DNA of 48,054 bases from a virus. The notes beneath the pieces are model-generated. The model made no database searches and was not told the DNA's origin. It saw only the letters and a program-made list of their open reading frames with translations. Position numbers and translations under genes: made by a program. Below are positions 1 to 48,054 of the stretch, in pieces. Each line of letters begins with the position of its first letter. The stretch's first letter is position 1. The stretch lies in IMG/VR virus record IMGVR_UViG_3300030060_001982, positions 1-48,054 of that record; one strand, written 5' to 3'.

Positions 1-26
1 TAGTCCAACATTTGGGAGTTAAATAA
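1..26 (+). CDS. 3' end of a coiled-coil gene that begins at the other end of the window
   Basis: The first bases read as VQHLGVK followed by a TAA stop at 24-26. This is in exact frame with the open frame that runs off the right end of the window from 47853. If the ends are joined, the product is a 75-aa charged, coiled-coil-like protein whose stop lies 2 nt before the fibre start codon. The GGGAG just inside its 3' end serves as ribosome binding site for the fibre gene. The assignment depends on the sequence being circular. Confidence 0.5.
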
Positions 27-28
27 AT

Positions 29-1834
29 ATGGCAAGTAGTGGAAATTTTTCAATTTTAAATCCTTTAGATAATCCTTTATCTGATACAACTGGTAATACA
101 CCTAGTAATGGTAATTTAAAATTTACATCATCAGGAAATTGTTGTGCTGTATCTACTATAGGTCTTACATTTAAAGCGTATGCTGAAGTAAGAATAGAAA
201 GTATAAGCAATTATGGTGGAGAAATAGGTTTAGGTGGAGGAACTGAATCAAATGTATTTTATAAAGATAATATATATTTTCAAACTAATTATCAAAGTGG
301 AAAAGCTTATCATTATAAAGATGGAACTAATCAAGCAGGTAGTATTAATATAGGAGGAACAGTATCAGCAGGAGATATTATAATGATGTGTTGGGACCCT
401 GATACATTTAAATGGTGGGTAGGAGTAAATGGAACTTGGAGAAACTCTGGAGACCCTGCTAATGGAACTGGGTTTATATACCAATATAATTCTGGTTCAG
501 GTGATTTATGGGGTAATGGTCAAAGCAATAATAATAGTCGTTGGAGTAATGTTTGCAGTAGTGCTAATGGATTAACTTGCACTTGGAATTTTGGACAAGA
601 TTCTACATTTGGTGGAGCTGTAACTGCAGGTGGTAATGCAGATGGTAATGGATTTGGTGATTTTAAATATGCACCACCAACAGGATTTCTTTCCACATGT
701 TCTGGAAATATGGTTATATCTTCTGACATAGACCCTGCACAGACTGATGATGATATTGGAAGTAAACTATGTCATGCAGGAAATTATCAAGGAACAAATG
801 CTAATAAAAGTGTTACAATAGGATTTCAACCTGATTTAGTAATTTTTAAAAGTGCTGACCAAACAGGAAGTAGTACATCAAGAGGTAGTGATTCCTATAC
901 CTCTAACTGGTGGACTTATGATTCAAGCAGAGGTGCATTAAAAAATCTCATGTTAAATCATACTAATGATGAAGCAACAGTTTCTAATACATTAACTAGC
1001 TTTGATACAAATGGTTTTAGTGTAGGTGCTACAGGAGAAACATATTATGGTACTGAAAATGCTTTAAATAATTTAATTACGCATAGAAGTTGGAGAGCTA
1101 ATGGAGGAACAACAAGCAGTAATTCAGATGGAGATATTACAAGCACAATACAAGCAAATACTAATGCAGGATTTAGTATAGTGAAATTTACTTCTAACAA
1201 CACAGCTAATCAAACAGTTGGACATGGTTTAGGAGCTATTCCTAGATTTATACTTGTGAAACCTTTAACTGGTGGAGGTTGGAGTTGGTGGGTATATCAT
1301 TATAATAATGGTACTTTAGGATATTTAAAATTAGCTGGTAATGATAGTTTTACTACAGGTACAGCAGGTTTTGGAGCACATCCTACTTCTAGTGTGTTTA
1401 CTATGGGAAGTGTTGGAAATTCTATGCCTAATGATACAAGTACAGAAATAATAGCCTATGTTTGGGCAAATGTTGAAGGTTATAGTAAGTTTACAAAATA
1501 TATTGGAAATGGTAATGCAGATGGCCCTTTTATTTATACAGGTATGCAACCCACTATTATATGGATTAAATCTTCTTCAGCATCAGGAGATTGGAGTGAA
1601 TTTACAGTACATGATACTTCTATAAATAGTTCTTATATAAGTTTAAAACAAAATCCAGTTGCTACAAGATTAGAACAAAATACTGGTAATAACAGAGCTA
1701 CTGATTGTTCTGTAGATTTTTTAAGTAATGGATTTAAAATAAGAACAAGTGACAGTCATATAAATAATAGTGGAACTAGTTATATAGTGATGTGTTGGGG
1801 TTCAGTTCCATTTAAATATAATAACACAATATAG
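29..1834 (+). CDS. tail fibre / receptor-binding protein with SPRY-like and DUF7483-like regions
   Basis: 601 aa, rich in Gly, Asn, Ser and Thr, as expected for a beta-structured adhesin. Residues about 40-215 look like a SPRY/B30.2-type beta-sandwich (MCWDPDTFKWWVGVNG signature). From about 235 the protein contains repeated units of the type seen in DUF7483 domains of marine phage fibres (phrases such as GFQPDLVIFKS, VGHGLGAIPRFILVK and MQPTIIWIKSS recur). Known: these modules occur in fibres of marine podo- and myoviruses. Inference: it sits on the virion tail and binds the host surface. It is preceded by GGGAG and followed 11 nt later by a probable fibre partner gene. Confidence 0.75.
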   Translation: MASSGNFSILNPLDNPLSDTTGNTPSNGNLKFTSSGNCCAVSTIGLTFKAYAEVRIESISNYGGEIGLGGGTESNVFYKDNIYFQTNYQSGKAYHYKDGTNQAGSINIGGTVSAGDIIMMCWDPDTFKWWVGVNGTWRNSGDPANGTGFIYQYNSGSGDLWGNGQSNNNSRWSNVCSSANGLTCTWNFGQDSTFGGAVTAGGNADGNGFGDFKYAPPTGFLSTCSGNMVISSDIDPAQTDDDIGSKLCHAGNYQGTNANKSVTIGFQPDLVIFKSADQTGSSTSRGSDSYTSNWWTYDSSRGALKNLMLNHTNDEATVSNTLTSFDTNGFSVGATGETYYGTENALNNLITHRSWRANGGTTSSNSDGDITSTIQANTNAGFSIVKFTSNNTANQTVGHGLGAIPRFILVKPLTGGGWSWWVYHYNNGTLGYLKLAGNDSFTTGTAGFGAHPTSSVFTMGSVGNSMPNDTSTEIIAYVWANVEGYSKFTKYIGNGNADGPFIYTGMQPTIIWIKSSSASGDWSEFTVHDTSINSSYISLKQNPVATRLEQNTGNNRATDCSVDFLSNGFKIRTSDSHINNSGTSYIVMCWGSVPFKYNNTI

Positions 1835-1845
1835 GAGGTGATAGT

Positions 1846-2466
1846 ATGTGGGCTTATGTAACAGATAATACTATACAGGAAATAATTAGATTTCCTAAAA
1901 GTATGGTGATAGACAGTGTGCGACATCCACGAACCATATTCACAGCATGGACTTGGGATGAGCTTAATGCTATAGGTATTTATACAATTGTTGATACAGG
2001 AACAGCAGGAGATGATAGGTTTCAATCAACTTCTCAAGCTACTTACACTTTTGATGCAGCAAATAAAAGAGTAACAACAAGTTATACAGTAGTAGATTTA
2101 AAATTAGATGATACAACTACAACTGAAAAAGATGAAAAAGGTAATGCTATAGTTATATTAGGGTTAAAATCAGAAGCCAAGAATTTAGCTAAAAAACAAG
2201 CAAACAGTTTGATAAAAAGATTTAATTGGTTAGTAGAGAGATATACATATGATAACAGTAAAACAATTCCTAGTGCAGTATCCACATACGTTACAAATGT
2301 TAGAAATAGTTGCACTACTATTTGCAATGCCATTGACAATAGTGCTGATATGGCTGCTTTCAAGGCATTACATAACGATACATTGGATAGTAACGGGGAT
2401 GTCACAGAAGTTGCTACGATTAACAACTGGCCTGATGACTATGATGTACAAACTTATGAAAGGTAA
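1846..2466 (+). CDS. fibre-associated protein, possibly assembly chaperone
   Basis: 206 aa directly downstream of the fibre gene behind a strong AGGAGGTGATAGT ribosome binding site. The N-terminal part (MWAYVTDNTIQEIIRFPKSM) resembles the opening of small phage proteins encoded next to fibres, and residues about 85-206 are helical and charged. The position suggests a tail-fibre assembly chaperone or a minor tail protein. No catalytic motif is visible. Family membership is an inference from position and the N-terminal style. Confidence 0.5.
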   Translation: MWAYVTDNTIQEIIRFPKSMVIDSVRHPRTIFTAWTWDELNAIGIYTIVDTGTAGDDRFQSTSQATYTFDAANKRVTTSYTVVDLKLDDTTTTEKDEKGNAIVILGLKSEAKNLAKKQANSLIKRFNWLVERYTYDNSKTIPSAVSTYVTNVRNSCTTICNAIDNSADMAAFKALHNDTLDSNGDVTEVATINNWPDDYDVQTYER

Positions 2467-2472
2467 ATAATT

Positions 2473-2742
2473 ATGGCAAAACAATTAAAACCAATACCAA
2501 AAGGTAAAAAAGGAGCAGGGCTACGTGCACTCAAAGCAAAAAATAAAAGTGTTACTAGAAGCATGGGTTACTTAAAAAAAGGTGGTGTAGCAAAAATGGC
2601 TAGAGGGGGTTCTAAACCAAAGAACCCATCGCTGTATGCAAGAGTAAAAGCAGAGGCCAAGAAGAAGTTCAAGGTCTACCCAAGTGCTTATGCAAATGCA
2701 TGGTTAGTACGTACATACAAAAAACGTGGAGGGACTTACTAA
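2473..2742 (+). CDS. small very basic protein with a conserved KNPSLYARVKAEAK region
   Basis: 89 aa, strongly basic. Residues 50-85 (NPSLYARVKAEAKKKFKVYP, then SAYANAWLVRTYKKRG) match a short conserved block that I recall from many marine phage proteins of unknown function. The middle carries MGYLKKGGVAKMARGG, a variant of the Gly/Lys motif that recurs in other proteins here. It may bind DNA or be a minor virion component; neither is shown. Its TAA overlaps the next ATG (TAATG). Confidence 0.6.
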   Translation: MAKQLKPIPKGKKGAGLRALKAKNKSVTRSMGYLKKGGVAKMARGGSKPKNPSLYARVKAEAKKKFKVYPSAYANAWLVRTYKKRGGTY

Positions 2743-3032
2743 TGAGCCTGAAAGAATGGTTTGGTAAAGGGCCGAAGGGGGACTGGGTAGACATTGGTGC
2801 TCCTAAGAAAAAAGGCAAATACCAACCCTGTGGACGTAAGTCAGCTAGTAAGAGTAAGAGAGCCTACCCTAAGTGTGTGCCAAGATCAAAGGCTAGGTCG
2901 ATGAGTAAGTCACAGATAACCAGTGCAGTAAAAAGAAAAAGAGCAAGGGCACAAGGTGTAGGTGGTAAACCTACCAACGTGAAGACAATAGTAAGTAAGA
3001 AAAAAACAAAAAGAAAAACTAGGAGAAGTTAA
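2742..3032 (+). CDS. small basic protein, DUF5872-like
   Basis: 96 aa from the ATG at 2742, which overlaps the previous stop as TAATG; the longer frame from 2700 lies inside the previous gene and is less likely. The block GDWVDIGAPKKKGKYQPCGR followed by KSKRAYPKCVPRSKARSM is characteristic of a small conserved family in marine phages, probably DUF5872. Two conserved Cys (CGRK and KCVP) could bind metal. The C-terminus is almost entirely Lys and Arg. Function unknown; a DNA-binding or virion-interior role would fit the charge. Confidence 0.6.
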   Translation: MSLKEWFGKGPKGDWVDIGAPKKKGKYQPCGRKSASKSKRAYPKCVPRSKARSMSKSQITSAVKRKRARAQGVGGKPTNVKTIVSKKKTKRKTRRS

Positions 3033-3268
3033 TGGAATTAGACCCTACTATGATATGGAATCTCGTGCTCACGTTAATTGTAGCACCATTTGCTTGGGCA
3101 TTCTCTAAGATGTTTCAAGAGGTGAAACGACTGCAAATCCTACTCAATCAAACTAGAGAGGAATATGCAAAGAGAAGTGATGTACAGCAAGAGGTGAAAG
3201 AGATTATTACACATCTGCAGAGATTGGAGGATAAGATAGATAGGTTTATAGAGAGGAATAGGAGTTAG
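3032..3268 (+). CDS. small membrane protein with C-terminal coiled coil
   Basis: 78 aa. Residues 8-28 (IWNLVLTLIVAPFAWAFSKMF) form one membrane segment near the N-terminus, followed by a charged helix with heptad-like spacing to the end. This layout fits an inner-membrane spanin or holin-like accessory protein, or a membrane anchor used in DNA ejection. A different gene at 43494 is a better holin candidate. Its start overlaps the previous stop (TAATGG), so it is translated in the same row. Confidence 0.55.
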   Translation: MELDPTMIWNLVLTLIVAPFAWAFSKMFQEVKRLQILLNQTREEYAKRSDVQQEVKEIITHLQRLEDKIDRFIERNRS

Positions 3269-3270
3269 AT

Positions 3271-5040
3271 ATGGCTAGATTATCAGAATTACAAATGGGC
3301 TTAGGTGGTGCGATAGCTAAGATTAAGAAAGGTAAAAAGAAATTGCAAGAAGGTGGTGGCACTGCACAAGATTTACCCACTACAACTGGAGGAGCAGGTA
3401 CATCTAATGTACAGCAAACGGGTGAAGTGACAGGGTTTCCTAGCACTGCTGTTACAGAAAGCACTGAGCAGGCTGTTACAGACACCCCTAAGGCAAGACC
3501 TATTAGTGGTGTAATACCCGGTCAAAAAGTAGGTTTAACAGAAGGAGAAACTTTTACACCGACCACTACAACAGTTGCAAGTAATGAGTTGGTTAATTTT
3601 GGGCAGAGTGATATGACTCAGTTACCAACTGCTCCTACTGTTGGTGGTACAGGGGCAACTGTACAAAATGTTTCTAGTCCTACAATAACAGCTGCTAACA
3701 CTTACTCTGCATACACACAAACAAACACACCTCAAATGGCTGCTGCTCAAGGGACTGTATCTCCTTCTTCTATTATAGGAGACCCCACTGAGTTTGCAAA
3801 AACAGCTGCAGTAGAGGGCACAGTTTCTAGTGAGTCCGTAGCAAATAAAGTAACAGGAGAAGTTTCTAACCTAGGCACTGTAAAAGGACAGATAGAATCT
3901 TTATTTGCAGCGATGGACAGTGGTGAGTCACTTCCTGCTTGGGCTGCTCCTGCTGTACGTAAGGTAAATGCAATCATGCAACAAAGAGGTTTAGGTGCAT
4001 CATCAATGGCAGCTGCTGCAATTACAAATGCTATTTATGAATCTGCTTTGCCTATTGCTGCACAGGATGCTAAAACATACGCTACTATGAACATTCAAAA
4101 TTTAAACAATGAGCAACAGACAACATTACAAAATGCTGTGACATATGCAGCGATGGACAAAGCAAACATGAGTGCTAGATTGCAAGCTGCTATAGACAAT
4201 GCAAAAGCATTTTTAACCATAGATGTTAAAAATATGGATAATCAACAACGTGTGAATGAAGTTAATCAACAGACAAATGTACAAAAATTATTATCTGATG
4301 TTGCACAAGAAAATGCTGCAAGACAATTTAATGCTAAATCACAAACACAAGTTGATGAGTTTTTTGCAGAATTAAATACGCAAATAGGAAACGCAAATGC
4401 TAACAGGCAGGCTTCAATAGCTCAAGTAAATGCTGATCAAACAAATGCTATGCAAAGATTTACAGCACAGATGCAAGATAGTAGAGATAAATTTAATGCA
4501 AATATGGCTAGCACCATATCTCAATCAAATGCACAGTGGAGAAGGGATGTAAACACTAGAGATTCAGCTTTACAAAATGAAGCAAATAGAATGAATGCTC
4601 AAGCACTATTAGGTTTGACTGCACAGGCACAGGCTAACTTATGGCAAAGATATAGAGATGAAGCTACTTGGGTTATGCAGTCAACAGAAAGTGCTTTGCA
4701 AAGAGCTCATCAATCGGCAATGATTGCACAAGAAGCAAAAATAAACACAGAGTTTTATGATAAACAATTTAAGGACTCTATGGCTGTATCTGCAGGAACG
4801 GCTGCTTATAACTTGCTTAGTGATTATCGTTTGAAAGAAAACATTATTTGGATTGGTGTATCTTCTTCTGGATTGAACGTATACGAATGGAATTACATTT
4901 GGGACAGCAAACATCGTTATAGAGGTGTGATGGCTCAAGAGCTATTACTTACAAAACCAATGGCTGTTCTTCGTAATAAACTAACAGGGTATTTAAGTGT
5001 ATTATATAATTTAATTGATGTAAAAATGGAAAGGGTATAG
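3271..5040 (+). CDS. virion protein with C-terminal S74-like self-cleaving chaperone domain
   Basis: 589 aa. The first 150 residues are low-complexity (Thr, Gly, Ala, Val). Residues about 200-510 are Ala/Gln/Asn-rich helical repeats. The last 73 residues start with SDYRLKENI and contain YRGVMAQEL, the two hallmarks of the peptidase S74 intramolecular chaperone. In that family a Ser/Lys pair in the first motif cleaves the chaperone off after trimer folding. Inference: a trimeric tail or tail-needle-like protein that matures by loss of its C-terminus. The domain is shorter than in classic endosialidases (about 120-150 aa). Confidence 0.65.
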   Translation: MARLSELQMGLGGAIAKIKKGKKKLQEGGGTAQDLPTTTGGAGTSNVQQTGEVTGFPSTAVTESTEQAVTDTPKARPISGVIPGQKVGLTEGETFTPTTTTVASNELVNFGQSDMTQLPTAPTVGGTGATVQNVSSPTITAANTYSAYTQTNTPQMAAAQGTVSPSSIIGDPTEFAKTAAVEGTVSSESVANKVTGEVSNLGTVKGQIESLFAAMDSGESLPAWAAPAVRKVNAIMQQRGLGASSMAAAAITNAIYESALPIAAQDAKTYATMNIQNLNNEQQTTLQNAVTYAAMDKANMSARLQAAIDNAKAFLTIDVKNMDNQQRVNEVNQQTNVQKLLSDVAQENAARQFNAKSQTQVDEFFAELNTQIGNANANRQASIAQVNADQTNAMQRFTAQMQDSRDKFNANMASTISQSNAQWRRDVNTRDSALQNEANRMNAQALLGLTAQAQANLWQRYRDEATWVMQSTESALQRAHQSAMIAQEAKINTEFYDKQFKDSMAVSAGTAAYNLLSDYRLKENIIWIGVSSSGLNVYEWNYIWDSKHRYRGVMAQELLLTKPMAVLRNKLTGYLSVLYNLIDVKMERV

Positions 5041-5043
5041 AGC

Positions 5044-5907
5044 ATGTCTTTAAGAAAAAGTTTACACGCTGTATTAAGAGAAAATGGACAGGACTACAGC
5101 ACTGATAAAGAAAAATTAGCAAGGATTGTAAGAGGAGACTATGAAGGTTTGATCATAGATTCTGACACCGTAACAGAAATACAAGGACAGATGCCCAGTA
5201 TAGACATGAAAAGAGTGGATCAAGAAGGTTTTATGAGTGATGAGCTTCCTAAGTTTGCTCCCGGTGGGGCTGTAAAAGGATACGGGTTTGGTTCTATTAT
5301 TGATAAAGCTAAAAGTTTTGGTAAAAGTTTTTTTAGCGGTAGCAATCCAAGCCAATATGCCGGAGGGTCTAAAGGAGGGTTGAACGTGATGAAATACATA
5401 GAGGCTCAACAAAGTCAAAAAAGAAGCTTTGGTGGTAATTTATTTAACTCTTTTAAAAACAGTAAACTAGGTAGTAGAATAGTAAACAGCTACAATACAC
5501 TGTCTAAAAAAGGTGGAGTATCAGAGTTCATAGGAGGAATGATAGACAAAGTAAAGAGTAATCTTCCGGGAGGCATTCCAAAAACTCCGGGTTACGTTCC
5601 AGATAAAGATGTTTATTTTGATCCTAAGAATATAAGAGGAATGAATTTAAGTAAAAGACAAGCTGCTGGACATGAAGTTAAAGCAGCTGGCATACCTCCG
5701 AATATGAGAGGTAAGTTTGTACAAACAGCTCTTGCAGGCACACAGAGACCTGAATATAGACAGGCAGCCCCTAGTAATATTGCAGGCTGGACTCTTACAG
5801 CTCTTAACAGTCCTACTTTTACAGGGACAGCAATTAAGGTAGAGAAAGGAACTAGAGATAATTTAAGTGTTTCTCCTATGGAGGCTCCCACAGTAAATTT
5901 TAGTTAA
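5044..5907 (+). CDS. unknown virion-module protein
   Basis: 287 aa, starting 3 nt after the previous stop. Residues 1-75 are acidic and mixed. At about 68-86 the segment DELPKFAPGGAVKGYGFGS is a variant of the Gly/Lys motif that recurs in other proteins of this genome. The middle is basic and Gly/Ser-rich; the C-terminus (LTALNSPTFTGTAIKVEKG) looks beta-rich. No family is recognised. The position between the S74 protein and the large internal proteins suggests a structural role. Confidence 0.5.
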   Translation: MSLRKSLHAVLRENGQDYSTDKEKLARIVRGDYEGLIIDSDTVTEIQGQMPSIDMKRVDQEGFMSDELPKFAPGGAVKGYGFGSIIDKAKSFGKSFFSGSNPSQYAGGSKGGLNVMKYIEAQQSQKRSFGGNLFNSFKNSKLGSRIVNSYNTLSKKGGVSEFIGGMIDKVKSNLPGGIPKTPGYVPDKDVYFDPKNIRGMNLSKRQAAGHEVKAAGIPPNMRGKFVQTALAGTQRPEYRQAAPSNIAGWTLTALNSPTFTGTAIKVEKGTRDNLSVSPMEAPTVNFS

Positions 5908-5917
5908 GGAAACAGAC

Positions 5918-6550
5918 ATGAGATATGAACCACAAAGATTTAATGAAGAACTTTTTGACAGAGCACCGCCTGATAAAGGGTCTATAGACAACTTAGATTC
6001 TTTTTCAACCCCCATACCGGGGCAATCTCTTACGATGGAGCCGGGAACACAGGCGTTTGAAAAACCGTGGGTGTACACAGATCCTGACGAATGTTTAATA
6101 TTTCTAATGGAAAGAATGGAGCAAGATAGGCAGGTCAAAGAAGAACACCTGCGTGTGCTAGCTGCTGGTACTCCTGTTGAATACGTTGTAAACACGATTG
6201 CTTTTGCTGGTTTTACAGAAGGTTTGTGGTCACCTGATGTAGCAGAACTTATAAAGCCGGGCCTTGCTTTGTATTTTATTTTACAAGCACAGGAAGAAGA
6301 AATTCCTATAGTTTTGTTCAATCCTGAGCCAAAGAGAGAGGGTATCTTAACAGATGCAGACGTAGTAGAAAGTATGAAAACATTAAATCCTGATGCACAT
6401 CAAGTTCTATCTGAAAGAGCTCAAGGAGCTAGGATGAGTCCTAAATTAGAGGGTTTTTTAAATGATTTTCAGGCAGAACAAAATGGAGAAGTAATAGATG
6501 TAGAGGGAGAACAACTCCCAGAGGAAATTCTAAAGGAGGGTATGATATGA
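5918..6550 (+). CDS. unknown acidic protein of the virion module
   Basis: 210 aa, acidic. Residues 35-55 contain SLTMEPGTQAFEKPW. A helical centre (VEYVVNTIAFAGFTEGLWSP, then DVAELIKPGLALYFILQAQEE) follows. I recall similar proteins in other marine podovirus genomes between tail and internal virion genes, with no assigned function. It overlaps the next gene by 4 nt (ATGA), suggesting coupled translation and a shared complex with the 798-aa protein. Confidence 0.5.
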   Translation: MRYEPQRFNEELFDRAPPDKGSIDNLDSFSTPIPGQSLTMEPGTQAFEKPWVYTDPDECLIFLMERMEQDRQVKEEHLRVLAAGTPVEYVVNTIAFAGFTEGLWSPDVAELIKPGLALYFILQAQEEEIPIVLFNPEPKREGILTDADVVESMKTLNPDAHQVLSERAQGARMSPKLEGFLNDFQAEQNGEVIDVEGEQLPEEILKEGMI

Positions 6551-8943
6551 TAGATGGAATACTAAAAGCACTTGCCGGACAGGGTGGTGCAGCGTTTGCT
6601 AAAGGTGTGTTCGATGGTTACAATGAGGATGTGAAAGCTAAACAGCTACAGGCTTATGAATTAGCTAAAGAGGCGGCTAGTAAAGAACCAGAATCAGAAG
6701 ATGCTACTAGAAGTTTGTTTACAGTTACTAAAGGGCCTTTAATGGGTACAGTAGTTACAATTAAGAATCCCACCAAAGAATATTATGGTGATGCTCAATC
6801 TAGAAATGCAGAAGCGTTACAAAGAATTTATGACAAAACAGCAAATACAGACGGGGGTGTAGCTTGGGAGGGTTATGACGAAAAACATAGCCAATATTTA
6901 AAAATAAAAGAAGGACAGGATTCTCTGCCGCCTATAAGAAACTGGACAGAATATCTTCATCAGTACGAAGATCTAGATGCTATAAATCAATTGATAACAA
7001 AAACTTCAGTGCCTGCTAATGCTTTGTACGATATTTCTAAACAAGCTGCTAGTGGGACAGCAACATCAATAGCTAATCTTCCTTATCCTAAACAAAGCAG
7101 GTTTTGGGAGACTGTGATAAACCAATTTCAAGAAAATGCAGGCAGGTCTATATACAGATTTAAATCTAATTTTATTAAAGGTATGAGTGATAAAACAAGA
7201 AAAAGTTTAGATTTAGTGTTTCTTCCTGAAGGAGGAGACGAGGTAGGCACTATGGGTGCTGTAAGAATGAATGATATTATAAAAAATTTACAAATTATAG
7301 ATGATGATAATCCTAGAAAATTTAAACAAGCTAGAGCTGAAAATTTATATGATTTTATTTATGAATACGGTAAAAATAAAGGTTTTACAAGAGTGGCAAA
7401 CACTCAAGAACAATTGAGAGACATGGTAATAAAAAATATCGTAAAGATGGGTTCTTCAGGACAGAATGAAGAAGGACAAGAAATAGGAAAATTTAGAGTT
7501 AAAGATTTTTTAAGACATTCTATGGTGATGAATCAAATATTTAGCGATGGTTATTTTAATGTAGATCAAGGACAAGTAGATTTGTTTATGAATTATTATG
7601 AAAATGAAATAGGGGATACATTTAAAAATAATCCTATGGTAATGATTGAAATTTTAGGAACTGCTTTTACTAAAAATGCTTCTGCTGAAGACACTCAATA
7701 TAAAAAAGATGTAGATGGTTTTAATAATTTTGTAACAAACGTATTACAAATAAAAGACAGAGGTCGGTTTAGAAAAGCAATGGAGAATGTAACTAAACCT
7801 CTTGATAGAGCAACTAAAATGATAGCTAGTTTACAAAAGATAAAACAAACAGGTAAAACATTTCCTTTAGGAGGAGCATCTACTTTAGGTACGTTTATGG
7901 CTGGTCTTAAACGCTTTCCTCAGATGATGAAAACTGTTTTTGGTATAGATGAAATAAATAATTTTAAAGGTAGTGAAACATTTTTAAGCACTATGAATGT
8001 TTTAGATTCTAATAAAAGCGAAACACGTTTTTTACAAAGAGATCATGATACATTATACGACAATATGATTGTGGCACAAAAACAAGTAGACGCATCTCCT
8101 GAAGATGCAAAAAAGGTTTCAATAGCTCAACTTGCTGTTATGGAATATAACACATATCTATTAGCATTTGAAATGGCTGCTGCTGTACAGGGCGGTGGTG
8201 ATAGTAGAACCATATCTGATAAAGACGTTAGGATTATGCAGAAAGCATTGATGTTAAAATTTTTTACAAGTCCTGAGGCTTTTGAAGGAGTTCTTATAAG
8301 AGTAAAAGATGATTTAACTAAAATGAGAGAAAATGCAAATTTGTACAAGACAGTGTTATTATCAGGAAATGTACAAACAGCAAAAGGTATGGGTATTTTT
8401 GAAAGAGCTAGATTGGGTGATAATTATTTTAATTCATTAGCTGATAGCTACTATTTAGATGCTAAAGCTGGTTATGATAAATCTGGCATGGCAAAAGATA
8501 CTACATTTAATCCAGATTATAATTCTTATTACAGACTAGAAGTTGGAACAACACTTGAAGATACTGGTAGGATAGTAGACGAAACCAGAGAGAAAAATTT
8601 TAATACTTTCATGAAGGGTAATGAAAACATTGGAAGTATAAAATATATTGTAGGTTCAGGGCAATTGCAAAGAGCCCCATCAAGTTTTCAAGAAATCATA
8701 AATGATATGACAAGTAAAATTAATAGTTTTGCTGATTTTCAAAATAAAGTGTTATTTGTATTTTCAAGAAAAGGTAGAGAATACTTAAAACAAATAGAAA
8801 AAATAGCTAAATTAAATGAAGGAGTAACAGGGGGGACAAAAGATTTTATACAGCAGGCTTTTGATAAAGATACTGCTCATGTTTTTAATGAAGTTATAAA
8901 AATGAATGCAGACCCAAACTATGCTCCACAACCAAGACAATAA
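6547..8943 (+). CDS. large unknown protein, probable internal virion protein
   Basis: 798 aa, mostly helical, with alternating Lys- and Glu-rich stretches and no clear membrane segment. No lysozyme, peptidase or transglycosylase motif is visible. The arrangement of a mid-size helical protein directly upstream of a giant helical protein is like the T7 gp15-gp16 ejection proteins, so an internal core or ejected role is inferred from order and size only. Confidence 0.45.
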   Translation: MIDGILKALAGQGGAAFAKGVFDGYNEDVKAKQLQAYELAKEAASKEPESEDATRSLFTVTKGPLMGTVVTIKNPTKEYYGDAQSRNAEALQRIYDKTANTDGGVAWEGYDEKHSQYLKIKEGQDSLPPIRNWTEYLHQYEDLDAINQLITKTSVPANALYDISKQAASGTATSIANLPYPKQSRFWETVINQFQENAGRSIYRFKSNFIKGMSDKTRKSLDLVFLPEGGDEVGTMGAVRMNDIIKNLQIIDDDNPRKFKQARAENLYDFIYEYGKNKGFTRVANTQEQLRDMVIKNIVKMGSSGQNEEGQEIGKFRVKDFLRHSMVMNQIFSDGYFNVDQGQVDLFMNYYENEIGDTFKNNPMVMIEILGTAFTKNASAEDTQYKKDVDGFNNFVTNVLQIKDRGRFRKAMENVTKPLDRATKMIASLQKIKQTGKTFPLGGASTLGTFMAGLKRFPQMMKTVFGIDEINNFKGSETFLSTMNVLDSNKSETRFLQRDHDTLYDNMIVAQKQVDASPEDAKKVSIAQLAVMEYNTYLLAFEMAAAVQGGGDSRTISDKDVRIMQKALMLKFFTSPEAFEGVLIRVKDDLTKMRENANLYKTVLLSGNVQTAKGMGIFERARLGDNYFNSLADSYYLDAKAGYDKSGMAKDTTFNPDYNSYYRLEVGTTLEDTGRIVDETREKNFNTFMKGNENIGSIKYIVGSGQLQRAPSSFQEIINDMTSKINSFADFQNKVLFVFSRKGREYLKQIEKIAKLNEGVTGGTKDFIQQAFDKDTAHVFNEVIKMNADPNYAPQPRQ

Positions 8944-8960
8944 TAAAAGGAACCTTATAA

Positions 8961-11900
8961 ATGAGTCAAGAGGATAAAGCAGAACAATTAAATAAAAAAA
9001 TTGATCAGGTAAAAGAGTTAGGTAAAAATGCAAAAACCATAACTTATAAAAGTATAGGGGGTTTGTTATCTGACATGAAAGAATACATTACAGACTTGCC
9101 TGTTTCTGGGTTTGGCACAGATAAAGGAAGGGCTGTGGATACTGGAAAACAGCCTGAAGATACTAGAGAAGCAATAGAACAAGAGATAGCTAAACCTCAA
9201 ATAACACCTGTAGATGAAACAAAAAAAGTGGATAGAACCAGTGTGAAAGAAGATCTAAAGAAGTTGGAGGAAAAAGACAAACAGCCTCCTGCTCCATTCT
9301 TAATAGAAGACCCTGTTTTAGGCCCTACTTTTGGTAAAAGAGGAGACCCTCTTACAAAAAATCCTGCTTTTACATCAAGACCGTTGATAGAAAAATACGG
9401 GAAGATGATAGCTGAAAAGGCCTATGACACAACTGCTGAAAAAATATTTAAAAGTGAAGAAGAAAGACAGGCAGAAGAAACACCGTCTGCAAAAATGCAA
9501 AGGCAACTAAAAGAATTAGGCATTAAAAAACAAAGTGCACCCATACTAACAACAGCAACTGATTTAGGAGCTGCACCCGATCTTACAACTCCCATACGTC
9601 CTGAAGAAGGCACTAGAGCTTATTATGATAGAATAAAGGCTTTAGACGAAAAAGCAAGAGCCGAAGCCAAACCTACCTACAAAGTAAATGAAAATGTTGT
9701 AAAACTAAAAGATGTTGGAGACGATGGTTTTCCTGAATTTGTGTTCACGACAAGATCAGGATTTGATATTAAGTTTACAGGAAAATCACAAGATGAGGTT
9801 TATGAAAATGCTGCAGAGATAGATGCTTTATTGAGAAGAAGTGGTGCTGATAAATTATCAGAAATATTCCCTGACTCTACAAGTTTTACAAGAAGTCTTT
9901 TACAAGCTGAAAATGATCCTGCTTTATTAATAGCAGCTGCTCAAAAGAATTTGCAAAGAGAGTACAACTCTAACGTAAACAACATCAATAACATAGCAGA
10001 TAAATACGGTATTGAATTAAATGACACAACTGTAAATTTAATGGCAGCAGCTACAGCAATCATTCAATCACCTGCCACTACTTTAGCACCAGCCATAGCG
10101 TTTGGAGGCCCCGGAAATGTCGTTGTACAAGTATTAGACACCGTGCTTTTTCCTTTGAACGGTTTGTTCACGCAAGTATTGGTAGATGCAGCAAACATGA
10201 GTCAAGACAATGAAATAATAAGACATAGATTAGCAAGTGGAGAAGACTACATTGTAAACTTTTCTCCTCTGTATAATGTTTTAAACATGCCTACTCGTGC
10301 TCAAGTAGACCCAGACGTGGCTGTGATTACAGCTGACGAGATAAAAAAGATGGTAAGAACAAGGCAAGACCCTAATGTTGCTGTAGGTATAATGAGAGAT
10401 TTCTTATTAGGTAAAGGAGCTGTTCTTATGCTGTCTAGACCATTTAAAAAAGGTGCGTTAGAAGAGACAGCTAGAATACATCAAATGGCTGTGAAGAATT
10501 TAGAAGGAAGGTCTAAAAGAGGTGATGTAGCTCCTAAATTTGAACAGACCTATAAGGGCACCGGCCCCGGAAAAGGCGTGTTCTCTCAAGCTCTTGTTTT
10601 AGAAGAGATGAATAGGATATTTAAAAAAGAACAGGCTGAAATAAAAAAGAGTTTTCTTGGCGGCCTAGGAGTGTGGGCTAAAAAAACATTCAATTCACAG
10701 CGTTATGAATATGCCATAAACCCAAAGCTGTGGTTAAAAGATATTGACAATCAAGAACTTTGGTTTGCAACAGGAGCCAATGCTACTTCTTGGACAGTTG
10801 ATAAAATTTTAAATACACCGTATGAAGAAGTAGGAAAGGGAAGTTTGCTTACAGAGTTTGTCGGAGGCATCATGGGTGTTTTAGGATCTACACAATTAGA
10901 CCTACGTAATGTGGTTATACAAGGTGTTCGATACCCTGTGCTTGGAAGTTTATTTGTAACCACTCAAGTTGCCGGAATGGGAACTGGACTTAAATTTGCT
11001 GCTCCAGAAAATTTTAAACTCTTAACAGAATTACTTAATCCTAGGTTGAATAAAGGTAGTTACAGAGAAATGGATAGTTATAAGAAATTAAGTAAAGAAG
11101 GTAAGAAAGAATTTAATAAAATAGCAAAAGGTATTATTAAAAAGAGAGGGTTAGATCCTAGGTTTAGAGAGGACATGGACAACAACTACATGTACATGAC
11201 TCAACTTAAAACACAATTTGATGAAGTAAACAAAGCGTTACCAGAAGGACAAAAATTTACAGATGAAGATATAACAATGTCTATTGCCACCATGTATCAA
11301 AGTCAATATTTAAGAAGATTAGAGCAGCACATATTTGCTGAATCTCAGAAGAGGCTTGGTAAAAAAGCAAAGACAGGAGATCATCTTGAGTTGATAGATG
11401 CCATGGAGTTTTTAAATAAAGAAAGAGAAAAACTTGACGACATAAATCAAAAGATACTGGCTAGATTAGATGTAATACCAGACGATCAAGCGTACAACAT
11501 AATAGAAAACTTTAAACAGAATATAAATAAAGTTATAGACAATGACAAAGCTGATCAAAACGTAAGACAGTTTTTAATAGGAAGAGCTGCAGAACTACAC
11601 ATGTCAGAAGTCATAGAAGGGCACAACTTTAATGGGGCAGATTCAACATTTATACTAGACTTAATAAAAAAACACGATTTAATTGATGAACAAGATTTAC
11701 AATTTGTACAATCTGTAGGAGGTTTAAGAGCTGCTTTACAAGATTTAGAAAAAGTTTCTAGAATAACTGTAGTAGAGGCAACAAATCAAAATAGAAAATA
11801 TTTAATGGACATGACTGCAGATTCAAACAACAATATGATAAAGTATGAAGGAGCAGGTCTAACAAACACCGGAGAGATTGTCAAAGGCACAGGTAGAACA

Positions 11901-14531
11901 TTAATAAATGAACTTACAGACAGAGCAGGAAAAATAAAAAAACGTATGCAGACAGCTGGTAGAATTACTGTAAACAATGTATTAAATTGGTCTACTAAAA
12001 GATATGGCAGGCTGTACGATGAGGCTTTTGCAGGTTTAGGTAAGTCTAGTAAAGTAGACATTACTAATGAAGTGTTAGATATCGTGGCATTATCTAGAGA
12101 AGGAGGCCCTTTAAGTCAAGTACCAAAAGTTAAAAGTTTATTTCAAAAATATGTCATGAGGGAATTAGATCCTCAAATTAAAGAAAATATAAAAATATTT
12201 GTTAATACAATAAATAAAACTCAATCAGAAGCAACTCAAGTTAATGCAGATGATATTTTTCAACAAATAAAAAAAGAATTACAAGAAGAACAAATATCTG
12301 ATATAGCAGGCGAATTTAATATTTTTGATTATGTCAAAAAAATGAAAATAATGGCTAGCGAAATGAATCTTGAAGATGTTAATTTTAAAATATCACTTGA
12401 TTATAAAACTCTTAGAGAAATTAAAAGAGAGATTAACAGTCTTTACAGAGGAGGTCAAGGATCGGCAAATAGAAAAATAGGAGAGATAGGAAATATGTTA
12501 GAGGGAGCTCTTCAAAATCATCATACTAAAATAATAAATGAGTTTGGTGAACAAGGAAAAGAAGTCGTAAAAAAATTAAATGAAGTAAATGGTCAATATA
12601 GAGATTGGGTTCTTATTAAAAAAGAAAAATCAATACTGTATAAATTAGCAAATAAATTACAAGAATCACAAGGATCTGGTAAATACGCAGAAGAGCTAGG
12701 AGAGACATTAGAAAAAAATTTGTTATCTCAAACTAAAGGTAAAATACCCGAACCAAAATTTGATTTAGAACAAGCATTAAAGAATCCTAATAAAGATTTT
12801 TTTGATGAGTTGTTTGCAAATTATTCAGCAGATGAAATACATGAGGGAATAATTCAAACTTTTGGTACTCCTGTAAGATATGTAGAAGCGGGTGTAGAAA
12901 AAACAAGATACGTGCCTCCTGTTAAAGGTGCAAAAAATAAAAATGGCGATTTAGAAAATCCTTTTTATGAAACTTACGATGCATTTTTAAAACAGATGGA
13001 TGTTTACGTGGCTTCAAGAACTGCAGAAAGTTTAGATAAAGCAAAAATAGAAGGGACTGCCACTTTAGAAAATTTATTAAGTTTAAATTTTGTTAAAGAA
13101 GATGATATAGATAAATTACTTGACAAAGGATTCAACTTTCAAAACAGCCCCGGTATTGTAGGTTCAGCAGATAATTTAGAGTTTTTTAACAAAGTAAGAC
13201 AAATAAACAAAGTTAGTGGTGGTAAGATGTTAAACGTGCAAAAAGATCAGTACGATGTAATAAATCAATGGGCTAGTGCAAACACCGATAACAGAATATT
13301 TTTAAACGAAGCTCTTCAAGAAGGAGCTAAAGTTATAAAAACACAAATTTCAAACATGTCAAGAGCAACTAGCAAAGTAAAATCTGTTATAGAATCTATT
13401 AACAATACTAAACAAGGTATTATGAATTTAAAGGATGCAGAATCTGTATTAGATTTTGCTATACAAAACAAAGGAGATTTTGCAAACGCTAGAGAGTACG
13501 CTATTAGAGGAGGTATGAGTCAAAGAGATTTTGATGAGGGTGTAAAGTTATTAGTAGTGAAAGGCATGATAGGTAGATTTACCAGACTAAAATCAAACGG
13601 TAAGATAAAGTTTCGTGATAAACCTTTAGATGTTAATGATTTACAGAAACAAAATTTAAATGCTTCAGGAGATGTTTTAAAAACTAATAAAAATGTAGAC
13701 ATAGTAACCGTTCCTAATAAAGCTATAGAAGGAACAGGACTAGATGATTACATAGAACAAAATTACGAAGCTCTTTCTAAAATATTTGGAGAACAAAAAG
13801 TAGTTCTCAAACACATGCAAATATTAGCAAGAATATCAAGAGCTATAGCTAGAGATGGAGATGATGATCTTATAAACTTATCTGGAGACGGTACCTTAAA
13901 TATTAGTTTACAAGGATTACAAAGTAGGCTGTGGGCTATAGCGTCTAACAGAGCTTCTTATCATTATGTCATGGCAGAGGTAATGTTATCTTTTATAAAA
14001 AACAGAGATGCTGATTCTTTACTAGCATTTGCTATGGCTGATAAAGACTATACAGCAGCTTTTACAAAAGCCATAGTCACAGGAGACACAAGTATATTTG
14101 GAACAAGAAAGTTACAAGCCCCTGCATATTTTGTTGCTAGAGCTATAACTTTAGGGCCTATAGTTCAAGGTGCTTTTATAGACTTAGAAAAGAAAGAAGG
14201 AGAGATGAACTTTAACGAAGCTCTAGCGATGTTCTTTATAAATAATCCAGAAAAAGATCCGTATGCTATATTTAAAAACAAAGTAGATCCTAATTCGCAA
14301 TTGGGTAAAAGAATGAGAGTAACAACTGGTGCCCCTCTTGGTAAAAGAAACCTAGACCTATCTAGTTTTACACAGAGGTCTATGTATGTAAGAGAACTTA
14401 TAGATAAATTTATATCTTTAAGAGAAAATCCTAAAGAAGGGGAAAGCATAGAACAATTATTTGAAAGAGCATATGAAGAGTTAAGAGCACTTAAAGCTGG
14501 AGACGAAGACAGTAAATTTCAACTACCATAA
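8961..14531 (+). CDS. giant virion protein, candidate ejection or internal core protein
   Basis: 1856 aa, 11.6 percent of the window. It is mainly helical and charged. A less polar part at about residues 350-500 (AAATAIIQSPATTLAPAIAF, LDTVLFPLNGLFTQVLV) could insert into membranes, and another apolar stretch lies at about 635-680. The C-terminus is acidic. No known enzyme motif was recognised. Proteins of this size at the end of a podovirus structural cluster are often ejected with the DNA (like T7 gp16); a tape-measure role is a weaker alternative because no long-tail genes are seen. Start chosen behind AAAGGAACC. Confidence 0.5.
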   Translation: MSQEDKAEQLNKKIDQVKELGKNAKTITYKSIGGLLSDMKEYITDLPVSGFGTDKGRAVDTGKQPEDTREAIEQEIAKPQITPVDETKKVDRTSVKEDLKKLEEKDKQPPAPFLIEDPVLGPTFGKRGDPLTKNPAFTSRPLIEKYGKMIAEKAYDTTAEKIFKSEEERQAEETPSAKMQRQLKELGIKKQSAPILTTATDLGAAPDLTTPIRPEEGTRAYYDRIKALDEKARAEAKPTYKVNENVVKLKDVGDDGFPEFVFTTRSGFDIKFTGKSQDEVYENAAEIDALLRRSGADKLSEIFPDSTSFTRSLLQAENDPALLIAAAQKNLQREYNSNVNNINNIADKYGIELNDTTVNLMAAATAIIQSPATTLAPAIAFGGPGNVVVQVLDTVLFPLNGLFTQVLVDAANMSQDNEIIRHRLASGEDYIVNFSPLYNVLNMPTRAQVDPDVAVITADEIKKMVRTRQDPNVAVGIMRDFLLGKGAVLMLSRPFKKGALEETARIHQMAVKNLEGRSKRGDVAPKFEQTYKGTGPGKGVFSQALVLEEMNRIFKKEQAEIKKSFLGGLGVWAKKTFNSQRYEYAINPKLWLKDIDNQELWFATGANATSWTVDKILNTPYEEVGKGSLLTEFVGGIMGVLGSTQLDLRNVVIQGVRYPVLGSLFVTTQVAGMGTGLKFAAPENFKLLTELLNPRLNKGSYREMDSYKKLSKEGKKEFNKIAKGIIKKRGLDPRFREDMDNNYMYMTQLKTQFDEVNKALPEGQKFTDEDITMSIATMYQSQYLRRLEQHIFAESQKRLGKKAKTGDHLELIDAMEFLNKEREKLDDINQKILARLDVIPDDQAYNIIENFKQNINKVIDNDKADQNVRQFLIGRAAELHMSEVIEGHNFNGADSTFILDLIKKHDLIDEQDLQFVQSVGGLRAALQDLEKVSRITVVEATNQNRKYLMDMTADSNNNMIKYEGAGLTNTGEIVKGTGRTLINELTDRAGKIKKRMQTAGRITVNNVLNWSTKRYGRLYDEAFAGLGKSSKVDITNEVLDIVALSREGGPLSQVPKVKSLFQKYVMRELDPQIKENIKIFVNTINKTQSEATQVNADDIFQQIKKELQEEQISDIAGEFNIFDYVKKMKIMASEMNLEDVNFKISLDYKTLREIKREINSLYRGGQGSANRKIGEIGNMLEGALQNHHTKIINEFGEQGKEVVKKLNEVNGQYRDWVLIKKEKSILYKLANKLQESQGSGKYAEELGETLEKNLLSQTKGKIPEPKFDLEQALKNPNKDFFDELFANYSADEIHEGIIQTFGTPVRYVEAGVEKTRYVPPVKGAKNKNGDLENPFYETYDAFLKQMDVYVASRTAESLDKAKIEGTATLENLLSLNFVKEDDIDKLLDKGFNFQNSPGIVGSADNLEFFNKVRQINKVSGGKMLNVQKDQYDVINQWASANTDNRIFLNEALQEGAKVIKTQISNMSRATSKVKSVIESINNTKQGIMNLKDAESVLDFAIQNKGDFANAREYAIRGGMSQRDFDEGVKLLVVKGMIGRFTRLKSNGKIKFRDKPLDVNDLQKQNLNASGDVLKTNKNVDIVTVPNKAIEGTGLDDYIEQNYEALSKIFGEQKVVLKHMQILARISRAIARDGDDDLINLSGDGTLNISLQGLQSRLWAIASNRASYHYVMAEVMLSFIKNRDADSLLAFAMADKDYTAAFTKAIVTGDTSIFGTRKLQAPAYFVARAITLGPIVQGAFIDLEKKEGEMNFNEALAMFFINNPEKDPYAIFKNKVDPNSQLGKRMRVTTGAPLGKRNLDLSSFTQRSMYVRELIDKFISLRENPKEGESIEQLFERAYEELRALKAGDEDSKFQLP

Positions 14532-14544
14532 AAAAGGAGGAACA

Positions 14545-14742
14545 ATGAAAGAAGAAAACAAAAACATGGGCAGATCAGACATGAGTGCTAGAGTACCTAC
14601 ACCCATGACAGATGCAATGGCAATGAAACCTGCTGTACAGCGACCAGTTGAAGTCAAGGTCAAGTCTGACGATAAGATGTATGGTGGTGGATATGTGAAG
14701 AAGTACGCCAAGGGTGGTGGCGTAAGAAAAGTAAGATATTAA
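14545..14742 (+). CDS. small protein with KYAKGGGV C-terminal tail
   Basis: 65 aa behind a strong AAAGGAGGAAC ribosome binding site. The last 19 residues (GGGYVKKYAKGGGVRKVRY) are almost the same as the tail of the next gene, although the two N-termini differ. The same theme recurs in genes near TerS. No domain is recognised. A short linear motif for virion targeting or interaction is an inference. Confidence 0.55.
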   Translation: MKEENKNMGRSDMSARVPTPMTDAMAMKPAVQRPVEVKVKSDDKMYGGGYVKKYAKGGGVRKVRY

Positions 14743-14743
14743 C

Positions 14744-15091
14744 ATGGGATTATCAGCAGTAACAACAGCAGTTAAATTAGGATATAAACCAGCAATGACG
14801 TTAGCTAAAAAGTTAGCTAAAAAATACTGGTCTGAAGGTTCTAATAAAAAAGATATTGTAAAGGAAGCAAAAGAAAAAAACATCTTACAAAAATTTAACA
14901 ACTTTAAATTAAAGTATGATCCTAAAAAACCTTTAGATAAAAAATCAGACAGAGCAGTTAGCCCCACAGCAGGTAAAAAACCTAGCCTAGATACGTATGA
15001 AGATACAGGAGCAGGAGTAGGAAGAAAAAAAGGAGGTTACATTAAAAAATACGCTAAAGGTGGTGGGGTTCGTAAAGCAAACTACACCTAG
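14744..15091 (+). CDS. small basic protein with KYAKGGGV C-terminal tail
   Basis: 115 aa, basic, mostly Lys-rich helix, beginning 1 nt after the previous stop. The C-terminus GGYIKKYAKGGGVRKANY copies that of the previous gene, while the codons differ (aaatacgctaaa here, aagtacgccaag there). Shared tails on different bodies suggest a portable motif rather than gene duplication. It is the last gene of the rightward virion row; its stop TAG shares the CTAG at 15088-15091 with the stop of the opposing operon. Confidence 0.55.
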   Translation: MGLSAVTTAVKLGYKPAMTLAKKLAKKYWSEGSNKKDIVKEAKEKNILQKFNNFKLKYDPKKPLDKKSDRAVSPTAGKKPSLDTYEDTGAGVGRKKGGYIKKYAKGGGVRKANYT

Positions 15092-15315
15092 TGTATCGTC
15101 TTATTAATATCTTTTTGTAATTCAATGGCTGCTGCCGTGAGCATTTTAATCATGGCAACAATCATTGCTGTATTTGGGTAATCCGGATTCCAATCATCCA
15201 TAGCCTCTTCAAATAATTCAGGGTCTATGTTATCTTCTTCAATTACCACTCTACCCTCTGCATTCAACAGCACAGAGAACCTGAACAGCAACGCTTCTTT
15301 AGGTTTCTTCATCAT
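15088..15315 (-). CDS. unknown small acidic protein, last gene of leftward operon
   Basis: 75 aa. N-terminal KPKEALLFRFSVLLNAEGRV looks like a beta strand pair; the middle is acidic (EEAMDDWNPDYPN) and the end a helix with Met and Ala. It overlaps the MazG-like gene by 17 nt. No family is recognised. It is the distal gene of the replication operon and ends tail to tail with the virion operon. Confidence 0.55.
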   Translation of the reverse strand: MMKKPKEALLFRFSVLLNAEGRVVIEEDNIDPELFEEAMDDWNPDYPNTAMIVAMIKMLTAAAIELQKDINKTIH

Positions 15316-15565
15316 CTATCAATTCACTCCACTTAGATAGTTTCTTGTTTTTCACCTTCACTCTCTCATCGAGCTCGTCCCAACTGACAATGTCAAACTT
15401 CACTAACAGCTGTATCATAGCGTATACATCTCCTATCTCTTCTTTAAGCAATTGATTATCTCTATGGTTATCTTTCCTGATAGCCTTACTACACGCCTGC
15501 ACTAGCTCACCACACTCTTCCATAGTGATGACCATCAGCTGTAGCAGTGCATCTTTACTCATCAT
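15299..15565 (-). CDS. MazG-like nucleotide pyrophosphohydrolase
   Basis: 88 aa. The motif pattern of all-alpha NTP pyrophosphatases is present: E17-x2-E20 in MEECGELVQACSKAIR and E43-x2-D46 in LLKEEIGDVYAMIQLL. Known: such enzymes hydrolyse (d)NTPs or ppGpp-like nucleotides to monophosphates using Mg2+; phage members are thought to clean the nucleotide pool or tune host starvation signals. It overlaps the RNR stop (ATGATGA), placing it in a nucleotide-metabolism pair with RNR. Confidence 0.8.
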   Translation of the reverse strand: MMSKDALLQLMVITMEECGELVQACSKAIRKDNHRDNQLLKEEIGDVYAMIQLLVKFDIVSWDELDERVKVKNKKLSKWSELIDDEET

Positions 15566-17490
15566 ATATCCACCAACTCACAGACACCAGCTGTACAGGC
15601 TAGTTCCTGTGTCCCTTTCGTGTTATCTTCTTTTTCAAAGTCTTGTAACTTACCCCAGTCTATGTTCTTAGGCATCTCACTGTGTAATTTCTTATACTGC
15701 TCCTCATCAATATCTTGATACGGTGCTTGTTTATACGTGTGATCTGAGAATGGTAGGAAGGACACGCCTGATAAGTAATCAAAATTATCCCAACACCAGT
15801 TACCTACGTTTACCCATTCCTGTTCTTTGACTGATATAGTTACAGACGGTTTGTGTTCACACCAATGGACAGCGTAGGTTTTCCACATCTCTAACTGTTC
15901 TATTGCAGACATGCTAGTTCTAAACACAGCATCCTTCGCTGTCTTCATAGGAAACGCAAACACTGTAGTATGTTCAGGTTTCATCACATCAGGCTCATTC
16001 GGTATGCCTTGTGACTTCATAAACTCTGTAAGTGGGTCTTTGTTATCTCCTCTTACTGTTCTTATGTAATAAGGATTGTGTCTAGCGTGTATACCACTAG
16101 CACTATCTACTAACTGACTGACTGTACCAGAAGGTTTTACACAAGTGATTGCTGTGGACTGTGGTATACCAAGTGTGCTTGACCACTCTTTGTTTACAGC
16201 TACAGCCTTCTCTCTCAATTTGTTCAGTCTATCTGCTAGTTTAGAATCATTCTTATTTAGTAGAGGACTATCCATAATACCTGTAAGTGACACGCCAAGC
16301 AGTCTCTCTTCTTCTGTATTATCCTGCCATCTCTTACGCAAGTAACCAAAGTTTGTAAGTGTTGCCTGTATAGTACCAAGTATAGTGGCATGTTCTACCT
16401 TATCCAACAACGTAGCCATGCTGTCTGTAGGTCTACAAACTACCTCCGTCAGGTTACAGAACTGATTAGGTCTGAGTATGATCTCTGAACAAGGGTTCGT
16501 ACCAAAATCATAATCTGCTCTACGCCTACCATTCTGTTTAGCTTTATCCTGTGCAGACACTCTGTTGAAGATACCTCTCTCACCAGATTTGCTTTCATAC
16601 AGGGACAGCCACTCTTTCATAAAAATACCAGCATCAGGTTTTTCTGTGTAGGCTACAGAGTTATTAGCAAGTGCTCTCTCCGGATTAGTATCCCACCACG
16701 CACCAGACTTAGCCATTCGTAATCTTTGGTCTGATAAGTTAGATAGAGATATAAGAGCTGATCTACGAACACCACCAACAACTACAACCTCTCCCGTTTT
16801 ACATACAATATCATGACACTCCATGGCATTTAACTTTCTGCCCTTTGCACTTCTAAACTTTTCTATAGTAAAATCAAACAAGTTTACTAACGGCTGTGGG
16901 CCACTGGCTCTACCACCGAATGTTTTCAATCGCTGTCCGGTAGGTCTTACCTTGGTTACATTTATCTTTGGTATTCTATTTGTGTACAGGTAAGATATCA
17001 AATCTCTAAATGCTCTAGCCCATCCCTCTTTAGAATCAGCCACTGATATAACATCTTCCGTATGTTCAAACTCTCTATCTGGTATGGTAGGTAACTTATC
17101 TACATACTGTCTCTCAACAGAAAAACCTACGCCTGTGCCATTCATTAGTATGTACAGCACTTCATCGAAAGAACGAGGGCTGTCTATAGGTATATATGAA
17201 CAGTTGTAACCGGCTATGTTTTCTCTACGCAGTGCTTCACCAGCAGTCATCAAAGCTCTCATGGATGGCATGACAGATGTTGTAAGTATAGCATTCTCTA
17301 TTCTTTCCCATGTGCTATTCTCAAACCTAACACCTATGTTTCTATCTACATGATCTGCAAAAAAATCAATCAATCTCTGTACAGTCTCAGACCATGTCTC
17401 CCTTCTACCTTCTTCAGGTTTCCATCTTGAGTATCGTGACATGTGTATAAACGACTGATACTCTGTTGGTAAAAAATTACTCTTCGCCAT
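15562..17490 (-). CDS. nrdJ: class II (adenosylcobalamin-dependent) ribonucleotide reductase, monomeric type
   Basis: 642 aa. It reduces ribonucleotides to deoxyribonucleotides using B12 to make a thiyl radical, without oxygen. The finger-loop motif NPCSEI is at 332-337 (C334 radical site, E336), with C97 (NCSY) and C345 (QFCNLTEV) as the disulfide pair, and a C-terminal C632-x4-C637 shuttle (ACTAGVC). This matches Lactobacillus-type monomeric class II RNR rather than dimeric NrdJ. The substrate is probably the triphosphate, as in that family. It lies in a row with MazG and the DUF3310 gene; the host or sea water must supply cobalamin. Confidence 0.92.
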   Translation of the reverse strand: MAKSNFLPTEYQSFIHMSRYSRWKPEEGRRETWSETVQRLIDFFADHVDRNIGVRFENSTWERIENAILTTSVMPSMRALMTAGEALRRENIAGYNCSYIPIDSPRSFDEVLYILMNGTGVGFSVERQYVDKLPTIPDREFEHTEDVISVADSKEGWARAFRDLISYLYTNRIPKINVTKVRPTGQRLKTFGGRASGPQPLVNLFDFTIEKFRSAKGRKLNAMECHDIVCKTGEVVVVGGVRRSALISLSNLSDQRLRMAKSGAWWDTNPERALANNSVAYTEKPDAGIFMKEWLSLYESKSGERGIFNRVSAQDKAKQNGRRRADYDFGTNPCSEIILRPNQFCNLTEVVCRPTDSMATLLDKVEHATILGTIQATLTNFGYLRKRWQDNTEEERLLGVSLTGIMDSPLLNKNDSKLADRLNKLREKAVAVNKEWSSTLGIPQSTAITCVKPSGTVSQLVDSASGIHARHNPYYIRTVRGDNKDPLTEFMKSQGIPNEPDVMKPEHTTVFAFPMKTAKDAVFRTSMSAIEQLEMWKTYAVHWCEHKPSVTISVKEQEWVNVGNWCWDNFDYLSGVSFLPFSDHTYKQAPYQDIDEEQYKKLHSEMPKNIDWGKLQDFEKEDNTKGTQELACTAGVCELVDI

Positions 17491-17779
17491 ATTCCATCTC
17501 CAAAATCATCTCTAAATAATGTATTGCTTTGTGTATATCTTTTGCACCTTCACCTTTTCTTCTATGCCTAGTAATATATTTTAAAGCATTTCCCTCACAG
17601 AAAGTCAAGTTGTTTTCCATGATGTAATCAATAGGTTGTATTTTACAATCTTTATAGTGACTACCGCCCACCTGTCTATTCGTAGCCATCTTAGCTTGTT
17701 TCTTTAAATCTGTTTTCTTAAAATGTTGCTGCACAGTTCGCCTGATAGCTTCATCCATACTTTTAGGTTCACTCGCCAT
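17477..17779 (-). CDS. DUF3310 family protein
   Basis: 100 aa from the ATG at 17779, which has GGAG 7 nt upstream; a longer frame to 17899 lies inside the upstream gene and lacks such a site. The signature VGGSHYKDCKIQPIDYIMEN plus FCEGNALKYITRHRRKGEGA and a following AIHYLEMILEM helix is diagnostic of DUF3310, a small phage family described as nucleotide-kinase-like. Function is not established; the neighbourhood of RNR and MazG supports a role in nucleotide metabolism. It overlaps RNR by 14 nt. Confidence 0.85.
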   Translation of the reverse strand: MASEPKSMDEAIRRTVQQHFKKTDLKKQAKMATNRQVGGSHYKDCKIQPIDYIMENNLTFCEGNALKYITRHRRKGEGAKDIHKAIHYLEMILEMEYGEE

Positions 17780-18113
17780 CAGGTTTCTCCGGTTGAAACT
17801 CGAACTGAATAACATTATCATCTTCTTCGTCATCCTGTTCAAGAACGAATGGCTGTTCCACATCTGGCTTACTAATCTTTGTGTCTCTATATATTGCAAT
17901 TTGACCTCTCTCTAATAAATATTCTGGTTCATTTAAAATGGATGCTGTGATTCCTCTCATAACTGTATAGCCATCAGTAACCTCTTTCTTATCTGTACTA
18001 TCATAGCACATAAAATCTGTAGCACCATCAGGCTGGTCTCGTATGATAATCACATAAGAACCTTTAGGTATTACCTTTCCAAACTCTTTAAATATTTCTC
18101 TGTTATCAGACAT
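17769..18113 (-). CDS. unknown small acidic protein
   Basis: 114 aa. Beta-rich N-terminal half (GKVIPKGSYVIIIRDQPDGA, VTDGYTVMRGITASI) and a very acidic tail (EQDDEEDDNVIQFEFQPEKP). An acidic C-terminus occurs in ssDNA-binding and replisome-interacting proteins, but no OB-fold signature can be claimed here. It overlaps endonuclease I by 8 nt and the DUF3310 gene by 11 nt. Confidence 0.5.
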   Translation of the reverse strand: MSDNREIFKEFGKVIPKGSYVIIIRDQPDGATDFMCYDSTDKKEVTDGYTVMRGITASILNEPEYLLERGQIAIYRDTKISKPDVEQPFVLEQDDEEDDNVIQFEFQPEKPDGE

Positions 18114-18477
18114 CTAGCCACTCCTTTGGTAAAAATTTATCACACCATTTAATTTCATATCTATCACACCAACCACCATACGTTGTTTTAGAACCTTTGT
18201 ACAGCTTAGAACTAGCATTGAGAAACAAAAATCGTATATCTAATTCTGGTTGCTGTTTTTTAATTATCAAATGTTTACCTCTATCTGGTGCTGTAAACTG
18301 CCCCTTCACTTCTACAAAGAAACCATACTTCTTCAAATAAAAGTCTGGCGTGTAAGTACACTCCTTAATATACTGTATAGGATGTTTCTCATACTCATAC
18401 GCTATCTTCTTCTTCACCAGTTGCTGTGCTACATTCAGTTCAAAGTTCGATCTGAACCCATGTGACTTCATACTCAT
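18106..18477 (-). CDS. endonuclease I, T7 gp3-like Holliday junction resolvase
   Basis: 123 aa. Catalytic pattern: E13 (SNFELNVAQQL), D45 (YTPDFYL), E56 and K58 (FFVEVKGQF), corresponding in order and spacing to T7 endonuclease I E20, D55, E65 and K67. Known: the enzyme cuts four-way junctions and branched DNA, freeing replication intermediates for packaging and helping break down host DNA. Start is ATGAGTATG overlapping the upstream stop (ATGA). It is slightly shorter than T7 gp3 (149 aa). Confidence 0.88.
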   Translation of the reverse strand: MSMKSHGFRSNFELNVAQQLVKKKIAYEYEKHPIQYIKECTYTPDFYLKKYGFFVEVKGQFTAPDRGKHLIIKKQQPELDIRFLFLNASSKLYKGSKTTYGGWCDRYEIKWCDKFLPKEWLDV

Positions 18478-18905
18478 AGCGTTCTTATGTCCTTCGGTGG
18501 GTACATATCAAATATCTCTGAGGTCTCATCTCGCATGGCATTCATAAGTTTAGGAGATCTCTTCTCCATGTCATGCAGCACATCCGTCCAGTTGCCTATG
18601 AAGAAACATACCAAAGCACCTCTATCTAACAAAGATTTCATATAGTTTAAATCCTCTCTAAACATCTGCATCTTCTCTTCAAACTGCATGTCTGACCAGA
18701 ACCCTGTGTACATGCTGCCGTACTTTTCGTCTACCATAACGTAAGATTTTCTAATACGTATTGGTACACCCTTGCTGTTGGTTCGCACCTCTCTTACTAT
18801 ATCTGGGCCTGCTATTCTATCTTCTGATTCTGGATAGGCAAAATGTACTTTATCATTCATAAATATATCACTGCGATTGATGTTAGTTTGAAAATACAAA
18901 GCCAT
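18474..18905 (-). CDS. unknown protein of the replication operon
   Basis: 143 aa. Mixed alpha/beta; it contains DEKYGSMYTGFWSDMQFEEK, a hydrophobic strand LVCFFIGNWTDVLHDMEKRS and a C-terminal DMYPPKD. No motif could be assigned. It lies between the exonuclease and endonuclease I genes, separated from a 23-aa membrane micropeptide by no spacer. A replication or recombination accessory role is only a guess from position. Confidence 0.55.
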   Translation of the reverse strand: MALYFQTNINRSDIFMNDKVHFAYPESEDRIAGPDIVREVRTNSKGVPIRIRKSYVMVDEKYGSMYTGFWSDMQFEEKMQMFREDLNYMKSLLDRGALVCFFIGNWTDVLHDMEKRSPKLMNAMRDETSEIFDMYPPKDIRTL

Positions 18906-18977
18906 TTATATCATGTCCAATGCGTTTGCAATTAATAAAACACATATAAATAATACAATAATATCAAGCATGTGCAT
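18906..18977 (-). CDS. 23-aa membrane micropeptide
   Basis: A short frame of 23 codons plus stop, reading MHMLDIIVLFICVLLIANAL and ending DMI. It has a good AGGGAG ribosome binding site 4 nt before the ATG, its ATG overlaps the exonuclease stop as TAATG, and its own TAA touches the next ATG. The peptide is a single hydrophobic helix with almost no flanking charge. Exact packing in the operon supports translation. Function unknown; small phage membrane peptides may affect membrane potential, lysis timing or superinfection. Confidence 0.6.
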   Translation of the reverse strand: MHMLDIIVLFICVLLIANALDMI

Positions 18978-19861
18978 TATATCTCCCTTCTTGTAAGTTT
19001 ACTATACCAAACAGTCTTTGGATACTTTGCTGTAGAGCCTACTTTTTTATGCATAATAGCATCGGGCCAGCATTTTCTTTTAAAATCACAGAAACCACAG
19101 ATGCTGGGCAGTAATCTGTTCCCTGTTTTCTTTTCTTGTTTATATTCATCTTTGTATGTCTCTGCTGTATCTGAAAAACAGCGTTTGAACTTCTCACCAG
19201 ATACCAGAGAATTTAAATTCTTACGTGCAAGCTGTAGAAACTCTTTCCTATCTTCATCCTGTACAACCGGTGCTTCACAGACAGTCCACTCACCACTTGC
19301 TTTGTTTATAACTATCCACCCACCAAATTCCTTACCTACAGATTCGCTGTACAGATAACCTTGTGTAATATAACCAAATACATCATCACTTTTAATTTTC
19401 TTATATCCTCCCATCTCACCGAACTTATGATCAAAAGCATACGGACTTGCTGATTTAATGTCCCACACTTTCCCATCAATAATTATATCTAACGTACCAT
19501 TCACTTGATTCTTACCAAGTTTTAATTTTACACGTTTCTGTTCTTCTTCTACATTTACGCCTGCCGATTTCAGAATCAGGATTGAGATAGCCTCAACAAG
19601 ATCACCGAATATAAATCTAAGAATAGCATTATATTCAATGGCCTTCTCAACACCATCTCTTTCCATTTTCTGTTGGCAAAGTGGACGACCTAAAGAGGAC
19701 ATGCGAGGCCTCCATTCATCAGAGGAAGGATTGAATTGCTTATGAATGGAAGCTACACACGCCTCTTTAAACTCGTCTACAAGTTTAGGGTCTAACTCTA
19801 CACCCTCTTTCGAGACCTTACTGAGAAAACCCTGTACTTTTTGAATGATTGCACTATTCAT
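18977..19861 (-). CDS. PD-(D/E)XK exonuclease with Cas4/AddB-type iron-sulfur cysteines
   Basis: 294 aa. The nuclease core is visible as GTLDIIIDGKVWDIKSAS (D125, D134-x-K136) followed by FGYITQGYLYSES, the QxxxY-type helix of RecB/Cas4 nucleases. Four Cys suited for a 4Fe-4S cluster are placed as in Cas4: C62 (RPLCQQKM) and C255-x2-C258-x5-C264. Known relatives degrade DNA ends 5' to 3'. In this position it probably does the work of T7 gp6 exonuclease: host DNA degradation, primer removal and recombination. Confidence 0.85.
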   Translation of the reverse strand: MNSAIIQKVQGFLSKVSKEGVELDPKLVDEFKEACVASIHKQFNPSSDEWRPRMSSLGRPLCQQKMERDGVEKAIEYNAILRFIFGDLVEAISILILKSAGVNVEEEQKRVKLKLGKNQVNGTLDIIIDGKVWDIKSASPYAFDHKFGEMGGYKKIKSDDVFGYITQGYLYSESVGKEFGGWIVINKASGEWTVCEAPVVQDEDRKEFLQLARKNLNSLVSGEKFKRCFSDTAETYKDEYKQEKKTGNRLLPSICGFCDFKRKCWPDAIMHKKVGSTAKYPKTVWYSKLTRREI

Positions 19862-20681
19862 TTACAACTGTGTCGAAGCTCTCTTTATCACCACGAGCTT
19901 CTTCATGTTTTTTCATGATTGACTCGTTGTAACCCTTCACAGTTTCCATAAATTCATGCATTAACTTATCATCCTCTTCAGTCCAATCAGCTATCTGCCC
20001 ACGTGGCGTTAGCTCTGCTTGAAAATAGATGTTCCCACCTTTCTTTTTTCGTACAGAAGACAGCCCGATAGTCGTCAACCACATAGGTTGTTTTTGTTTA
20101 TGCAGGCTTTTTAGACAGTCGCTTGCCGGAACGAAGTTCGCACCCTTAGCGTACCACACGCTAGGAATATCTTTCTTCTCTACAGCCTTGCCCTTCTTAT
20201 CTTTCGCCCCTTCAAGAGTAACAAGTCCATAGATATTCTGGTTGCACTTTACACTTTTCTGTAACACCCACTCAGGGCTGTCCTTTGGTAAAGACTCCAG
20301 TTCATTCGCATCTAAACGACCACACTTTAATCCTCCTTCAGTATCGTAAAACTCACTGTTGAAAGACGGTGCCTGTACAGTCATAGATGTGAAAGCACCT
20401 TCTTCATTATCCCAAACTGAATATGAGTACGTTCTCATAAACGGTCTGATCGTTGCTTTCTCACCGTAGAATATACCATCGTCTGTAATCAAAGAAAAAT
20501 GTCCACGAGGCAGGGCATTTCCCTCTTCATCTTCAGATGCGTGATTTATTGATAGTCGTGCCAAACCTTTACTTGTAGTTGGCATGTCTGCTGCCTGTCC
20601 AGTCAACTTCATCATGTCGTCTATAGATGCCGTTGATATCTTTTCAGGCAAGTTGGTCTCCATCGTCATAGTTTCGGTCAT
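19854..20681 (-). CDS. putative ssDNA-binding protein
   Basis: 275 aa. It lies between DNA polymerase and the exonuclease, the usual place for a single-stranded DNA-binding protein in HMO-2011-like and T7-like genomes. Strand-rich segments with aromatic residues (EKATIRPFMRTYSYSVWDNE, GNIYFQAELTPRGQIADW) would suit an OB fold, and the C-terminus is acidic. No certain motif is seen, so the call rests mainly on position and general composition. It starts in the ATGA overlap with the polymerase stop. Confidence 0.5.
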   Translation of the reverse strand: MTETMTMETNLPEKISTASIDDMMKLTGQAADMPTTSKGLARLSINHASEDEEGNALPRGHFSLITDDGIFYGEKATIRPFMRTYSYSVWDNEEGAFTSMTVQAPSFNSEFYDTEGGLKCGRLDANELESLPKDSPEWVLQKSVKCNQNIYGLVTLEGAKDKKGKAVEKKDIPSVWYAKGANFVPASDCLKSLHKQKQPMWLTTIGLSSVRKKKGGNIYFQAELTPRGQIADWTEEDDKLMHEFMETVKGYNESIMKKHEEARGDKESFDTVVNE

Positions 20682-22729
20682 ATTTGTAATACTCCTTTCT
20701 GGTCTAACCAGTTATAACCAATTTTCAATTCGATTCCAATAGGCATATCATACTCTATGTCATACCTTCGTATACATTCAGACTTTATTGATAGCATTGC
20801 TGTCTTTAGTGCTTCTATCGCTAACTCCTTTTCGGAGGGATAGACATCAAGTACGATGGAATCATGTACTGTATTACAAATAATAGACTGCATAGTATTC
20901 TTTGTCAACATCTTTTTTAAATAAACTAATGCAATAGGTAGCAAATCCGCTGTGGCAAAGCCTTGCACAGGATAATTTTTTATTGAAGTTGAGTTGGTAA
21001 CACCACCATGACGTAATCTATATGTGTTTTCAAATGCAAAATGTCGTCCATTTGGTAAAGTAATTTGTTGTTCAGTCACAGCCTCGTTACACAAGTCTTC
21101 ATGCCACTTGGTTACTCCTTTATACTTATCTTTAAATGCTCTATAGTATTGCACTTGTTTTGGTGTACCCATCAGCCCTCCATACAAGGGTTTAAACGTG
21201 TCAGCTTTGGCATCCTGTCTAGACACTCCAAGTATGGATGCTGTATAGGCATGCACATCAACATCATTCTTTACATCTTCATATACCTTCTGATCCTTTG
21301 CTAAAAATCCTGCCACCCTAAACTCAAGCTGTGAGTAATCACCCTCTAAAATATAACCACCTTGCCATCTACTCACTACAACTTTACGAACAGGAAACGT
21401 ACCACCTCTAGGCATATTTTGAAAGTTTGGATTTCTAGAGGACAGCCTGCCTGTTGATGTGACACACTGCATGTACTGTGGATGTATCTTATCCTTTTTA
21501 TCCAATCCTTTTTCTATCCCGTCAATGAAAGTTTTCAAGTATGTTTTGATAGCATTATACCGACTATAGGATTCTATGAAAATTTTTTGTTGGGAATTTG
21601 CGGATGAAACCAGTTTGTCAATCATGTGCTTATCCGTCTTAAATCCATGCACTGTAATATCATCTACACTGTTGATGTTCATCTTAAATCCAGCTATGTC
21701 TTTCTGTCTTATGTATACTACGCCTTTGCCTCTACAGGCTTTACATATTCTTTTCTGTTTACCAATAGTTCCGTCTTTCTTCATAGCATAGAAATATCCA
21801 GAGCCACCACATTTGTAACAGGATTCCATTTTAGTCTTGTACAGCAATCGTGTCTGTCTAGCTAAGGCCTGTGATAGGACAGCAGAAGTCATTCTCTTCG
21901 GTCTCTTTTTACGCCTGCTGTTTCCTCGATCTTCATAGCCAAGATTAAATATCATAGCCCATCTTTTTTTATCTATGACCTCTCGTGAAAATATCACTCG
22001 TGATCTATCTTCACTGCTATCCAGATTAATTTCTGTATCACCCATCACACGTTTAACTTCGCTAGTTAAGAATGATTCTAATCTTTTAATTTCTGCTGTA
22101 TACTCTTCTTTAATAGATAATAGATTCTGTCTACTAATCTGTATACCAGCAAGCTCCATATCTGTAAGTAAGTCACACATCTCATTTGACAATTCTAATG
22201 TTGCCTTCAGTCTGTCAGGCATATTGTCAAGCTGTGCTTCATACAACTCTTTGGTAACTTGCACATCTGCTTCACCGTATTCTTTTACAATAGGCCATGG
22301 TATTCTCTCAAAAGATATTTTATCCTGTAGATACTTTTCTGTCAGGTCAGTTTTTTTCGGTGATAGTGCATATCTCTCACAACATTTCTTCAATGACAGT
22401 GGCACCTTACTACCACCGTTTATTAAATACTCAGCTATCATAGTGTCGTACACATCTCCTGTATAGGTAAACCCACAGGCACGCAACCATTTTAAATCAA
22501 ACTTAATATTATGTCCTACTAATAATTTAGTCATGTTAAGCACAGCCTGTAATTGTCGTTTTGCACTCTCAGTCGGTGGTCTATCTTTATGATAGAAACA
22601 TAAGTAATCTTTATTACCTTCACAATCATAACCTACAGACACCAACATGTTTCCTGTGTGTGGATCAGCGTCTGTCTTCTTATCTGCCAACACTTGAAAT
22701 GTTGTCTCTACATCTAATACTGTAATCAT
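20678..22729 (-). CDS. polA: family A DNA polymerase with 3'-5' exonuclease and inserted DnaJ-like zinc module
   Basis: 683 aa from the ATG at 22729, which overlaps the helicase stop as ATGA and has GAGG upstream; a longer frame starts at 22783. Exonuclease motifs: D6-x-E8, N74/D78, Y151/D155. Polymerase motif A GDYSQLEFR (D464), motif B R504-x3-K508-x3-F512 then KPLYGG, motif C VHDS (H622, D623). The O-helix position equal to E. coli Phe762 is Phe. Between the two parts lie CxxCxGxG at 304-311 and again at 329-336, a DnaJ-type zinc pair. Known: this fusion is a hallmark of HMO-2011. It replicates the phage genome with the adjacent helicase and primase. Confidence 0.93.
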   Translation of the reverse strand: MITVLDVETTFQVLADKKTDADPHTGNMLVSVGYDCEGNKDYLCFYHKDRPPTESAKRQLQAVLNMTKLLVGHNIKFDLKWLRACGFTYTGDVYDTMIAEYLINGGSKVPLSLKKCCERYALSPKKTDLTEKYLQDKISFERIPWPIVKEYGEADVQVTKELYEAQLDNMPDRLKATLELSNEMCDLLTDMELAGIQISRQNLLSIKEEYTAEIKRLESFLTSEVKRVMGDTEINLDSSEDRSRVIFSREVIDKKRWAMIFNLGYEDRGNSRRKKRPKRMTSAVLSQALARQTRLLYKTKMESCYKCGGSGYFYAMKKDGTIGKQKRICKACRGKGVVYIRQKDIAGFKMNINSVDDITVHGFKTDKHMIDKLVSSANSQQKIFIESYSRYNAIKTYLKTFIDGIEKGLDKKDKIHPQYMQCVTSTGRLSSRNPNFQNMPRGGTFPVRKVVVSRWQGGYILEGDYSQLEFRVAGFLAKDQKVYEDVKNDVDVHAYTASILGVSRQDAKADTFKPLYGGLMGTPKQVQYYRAFKDKYKGVTKWHEDLCNEAVTEQQITLPNGRHFAFENTYRLRHGGVTNSTSIKNYPVQGFATADLLPIALVYLKKMLTKNTMQSIICNTVHDSIVLDVYPSEKELAIEALKTAMLSIKSECIRRYDIEYDMPIGIELKIGYNWLDQKGVLQI

Positions 22730-23934
22730 GGGATGTACCTCGCTTTCTTGATATCTATTCTGCAAGTGACTACCCCATGCCATCCTGTCAGTTTATTTTT
22801 ACTAACACACAAATGTCGTATGTAGTCTTCTTCGTCTCCAAAATTCTTGCCTATACCTATGATAATGTCAGCCTCAGCAGCCTTGCCTGTACGGGAGTTT
22901 TCTAACATGCCAAAGTCAATCTCCTGTCTATTGTGTGCTTCATAACTAGCTTGTGACACAGCCCATATCATACAGTCTCTTCTTTTTGCAATAGCTCTTG
23001 ATGTTTCATAGATAGCTCTCAGTTTTTCATCAACTCTAGCATAGCTGTCATTGATACTTACTTTGTCAAGTTGGTCTACAAAAACAATGTCAGGCTTGTG
23101 TGTCTCTACAAACTTATCAATCTCTGAAATAGATATTTGCCTTCCTTCTAATAAAAGCAAATTAGGTTTTATTTTGTCAATGTAAACCTCATCTGCACTC
23201 TTAACATCTTCTCGTAACTCATTGACTGTTTTGCCTAAATAGGAACAAAAGATTCTACCCTTTACCATTCTTCCCGGTTCTTCATTTGCAAAGTACGCCA
23301 CCTTATACCCTTGTTTGATATACTCAGACACTAAGTATGTACAGAAAGTTGTCTTGCCTGTTTCTGGTCTAGCAAAGATAATACCTAAATTGCCTCTGCC
23401 CACGCCATTGATTTTGTCACGAAGTGGTTGCAGTGCGAATTGAAAGTCAAACCCTCTGTCACAGCTTTCTAAATATTGGGATACATTGTCATCAACCTTT
23501 ACAAAATTACTGTCATCTGTAGGCTGTTTGTCAATTAATTTGTCAACTAAGTTTTGCAGCCCAGCATAGTCACCATTATGACCTAACCAAATGTCAGTGG
23601 CTTTTGATCCTATCTCATGTGCTTGGTTTCTTCTCCAGAAATTTATCACCAAATCTTTTGCTAAATCTGAATTGCCTGTATAGTTTTTTAAATCTCTTAT
23701 TACTTCTTCTATCATATCACGGCTACTATCTGGCATAGCAGGGAACTTGTCTCTATGTAGATTAACAAGTTCCTCTACAGTTAAATCGCTGTCATACTTT
23801 ATGTGAGCATGAGCAATAGTATCGAATATAGTACCCACTCCATTGGCAAACATCTCCTTTCCTATAATATCATTTACTTCCTGATAGAAGTCTCGCTTTA
23901 AACAGTGTGCTAGTAATTGTCTTTCTATTGTCAT
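22726..23934 (-). CDS. replicative DNA helicase, DnaB/RecA-fold type
   Basis: 402 aa. N-terminal helical domain (1-150) followed by a RecA-like motor: Walker A ARPETGKT at 188-195, Walker B IVFVDQLD at 283-290, and a later AVSQASYEAHNR sensor region. It unwinds the fork 5' to 3' as a hexameric ring. In T7 the equivalent motor is fused to primase in gp4; here primase is a separate upstream gene joined by a 4-nt ATGA overlap, which suggests coupled synthesis and a two-protein primosome. Confidence 0.9.
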   Translation of the reverse strand: MTIERQLLAHCLKRDFYQEVNDIIGKEMFANGVGTIFDTIAHAHIKYDSDLTVEELVNLHRDKFPAMPDSSRDMIEEVIRDLKNYTGNSDLAKDLVINFWRRNQAHEIGSKATDIWLGHNGDYAGLQNLVDKLIDKQPTDDSNFVKVDDNVSQYLESCDRGFDFQFALQPLRDKINGVGRGNLGIIFARPETGKTTFCTYLVSEYIKQGYKVAYFANEEPGRMVKGRIFCSYLGKTVNELREDVKSADEVYIDKIKPNLLLLEGRQISISEIDKFVETHKPDIVFVDQLDKVSINDSYARVDEKLRAIYETSRAIAKRRDCMIWAVSQASYEAHNRQEIDFGMLENSRTGKAAEADIIIGIGKNFGDEEDYIRHLCVSKNKLTGWHGVVTCRIDIKKARYIP

Positions 23935-24716
23935 GAACTATACACTCTGAATTTCTCGTTAATTTTGTGAATGTCCCATGTCTTGATGTCTGTCTCTATA
24001 AAAAGATTATGTACAGACATATGTGCAAACAACTCTTTAGCAATGGTCAGTGACTTTTGACTTGCATCTTTGTCAAGAGCAACGATTGCTGTTTTAAATT
24101 TCTTGATGTAGTTTATATAATTGTCAACTAAGTTTGTCCCCATTAGTGCTACACCAACCACACCCGCTTGTGTTACTGCACAGGCAGATGCACAATCCTC
24201 TACAATCACACAAGTGTCAGCTTTATTGTTAGTGACAAACGGCACACGACTAGCACAGTATCGCTTCCACTTTGGTTTGCGATTTGTCAGCGACCTACCC
24301 ACAGCATCAACCAAAACATTGTCATCATCATACACTAAAAATACAACCCTGTTCTCTCTAACATCATGTTCTAGATTCGCCAACTTTTGGGAGTAAGCAT
24401 GATAGATATTATTATCTTTTATATACTGTACAGCCTTTTGTGACCTAGACACAGGCACGAAATACTGTCTGTACATACTTAAATCTAATCTTTTTTTCTG
24501 TTGCTGTAGACGATTAGGTGATAATAGTCCATGCTTAATTTTACCACTGATCCCACAATCAGCGTAAAAACAATTATAAACCACACTGCCACCCACATTA
24601 GTAGCAGAGAAACTATTTTTATGACCACAGACAGGACAGTCACTACGAAGTGTAACACCCTCCTGTACAGCCATTGCATCCACATAAGCATTTATATTTA
24701 CTCCTTTATGTTTCAT
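23931..24716 (-). CDS. DNA primase with zinc finger and TOPRIM domain
   Basis: 261 aa. N-terminal zinc finger C27PVC30 ... C49FYADC54, typical of template recognition in T7/DnaG-type primases. TOPRIM catalytic residues: E173 in CVIVEDCASA and D215-x-D217 in AIVALDKDAS. It makes RNA primers for lagging-strand synthesis. The order primase, helicase, polymerase with 4-nt overlaps is that of a replisome operon. T7-type primases recognise short sites ending in GTC, which may matter for the TTGTCA bias described in this window. Confidence 0.9.
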   Translation of the reverse strand: MKHKGVNINAYVDAMAVQEGVTLRSDCPVCGHKNSFSATNVGGSVVYNCFYADCGISGKIKHGLLSPNRLQQQKKRLDLSMYRQYFVPVSRSQKAVQYIKDNNIYHAYSQKLANLEHDVRENRVVFLVYDDDNVLVDAVGRSLTNRKPKWKRYCASRVPFVTNNKADTCVIVEDCASACAVTQAGVVGVALMGTNLVDNYINYIKKFKTAIVALDKDASQKSLTIAKELFAHMSVHNLFIETDIKTWDIHKINEKFRVYSS

Positions 24717-24850
24717 ATGTTTACCAAAAACAATATTAGACTGATAACTAGCAGTACAGGAAAAATATGATTAGTCCATGTTTTTACCTTTTTTGTTTTC
24801 TTAAACCACTTACCTGTCGCTTTTAATCTTCTGTCTCTCGCTTTGTTCAT
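24713..24850 (-). CDS. 45-aa single-pass membrane protein, hidden between zinc-ribbon and primase genes
   Basis: The frame begins with MNKARDRRLKATGKWFKKTK and ends in a hydrophobic segment (IFPVLLVISLILFLVNI). It starts 41 nt inside the 3' end of the zinc-ribbon gene in another frame and its TGA overlaps the primase ATG as ATGA. That fills an otherwise unexplained 93-nt gap. A strongly basic N-terminus followed by one membrane helix suggests an N-in orientation. The coupling to primase hints at a membrane link for the replisome, which is an inference. The ribosome binding site (AGAGAGAAGG) sits close to the ATG. Confidence 0.55.
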   Translation of the reverse strand: MNKARDRRLKATGKWFKKTKKVKTWTNHIFPVLLVISLILFLVNI

Positions 24851-24995
24851 CCTTCTCTCTCTTACCCCAATATACTAAATGAAACGCCTCACACTTTGGA
24901 CAAGTCAAATTTGTCACTATCTCATGCTCTTCGTCATCTTCACAATCATGATCTCCACCCCAGATTAATTCTGTATGGCAATTATAACACTTCAC
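24810..24995 (-). CDS. small zinc-ribbon protein
   Basis: 61 aa. Two CxxC pairs (CYNC at the N-terminus and CPKC at about residue 32) with an acidic loop (DHDCEDDEEHE) between them form a zinc-ribbon-like pattern. The C-terminus is highly charged. The start overlaps the methylase stop by 4 nt. It may be a nucleic-acid-binding or transcription-associated protein; nothing more specific is visible. Confidence 0.6.
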   Translation of the reverse strand: MKCYNCHTELIWGGDHDCEDDEEHEIVTNLTCPKCEAFHLVYWGKREKDEQSERQKIKSDR

Positions 24996-25414
24996 TTGTC
25001 ACCTTTAAATATCACAACAGCAGACGGAAACGGTGCTGTACCCTTGTTTGAAAAACTTAATCTACCTCTTAAAAACCTAACTTCTCCCTTGAAACAGTAA
25101 TCATGCCAATACGCTGTATCTGTCCTAGCTGGTATTAAGCACACCACTGTCGCACCTCTTTTACTTTCTGTATAGGCTTTTTTTATCCAGTCTTTGATTT
25201 CTCTACCATACGGAGGATTCATAAATACAGTATCACCAGACCAATCCTGTTCTAATCCATTATCTAATACTGTATAGAATTTCTTGCACAAAGCAGATAA
25301 CTCTGTACAGCAAGGATCTAGTGTAAAATTAAACTCTTTGTCCAACTTATCAAACAAGTCTTTTGGTGTGTACCACTCGTTGCTGTTGCTAGAGAATAAA
25401 CCTTTGTTAATCAT
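24992..25414 (-). CDS. Dam-like DNA N6-adenine methyltransferase
   Basis: 140 aa. The phage Dam family pattern is complete: EWYTP at 13-17, DPC at 33-35 and the catalytic NPPY at 66-69, followed by VVCLIPARTDTAYWHDYCF and a beta-rich end. It transfers a methyl group from S-adenosylmethionine to adenine N6. Phages use this to resist host restriction or to mark their own DNA. The short length is typical for this compact family (PF05869). It overlaps the upstream nuclease-like gene by 8 nt. Confidence 0.88.
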   Translation of the reverse strand: MINKGLFSSNSNEWYTPKDLFDKLDKEFNFTLDPCCTELSALCKKFYTVLDNGLEQDWSGDTVFMNPPYGREIKDWIKKAYTESKRGATVVCLIPARTDTAYWHDYCFKGEVRFLRGRLSFSNKGTAPFPSAVVIFKGDK

Positions 25415-25952
25415 CCATCCTGTCCAATTTTAATTTATAAATATCCTCATGCTTCACATCCACATGAAAAAACGGTTCTTTTAAATGTGGTGCGTCAACA
25501 TGCCGTGAGTTCTGTATAGTCTGTACAGGACTTTTCTCTAGTACATCATGTGGAATAAACCACCCTTGATCCAAATGCCTGTTCAATACTACAAATGTCA
25601 GCTGAAACGGTCTGACAAACTCTTGCATGTTATTATCCTGTGCAAACTCTTTTGCATTGTTTGTCTCGTGATAGAATTTGTCAATCAATCTTTGTTTACG
25701 CTGTGGTATCCTGACCTCCTTCCAATTGTCATTCCATACCTTACCCCATTGATTCTTAACTTCTACCTCCCAAAAACTTGCACAGCCAGAGTCTGCTATA
25801 GTCGACAAGTCCCATGAGAAGTTTTCCTTATCATCCGTAATCTTATGGTCTCTGCTGATTAGATACTTCTTCAGTACAGCCTTCGCTTTACCGTCATTTG
25901 CCATATAGGATAATCTGTTAAATCTACGGTTTTGATGTTTTCTTGTCAGCAT
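25407..25952 (-). CDS. putative PD-(D/E)XK nuclease-like protein
   Basis: 181 aa from the ATG at 25952, which has AGGAGAG 6 nt upstream; a TTG further upstream is too close to that site. The segment SWDLSTIADSGCASFWEVEVK carries an Asp (D48) and, 16 residues later, E64-x-K66, the usual spacing of a restriction-endonuclease-like active site, and QRKQRLIDKF follows. No exact family is recognised. It sits directly upstream of and overlaps the Dam-like methylase. It could be a recycling nuclease or half of a small restriction-modification pair. Confidence 0.45.
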   Translation of the reverse strand: MLTRKHQNRRFNRLSYMANDGKAKAVLKKYLISRDHKITDDKENFSWDLSTIADSGCASFWEVEVKNQWGKVWNDNWKEVRIPQRKQRLIDKFYHETNNAKEFAQDNNMQEFVRPFQLTFVVLNRHLDQGWFIPHDVLEKSPVQTIQNSRHVDAPHLKEPFFHVDVKHEDIYKLKLDRMDD

Positions 25953-26139
25953 AGCCAACTCTCCTCAACATTGTGTCTATACCTTTATTCTCACCTTGCC
26001 TGTATGCAATCTTATAATAATCTTTAATCAATCCTAATTGAAACGCTGTCAATTGTGTGTCACCTAAAATGTCAATCAATCGCTGTTCGTAAAATGACTC
26101 GTCAAAATCAAGTGTTATTTTGTTCTTGTTCGTACTCAT
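25924..26139 (-). CDS. unknown small protein of the leftward early cluster
   Basis: 71 aa with a strong AGGAGG site before the ATG at 26139. Mostly helical (ESFYEQRLIDILGDTQLTAF, LIKDYYKIAYRQGENKG). It overlaps the nuclease-like gene at its 3' end by 29 nt and the upstream gene by 32 nt. No domain is recognised; small early phage proteins of this kind often bind host enzymes. Confidence 0.6.
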   Translation of the reverse strand: MSTNKNKITLDFDESFYEQRLIDILGDTQLTAFQLGLIKDYYKIAYRQGENKGIDTMLRRVGYADKKTSKP

Positions 26140-26512
26140 TCATAGCCTCCTGTTGTTTGTCGTACCATACTTCTTGCCAGAGTTCTCTAACTTGCTCCTC
26201 AAACTCATTCCAAAAGTAACCTAATGGTAAATACATCTTACCATTAATCATCTGTTGATCACAGTTTTGTAAAACTTCCTCTACAGTCTCACTTTCTAAA
26301 CACATGTCCTGTATCTTACGCCATGTCTTATCATCTTGTTCCTGTATATACTGTTTATACTTTCCCATTTTTATCCCTCCGTATTGTTTTACCTTTTCTT
26401 TTAATCTAAGATACTCATCAATATCTTTCTGTGCAGTATCTATTCTGTCTTGGCTGTACACAGTCAGTAAATTATTTACATGATGATATCGCTGTTCAAA
26501 TTTATTTGTCAT
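26108..26512 (-). CDS. unknown helical protein
   Basis: 134 aa, helical and charged, with Gln- and Glu-rich stretches (QDKTWR-type surface, ELWQEVWYDKQQEAMNEYEQ). The start ATGACAAATAAA lies behind GGAAGG. It overlaps the neighbours at both ends. No family is recognised. Confidence 0.6.
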   Translation of the reverse strand: MTNKFEQRYHHVNNLLTVYSQDRIDTAQKDIDEYLRLKEKVKQYGGIKMGKYKQYIQEQDDKTWRKIQDMCLESETVEEVLQNCDQQMINGKMYLPLGYFWNEFEEQVRELWQEVWYDKQQEAMNEYEQEQNNT

Positions 26513-26694
26513 TTGTCACCTTCCTCTAAAATATCTGCAATATAAAATTCTTGCTGTACAAAATCAAATGTATCTTTTGTCAACAATCGTTCCATTTTCT
26601 TCTTCACATCTGCCTCGCTTGTGCCTTCAGCAGTTCGCTTATAGTACGATACCTCTCTGGCATAAACAACATATTTCTTTTTCTGTACAGCCAT
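26509..26694 (-). CDS. unknown small protein, early leftward cluster
   Basis: 61 aa. Pattern: strand, helix, strand (KYVVYAREVSYYKRTAEG, ADVKKKMERLL, FDFVQQEFYIADILEEGD), a compact alpha/beta fold common in small phage proteins. It overlaps the downstream gene by 4 nt (ATGA). The ribosome binding site is weak, so it may rely on read-through from the upstream 50-aa gene. Confidence 0.6.
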   Translation of the reverse strand: MAVQKKKYVVYAREVSYYKRTAEGTSEADVKKKMERLLTKDTFDFVQQEFYIADILEEGDK

Positions 26695-26700
26695 TGTTTG

Positions 26701-26853
26701 TCAATCTGGATTGTTTACAAAATTGATAAATTTAAACTCTATATCCTTCAGCTTGTAAGCATAATCTACTATCTCTTCATGACTATTTCTTTCAGTAGCA
26801 TTTATACCTACTAATGCTTCACATAGTTCTTCATACTTTTCTTTGTCACTCAT
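26701..26853 (-). CDS. 50-aa unknown protein
   Basis: Reads MSDKEKYEELCEALVGINAT then a helical remainder ending FVNNPD. The ATG at 26853 has AGGAG 7 nt upstream, and an alternative in-frame ATG at 26859 is too close to that site. It overlaps the upstream 49-aa gene by 8 nt and ends 6 nt before the next ATG. The tight packing supports it as a true gene. Function unknown. Confidence 0.6.
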   Translation of the reverse strand: MSDKEKYEELCEALVGINATERNSHEEIVDYAYKLKDIEFKFINFVNNPD

Positions 26854-26995
26854 CTTCATTCTCCTCTGATTCTGGTATTATAACTCTTTGGTTAATTATA
26901 TCTTGTATCAATTCAAGTACAGCTTTTAATTCATCTTTGCTCAACTGAAATAAATTATCTTTTATTTCTTTTTCTAATTTTTTAATGTCACTCAT
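26846..26995 (-). CDS. 49-aa unknown helical protein
   Basis: Reads MSDIKKLEKEIKDNLFQLSK then a second helix (DELKAVLELIQDIINQRV) and an acidic tail. GGGAG lies 9 nt before the ATG. It overlaps both neighbours by 8 nt. Like the next gene it opens with MSD plus a Lys/Glu helix, so the pair may share an origin. Function unknown. Confidence 0.6.
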   Translation of the reverse strand: MSDIKKLEKEIKDNLFQLSKDELKAVLELIQDIINQRVIIPESEENEDE

Positions 26996-27206
26996 TTGTT
27001 TTTACTCCCACTACCAACAGCGTCAGTTTGTCAGCTATTTTTTCTTTGTCAAACACTTGGCATACCTCGTCCCATACACCGTTTTGAAAATCATCGTGGT
27101 ATAGGTCTAAAAATCTAGCGTTTGGGATTACCTCCCAATTAACTCCCTTTAACTCCTTCTGCTGTTCAGCTGTCAGAGTCCATTTACCTGTTTCTGGTTT
27201 ATGCAT
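26988..27206 (-). CDS. unknown small protein
   Basis: 72 aa from the ATG at 27206, which is 7 nt from AGGAG; a second ATG at 27212 is only 1-2 nt away from it. The sequence opens MHKPETGKWTLTAEQQKELK and ends with a strand (LTLLVVGVKTNE). It opens with the same MHKP as the upstream gene. No domain is recognised. It overlaps both neighbours by 8 nt. Confidence 0.6.
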   Translation of the reverse strand: MHKPETGKWTLTAEQQKELKGVNWEVIPNARFLDLYHDDFQNGVWDEVCQVFDKEKIADKLTLLVVGVKTNE

Positions 27207-27480
27207 CTCCATGCTCCTCTAACTCTTTTTGAACCACAGCATCTAACTTAGATGTTATACAGCTTAATAATATATTGGTAGCACATGCATTGCTCGGTGC
27301 TGTATCAAAAGCCAACTGACAATTAAATAGCTGTATAGCCTGTACCATGTTGGGAATTGTCACTCTTTCTGATAGTTCTTCAGACAAGTCTAATAATTTG
27401 TCACGCACTAATGCTATCTGTCCACTGTCAGACAATGGTGCTTTCTTTGGTTTTAGTTTTACTAATTTTGGTTTATGCAT
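27199..27480 (-). CDS. unknown helical protein
   Basis: 93 aa behind a very good AAGGAGGTTGTAA site. A basic N-terminus (MHKPKLVKLKPKKAPLSDSG) is followed by helices (IALVRDKLLDLSEELSERV, MVQAIQLFNCQLAFDTAPSN). Small, early and first in the row after one 56-aa gene; no family recognised. Confidence 0.6.
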   Translation of the reverse strand: MHKPKLVKLKPKKAPLSDSGQIALVRDKLLDLSEELSERVTIPNMVQAIQLFNCQLAFDTAPSNACATNILLSCITSKLDAVVQKELEEHGDA

Positions 27481-27643
27481 TTACAACCTCCTTATAATGT
27501 TCATCTCTATCTTTTTCTTCTGTATATACAAAATAATGGTCAGAGAATCCATCTCCAGAATTAATTGCCTTGCAAACATCTTCTGTACAGACATTAAATA
27601 TAACTTTAGTTTCTGTATTCAATCCATATAAAATATTTGTCAT
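27473..27643 (-). CDS. 56-aa unknown protein, first gene of the leftward operon
   Basis: Reads MTNILYGLNTETKVIFNVCT, then an acidic region and DEHYKEVVNA. AAGGAAGG lies 7 nt before the ATG at 27643. It overlaps the next gene by 8 nt. The start codon sits in a doubled TTGTCATTTGTCAT (plus strand). It is the most upstream gene found on this strand with good signals, so the leftward promoter should lie in 27650-27760. Function unknown. Confidence 0.6.
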   Translation of the reverse strand: MTNILYGLNTETKVIFNVCTEDVCKAINSGDGFSDHYFVYTEEKDRDEHYKEVVNA

Positions 27644-27684
27644 TTGTCATCCTTCCTTAGTTATTAGACTGTACAGTCCCAAAG

Positions 27685-27906
27685 TTACCACCACACATTA
27701 GAGCTTTGGTTAATAAGATTCCCATTATCTTTCGATAGTGTAGCTATCCCACCTAACAAGCTGTACAGTCTGTTTATCATGACGGCTAAAGGTCGGTCTG
27801 CATATTGTCTGCCTTTAATTAAGTGTACTGAACTAGTATTACCTAAACACACCGTCACTAGACTTATAAACGATAAGCAATATAAAACTTTGTTTGAATA
27901 AATCAT
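27685..27906 (-). CDS. doubtful secreted or membrane small protein
   Basis: A 73-aa frame opening MIYSNKVLYCLSFISLVTVC, which looks like a signal peptide, followed by a polar region. There is no ribosome binding site, and the frame runs through two CTGTACAG control sites. It could be a true small exported protein or chance in an AT-rich control region. Listed for completeness with low confidence. Confidence 0.25.
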   Translation of the reverse strand: MIYSNKVLYCLSFISLVTVCLGNTSSVHLIKGRQYADRPLAVMINRLYSLLGGIATLSKDNGNLINQSSNVWW

Positions 27907-27981
27907 GTACAGCTAAATATACTAAGACTCAGACACGGTCAAGAATAATAAACGCTGTACAGTATCTTTTTCATATTGACT

Positions 27982-28002
27982 AGTATCAGTCGATTTGATA
28001 CT
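27982..28002. promoter_or_regulatory. dyad operator AGTATCA-N7-TGATACT
   Basis: A perfect 7-bp inverted repeat with a 7-nt centre, placed immediately after TTGACT (27976-27981) and 67 nt before the first rightward gene. Such 21-bp dyads are typical binding sites for dimeric helix-turn-helix regulators. The protein that binds it is not known; the mini HTH gene at 29022 is one candidate. Confidence 0.5.
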
Positions 28003-28068
28003 TATGTATCACCGTCCAGATTTGGTTGGGGGGTTTACATATATATCCTATACAGAAAGGAAGGGATT

Positions 28069-28287
28069 ATGCAAAGACAGATAGTTAAGAATCTAATTAG
28101 TATCTATACAGCAGAGATTACAAAAGCTAAGACTAATATAGATGTACTAATGGTCAATCCAACATCTATACCTGAGCATAGTGAATTTACTAAAGAACTT
28201 GATAAACATATAACAGAGATAGCTACAGCAAAAGAAAAGATTGCTGTATTGAAAGATGACTTAGCTTATCTTGGAAAGGATTATTAA
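28069..28287 (+). CDS. unknown helical early protein
   Basis: 72 aa from the ATG at 28069 behind AAAGGAAGGG; the longer upstream frame lacks a ribosome binding site. It is helical (MQRQIVKNLISIYTAEITKA, LDKHITEIATAKEKIAVLKD) and may form a coiled-coil hairpin. First gene of the rightward early operon. Confidence 0.6.
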   Translation: MQRQIVKNLISIYTAEITKAKTNIDVLMVNPTSIPEHSEFTKELDKHITEIATAKEKIAVLKDDLAYLGKDY

Positions 28288-28288
28288 T

Positions 28289-28528
28289 ATGAGTATGAAT
28301 GTAGAAACTTTAATAGAAGTATTACAGCAAGTAAAAGATAAGAAATTACTTGTTAGATTAGATATGCCTAAAGACAATACAGATAAAATAATTAGTAACT
28401 TACATGGGCGTATATTTTCTAAAGATGATGACTATCCTAACTATTGGCTACACAGCATATTTGTACATAACAAAGGGGATTCTGGTTATGAGCAGAACGG
28501 TGAAGTAACTTTATGGGGAGAAGAGTAA
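28289..28528 (+). CDS. unknown early protein
   Basis: 79 aa from the ATG at 28289 (AAAGGA 9 nt upstream); a TTG at 28271 would overlap the previous gene. N-terminal helix then beta-rich (KLLVRLDMPKDNTDKIISNL, YWLHSIFVHNKGDSGYEQNG). Its TAA overlaps the next ATG as TAATG. No family recognised. Confidence 0.6.
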   Translation: MSMNVETLIEVLQQVKDKKLLVRLDMPKDNTDKIISNLHGRIFSKDDDYPNYWLHSIFVHNKGDSGYEQNGEVTLWGEE

Positions 28529-28764
28529 TGACAGAAGAAGTATATAAAAAGACTATACAGCAATTACAAGATGCATTGTACACAGCATACAATAGAATCA
28601 GGGAACTCAATGAGCAACTTGAGAAGATTAAGAAGGAACTTATTGAACTACGGTTGCTGTTACCAGAGAATAGGGTGACTGCTACAGAGCATGTTGATGC
28701 TGATTATGGACAGCAAGATATAGAAAAATATTTACAGAGAGTGAGGAAGAATGAAGGGCAATGA
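28528..28764 (+). CDS. small coiled-coil early protein
   Basis: 78 aa. Residues about 5-50 form a long heptad helix (IQQLQDALYTAYNRIRELNE, QLEKIKKELIELRLLL). The ATG at 28528 shares the TAATG with the previous stop and has GGGGAG upstream. Probably an oligomeric adaptor; function unknown. Confidence 0.6.
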   Translation: MTEEVYKKTIQQLQDALYTAYNRIRELNEQLEKIKKELIELRLLLPENRVTATEHVDADYGQQDIEKYLQRVRKNEGQ

Positions 28765-29038
28765 TGTGAATGTAGCTTCTCTTACCAATGAAGAGAAGAG
28801 TAAGTATATACAGCAAAAGGTGAAGGGGAAGATATTCTCTGTATCTTTTATAAAGAAGGACGGCACTGAGAGGACTATGATTTGTCGTTTGGGTGTACAG
28901 AAATATTTGTCAGGTGGGAAAAGTGTCAACGATCCTAGTAAACATCTGACAGTGTTTGACATGCAGAAGAATGCGTATAGAAATGTCGCTTTGGAAACTA
29001 TTTACAGATTGAGGTGCAAAGATGTGTTCATTGGCTGA
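28751..29038 (+). CDS. WYL_2-like small SH3-barrel protein
   Basis: 95 aa. The segment GKIFSVSFIKKDGTERTMIC, RLGVQKYLSGG, HLTVFDMQKNAYRNVALETI matches a small phage family with an SH3/Sm-like barrel (WYL_2, formerly DUF2693, as I recall it). Members occur in many marine phages and are thought to bind ligand or nucleic acid. It overlaps the upstream gene by 14 nt and the mini HTH gene by 17 nt. Confidence 0.65.
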   Translation: MKGNDVNVASLTNEEKSKYIQQKVKGKIFSVSFIKKDGTERTMICRLGVQKYLSGGKSVNDPSKHLTVFDMQKNAYRNVALETIYRLRCKDVFIG

Positions 29039-29201
29039 TATTAACATTAAACAATTGTCATCTGTCATGGATGATTTTGAGGAGAATAAATTGTCAACAG
29101 ACTGTATAGCAGAAAAATATAACTTGTCAGTCGCAGAGGTCGTACAAATTGTCAACGAATTGTCATACTTTCGTAAGAACCGACATAAATTTGTCACATA
29201 A
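29022..29201 (+). CDS. 59-aa helix-turn-helix-like protein
   Basis: Reads MCSLADINIKQLSSVMDDFE then KLSTDCIAEKYNLSVAEVVQ and IVNELSYF. The central stretch has the shape of an HTH: helix, short turn, recognition-like helix (TDCIAEKYNLSVAEVVQIV). The gene overlaps the WYL_2-like gene. It contains seven of the TTGTCA hexamers, partly because Leu-Ser is encoded as ttg tca. It is a candidate regulator of the control regions described here. Confidence 0.6.
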   Translation: MCSLADINIKQLSSVMDDFEENKLSTDCIAEKYNLSVAEVVQIVNELSYFRKNRHKFVT

Positions 29202-29222
29202 ATTGTCATCTAAAATTTGTCA
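29055..29222 (+). repeat. cluster of eight TTGTCA hexamers
   Basis: TTGTCA occurs at 29055, 29091, 29124, 29149, 29160, 29191, 29203 and 29217, always on the plus strand, eight copies in 168 bp; another is at 28907. The spacing is irregular (11 to 36 nt). This is the densest part of a wider bias across 21.6-30.5 kb. It resembles an iteron array or a set of priming sites. Confidence 0.7.
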
Positions 29223-29325
29223 ATACTGTACAGCTAACGCTGTAATCTACCAATGGGATAAGTGGTTGTGTTTTAAACATTGGAAGGTTGAAAGAGATAA
29301 GGAAGAAGAAAAGTTAGCTGTATAG
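29203..29325 (+). CDS. 40-aa zinc-finger micro-protein, TTG start
   Basis: An open frame from TTG reads (M)SSKICQYCTANAVIYQWDKW then LCFKHWKVERDKEEEKLAV. The pattern C-x2-C ... C-x2-H is a compact treble-clef or zinc-ribbon signature, hard to explain by chance in a 40-aa frame. No ATG exists in this frame, so TTG at 29203 or 29191 would have to serve, and no strong ribosome binding site is seen. It starts 1 nt after the HTH gene ends. Confidence 0.45.
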   Translation: MSSKICQYCTANAVIYQWDKWLCFKHWKVERDKEEEKLAV

Positions 29326-29338
29326 TAATTATTATTTC

Positions 29339-29368
29339 TTGACAGCATATATATTCTTGCTGTATAAC
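29339..29368 (+). promoter_or_regulatory. sigma70-like promoter for the DUF932 gene
   Basis: TTGACA at 29339-29344 and TATAAC at 29363-29368 are separated by 18 nt. The spacer is framed by the inverted repeat ACAGC (29342-29346) / GCTGT (29359-29363), which overlaps both promoter boxes. It lies 42 nt upstream of the DUF932 start codon. A regulator bound to the dyad would block polymerase. Confidence 0.6.
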
Positions 29369-29409
29369 ATTATTTGTTATTAACCAATTATTTTAGGAAG
29401 GAAATAATT

Positions 29410-30447
29410 ATGACAAATACTACTAATACGAATGATGTAATGGGCGTAAAAAATCCTATTACTAATACTCATAACAATATAGACGATTTATCTTTTTTTG
29501 ATTTTGCTGTAGAGAAAAGACCATTGTTTTTTGAGAATGACACTAACGGTGACGGTCAATCTCTAATGACTCAAGTAAATGGTAAACACGCTGTAGTCAG
29601 ATCAGACACTAATGAGTGTTTAGGAGTGCATGGCAGAACTTATAAGATTGTACCACATATTGATGTCTATAAAAGACACGCAGAATCCATAAAAAATAGT
29701 AGTGCTTATGATTCAGAGCAAATTGAGATTATAGACCAATTATGGGATAAAGGTGCGAAGGCAAGGAGGACTATTCATTTTCTAAATCATACCAAAAGAG
29801 TATCAGAAAAAGATGTTGTAACTATGCGTTCTGATACTTTCAACAGCTTAGATGGTTCTTTTGCATTTCAAGTATTCTCTGGAATGTATAGAGCATTATG
29901 TTTAAACACTTTAGTATTCGGAGGTGAAAAGTTTTATCATAGTAAACAGAAACACACTTCTAATATTAACTATGCTAGTGCTGTATCTAAGATTGCTAAT
30001 TCTGTAGATATGTACAATAGAGACTATGACAAGTTATGCAATTGGAGGGATACTAAAGTAACTGACGAGCAAGTGGCAATGTTATTCGCTAATACGATTG
30101 CTAAGAGAAAATCAGAGTCTACTACAGTTATTAAAGAGGCATTGAAGGAAGAGGGAGTCGAACTAAAACAGTTAATCAATGTTAAACTAAATGATTTCTT
30201 AATGCACCAATACGGTAAAGAAAAAGAGTCACTTGGTGGGACGCTGTATGCTGTATACAATGCACTTACCCATTGGAGTACACACACAGACAGCAGTTGG
30301 GAGAGAACTAACTCTAAAGGTGAAACTGTCACAGCGTATACTTCTAGGAATGGTAGTAATGTAGGGTCAGTGCAGATTGAGAGAGAGAACAAGGTTCGTA
30401 CTTGTTTAGATTCTGACCATTGGAATGAATTGTCATTAGTCGCTTAG
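29410..30447 (+). CDS. DUF932 family phage protein
   Basis: 345 aa from the ATG at 29410 behind AGGAAGG. It has the layout of the phage/plasmid DUF932 family (TIGR03299-like): an N-terminal part with VNGKHAVVRSDTNECLGVHG and RTYKIVPHIDVYK, then LNHTKRVSEKDVVTMRSDTF and NSLDGSFAFQVFSGMYRALC. Function is not known; the family is common in early regions of phages and plasmids. It has its own promoter and is the largest early gene of this arm. Confidence 0.8.
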   Translation: MTNTTNTNDVMGVKNPITNTHNNIDDLSFFDFAVEKRPLFFENDTNGDGQSLMTQVNGKHAVVRSDTNECLGVHGRTYKIVPHIDVYKRHAESIKNSSAYDSEQIEIIDQLWDKGAKARRTIHFLNHTKRVSEKDVVTMRSDTFNSLDGSFAFQVFSGMYRALCLNTLVFGGEKFYHSKQKHTSNINYASAVSKIANSVDMYNRDYDKLCNWRDTKVTDEQVAMLFANTIAKRKSESTTVIKEALKEEGVELKQLINVKLNDFLMHQYGKEKESLGGTLYAVYNALTHWSTHTDSSWERTNSKGETVTAYTSRNGSNVGSVQIERENKVRTCLDSDHWNELSLVA

Positions 30448-30462
30448 AAAATTGTCAGACTA

Positions 30463-30735
30463 ATGCTATTTGCAATATTCTTTCATTTCTGGATGGTACT
30501 AGCAACGGCACTAATTGTAGGTGGCAATGCTAGTACCCCCTTTGCTATTTGCTGTATGTTTATAATATCTTTTTTTATTTTAAGTTTGATTTCTTATCAT
30601 TTATATATTAGTATCTACAGCAATAGTAATTTTAATAATTTTAAAGGAAGGAAAAAAAATGACTATGTACCTAAGAGAACAAATAAGAGAACTATCTCAA
30701 TTAATACTAAACGCCCAAAAGATAAAGGGAGATAA
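30463..30735 (+). CDS. possible small membrane protein
   Basis: 90-aa frame with two membrane segments (MLFAIFFHFWMVLATALIVG and FAICCMFIISFFILSLISYH) and a very basic C-terminus. There is no clear ribosome binding site and its last 77 nt overlap the next gene, which has a good one. The hydrophobic pattern may be real or a by-product of T-rich DNA. The true product might end earlier. Confidence 0.35.
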   Translation: MLFAIFFHFWMVLATALIVGGNASTPFAICCMFIISFFILSLISYHLYISIYSNSNFNNFKGRKKNDYVPKRTNKRTISINTKRPKDKGR

Positions 30736-30985
30736 TAAGAGCAATCCAATCCACACTACGGCAGGAATGAATGCTCAAGATGACATCGACAATTCAATGC
30801 TATTATTAATTGAGAATTTACAGGCATTAAGACATAATTTGATAGGAGAACAAACCCGTATTCAATCGAACTTATGGCAAGTAAATTGTTATTTGCAAGA
30901 TGCTGTTAAGCAGAATAATAAAAGCATGAATCCTTCTGTAGCTAAATGGGAATTTACAAAAAGAGGAGGGAAAAAAAATGCCTAA
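30659..30985 (+). CDS. unknown helical early protein
   Basis: 108 aa behind AAAGGAAGG. Helical, with Gln/Asn-rich surfaces (REQIRELSQLILNAQKIKGD, DIDNSMLLLIENLQALRHNL), ending KRGGKKNA. It overlaps the next gene by 8 nt. No family recognised. Confidence 0.6.
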   Translation: MTMYLREQIRELSQLILNAQKIKGDNKSNPIHTTAGMNAQDDIDNSMLLLIENLQALRHNLIGEQTRIQSNLWQVNCYLQDAVKQNNKSMNPSVAKWEFTKRGGKKNA

Positions 30986-31322
30986 ATTTATATCTAAAAA
31001 ACATTTAGAAATCTGTAATAATCTTAGTTATGATCTAGGATTTAATCAGACTATAGAACCAGAACTATTTCAATATTTACCTAATACATTTTTTGAAATT
31101 GTGTTTAGCATGCCACATGGAGGAGATGACCATGTTAGAACTAGAATCCTATTCCCAATTAGTAAAGAATTAAGAAATAAATTCAAATGGGAGAAAAGAA
31201 CTCATTTTGAATTAAATATGGACTTTACTTGGGAAGATTACGAGAGTTTAAACGAGTGGAATTGCTTTAGTGAAATATTATTAAATCACGAATTAGAAAA
31301 AGAGGAAAGGAGGTTGAACTAA
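30978..31322 (+). CDS. unknown early protein
   Basis: 114 aa behind AGGAGGGAAA. N-terminal helix, then a beta-rich centre (NTFFEIVFSMPHGGDDHVRT, HFELNMDFTWEDYESLNEW) and an acidic helical end. Its last base is the first base of the next ATG (TAATG). No family recognised. Confidence 0.6.
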   Translation: MPKFISKKHLEICNNLSYDLGFNQTIEPELFQYLPNTFFEIVFSMPHGGDDHVRTRILFPISKELRNKFKWEKRTHFELNMDFTWEDYESLNEWNCFSEILLNHELEKEERRLN

Positions 31323-31615
31323 TGAGTAGAGCGTACCCTATATGGAATGATGTTACGGCTTGTATTTATAACGGCAGTAAATCATATGGAGTTAAGAATG
31401 AAGGAGTTGTTAATATTAAAGTAGGCACGAGCAAAAACTATTCTTATATGTTTATACAACACAGAACTACAGTACGAGAAATTGATAAACATACGCTTGA
31501 ATATAGGTTTTTTGTAGATGGTAAATTACTTAAAAGAACACAGTTTAACAAGAAAACTAAAATATATTCTGACAATTTACCTATTAATAACCATCAGAAA
31601 GTAATGGGTGAATAG
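31322..31615 (+). CDS. unknown beta-rich early protein
   Basis: 97 aa. Many short strands (GVVNIKVGTSKNYSYMFIQH, HTLEYRFFVDGKLLKRTQF). AAAGGAGG lies upstream of the ATG at 31322. Immediately followed by a 26-aa membrane micropeptide. No family recognised. Confidence 0.6.
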   Translation: MSRAYPIWNDVTACIYNGSKSYGVKNEGVVNIKVGTSKNYSYMFIQHRTTVREIDKHTLEYRFFVDGKLLKRTQFNKKTKIYSDNLPINNHQKVMGE

Positions 31616-31696
31616 ATGTTGGATTTTATTATTGCTGTTCAAAAGATAGTTTTCATTATAGTATGTATAATAATTTTATTAATTATATTAGGATAG
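31616..31696 (+). CDS. 26-aa membrane micropeptide
   Basis: Starts on the base after the previous stop and reads MLDFIIAVQKIVFIIVCIII then LLIILG: one hydrophobic helix with a single Lys. The last codons carry the AGGAG of the next gene. There is no separate strong ribosome binding site, so translation would depend on the stop-start junction (TAG ATG). Similar in type to the micropeptide at 18906. Confidence 0.45.
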   Translation: MLDFIIAVQKIVFIIVCIIILLIILG

Positions 31697-31705
31697 GAGA
31701 ATAAA

Positions 31706-31873
31706 TTGGCTAAAAAAGTAATGTTATATGAATTGGACAAGGCAAGTAATACTGTTAAACCTTATTGTTTAACAAGTACCCAGTTTATTGATACTCAAAC
31801 AGATCTATTGCTGTTTGCAGATAAAGAGACAGCCTTAAAATACAATCAACACTTAAAAGAAAATAAAGAATAA
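31706..31873 (+). CDS. 55-aa unknown protein with TTG start
   Basis: Starts at TTG 31706, 5 nt after AGGAGA, and reads (M)AKKVMLYELDKASNTVKP, then YCLTSTQFIDTQTDLLLFAD and a charged helix. The strand-loop-helix pattern and the well placed ribosome binding site support a TTG start. Last gene before the terminator hairpin. Confidence 0.55.
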   Translation: MAKKVMLYELDKASNTVKPYCLTSTQFIDTQTDLLLFADKETALKYNQHLKENKE

Positions 31874-31877
31874 ATAT

Positions 31878-31919
31878 AAATACCCGTTGCTGTATGTAGG
31901 TTATGCAATGGGTATTTTT
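31878..31919 (+). terminator. Rho-independent terminator of the rightward early operon
   Basis: Stem AAATACCCGTTGC (31878-31890) pairs with GCAATGGGTATTT (31905-31917) over 13 bp with a single G-T wobble; the loop is 14 nt and the stem runs into TTTTT (31915-31919). It starts 4 nt after the last early stop codon. Confidence 0.75.
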
Positions 31920-32376
31920 ACATCTAACTTAATTACACACTTAATTTATAACTTATTGATATTATTGGATTACATCTGGGTTGAAAGACACGCCCACCAG
32001 TTTGTAAACATAAGATTTATAAACGGTTAAACTAGATTTTTGTCAGACTCTAATATATATGTGTACACATCACACGCAATAAAGAGTTTAAACGAGGATC
32101 TTGCTAGGTTGTAATCTGGTTGGAAATGTAGTTTTGACATTATTAATAATGATTTAAGAAAAAAAATACCGGAAACCCGTGTGCGTGGGTCATGGGGGGT
32201 GTATACGTATGCGTATGCAATGGAAATAATAAATTTCTAGAAATGGAAGATTAAACCAGACTGGTTGCTGTACCTAAGTAAGACCGGTTGCTGTCTATAA
32301 GTATACCTATATATATGCTCCCCCAAAGGCTTACCTTTTATTGTACACCCCTATGAGCAACCTGTCAAGTTTTTTC
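31920..32376. other. non-coding region upstream of the packaging operon
   Basis: No convincing gene was found. The left part is AT-rich. At 32170-32219 there is a G+C-rich patch ending in 21 nt of alternating purine and pyrimidine (32199-32219). Two adjacent 23-bp repeats follow at 32258-32303. With a promoter just downstream and the terminase genes next, the region may hold late control sites or a DNA packaging start site. Confidence 0.5.
32258..32303 (+). repeat. tandem 23-bp direct repeat containing GGTTGCTGT
   Basis: Unit 1 is 32258-32280 and unit 2 is 32281-32303, directly abutting, 19 of 23 positions identical, with the shared core GGTTGCTGT (32263-32271 and 32286-32294) and a shared end TAAGTA. 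The reverse complement ACAGCAACC occurs downstream at 32468 and 34759. Looks like a pair of protein binding sites. Confidence 0.65.
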
Positions 32377-32404
32377 TTGACAAAGTCTGTATATACAGTA
32401 TAAT
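32377..32404 (+). promoter_or_regulatory. near-perfect sigma70 promoter of the packaging operon with an internal palindrome
   Basis: TTGACA (32377-32382), 16-nt spacer, TATAAT (32399-32404): both boxes are exact consensus. The spacer contains the 12-bp palindrome CTGTATATACAG (32387-32398). Transcription should start near 32411, just before a stem-forming leader. The palindrome is related to the CTGTACAG sites and would make this strong promoter repressible. Confidence 0.75.
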
Positions 32405-32413
32405 TATATAATA

Positions 32414-32486
32414 AGGCATAAACTTCGTTCAGGTCTCACCGATTACAACACAGGAATGAACTAGGGGACAGCAACCGTTTATGCTT
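32414..32486 (+). promoter_or_regulatory. structured 5' leader of the packaging operon
   Basis: GCATAAAC (32416-32423) pairs with GTTTATGC (32477-32484), extended by a G-T and an A-T pair, enclosing about 53 nt that include a second inverted repeat GTTCA (32427-32431) / TGAAC (32457-32461). The stem begins almost at the predicted first base of the transcript. It lacks a tRNA T-loop. Possible roles are mRNA stability or control of TerS translation. Confidence 0.45.
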
Positions 32487-32511
32487 CTTTCCAACTAGCA
32501 CAGCAATAGGT

Positions 32512-32922
32512 ATGAATCAAGGATTACTAAAAGAAAGATCCAGAGAGCTCACCAAGAAACAGCAATCGTTCTTAACGGAGTTGTTCAAGTGTGGTGGTAA
32601 TATTACAAAGGCACTAGAACTATCTGGTTATAAGCCATCTTCTAGACAGCACGTATTACAATCTCTCAAAGAAGAGATCATAGAACAGGCAAAGGTAGAA
32701 CTTGCAGCACACTCGGTTACAGCAATCAATCGTGTAGTCGAAGGTATGAATGATGTAGGTGAACACCCTAGAGCAGAGTTGCGACTAAAGGCTGCACAGA
32801 CACTTCTCGACAGGGTCGGTCTGGGCAAGCAAGAAAAAATTGATGTAGAAGGTAAGTTACTTCACGGTGTGGTATTGATGCCTGCCAAGAAGGAGATGCC
32901 AGTTGTGAGTGTGGAAGACTAA
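32512..32922 (+). CDS. terminase small subunit
   Basis: 136 aa. N-terminal helix-turn-helix region (ELTKKQQSFLTELFKCGGNI, TKALELSGYKPSSRQHVLQS) typical of TerS DNA-binding domains, a helical centre with AINRVVEGMNDVGEHPRAEL and RLKAAQTLLDRVGLGKQEK, and an acidic end, as in Terminase_2-like subunits. TerS binds the packaging site as a ring and hands DNA to TerL. Start ATG 32512 lies about 100 nt downstream of the promoter. Unusually, TerL lies 3 kb further on. Confidence 0.8.
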   Translation: MNQGLLKERSRELTKKQQSFLTELFKCGGNITKALELSGYKPSSRQHVLQSLKEEIIEQAKVELAAHSVTAINRVVEGMNDVGEHPRAELRLKAAQTLLDRVGLGKQEKIDVEGKLLHGVVLMPAKKEMPVVSVED

Positions 32923-33638
32923 TGATTGAGAAAAGTAAAGAACAATTTCAACAAGAGTTATTTGGAGATGTTGAATACGCATCAGAAGTTTTACGCAAAA
33001 TTAAAAAAGAAATGCCTGAGACAGATATTGATTTAGGTCTTAGAATAGGTTTAGATGCGTATGCTTTTGATCAAGGTAAAATGTCTGCAAAAAAGTTTAA
33101 AGAAAAACTATTAAATATAAAAACTGATTCTAGAAGAATGGGCACAAGAATAGGGAATAAACAATACGAAACTAGAGGTGCTTATTATCCTGATACTGAT
33201 GCTATTACTTTATTTGGAGGTGCACGTAGAGCTTTTGAAAGAGAACTTACACCAGACCCTAAAGGAGGCAGTAGTTATAAAAGAACTCCTCAGACTGAAG
33301 AAGCTGGTAGGTTTATGATTGCTATTCATGAGTTGAGACATAGAGGCAATAGTTTATTAAACAAATTAGGATTGATTGATTACAATGTTGATTTGCATTC
33401 TGGTACAGACTATGATGATTTTACGTTAAGAGAAAATTTACAAATTAGACATACTCATCCAGAATACGAAAAAAAAGCAAATAGAAAAATAGATGAAAAA
33501 AGGTCTAAAACAAGAAAAAAGAAAATAAAAAAGATTTATAAAAAAAGTAAAACATTACAAGATAGGTACCCCGGTGCTTACAATAGAGGCGGTAAAGTAT
33601 ACGCCAACCAACCAAGAAAGGTAAGAGTTCGTGTCTGA
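32922..33638 (+). CDS. HExxH putative zinc metalloprotein, copy 1
   Basis: 238 aa. H136-E-L-R-H140 in FMIAIHELRHRGNSLLNKLG is a canonical HExxH zinc site on a helix. The downstream DFTLRENLQIRHTHPEY may give a third ligand. The C-terminal third is very basic and ends with the Gly/Lys tail GGKVYANQPRKVRVRV. It is a paralogue of the next gene: both have GLDAYxY, a TRI stretch, HELxHRG and a similar tail. Possible roles are a prohead maturation protease or a virion peptidase; neither is shown. Confidence 0.6.
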   Translation: MIEKSKEQFQQELFGDVEYASEVLRKIKKEMPETDIDLGLRIGLDAYAFDQGKMSAKKFKEKLLNIKTDSRRMGTRIGNKQYETRGAYYPDTDAITLFGGARRAFERELTPDPKGGSSYKRTPQTEEAGRFMIAIHELRHRGNSLLNKLGLIDYNVDLHSGTDYDDFTLRENLQIRHTHPEYEKKANRKIDEKRSKTRKKKIKKIYKKSKTLQDRYPGAYNRGGKVYANQPRKVRVRV

Positions 33639-34449
33639 ACGTCAATACACTGAAAAACAATTAGCTGCTTTATCAATGGCAGATACAGAATTAGCTGCTG
33701 AACTATACCCTTATTTAGAAAACAGACCAATGGCAAAATTAGGTTTGGATGCGTATTTATACGAATATCCAAAAGGAAAAAAACAAAAACTATTACCTAT
33801 TGAAACTATTCCTCAAAATCAATTAGGAAGTAATACAAGAATTACAGGTTTTAGAAGTCCTAATAAAAGTATTGCACAATATGATTATAAAAAAGATAAA
33901 ATAAGTATGTCTCAAAAGCTGTTTAGACCGGTTGACAAATATGAAAGTTATCAAGAATATTCTGAAAGACAACCAATGGCTATGAGAAAAGAACAAATAG
34001 CAATTTTAATACATGAACTAGAACATAGGGGTCAGGGATTATTTTATAAAGCTAATCCTAATTTTAAAGATAAAGTAACTAATGTTGACCAAGATACATT
34101 TCATGCAGAAATTTATAAAGGAGATGCAGAAACTAGAAAAAAATTAGGATTACCTCCTCCTAATACGTATTTTTATGATCCTGAAAAAAATAAATATTAT
34201 ATTCGAGATACAAAAAGAGGTTATGGTAGAAAAGAACTTACTAAGATGCAAGCTTACGGTTTACGTAGAAATTTAGAAAGTCAAGTAAATAAATTTTTAA
34301 AAAAGAATCCTGCTATGTTTATTGATGGACAACCAAGATATCCTAGCATTACAAATAAGAAAAAAAGAACAGGCGGAATTGTAAATAAATATGCAAGAGG
34401 TAAAAAAGTATACACCAATCAAGGGCCAAGAAAAGCAAGAATTAGATGA
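33631..34449 (+). CDS. HExxH putative zinc metalloprotein, copy 2
   Basis: 272 aa from a GTG at 33631 overlapping copy 1 by 8 nt. H128-E-L-E-H132 in AILIHELEHRGQGLFYKANP, followed by DQDTFHAEIYKGDAETRKKL, where His/Glu could complete the zinc site. Lys/Tyr-rich and basic. The tail TGGIVNKYARGKKVYTNQGP again carries the KYA-Gly motif. Divergence from copy 1 is high, so the duplication is old. It overlaps the next gene by 4 nt (ATGA). Confidence 0.6.
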   Translation: MSERQYTEKQLAALSMADTELAAELYPYLENRPMAKLGLDAYLYEYPKGKKQKLLPIETIPQNQLGSNTRITGFRSPNKSIAQYDYKKDKISMSQKLFRPVDKYESYQEYSERQPMAMRKEQIAILIHELEHRGQGLFYKANPNFKDKVTNVDQDTFHAEIYKGDAETRKKLGLPPPNTYFYDPEKNKYYIRDTKRGYGRKELTKMQAYGLRRNLESQVNKFLKKNPAMFIDGQPRYPSITNKKKRTGGIVNKYARGKKVYTNQGPRKARIR

Positions 34450-34667
34450 CATACGATCCAAAAACAAAAGGTATATCCTTTCAAACAATAGATAGAATAA
34501 TAGAAGCAGATTTAGACCCAAGTGACTATAACATATCTAAAGATGATATGAAAAGATATTATGATTTTAAAAAACAACAAGAGGATAGTAAAAAAGGTAA
34601 TCGTTTTGGTGGAAAGATAAAAAGAAAAAAGAAAAGACTAGGTGGTAAAATCACCTATAATTATTAG
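34446..34667 (+). CDS. small basic protein with Gly/Lys tail
   Basis: 73 aa, in ATGA overlap with the second HExxH gene. An acidic-to-neutral helical N-terminus (IDRIIEADLDPSDYNISKDD) and a basic end (FGGKIKRKKKRLGGKITYNY) with two GGKI units. The tail resembles those of the HExxH proteins and of the 14545-15091 genes. Function unknown. Confidence 0.55.
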   Translation: MTYDPKTKGISFQTIDRIIEADLDPSDYNISKDDMKRYYDFKKQQEDSKKGNRFGGKIKRKKKRLGGKITYNY

Positions 34668-34669
34668 AC

Positions 34670-34816
34670 ATGAGCATAGCCTGTTTGGTATTGGATTTCG
34701 TAACGAAAGAGTATTACACGATTAGTGAACTAGAGAAAATACAGAAGGATAGAAAAAAACAGCAACCGTTTAACTCGAAAGAGTCGGAAGTAGGGAAGAC
34801 CGAAGAAACGCACTAA
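34670..34816 (+). CDS. possible 48-aa protein
   Basis: Open frame reading MSIACLVLDFVTKEYYTISE, then a charged helix (LEKIQKDRKKQQPFNSKESE). It starts 2 nt after the previous stop but lacks a ribosome binding site. Its 3' half contains the 14-mer ACAGCAACCGTTTA, which also occurs in the leader at 32468, and a small hairpin ACTC-GAAA-GAGT at 34773-34784. The DNA may therefore act as RNA rather than encode protein. Confidence 0.35.
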   Translation: MSIACLVLDFVTKEYYTISELEKIQKDRKKQQPFNSKESEVGKTEETH

Positions 34817-34836
34817 CTTTAATTAGGAGGTGTGTT

Positions 34837-34920
34837 ATGAGTAAACAATTTTTATATTGTTTATTACAAGAGAAAAAAAGGATTGAAGAAAGTAGAATCT
34901 TAAAAGCATTATGCAAATAA
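34837..34920 (+). CDS. 27-aa peptide
   Basis: Behind a strong TAGGAGGTGTGTT site, reading MSKQFLYCLLQEKKRIEESR then ILKALCK. A short amphipathic, basic peptide. The good ribosome binding site is the main support. Function unknown. Confidence 0.45.
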   Translation: MSKQFLYCLLQEKKRIEESRILKALCK

Positions 34921-34954
34921 GAAATTTTAGAAATAAGAGGGAGGATATGAAGGA

Positions 34955-35701
34955 ATGGTTGATCCGGTCACGGCACTGGCTACAGCAACAGCAGCCTTTA
35001 ACGTCATTAAGAAAGGCTTTTCAGTGGGTAAGGATATCGAAAGCATGTATGGAGATGTTGGTCGATGGATGGGTGCGTGCTCAGATATCGGACAGGCTCA
35101 AAAGATGTCGCAGAAGCCTCCGCTATTTAAAAAGATATTTGCAGGTGCATCTATTGAGGAGGAGGCGTTAAATGCTTTCGCAGCTAAGAAAAAAGCTCAA
35201 AAGATGGAGAATGAACTTAGGAATTTCATTAACTTATCGCATGGGCCGAATGCATGGAATGAACTTTTGCAAATGCAAGGAAGAATCAGAAAACAAAGAC
35301 AAGAGATGATTTATAAACAACAAGAGAGACAGAGAAAGATAATAGAGATATCTTCGTTAACAGTAGTAGGATTACTAGCAGCAGCTATGATGGTGTGGAT
35401 AGCCTCAGCAGTGGCTAGTAAAGTAAAAGCACACGAACTCTGTGAAGAGTTTAAAACAGGTCATGCAATTTGTATGAATGAAGGATACGACCAAGCACAT
35501 GCCAGTATGTTTGGTAAACGGTTTCCTAAACACGAGAGATATATAAGTTGTAAGCTGGCAGAGTACAAACCAATTGTAGACAGTCAGAATTTAGTAACTG
35601 GTATGTATTGTAGATATAGATTTCCTAATCAAGATAGTTTTACTATTATAAATGACATGGGCAGATGTGCTGAACAATTAACATGTACGGTGAGTAATTG
35701 A
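34955..35701 (+). CDS. membrane protein commonly found upstream of TerL in marine phages
   Basis: 248 aa. N-terminus MVDPVTALATATAAFNVIKK with GKDIESMYGDVGRWMGACSD, a long charged helix (about 85-128), one membrane segment at about 130-155 (SLTVVGLLAAAMMVWIASAV), and a Cys-containing C-terminal domain on the other side (six Cys after residue 160). I recall this architecture from packaging regions of marine T4-like and podo-like phages, without assigned function. The Cys-rich part probably sits in the periplasm. Start has GGAGG upstream. Confidence 0.65.
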   Translation: MVDPVTALATATAAFNVIKKGFSVGKDIESMYGDVGRWMGACSDIGQAQKMSQKPPLFKKIFAGASIEEEALNAFAAKKKAQKMENELRNFINLSHGPNAWNELLQMQGRIRKQRQEMIYKQQERQRKIIEISSLTVVGLLAAAMMVWIASAVASKVKAHELCEEFKTGHAICMNEGYDQAHASMFGKRFPKHERYISCKLAEYKPIVDSQNLVTGMYCRYRFPNQDSFTIINDMGRCAEQLTCTVSN

Positions 35702-35925
35702 GAAGAACAACATCAACCATCCCATTTGGATATGAACTATCAGAGGATGGAAAAGAATATATTCCTATAGAAAAAGAGTTGGAATTGTTAGAAAAGGCGT
35801 TTACATTCGCAAACAGCTGTGGGCCTGCAAAAGCTGCGAGATGGTTAAGCACAGCATCGGGTAGGAAGATATCAAACCCCGGTCTTACAAAACGAATGAA
35901 AATAGGTGTACACTTAGATAGATGA
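35698..35925 (+). CDS. 75-aa protein resembling the linker/HTH region of serine recombinases
   Basis: Starts at TTG 35698 overlapping the previous stop, with GGTGAG upstream, and ends in ATGA overlap with TerL. IPFGYELSEDGKEYIPIEKE, then LLEKAFTFANSCGPAKAARW and LSTASGRKISNPGLTKRM follow the PFGY...DG...E...ARxLN plan of the Recombinase domain (PF07508) of large serine recombinases, without any catalytic resolvase domain. Probably a small DNA-binding helper of packaging, given its coupling to TerL. Confidence 0.55.
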   Translation: MRRTTSTIPFGYELSEDGKEYIPIEKELELLEKAFTFANSCGPAKAARWLSTASGRKISNPGLTKRMKIGVHLDR

Positions 35926-37607
35926 CAGAAGAACAGAAACCAAAAAGAGGTAGACCTCCTAGAAAAGAGGGAGAACCAAAAACGAGTTATAACTGGTCTA
36001 TGAAGATGAAGGCCAGATTGGCCACTCAAAGACAGCTTTCCGAAAAGAAACGAAGAGCTGAGAGATTGACGAAGCAAGCTAAGAATGCCAGAAGAAAATC
36101 TAAAGAGGCACAACAGGCTGCTGTCAAAGTGGACAATGCTCTAAAGGGAAGGCAGAAGTCCGTAAGTGTAATCACTGATGAGGACTTAAAGAAGGTGCCT
36201 CAAGCTGTACGGGAGCATTTACAGCACCACGATGTAGTATTTAGAGCCAACGAAGGCCCTCAAACTACATTCCTTGAGTCACCTGAAAGAGATGTCTTAT
36301 ACGGAGGAGCAGCAGGAGGGGGAAAATCCTATGCATTACTAGCAGATGTACTGCGAGATGCATCAAATCCCAACCATAGAGGGCTGCTGTTGAGAAGAAC
36401 ACTAGCTGAATTGACCGAATTGATAGACAAAAGCAAGCAACTCTATCCAAAAGCGTTCCCCGGAGCTGTATTTAAAGAGGCAAAGTCCATCTGGCAGTTC
36501 CCATCAGGTGCTAGAGTATGGTTTTCATACGTAGATGATGACCGAGATGTGACTAGATACCAAGGACAAGCGTTCAATTGGATAGGAATAGACGAGATTA
36601 CGAACTACCCCACACCATACGTGTGGAATTACCTACGTTCTAGACTTAGAACTACTGATCCAGAACTAGGAATGTACATGAGATGTACAGCAAACCCCGG
36701 AGGAGTAGGGGGTTGGTGGGTAAAAAAGATGTATTTAGACCCTAATCCACCAGATAGTCCATTTTGGGCTAGGGATTTTGACACTGGTAAGGTTTTGAAG
36801 TACCCAGTGAACCACCCAAAGGCCGATGAACCGTTATTTTTACGTAAATTCGTGCCTGCAAGGTTGACAGACAACCCATATCTGTTTGAAGACGGTCAAT
36901 ATGAGGCGATGTTGATGTCTCTACCGGAAATAGAGAGAAAAAGGTTGTTAGAAGGTGACTGGGACGTAGCAGATGGCTCTGCTTTTACTGAATTTAGTCG
37001 TGAGACACACGTTGTAGAGCCTTTTGAGGTGCCATCGGGCTGGACTAGAATACGATCAGGCGATTACGGGTATTCTTCACCCTCATGTATACTTTGGGGA
37101 GCCATAGATTGGGACAATAACATATGGATATACAGAGAATTATACGTAAAAGGATATACAGGAGAGAGGTTAGGAGATTTGATAGTACAAATGGAAAGAG
37201 AAGACCCACCGATGCAGCAAACAACGCTGGATTCTTCCTGTTGGAACAGAACAGGCTTAGGGCCTTCTATTGCAGAGACTATGGTAAGGAGAGGAGCACG
37301 ATGGACACCAGCGGACAGGAACAGAATTGCAGGAAAGATAGAAGTACACAGGAGATTAGCCTGTGACGACCACGGTAATGCTAGGGTTCGCTTTTTTTCT
37401 ACGTGCAACAATACAATCAGGACTCTACCTACACTACCCATATCTAAAACCAATCCTGAAGATGTGGATACGAAAGCTGAAGACCATGCTTACGATGCGT
37501 TGAGGTATATGATGATGAGTAGGACTTTGATGAACGTGCATTCTCCACATAGGATGACTAAGCACACACAACAATATGAACCACAAGATCAAGTATTTGG
37601 ATATTAA
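35922..37607 (+). CDS. terminase large subunit
   Basis: 561 aa. Walker A GGAAGGGKS at 128-136, Walker B and catalytic Glu in WIGIDEIT at 220-227, then RCTANPGGVGG (motif III region). The C-terminal nuclease is seen in RIRSGDYGYSSPS, the middle Asp in TTLDSSCWN, and DHAYDALRYMM near the end. The first 80 residues are an extra basic extension with an AT-hook-like KPKRGRPPRK, perhaps DNA-binding. It is the ATP-driven packaging motor and headful or site-specific nuclease. Start overlaps the small gene upstream by 4 nt. Confidence 0.92.
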   Translation: MTEEQKPKRGRPPRKEGEPKTSYNWSMKMKARLATQRQLSEKKRRAERLTKQAKNARRKSKEAQQAAVKVDNALKGRQKSVSVITDEDLKKVPQAVREHLQHHDVVFRANEGPQTTFLESPERDVLYGGAAGGGKSYALLADVLRDASNPNHRGLLLRRTLAELTELIDKSKQLYPKAFPGAVFKEAKSIWQFPSGARVWFSYVDDDRDVTRYQGQAFNWIGIDEITNYPTPYVWNYLRSRLRTTDPELGMYMRCTANPGGVGGWWVKKMYLDPNPPDSPFWARDFDTGKVLKYPVNHPKADEPLFLRKFVPARLTDNPYLFEDGQYEAMLMSLPEIERKRLLEGDWDVADGSAFTEFSRETHVVEPFEVPSGWTRIRSGDYGYSSPSCILWGAIDWDNNIWIYRELYVKGYTGERLGDLIVQMEREDPPMQQTTLDSSCWNRTGLGPSIAETMVRRGARWTPADRNRIAGKIEVHRRLACDDHGNARVRFFSTCNNTIRTLPTLPISKTNPEDVDTKAEDHAYDALRYMMMSRTLMNVHSPHRMTKHTQQYEPQDQVFGY

Positions 37608-37610
37608 TAG

Positions 37611-39635
37611 ATGGCAGCAACTGTATTAACATTTATGCAAAAATTATTTCCAGACGGTAACATACCATCGGAAAATGATATTCTTGATAAGATAAGAAAA
37701 GGGAATTACACTGTTAGAGATTCTCTTATTTTTAAATTATATCAAGAAGGTGTGCAATTTGGAATAGAAGATAATTTTTCTGATTCAGAAACTGTACAAA
37801 TGTTAGAAACAAAGTTTGGAAAAGGTAAAGGAGGCCCAAAAGTTCTTGCTATAACAAAAACATTAGAAAAAATAGATGCTTTAGATAAACCATACTTTGA
37901 ATTTTTTGGCGTAAGTCCTGCAGACACTGAAGCAAAAACAGGAACTGAAGGTATTAGAAAAACTCATCAAAACTTAGATAATCTTACAGCACTTGCATAT
38001 TCTGAAGCTGGCAAGGAAATGCCCAGACCCCCAATTACTACAGGCTATAAAAAAACAGGTAAAACTAAAACAGCAAAAACAAGAGCAGAAATAGGTAGAT
38101 ACCCTCCAATTAAAACTATTTGGGAATCTACTACTAAAGCTGCTAGTAAAATGCCTAAAAACATTTCTACTGCTTATACATTTCACAATACAAACCCAAT
38201 GAGAATTGAAGATTTATTAGGTTTTACAGTAGATCCTGAAGTTTCTCAAAGAGGGACAAAAGGTGTTTCTAGACCTCTTTTACAAAAACTACCAACTGGA
38301 GAGTTTGAACTTACGTTACCTCCAAATCCAATTGGTAGAGAAAAAAAATATTTTAATCCTTTTATATTAAATGAACTACAAGTAAATATGATAGAATCCT
38401 TGTATGAAGATGCTATGAAAGAATATCAAGAAAAAGTAGCTTATTTAGATAAAAAAGGTAACACCATTGAATCCTATAATGCAGAATATAAAGACAAAAT
38501 AAAATATCCAAACGGACAGATATTTGGTAATATAAGTAAAAAAGCATATAATGATGCTATTGTGGACAATTTAGGCCCGATACTTAATAAATATTCTAGT
38601 GTTGTAAAGGGTGTAAACGGTGCAGAAATAGTAAGAAAAATACAGGCAGATACACTTACTAAACTATTTGGTAAAGAAGCAGCTCAACTGTTTTTAGGTC
38701 ATAAGTTAGCTTCAAAAGATGTAATAGATAAACATTACAGGTCTCAAGGATTGGTTAGAGACCCTTTAGCAACAGAACATGCATCAAATGATGTTATTAA
38801 TATGTATACTAAAAAGTATACAAACACAATAGGTCAACTTTTAAACGTAAAAGATGGTTTTAAAATTTTATCTCTATCTAACGCTAATATATCTAACAAT
38901 AAAATAAATTTAGACATTAATCCTGAAAAAAATCAATCGACAGGAAAAATTATTGAAAAAACTAAAGAACAACTTAGATTAGATCAAAAAGAAATTGAAC
39001 AACAGACAAAAAAAAATATTGCTCAACTAAAAAAAGAAACAATCGAAACAGGTTTAGATGCTACAGCAAAAGAAAAACTGTTATTAGAACAACAAAAAAA
39101 TTTAGAACAAACAAAACAACAGATACTAGAACAGACTCCTGCTAAAGTTGATGATGCAAAAGTAGACAGTAAGATGAGAGAAAAATTAGACAATATTGAA
39201 AAGGCTGGAGGTTCATGGAAAGACCTTTTTAAAAAAGGTGGAGGACAAGAATTTAGAGCTGATAATCTTGGCGATGCAAAAATAACAAGTTATGGTGCGA
39301 CATTAGAAGCTAATGTTCCCAGTTTTATAGACTATATAACAGATAAAGATACATTAAAAGCCGGTGCAAAAATAGCTATGATGTTAGCTACTAGAGGGGC
39401 CGGTAGGTTTGCAACCAATTTGTTAGTAGGAAATCCTGTAAAACAAGTGGCGGACAGAGAGTTTATAGACATTACAGGAGAATTTGGAAAGACTATAGAA
39501 GAAGGTAGATTACAAAAAGAACAAGAAGCATTGGGCGATGTAGAAACTAGCATGTCTAAAGTGCCAGAAAAAGACGTTGTCCCTGAAACAAGAGATGAAA
39601 AAGTCGCAAGAGAATTAAGCGAATTAGGATTTTAA
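37611..39635 (+). CDS. large protein with a tyrosine-recombinase-like catalytic core
   Basis: 674 aa, starting 3 nt after TerL. Residues about 185-380 follow the plan of the integrase fold: box I NPMRIEDLLGFTVD with R198 (compare GLRISELLxLxWxDI), a Lys-rich turn GREKKY (K245/K246), box II EIVRKIQADTL with R342, LGH with H364, and KHYRS with Y376. The usual first His of box II is Glu (E339). The remaining 290 residues are a Lys/Gln coiled coil and a Gly-rich end. Location between TerL and portal argues for a packaging or virion role rather than lysogenic integration. Activity is uncertain. Confidence 0.55.
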   Translation: MAATVLTFMQKLFPDGNIPSENDILDKIRKGNYTVRDSLIFKLYQEGVQFGIEDNFSDSETVQMLETKFGKGKGGPKVLAITKTLEKIDALDKPYFEFFGVSPADTEAKTGTEGIRKTHQNLDNLTALAYSEAGKEMPRPPITTGYKKTGKTKTAKTRAEIGRYPPIKTIWESTTKAASKMPKNISTAYTFHNTNPMRIEDLLGFTVDPEVSQRGTKGVSRPLLQKLPTGEFELTLPPNPIGREKKYFNPFILNELQVNMIESLYEDAMKEYQEKVAYLDKKGNTIESYNAEYKDKIKYPNGQIFGNISKKAYNDAIVDNLGPILNKYSSVVKGVNGAEIVRKIQADTLTKLFGKEAAQLFLGHKLASKDVIDKHYRSQGLVRDPLATEHASNDVINMYTKKYTNTIGQLLNVKDGFKILSLSNANISNNKINLDINPEKNQSTGKIIEKTKEQLRLDQKEIEQQTKKNIAQLKKETIETGLDATAKEKLLLEQQKNLEQTKQQILEQTPAKVDDAKVDSKMREKLDNIEKAGGSWKDLFKKGGGQEFRADNLGDAKITSYGATLEANVPSFIDYITDKDTLKAGAKIAMMLATRGAGRFATNLLVGNPVKQVADREFIDITGEFGKTIEEGRLQKEQEALGDVETSMSKVPEKDVVPETRDEKVARELSELGF

Positions 39636-39662
39636 TTTTAACAACCAAAAAAGGAGGTAAAC

Positions 39663-39905
39663 ATGCCAAAAGGAACTTACGATAAAGGTTACATCATGGG
39701 ACAAATGTCCAAACAAGGTGTAATGAATGAGGCTAGCGAAGGTTCTCTATACAGAGAAGGTTTAGACCAGATGCTACTAGGCTCTACAGACCTAAATTCC
39801 TACAATGTGGCTGCACCAAAACCCGCTGGAAATACACATATGGGCCAAGCAGGTTATATAATGGGACAGACACAGAAACAGGGCTATCAGGGCTCAGAAG
39901 GCTAA
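39663..39905 (+). CDS. small Gly/Met-rich protein with duplicated GYIMGQ unit
   Basis: 80 aa behind AAAGGAGG. The unit GYIMGQMSKQGVMNEASEG near the N-terminus is repeated near the C-terminus as GYIMGQTQKQGYQGSEG. It sits directly upstream of the portal gene (3 nt gap). It may be a head-assembly or portal-associated protein. No family recognised. Confidence 0.5.
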   Translation: MPKGTYDKGYIMGQMSKQGVMNEASEGSLYREGLDQMLLGSTDLNSYNVAAPKPAGNTHMGQAGYIMGQTQKQGYQGSEG

Positions 39906-39908
39906 TAA

Positions 39909-42026
39909 ATGAGTGAACCAACAGACGTATCTGTAGATATGCCGGAGGATGCCCCCGGTCTTGTAGGATTTATAAAAGCAAGACAGAGAGAGGCAGAGGA
40001 TGGTAGGCTTGTACACGAAGAAAGATGGTTAAAAGCCTATAAAAACTTTAGAGGAATCTATGATTCTAGCACTCAGTATACAAACACTGAAAAATCTAAA
40101 GTATTTGTAAAAATAACCAAAACAAAAGTGCTTGCTGCTTACGGACAGATTGTAGATATTTTATTTGCAAACAAAAAGTTTCCGTTGACAGTAGAGTCTA
40201 CCCCTATACCTGAAGGAATAGCAGAGTTTGCTCATTTGCAGACACCTCTAGACCAAGTAACACCAGCAGATCCTTTTGGGTTTGATGGAGACGGTAGAGA
40301 AATACCTCCGGGTGCTATGGAAGCAACTCAAGGTAATTTAGACTATTTAGGAGGTATAGCACCTAAATATGAAGGTGCTCCCTTAGCAGAAGGTAAAGCT
40401 AGAGTAGGAGAGCCGCAAATATCTCCTGCACAGGAGGCTGCATTGCGTATGGAGAAGGTAATACACGACCAACTTACCAACACCAACGCTGTAACTACCC
40501 TGCGTAATTCTATATTTGAATCTGTATTGATGGGTACAGGAATAGTAAAAGGCCCTTTTACACATACAAAAATGGTACACAAATGGGAAAATGTAGAAGG
40601 AGAAGGTAAAACATACACGCCTTACGCTAGAGATATACCTAAAATAGAAGCTGTGTCTTGTTGGGATTTATACCCTGATCCTATAGCTACAAACATGGAA
40701 GACTGTGATTTTGTAATACAAAGACATAAAATGAATAGATCACAGCTTAAAAATCTTATGAATATGCCTATGTTTAATGCAGATGCAGTAAGAGAAGTAT
40801 TAACAGGTGGTGGTAACTACGTAGACAAATACTTTGAAAGTATAATAAGAGATGATGAATATTTATCTAGAAGTGCACAAGAAAGATTTGAAGTGTTAGA
40901 ATATTGGGGCACTGTAGACTCATCATTTATGAATGAAATAGGTGCAGAAACAGAAGGCATAGATGAGTTAGATCAAGTACAAGTTAATGTGTGGGTTTGT
41001 GGAAATCAAATACTAAGAGCCGTAGCAAATCCTTTCACACCTTATAGAATACCGTTTCAAGTATTTCCATATGAAATAAGCCCTTATCAAATATGGGGTA
41101 TTGGAGTACCAGAAAACATGGAAGATGCACAGATGTTAATGAATGGTCATGTACGAATGGCTATTGATAACTTAACACTTGCAGGTAATTTAATATTTGA
41201 TGTTGACGAGACATCATTAGTTCCCGGACAAAACTACGATATATTTCCGGGTAAGATATTCAGAAGACAGTCTGGCGTTACAGGAACCGCAGTAAATGGT
41301 ATTAAGTTCCCTAATACCGCTGGTGAAAACATACAAATGTATGATAAAGCTAGACAGTTGGCTGATGAAGAAACTGGTATACCCAGTATTATGCACGGAC
41401 AGACAGGCGTTAGTGGTACGGGCAGAACAGCAGCTGGCCTATCAATGTTGTTAGGATCAGCTGGATTATCAATCAAGACTGTAATTAAAAATATAGATGA
41501 CCATATGATAAAACCTTTGGGAGAGGCTTTTTTTCAATGGAATATGCAGTTTAATGAAGACAATCCAGATATTGTTGGAGACTTGGAAATTAAACCTAGA
41601 GGTGTGGCATCTGTAATGCAAAAAGAAGTGCGTTCTCAAAGACTCACGGCTTTATTGCAAACAGTAACTAATCCTATGTTAGCACCTTTTATTAAGATAC
41701 CAAACTTGTTAAAAGAATTAGCTATCTCACAGGATATAGATCCCGACAGTCTTGTAAATGATATGAACCAAGCCCAAATATATTCAACCATGTTACAAGG
41801 AGTAATGCAAAATGTCCAAGGAGACCAACAACAACAATCAGGAAGTCCTCAAACGCCTAGCCCCGGTGGTGAACAACCCACAGGTATGGGAACCGCTACA
41901 GCAGCTGCTGCAGGGCCTCAACCTTCAGACCTTACAGGGACTGGTAACGGCACAATCGGAACTGGAGGTGTACCGACTGCAGGGGAGAGCCAGTTTGCTG
42001 GCAATGCTCCTCAACTTGAAGAATAA
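39909..42026 (+). CDS. portal protein
   Basis: 705 aa. Forms the dodecameric gate for DNA at the head vertex. Support: size and position between terminase and scaffold/capsid genes, N-terminal helical region (RLVHEERWLKAYKNFRGIYD), a YGQIVDILFANKKFPL segment typical of podovirus portals of this type, and a long central body with ISCWD-like and SPYQIWGIGVPENMEDAQML segments. The last 75 residues are low-complexity (Gln, Gly, Thr, Pro), and another gene is encoded there in a different frame. Confidence 0.82.
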   Translation: MSEPTDVSVDMPEDAPGLVGFIKARQREAEDGRLVHEERWLKAYKNFRGIYDSSTQYTNTEKSKVFVKITKTKVLAAYGQIVDILFANKKFPLTVESTPIPEGIAEFAHLQTPLDQVTPADPFGFDGDGREIPPGAMEATQGNLDYLGGIAPKYEGAPLAEGKARVGEPQISPAQEAALRMEKVIHDQLTNTNAVTTLRNSIFESVLMGTGIVKGPFTHTKMVHKWENVEGEGKTYTPYARDIPKIEAVSCWDLYPDPIATNMEDCDFVIQRHKMNRSQLKNLMNMPMFNADAVREVLTGGGNYVDKYFESIIRDDEYLSRSAQERFEVLEYWGTVDSSFMNEIGAETEGIDELDQVQVNVWVCGNQILRAVANPFTPYRIPFQVFPYEISPYQIWGIGVPENMEDAQMLMNGHVRMAIDNLTLAGNLIFDVDETSLVPGQNYDIFPGKIFRRQSGVTGTAVNGIKFPNTAGENIQMYDKARQLADEETGIPSIMHGQTGVSGTGRTAAGLSMLLGSAGLSIKTVIKNIDDHMIKPLGEAFFQWNMQFNEDNPDIVGDLEIKPRGVASVMQKEVRSQRLTALLQTVTNPMLAPFIKIPNLLKELAISQDIDPDSLVNDMNQAQIYSTMLQGVMQNVQGDQQQQSGSPQTPSPGGEQPTGMGTATAAAAGPQPSDLTGTGNGTIGTGGVPTAGESQFAGNAPQLEE
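41798..41802 (+). promoter_or_regulatory. ribosome binding site inside the portal gene
   Basis: AGGAG lies 9 nt upstream of the ATG at 41812, inside the portal reading frame. It supports internal initiation of the overlapping 83-aa gene in the other frame. Confidence 0.6.
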
Positions 42027-42063
42027 TTTTGATAATATGAAAAAGGAAGATAAGAAAAAATAA
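41812..42063 (+). CDS. 83-aa helical protein encoded out of frame in the portal 3' end
   Basis: The first 215 nt overlap the portal gene in the +1 frame; the last 37 nt lie beyond it. The product (EVLKRLAPVVNNPQVWEPLQ, ELEVYRLQGRASLLAMLLNL, KNNFDNMKKEDKKK) has the helix plus rLQGrasaLxxLLxLkdn plan that I recognise from small genes next to portals in other phages. It has an internal AGGAG and its TAA overlaps the next ATG (TAATGG). The portal frame over this stretch is low-complexity, as expected when a second frame constrains the DNA. Role unknown, likely head assembly. Confidence 0.65.
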   Translation: MSKETNNNNQEVLKRLAPVVNNPQVWEPLQQLLQGLNLQTLQGLVTAQSELEVYRLQGRASLLAMLLNLKNNFDNMKKEDKKK

Positions 42064-43484
42064 TGGCATATGGATCTAACACGGTAGATCAAATTCTTAA
42101 TTTAAGTTTTGACCAACAATATGGGCTTAACAAAGGTTTGCCCTCTGAAGAAATTGCTATTTCTGAAAGAGGTTTCAAAGAACTTCCTGTTAAAATTAAA
42201 TTAGCTGAAAAAAGATCAGATCAAGAAGAATCAGATGTTGATGAGAAAAAAGTAGATGATGCTACAAAAGCCTATAAAGCATTAGTAGGAGAAACTACAA
42301 TAGGAAACATACAACCTGTTAATTTAGGAGTATCGAGATTATCTAGCACAGAAGGACTGCCTCAAATGGCTTCTATAGACCCTAATGCCAAGTTAGATTT
42401 TAGTGCTGCAGATGCAATCGTACCTAAACAAGAAGCTCCTACTTTTATGGAAGCTAATGAGATAAAATTTGAACCTACACAAGATTTAGGAGTTCAAACT
42501 TCTGCAGGGTTAAAAGCAGCAGAGTTTGTTTCTAGTGATACTGGTCAAGATTATATTTCTAAAGGTATGGATTTTTTAAAAATACCTAACAAACCGGTAG
42601 GAACAAGTTTTCTTCCCGGTTATCAGTCAGCTGCACAAGGTTCTCAAGCTATGAAACTAGCTGAAATGAGAGGCAGTTCTGGTTACTATCAAACCTCAGG
42701 AGCACCAACTCTTACAGGACAGTTAGCAGGTGCTGGCACTGCTGTTTTAGGTGCTTACTCTGCATATGATGCTTTAAAAGGAGGTATAGATAGTCCAACA
42801 GAAGCCTTACAGTTTGCCGGAGGAACTTTAGGAACTCTTGCAGGATTACAAACAGCAGGTATCATGGCAGGTTCACAATTTGCCACTATGATGGCAGGGC
42901 CAGTAGGGTGGGCAATAGCAGGTGCTAGTTTTCTATCAGCTTCAGGAATACTTGGAGGTGGTGGTAAAAGTAAACCCCCAATGGGTGGTGTAGAATTTAG
43001 ATTAGTTGACGATGCAGGTAAACAGTATGCCCGTCCAGAAGAAGGTCAAAAAAGAAAAATAAAAGCTGTAAATGCTCACAGTTACAATGGTTTTAACTCT
43101 AGTGCTCTACAGGCACAGGCAAATAAAAATGTAGATTACATGTATGCATTTGCAGATGAATTTGGTTTGAAAGTAAATGAGAGTGCTTGGTCGCAAGCAG
43201 CTTTTGGAGGAAATGGAGTAAGTAAATATATACCTAGAGGGGGCGATGGTGGCAGGAGTGTATTAGAAAGAATAGACTCTGCAGGTGATGGTTCTGTAAG
43301 TCCAAGCGAGTGGTTACGACATGCCATGGAATATGAAGGGCCAAACGGAGAGAGAATAGTAGAAGGTGATATTTACAAAGGAACTAGAATAGGCCCAGAC
43401 GGAATGCCAATGAAAGTAGGGTATAAAACACAAGAAGCATTTCAAGAAGCAGTGGCTAATTTTAATCAGAAATTTTTTGCGTAA
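42063..43484 (+). CDS. putative internal virion protein with one EF-hand-like loop
   Basis: 473 aa. The N-terminal half is polar. The centre (about 220-300) is Gly/Ala-rich and hydrophobic (AGAGTAVLGAYSAYDALKGG, AGIMAGSQFATMMAGPVGWA) and could enter a membrane. Near residue 403 the sequence ERIDSAGDGSVSPSEWL fits the 12-residue calcium loop of an EF-hand, lacking only the usual Asp/Asn at loop position 3. The order after portal and before holin suggests an ejected head protein. No family recognised. Confidence 0.5.
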   Translation: MAYGSNTVDQILNLSFDQQYGLNKGLPSEEIAISERGFKELPVKIKLAEKRSDQEESDVDEKKVDDATKAYKALVGETTIGNIQPVNLGVSRLSSTEGLPQMASIDPNAKLDFSAADAIVPKQEAPTFMEANEIKFEPTQDLGVQTSAGLKAAEFVSSDTGQDYISKGMDFLKIPNKPVGTSFLPGYQSAAQGSQAMKLAEMRGSSGYYQTSGAPTLTGQLAGAGTAVLGAYSAYDALKGGIDSPTEALQFAGGTLGTLAGLQTAGIMAGSQFATMMAGPVGWAIAGASFLSASGILGGGGKSKPPMGGVEFRLVDDAGKQYARPEEGQKRKIKAVNAHSYNGFNSSALQAQANKNVDYMYAFADEFGLKVNESAWSQAAFGGNGVSKYIPRGGDGGRSVLERIDSAGDGSVSPSEWLRHAMEYEGPNGERIVEGDIYKGTRIGPDGMPMKVGYKTQEAFQEAVANFNQKFFA

Positions 43485-43493
43485 GGAGTAAAC

Positions 43494-43859
43494 ATGTTAC
43501 AATTTTTAAGCCCGATAGCAAACCTAGCAGGAACATGGTTGAAGGGTAGACAAAAGAAAGCAGAGATAAAACAGAAGTTAGAAGTAGCAAAGATAGAGGC
43601 ACAAGTAAAAAGAGTACAGAGTGATGCGAACTGGGAAGAGAAAGCAATGGATGCTTCTGCAGATAGCTGGAAAGACGAGCTCTGGACAATTTGTTTCATC
43701 TCCATCATAGTAGCGTGCTTCATTCCTGCTGCACAGCCATATTTATCTGATGGGTTTAGGTTCTTGAGAGAGGACTGCCCTGATTGGTTAAGCTGGGGTA
43801 TCCTTGCAAGCATTGGTGCTAGTTTCGGTTTGAAATCAATAGGACAATTTAAAAAATGA
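43494..43859 (+). CDS. putative holin, GTA_holin_3TM-like
   Basis: 121 aa. A charged helical N-terminus (KGRQKKAEIKQKLEVAKIEA) followed by SWKDELWTICFISIIVACFI, PAAQPYLSDG and DWLSWGILASIGASFGLKSI, giving two or three membrane segments. This matches the 3TM holin family described in gene transfer agents and many alphaproteobacterial phages. It would form inner-membrane holes that release the endolysin. Its TGA overlaps the endolysin ATG (ATGA), forming a lysis pair. Confidence 0.7.
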   Translation: MLQFLSPIANLAGTWLKGRQKKAEIKQKLEVAKIEAQVKRVQSDANWEEKAMDASADSWKDELWTICFISIIVACFIPAAQPYLSDGFRFLREDCPDWLSWGILASIGASFGLKSIGQFKK

Positions 43860-44329
43860 TTACGAAAGATACAAGAAATAAACTAATAGAAAAACTTATT
43901 TTGCATGAAGGTATGAAGTTAAAAGTATACGATGATGCAAATGGTAAAGAAATAAGAGCTGGAGACACTTTGGTTGGACATCCTACTATTGGTGTAGGTA
44001 GAAACGTAGCTGGAGATGGTCTTGGTATTACAGAAGAAGAGGCAAAGATTTTACTATCTAATGATGTAGATAGAGTGTTAAGAGAGGTGAACCATTGGAG
44101 CTTCATGGAAAACTTAAACGAACCTAGAAAAACTGTAATTATAGATATGGTGTTTAACATGGGCTGTTCTAGATTTAATGAACAGGCATGGCCTAAGTTT
44201 TTTAAAGCTGTAATGACTGGTAATTATAAAGAAGCTAGCAAACAAATGCTAGACAGCAAATGGGCAGGTCAAGTAAAAACAAGAGCAAACATATTAGCAA
44301 AAATGATGGAAACTGGTAAATGGTCTTAG
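43856..44329 (+). CDS. endolysin, GH24 muramidase
   Basis: 157 aa. The T4-lysozyme-type signature is visible: E18 in LILHEGMKLKVYDDANG (catalytic acid), Asp at 26/27, and T44 in HPTIGVGRN after an inserted loop, then FNMGCSRFNEQAWPKFFKAV. It cleaves the glycan strands of peptidoglycan. No signal peptide, so it depends on the holin for access. A single-domain enzyme of usual size, coupled to the holin by a 4-nt overlap. Confidence 0.88.
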   Translation: MITKDTRNKLIEKLILHEGMKLKVYDDANGKEIRAGDTLVGHPTIGVGRNVAGDGLGITEEEAKILLSNDVDRVLREVNHWSFMENLNEPRKTVIIDMVFNMGCSRFNEQAWPKFFKAVMTGNYKEASKQMLDSKWAGQVKTRANILAKMMETGKWS

Positions 44330-45321
44330 ATAATCAACAGATGGAAATGGGTGAAGATAGACCTGTAAATATTAACGAAATGGATTTTGCGTTTCTATCA
44401 GAAAATGATCCTGCGGTAGAACCACAAAATGCAGCCATTAATATGAAAAAAAACTTAACGCCAGAAGAACAAAAAGAAATAGCAGGTTTAGTTCCTTATG
44501 TAGAAAGATTTTTTGTACTTAATTATAAAGCAGAAACTGGAGACTATCCACCTGAACCTACTATGGAACCTGAAGGTGGTGGAGGTATAACCATAGATGA
44601 ATATAGAGGTATGAGTGATGAAGACAGACTTGCTAACTCTACAGAAGGACAAGAAGTATCTTTAAACCTAAAACCTAAATCTTCTTTTGATAGAAGTCCT
44701 AGTCAGCTACCACAAGCACTTCCTGTTGAAGCACCAGAGATGGAACAGCCTGTACAGCAACCAGAACAGAAACCTGTTGAGCAACCACAGGAATCACCGG
44801 TTAAAGAACCGCCAATGATGCAAGAAGGTGGGGATATTGAAGAAGAAAAACCACAACCAACAGATAAAGAACCTGTGCCAGTAGGAGCTGTAGGAGAAAT
44901 AAATGTAGAAGGAAAAGATCGTTCTGGCGTTGCTGATGACATACCTGTAAAAGCCGATGGTTTTGTGTTGAGTAAAGGTGCTGTCATAGCAAACGGTAAG
45001 ATGTACATAAAAGAGGTTATACAAGACGCTATAGATAATTTAAAAGAAAAAGGTGTGACATTAGACACATCTGAGACACCAGAAAGTGCAGAAGACATAT
45101 TAATATCAAATGGTGAAATAATCATACCAGATGTTATCGCACAAGAAATAGGATATAAGAGATTAGAAAAAATGAATAAAAGAGGTGAAGAACTAACAGA
45201 AAAGCTGATAGCTGAATACGAAGCTGGACAGCAACAACAGCCTCAACCACAGATTAAAGCACCTTTTGAGCAGGCTCCTAAGAAGACTGCTTTCAAGGAA
45301 GCTAAACAGAGTTTTAGTTGA
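44320..45321 (+). CDS. acidic head-region protein with Pro/Gln-rich linker
   Basis: 333 aa, acidic. Residues about 120-200 are a Pro/Gln/Glu linker (QPVQQPEQKPVEQPQESPV) that includes MMQEGGDIEE. The C-terminal part has GVADDIPVKADGFVLSKGAV and AEDILISNGEIIIPDVIAQE, a beta-rich pattern that I recall from uncharacterised genes upstream of scaffold in marine phages. The start overlaps the endolysin end by 10 nt; ATG 44341 is an alternative. Possibly a second scaffold or head assembly protein. Confidence 0.5.
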   Translation: MVLDNQQMEMGEDRPVNINEMDFAFLSENDPAVEPQNAAINMKKNLTPEEQKEIAGLVPYVERFFVLNYKAETGDYPPEPTMEPEGGGGITIDEYRGMSDEDRLANSTEGQEVSLNLKPKSSFDRSPSQLPQALPVEAPEMEQPVQQPEQKPVEQPQESPVKEPPMMQEGGDIEEEKPQPTDKEPVPVGAVGEINVEGKDRSGVADDIPVKADGFVLSKGAVIANGKMYIKEVIQDAIDNLKEKGVTLDTSETPESAEDILISNGEIIIPDVIAQEIGYKRLEKMNKRGEELTEKLIAEYEAGQQQQPQPQIKAPFEQAPKKTAFKEAKQSFS

Positions 45322-45336
45322 TGATGACTAAAAGTT

Positions 45337-45405
45337 CCAGCCACCCGATTTGCCTCGGCACTGGATTTTTAAACCCGTAACCAGCCACCCTCGTAGGAGG
45401 CACTG
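45337..45405 (+). repeat. two copies of CCAGCCACCC...GGCACTG upstream of the scaffold gene
   Basis: CCAGCCACCC at 45337-45346 and 45381-45390 is followed in both cases by GGCACTG (45357-45363 and 45399-45405), with 10 and 8 nt between. Copy 2 contains the hairpin CCTC-GTAG-GAGG. The pair fills the 100-nt gap before the scaffold gene and is far richer in G+C than its surroundings. Likely an RNA or DNA control element. Confidence 0.55.
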
Positions 45406-45421
45406 AGAAAGGAATAGTAAA

Positions 45422-46318
45422 ATGGCAAAAGGAAAGACCAATGTACGCAATAAAGCAGAAACACTTAAAGCAGACCCTCGTGGAGATATGTACAAGGGAA
45501 AGGATAGAGTAGTTACTGCTGAGGAAGAAGAAACAGAAACTGAGGACACTGACATCAAGGCCGTGATGGAAGCCACTCCAGAAGTAGAAGGTTTTATAGA
45601 TTCCACCCAACCTGAAAAAAAAGAGGAGATAGTTCAGGAAGACGAAGGTAAGTATAAGAAAAGATACGATGATCTTAAAAAGTATTACGATCAGAAGCTG
45701 TCCGAATGGAAGCAAGAAAAGGAGACTCTAGAAGCACAAAGAAAAGCTATAGAAGAACCTAGAAATAAATATGCTCCACCAAAGACACCTGAAGAACTTG
45801 ATAGGTTTAGAGATCAGTATCCGGATGTATACCAAGTTGTAGAGACTATATCTCACAATATGGCATCGAAGCAAGTTGAAGACCTTCAAGCTGAAATAGG
45901 TAGACTCACTGAGAAAGAGAAAAAGATCAAAGTGCAATCTGCTTACAAACAGCTTTTGAACAATCACCCAGATTTCGATGAGATCAAGAAATCACCTGAG
46001 TTTTTAGGATGGTTAGAGCAACAGCCCAAAAGCATTTCTGAAGGTATAACAAAGAACAATACCGATCCTGTTTGGGCAAGTAGGACTGTTGATTTGTATA
46101 AAGCGGACATAGGTATGAATAGGAAACCGACTTCTGATAAATCTAAACAAGCTGCCAGAGCTGTAACGAAGACTGCTGCAAAGCAGATAAACACCACTGG
46201 TAAGAATGGGAAGGTTTGGAAGATGTCTGACATTCAGAAACTCAAGCCATGGGAGTTTGAGAAGTATGAAGCGGAGATTGATCAGGCCGTTAGAACTGGT
46301 CAAGTTTTAAACGATTAA
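45422..46318 (+). CDS. scaffolding protein
   Basis: 298 aa, highly charged and mainly helical, with an acidic N-terminal third (EEEETETEDTDIKAVMEATP), a coiled-coil middle (KYKKRYDDLKKYYDQKLSEW) and a basic, helical C-terminus with KMSDIQKLKPWEFEKYEAEI that is suited to bind capsid protein. Position directly before the major capsid gene is the usual one. It guides prohead assembly and leaves before or during packaging. Start behind AAAGGAATAG. Confidence 0.78.
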   Translation: MAKGKTNVRNKAETLKADPRGDMYKGKDRVVTAEEEETETEDTDIKAVMEATPEVEGFIDSTQPEKKEEIVQEDEGKYKKRYDDLKKYYDQKLSEWKQEKETLEAQRKAIEEPRNKYAPPKTPEELDRFRDQYPDVYQVVETISHNMASKQVEDLQAEIGRLTEKEKKIKVQSAYKQLLNNHPDFDEIKKSPEFLGWLEQQPKSISEGITKNNTDPVWASRTVDLYKADIGMNRKPTSDKSKQAARAVTKTAAKQINTTGKNGKVWKMSDIQKLKPWEFEKYEAEIDQAVRTGQVLND

Positions 46319-46343
46319 CTAACCAAATATAAAGGAGAAGAAT

Positions 46344-47300
46344 ATGGCTACTATGTCATCCGCTGCCGGATACCAAAACTTACCGGTTGGTAACTGGGCA
46401 CCAGCGATATACAGTCAAAAAGTTCTCAAGTATTTCCGTAGGGCATCAGTCGTAGAGGCTATTACTAATACTGACTACACTGGGGAAATCGAGAATTTTG
46501 GCGATACGGTAAATATCATCAAAGAGCCAACTATCACAGTCAAAGACTATGCTAGAGGCCAAACTGTAAATACAGAGAACCTAGATGATAATCAAATTCA
46601 ATTGATTATTGATCAAGGTAGTTACTTTGCATTTAAGGTAGATGATATTGAAGAAAGACAGTCACATGTCAACTTTGAAGCACTAGCAACCTCTTCAGGT
46701 GCTTATGCATTAAAGAAGAACTATGACTACAGCGTGTTAAAGTACATCTATGATAACGCATCCACTGACTCTACTACTGGAACTCATGGATCAGCTATTG
46801 CAAACACCAATACTGGTGATGAAATTGTTGATTTAATAAGTAAAGCAGCAAGAGTTTTAGATGAGAACGATGTACCAGAAGAAAACCGTTGGTTTGTTTC
46901 TTCACCTCTTACATATCAAATACTGCGTACAGCAGCGTCCAAAATTATGGACATGAGTGTAACTGGTGGTGGAGAATCTCCATTGATGAACGGAAGAGTT
47001 ACAGATAAAAAACTTATGGGTTTTGATTTGTACACAACTAACGCAATTGTAAACGGTTCAGCTGGAGCAGCTAGTACACAAACTTTTGGTTCTAGCACAT
47101 CTAACCAGTGTGTTTTCTTATACGGACATATGTCTGGAGTTGCTACTGCATCTCATATCGCAAAGACCGAAGTGATAAGAGACCCAGATAGTTTCTCTGA
47201 CATCGTAAGAGGACTACACGTTTATGGTAGAAAAGTTCTAAGAGCCGAATCTGACACAGGCTTCAAAGGCGTGTTCAGTGGCGTTTTTGTAAATAGTTAA
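46344..47300 (+). CDS. major capsid protein
   Basis: 318 aa behind AAAGGAGAAG. The product opens MATMSSAAGYQNLPVGNWAP and has the N-arm, E-loop region (GDTVNIIKEPTITVKDYARG) and A-domain style end (GVATASHIAKTEVIRDPDSF, SDIVRGLHVYGRKVLRAES) seen in HK97-fold capsid proteins of small marine phages. Length is typical. It forms the icosahedral head with scaffold and portal. Stronger codon bias and a good ribosome binding site fit high expression. Confidence 0.85.
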   Translation: MATMSSAAGYQNLPVGNWAPAIYSQKVLKYFRRASVVEAITNTDYTGEIENFGDTVNIIKEPTITVKDYARGQTVNTENLDDNQIQLIIDQGSYFAFKVDDIEERQSHVNFEALATSSGAYALKKNYDYSVLKYIYDNASTDSTTGTHGSAIANTNTGDEIVDLISKAARVLDENDVPEENRWFVSSPLTYQILRTAASKIMDMSVTGGGESPLMNGRVTDKKLMGFDLYTTNAIVNGSAGAASTQTFGSSTSNQCVFLYGHMSGVATASHIAKTEVIRDPDSFSDIVRGLHVYGRKVLRAESDTGFKGVFSGVFVNS

Positions 47301-47324
47301 TCTTAAATTGGAAAGGAATAAAAA

Positions 47325-47798
47325 ATGGCTAATTATAATGTAACAGGTGCCGGTGGCACCGCTGGTCATCCTTCCAATGGGAGGATACCATATTTAGTTG
47401 AAAACACTATTGATGTATCAGCAATCAATGGAGATACTGGAACTGCTGATGGTGATATACTTATGGCTCTTGACATACCAGCTGAAACTTTAGTTATGGC
47501 TGCGGGTGTTCAGGTTTTAACAGCACTATCGAGTTCCGCTACTATTGATTTAGGAGATGATGATACTGCAGATATTTATGTTGATGGAGATACTAATGCA
47601 ACAGGATATTCTGTAATTCATTCTGATTTAGCTGCTTTGGGTAAAGTATATGGATCAGCAGATACTATTGATGCAAAGATTCATGGGGCAGCTTCAAGTG
47701 CGGGTAAAATCCGTGTTTGGGCTGTTATGGTTGACATTTCTGGCATTGACGAAAATGATAGAAATACAGATACTCAGCACGACACAGCTGTATCATAA
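47325..47798 (+). CDS. putative head decoration or minor head protein
   Basis: 157 aa directly after the capsid gene, behind GGAAAGGA. Beta-rich, Gly/Ala/Asp-rich sequence (GAGGTAGHPSNGRIPYLVEN, LDIPAETLVMAAGVQVLTAL, IDLGDDDTADIYVDGDTNAT). Small beta proteins in this place often decorate the head surface; the IPAETLVMAAGVQVLT phrase is typical of such phage proteins. The call is based on position and fold impression. Confidence 0.55.
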   Translation: MANYNVTGAGGTAGHPSNGRIPYLVENTIDVSAINGDTGTADGDILMALDIPAETLVMAAGVQVLTALSSSATIDLGDDDTADIYVDGDTNATGYSVIHSDLAALGKVYGSADTIDAKIHGAASSAGKIRVWAVMVDISGIDENDRNTDTQHDTAVS

Positions 47799-47815
47799 TA
47801 GTATAATAAACTAAA

Positions 47816-47836
47816 AAGGGGGTGAAATTCCCCCTT
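47816..47836 (+). terminator. terminator hairpin after the head genes
   Basis: AAGGGGG (47816-47822) pairs with CCCCCTT (47830-47836) around a 7-nt loop. The following TTACATTT is only moderately T-rich, so termination may be partial and let tail genes downstream be read at lower level. Confidence 0.65.
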
Positions 47837-47852
47837 ACATTTAGGAGATAAC

Positions 47853-48054
47853 ATGGCAATGTATGATGTGAGAGCCACTCAAAAAATAAAAGAAAATAAA
47901 AATTCTAGTGAAGACATACGTTCTTTGAATAAAAGAATGGAAACTATGGAGACAGCAATAAATTTAATATTGCAAAAATTAGATAACAACGATCAGGGGA
48001 AGGTAGAACAGGAGAAACAACTTGAGCTACCTAATTTCAAATATCCCACACTTT
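47853..48054 (+). CDS. small coiled-coil protein, runs off the window end
   Basis: Starts at ATG 47853 behind TTAGGAGATAAC and reads MAMYDVRATQKIKENKNSSE, then a heptad helix (DIRSLNKRMETMETAINLIL) and a charged end. It is open to the last base. Joined to the first 26 bases of the window it gives a 75-aa protein. A short coiled-coil protein between head and fibre genes may be a minor tail or connector protein. Confidence 0.55.
   Translation, partial: MAMYDVRATQKIKENKNSSEDIRSLNKRMETMETAINLILQKLDNNDQGKVEQEKQLELPNFKYPTL

Follow-up and report, generated by a model that had tools for sequence, protein, structure and literature searches.

How does a phage come to carry a six-letter word in one DNA orientation across early genes that are transcribed in both directions, and what might read it? 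The DNA analyzed here, called the window, is a linear virus record of 48,054 bp. An earlier note on this sequence had reported about 39 copies of TTGTCA on the plus strand between positions 21615 and 30457, against roughly six copies of the opposite orientation, TGACAA, and had suggested that the word may be a priming site for the phage primase. A one-way word that disregards gene direction suggests a signal that is read by the DNA-copying machinery.

The sequence of the window indicates that it is an HMO-2011-type marine podovirus. Its family A DNA polymerase gene (20678 to 22783, minus strand) encodes CYKCGGSG and CKACRGKG, which are two DnaJ-type CXXCXGXG motifs, although the Pfam DnaJ_CXXCXGXG match to this protein is below the Pfam cut-off. 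Two such motifs in the DNA polymerase are a hallmark of the HMO-2011 group (PMC9038755). Among isolates, the twelve best matches of the polymerase are to HTVC033P, CRP phages (roseophages), and HMO-2011, at 34 to 44% identity. Helicase, primase, terminase, and portal are also common to the window and HMO-2011-type phages (an SU10-type portal domain is located at 39909 to 42026), and these phages, which include SAR116 phages, roseophages, and pelagiphages, resemble the window in gene order and replication module. Transcription runs leftward from 27.6 kb through the replication genes and rightward from 28.1 kb through small early genes. Searches for tRNA and Rfam matches in the window were negative, and neither a match nor a related contig pointing to the virus host was found in the genome collection.

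Exact counting yields 40 TTGTCA and 6 TGACAA on the plus strand of positions 21615 to 30457, nearly as had been reported, and 43 and 16, respectively, on the plus strand of the whole window. Only three copies of TTGTCA lie outside that interval (at 11878, 20902, and 32040). Codon-aware expectations were obtained by resampling synonymous codons 400 times, with every protein held fixed. Leftward genes contain 29 TTGTCA, whereas 8.7 ± 2.6 are expected and the maximum among the 400 runs was 16. Rightward genes contain 8, against 0.57 ± 0.75 expected, and most of these belong to one dense cluster (8 copies, 29055 to 29222). The opposite orientation, TGACAA, is near its codon expectation in the block. 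Thus, the argument that a shared orientation in both gene directions goes beyond codon preference survives the codon-shuffled comparison that the earlier note had proposed. A second proposed comparison, with GC skew, gives the same picture, because the skew switches near 28 kb along with gene direction, but the polarity of the motif does not.

Two other parts of the original description need adjustment. An excess had been calculated from base composition, with about three copies expected; it is real, but about 4-fold rather than 13-fold, because codon and amino acid usage in this genome somewhat favors TTGTCA in leftward genes to begin with. Similarly, copies are indeed few elsewhere in the window, yet no significant depletion is left once codons are considered. 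Counts outside the block equal the codon background and are low simply by codon usage; even the lack of any copy from 34 to 48 kb, which looked striking, is inside the codon expectation.

The sites form a main polar block on the plus strand from 23063 to 30457. Its sharp left edge is located 871 bp into the gene for the DnaB-like replicative helicase (22726 to 23934, minus strand), which serves as the reference point for profiles across the family, and it ends just past the DUF932 gene (29410 to 30447, plus strand), which is the right-hand limit in the window and in relatives. Left of the edge, a thin tail continues on the plus strand inside the polymerase gene (20902 to 22229), with TTGTCA at 20902, 21615, and 22224. 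The densest sustained stretch (23414 to 24324, plus strand) covers the 5' part of the helicase gene and the primase gene, with copies at 23414, 23486, 23528, 23540, 23928, 24070, 24121, 24284, and 24319. The divergent region between leftward and rightward early genes (27644 to 28068) contains only the copy at its left edge, at 27644, and polarity is not flipped there. The iteron-like cluster at 29055 to 29222 holds 8 copies in 168 bp of the plus strand, all in one orientation but irregularly spaced (36, 33, 25, 11, 31, 12, and 14), and is also present in the close relatives L037 and L038. Most of it is contained in a small ORF of 59 amino acids (29022 to 29201, plus strand), whose coding sequence includes six TTGTCA, of which four encode Leu-Ser. 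A family search with this ORF gave no trusted match, and its helix-turn-helix look was judged by eye only. Together, these data show an early and replication block of about 7 kb with dense, strand-polar WTGTCA on the strand opposite the polymerase gene.

The refined consensus is WTGTCA, or TGACAW on the polymerase strand. One-letter variants define a TGACA core that is followed by A or T and a weak A/T tail, with a pyrimidine in front in one group of relatives (clade S, below). Of the 16 possible NNGTC pentamers, only TTGTC has a strong polarity in the block of the window, and TTGTCA accounts for nearly all of its excess (38:5). A is strongly fixed at the position that follows GTC. ATGTCA is also enriched, most clearly in clades S and D, and lies outside the set (G/T)2GTC. 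Aligned flanks show little conservation around this 6-bp word.

Relatives were gathered by scanning a viral collection with the polymerase and helicase. The block is found in three well-separated clades, whose helicases are 99 to 83% (clade W), approximately 70% (clade S), and 46 to 43% (clade D) identical to that of the window; S and D are metagenomic, and W is the clade of the window itself. All three carry TGACAA on the polymerase strand, oriented as in the window, with polarity and density above codon-aware nulls, in accord with the expectation that relatives with the same type of primase should share the enrichment. An unbiased ranking of k-mers by enrichment and polarity places TGACA/TGACAA first in W, in S, and in pooled D. 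In each clade, counts drop sharply at a point about 0.9 to 1.2 kb into the helicase gene, and sites extend upstream toward DUF932. The sites of W and D are densest around the helicase start, and those of S have a roughly even density; dense clusters occur near DUF932 in L048 and L041 and near the primase start in L025. Although the divergent promoter shifts, the block keeps its place with respect to helicase, primase, and DUF932. The genes that W, S, and D have in common include helicase, primase, and polymerase, whereas none of the small genes inside the block is common to all three. Clade S also has a cluster in a comparable small gene close to DUF932 (L048 409-666, L041 5296-5541).

Clade S separates selection on DNA from selection on genes, because transcription of most of its early genes, as of those of L025 in clade D, runs counter to that of the polymerase. 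The opposite-strand genes of seven clade S genomes, which are kin and thus do not provide independent events, would be expected to hold 21.4 ± 3.6 TGACAW oriented as on the polymerase strand but contain 101; in the reverse orientation they have 16, against 14.2 expected. Block genes on the polymerase strand of this clade contain 67 TGACAW (18.8 expected), and the region downstream of the sharp edge contains 13 (22.3 expected). Opposite-strand genes of the distant L025 carry 16, against 4.9 expected. A codon or RNA feature would flip in the opposite-strand genes of clade S, but the motif keeps its orientation in the DNA. Codon usage, RNA-level signals, promoters, and transcription-oriented stoperators therefore do not explain it.

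Individual sites are not strongly conserved; they are retained only modestly more often than background. In the helicase gene, where density is nevertheless high, none of the site positions of the window recurs in L022, L023, or L025, no position is common to W and D, and turnover between clades is nearly complete. Thus, selection appears to maintain the density of the word and its DNA orientation, not positions, gene content, codons, or transcripts. Synonymous variation, which was considered as a pointer to an origin, is low in the first part of the helicase gene in clade W; this fits the motif itself and provides no separate signal.

Nothing like this field of sites appears in large collections of HMO-2011-like and HTVC033P-like contigs, despite homologous primases, and the HMO-2011, CRP-1, and HTVC033P lineages are without the polar block. 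GACATGG and GATGAC in the HMO-2011 clade and TGATAG in the HTVC033P clade were considered as counterparts of the motif and rejected, as they mostly occupy a few homologous helicase positions and do not form a field of sites. CTATG is mildly polar upstream of the helicase, with 27 and 7 copies on the two strands in HMO-2011 and 23 and 1 in CRP-1 (L032, L033), which may reflect codon usage. A search for a reader gene exclusive to the motif-bearing clades was likewise unproductive: three small genes outside the block (15088 to 15315, 17769 to 18113, and 18474 to 18905) are common to W, S, and D and were not detected in the HMO-2011 and HTVC033P lineages, but they have no clear function.

Several explanations that do not involve replication can be weighed against these observations. 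Codon usage, amino acid content, or base skew might seem sufficient, given that leftward genes read the word mainly as Asp-Lys/Asp-Asn or Thr-Lys/Thr-Asn, that rightward genes read it as Leu-Ser, and that the GC skew of the region favors C on the plus strand. This possibility is refuted because counts exceed synonymous-codon resampling for leftward and rightward genes alike and for each of the three clades, and because polarity stays when gene direction flips. Arrays of -35 promoter elements (TTGACAA on the polymerase strand) are almost certainly not the answer either. The divergent promoters of clade S do use TTGACA with TATAAT, but TATAAT-like boxes 15 to 19 bp downstream of the word (W 2/83, S 18/189, D 1/45) are in the range of shifted controls, and the aligned flanks contain no -10 signal. 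Stoperator-like sites, at which a repressor or silencing protein blocks transcription of the early region, would account for many asymmetric sites that are confined to that region, and the stoperators of mycobacteriophage L5 are likewise numerous, short, asymmetric, and strictly oriented phage sites (PMC9283540). However, the orientation of L5 stoperators follows the direction of transcription (PMC9283540), whereas here it is fixed in the DNA while the direction of transcription varies between and within genomes; with the majority of sites also located within genes, this explanation is very unlikely. Polarity of type III restriction sites, as in T7 and EcoP15I, entails one orientation for all sites genome-wide. 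It was rejected, since 16 opposite sites are present, 6 of them inside the block, and the motif is enriched rather than avoided.

A polarity that is indifferent to transcription suggests a reader that moves along DNA or sees a single strand, such as a replication fork, a recombination nuclease, or an initiator that binds single-stranded DNA. Our best guess, offered tentatively and with somewhat less than even confidence, is that the block consists of primer start sites near a putative origin, with the phage primase as the candidate reader. The gene for this minimal zinc-finger TOPRIM protein (23931 to 24716, minus strand) adjoins that of the DnaB-like helicase. The protein carries the invariant residues C27, C30, C49, and C54 as well as E173, D215, and D217, and this combination of a zinc-binding CxxC...C...C with TOPRIM assigns it to the DnaG/T7 primase family; its predicted structure (pLDDT 85) matches the DnaG and T7 gp4 folds. 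T7 primase recognizes the trinucleotide GTC (PMC9198812), produces the primers ACCC, ACCA, ACAC, and ACAA, and favors A/T-rich sequence on the 3' side over any single fixed base (PMC12839067). The phage word shares the GTC core, and TTGTC belongs to the (G/T)2GTC pentamers and would yield the known T7 primer ACAA.

If this primase is the reader, WTGTCA would be read on single-stranded DNA by the replication machinery, and primers beginning pppACAA or pppACAU would be started opposite WTGTC. A fork or displacement loop would enter from the side marked by the sharp edge, which is about 0.9 kb into the helicase gene, and the plus strand of the window would be the lagging template of a rightward fork. 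With a fork entering near 23 kb, the block might be the first stretch to be displaced, which would give a local field of sites on one strand. Loading the first-displaced strand with primer sites could permit a quick start of second-strand synthesis.

The priming proposal of the earlier note thus retains a real, polar, non-codon motif that contains GTC, together with a primase of the DnaG/T7 fold, but several observations count against it. Primase sites in the T7 genome are neither clustered nor locally enriched or strand-biased, whereas here a dense one-strand block of 7 kb is surrounded by background. T7-type priming sites are expected on the lagging-strand template on either side of an origin, but enrichment is on one strand only, with none mirrored beyond the sharp edge or on the other side of candidate origins. 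Codon-background counts outside the block also argue against priming, as lagging-strand priming is needed everywhere, and so do the homologous primases of the HMO-2011 and HTVC033P clades, which lack the motif, and the fixed A after GTC, where T7 has an A/T-rich flank. Moreover, priming does not predict the second density peak near DUF932.

The sites could instead be iteron-like, with same-orientation repeats bound by a double-stranded DNA-binding initiator or nucleoprotein-forming protein that seeds origin opening or packaging from a core at the 29055 to 29222 cluster. That cluster of 8 direct repeats inside a small early gene, which L037 and L038 share, and its counterparts in L048, L041, and L025 are consistent with this possibility. 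Plasmid and lambda iterons, however, consist of direct repeats at regular intervals, to which a cognate initiator binds. Here the word is only 6 bp with little flank conservation, spacing is irregular over 7 kb that includes conserved, essential replication genes, and W, S, and D have no common small gene in the block, which makes iterons unlikely. Chi-like recombination or protection sites seem more improbable still. A host RecBCD/AddAB-type enzyme moving leftward from the pac/terS end would be halted by TTGTCA met from its 3' side, and replicating DNA would be protected. Chi sites are likewise short, polar, reiterated, independent of transcription, and free to turn over in position, and they are over-represented in the host genome with a leading-strand bias. 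The block begins about 2 kb from the small terminase gene (32512 to 32922), in the right orientation for an enzyme arriving from there. But Chi density is expected to be highest beside the DNA entry end, whereas no peak is seen by terS; sites are confined to one block, which in W and D is densest at the far helicase/primase end and stops sharply in the helicase gene, and S is roughly flat. Finally, it is possible, although doubtful, that the block is a new kind of signal for replication, in which short sites without fixed positions are spread over kilobases of coding genes on a specific strand and set the direction or strand of replication start.

A literature search did not find a description of such a polar block. 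As priming sites or iterons, it would extend known systems, with a wholly new signal a conceivable but less than probable outcome. If the preferred priming interpretation or another replication role is true, the replication origin and direction could be read from sequence alone for an abundant group of marine phages, and these phages would be bending the sequences of essential replication proteins to hold a DNA word dense on one strand.

A second motif, GCTGTA/TACAGC, is non-polar and occurs genome-wide in the window, with 52 + 42 copies against approximately 11 + 12 expected, most densely at 24 to 32 kb. The palindrome CTGTACAG is present in 17 copies, against 0.8 expected in the window, at positions that include 24426, 24663, 25303, 25521, 26683, 27583, 27669, 27761, 27955, and 29226. 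Both are strongly over-represented in W and S, but not in D or most HMO-2011 and HTVC033P lineages. GCTGTA/TACAGC is possibly an operator or an extended -10 element. A short Dam-type adenine methyltransferase gene (PF05869), located at 24992 to 25414, is present in only one of the close relatives examined.

Divergent promoters in clade S (L041 8560-8740, L048 4630-4840, and L051 3130-3390) have the form TTGACA-N16/17-TATAAT, with GCTG ahead of the -10 element. In L041, an apparent inverted-repeat operator, TGACAA-N5-TTGTCA, was rejected as a general feature: two copies reflect divergent promoters of the same sequence, and a third pair is in a gene of L048. The L041 promoters are two copies of the same promoter that face away from each other.
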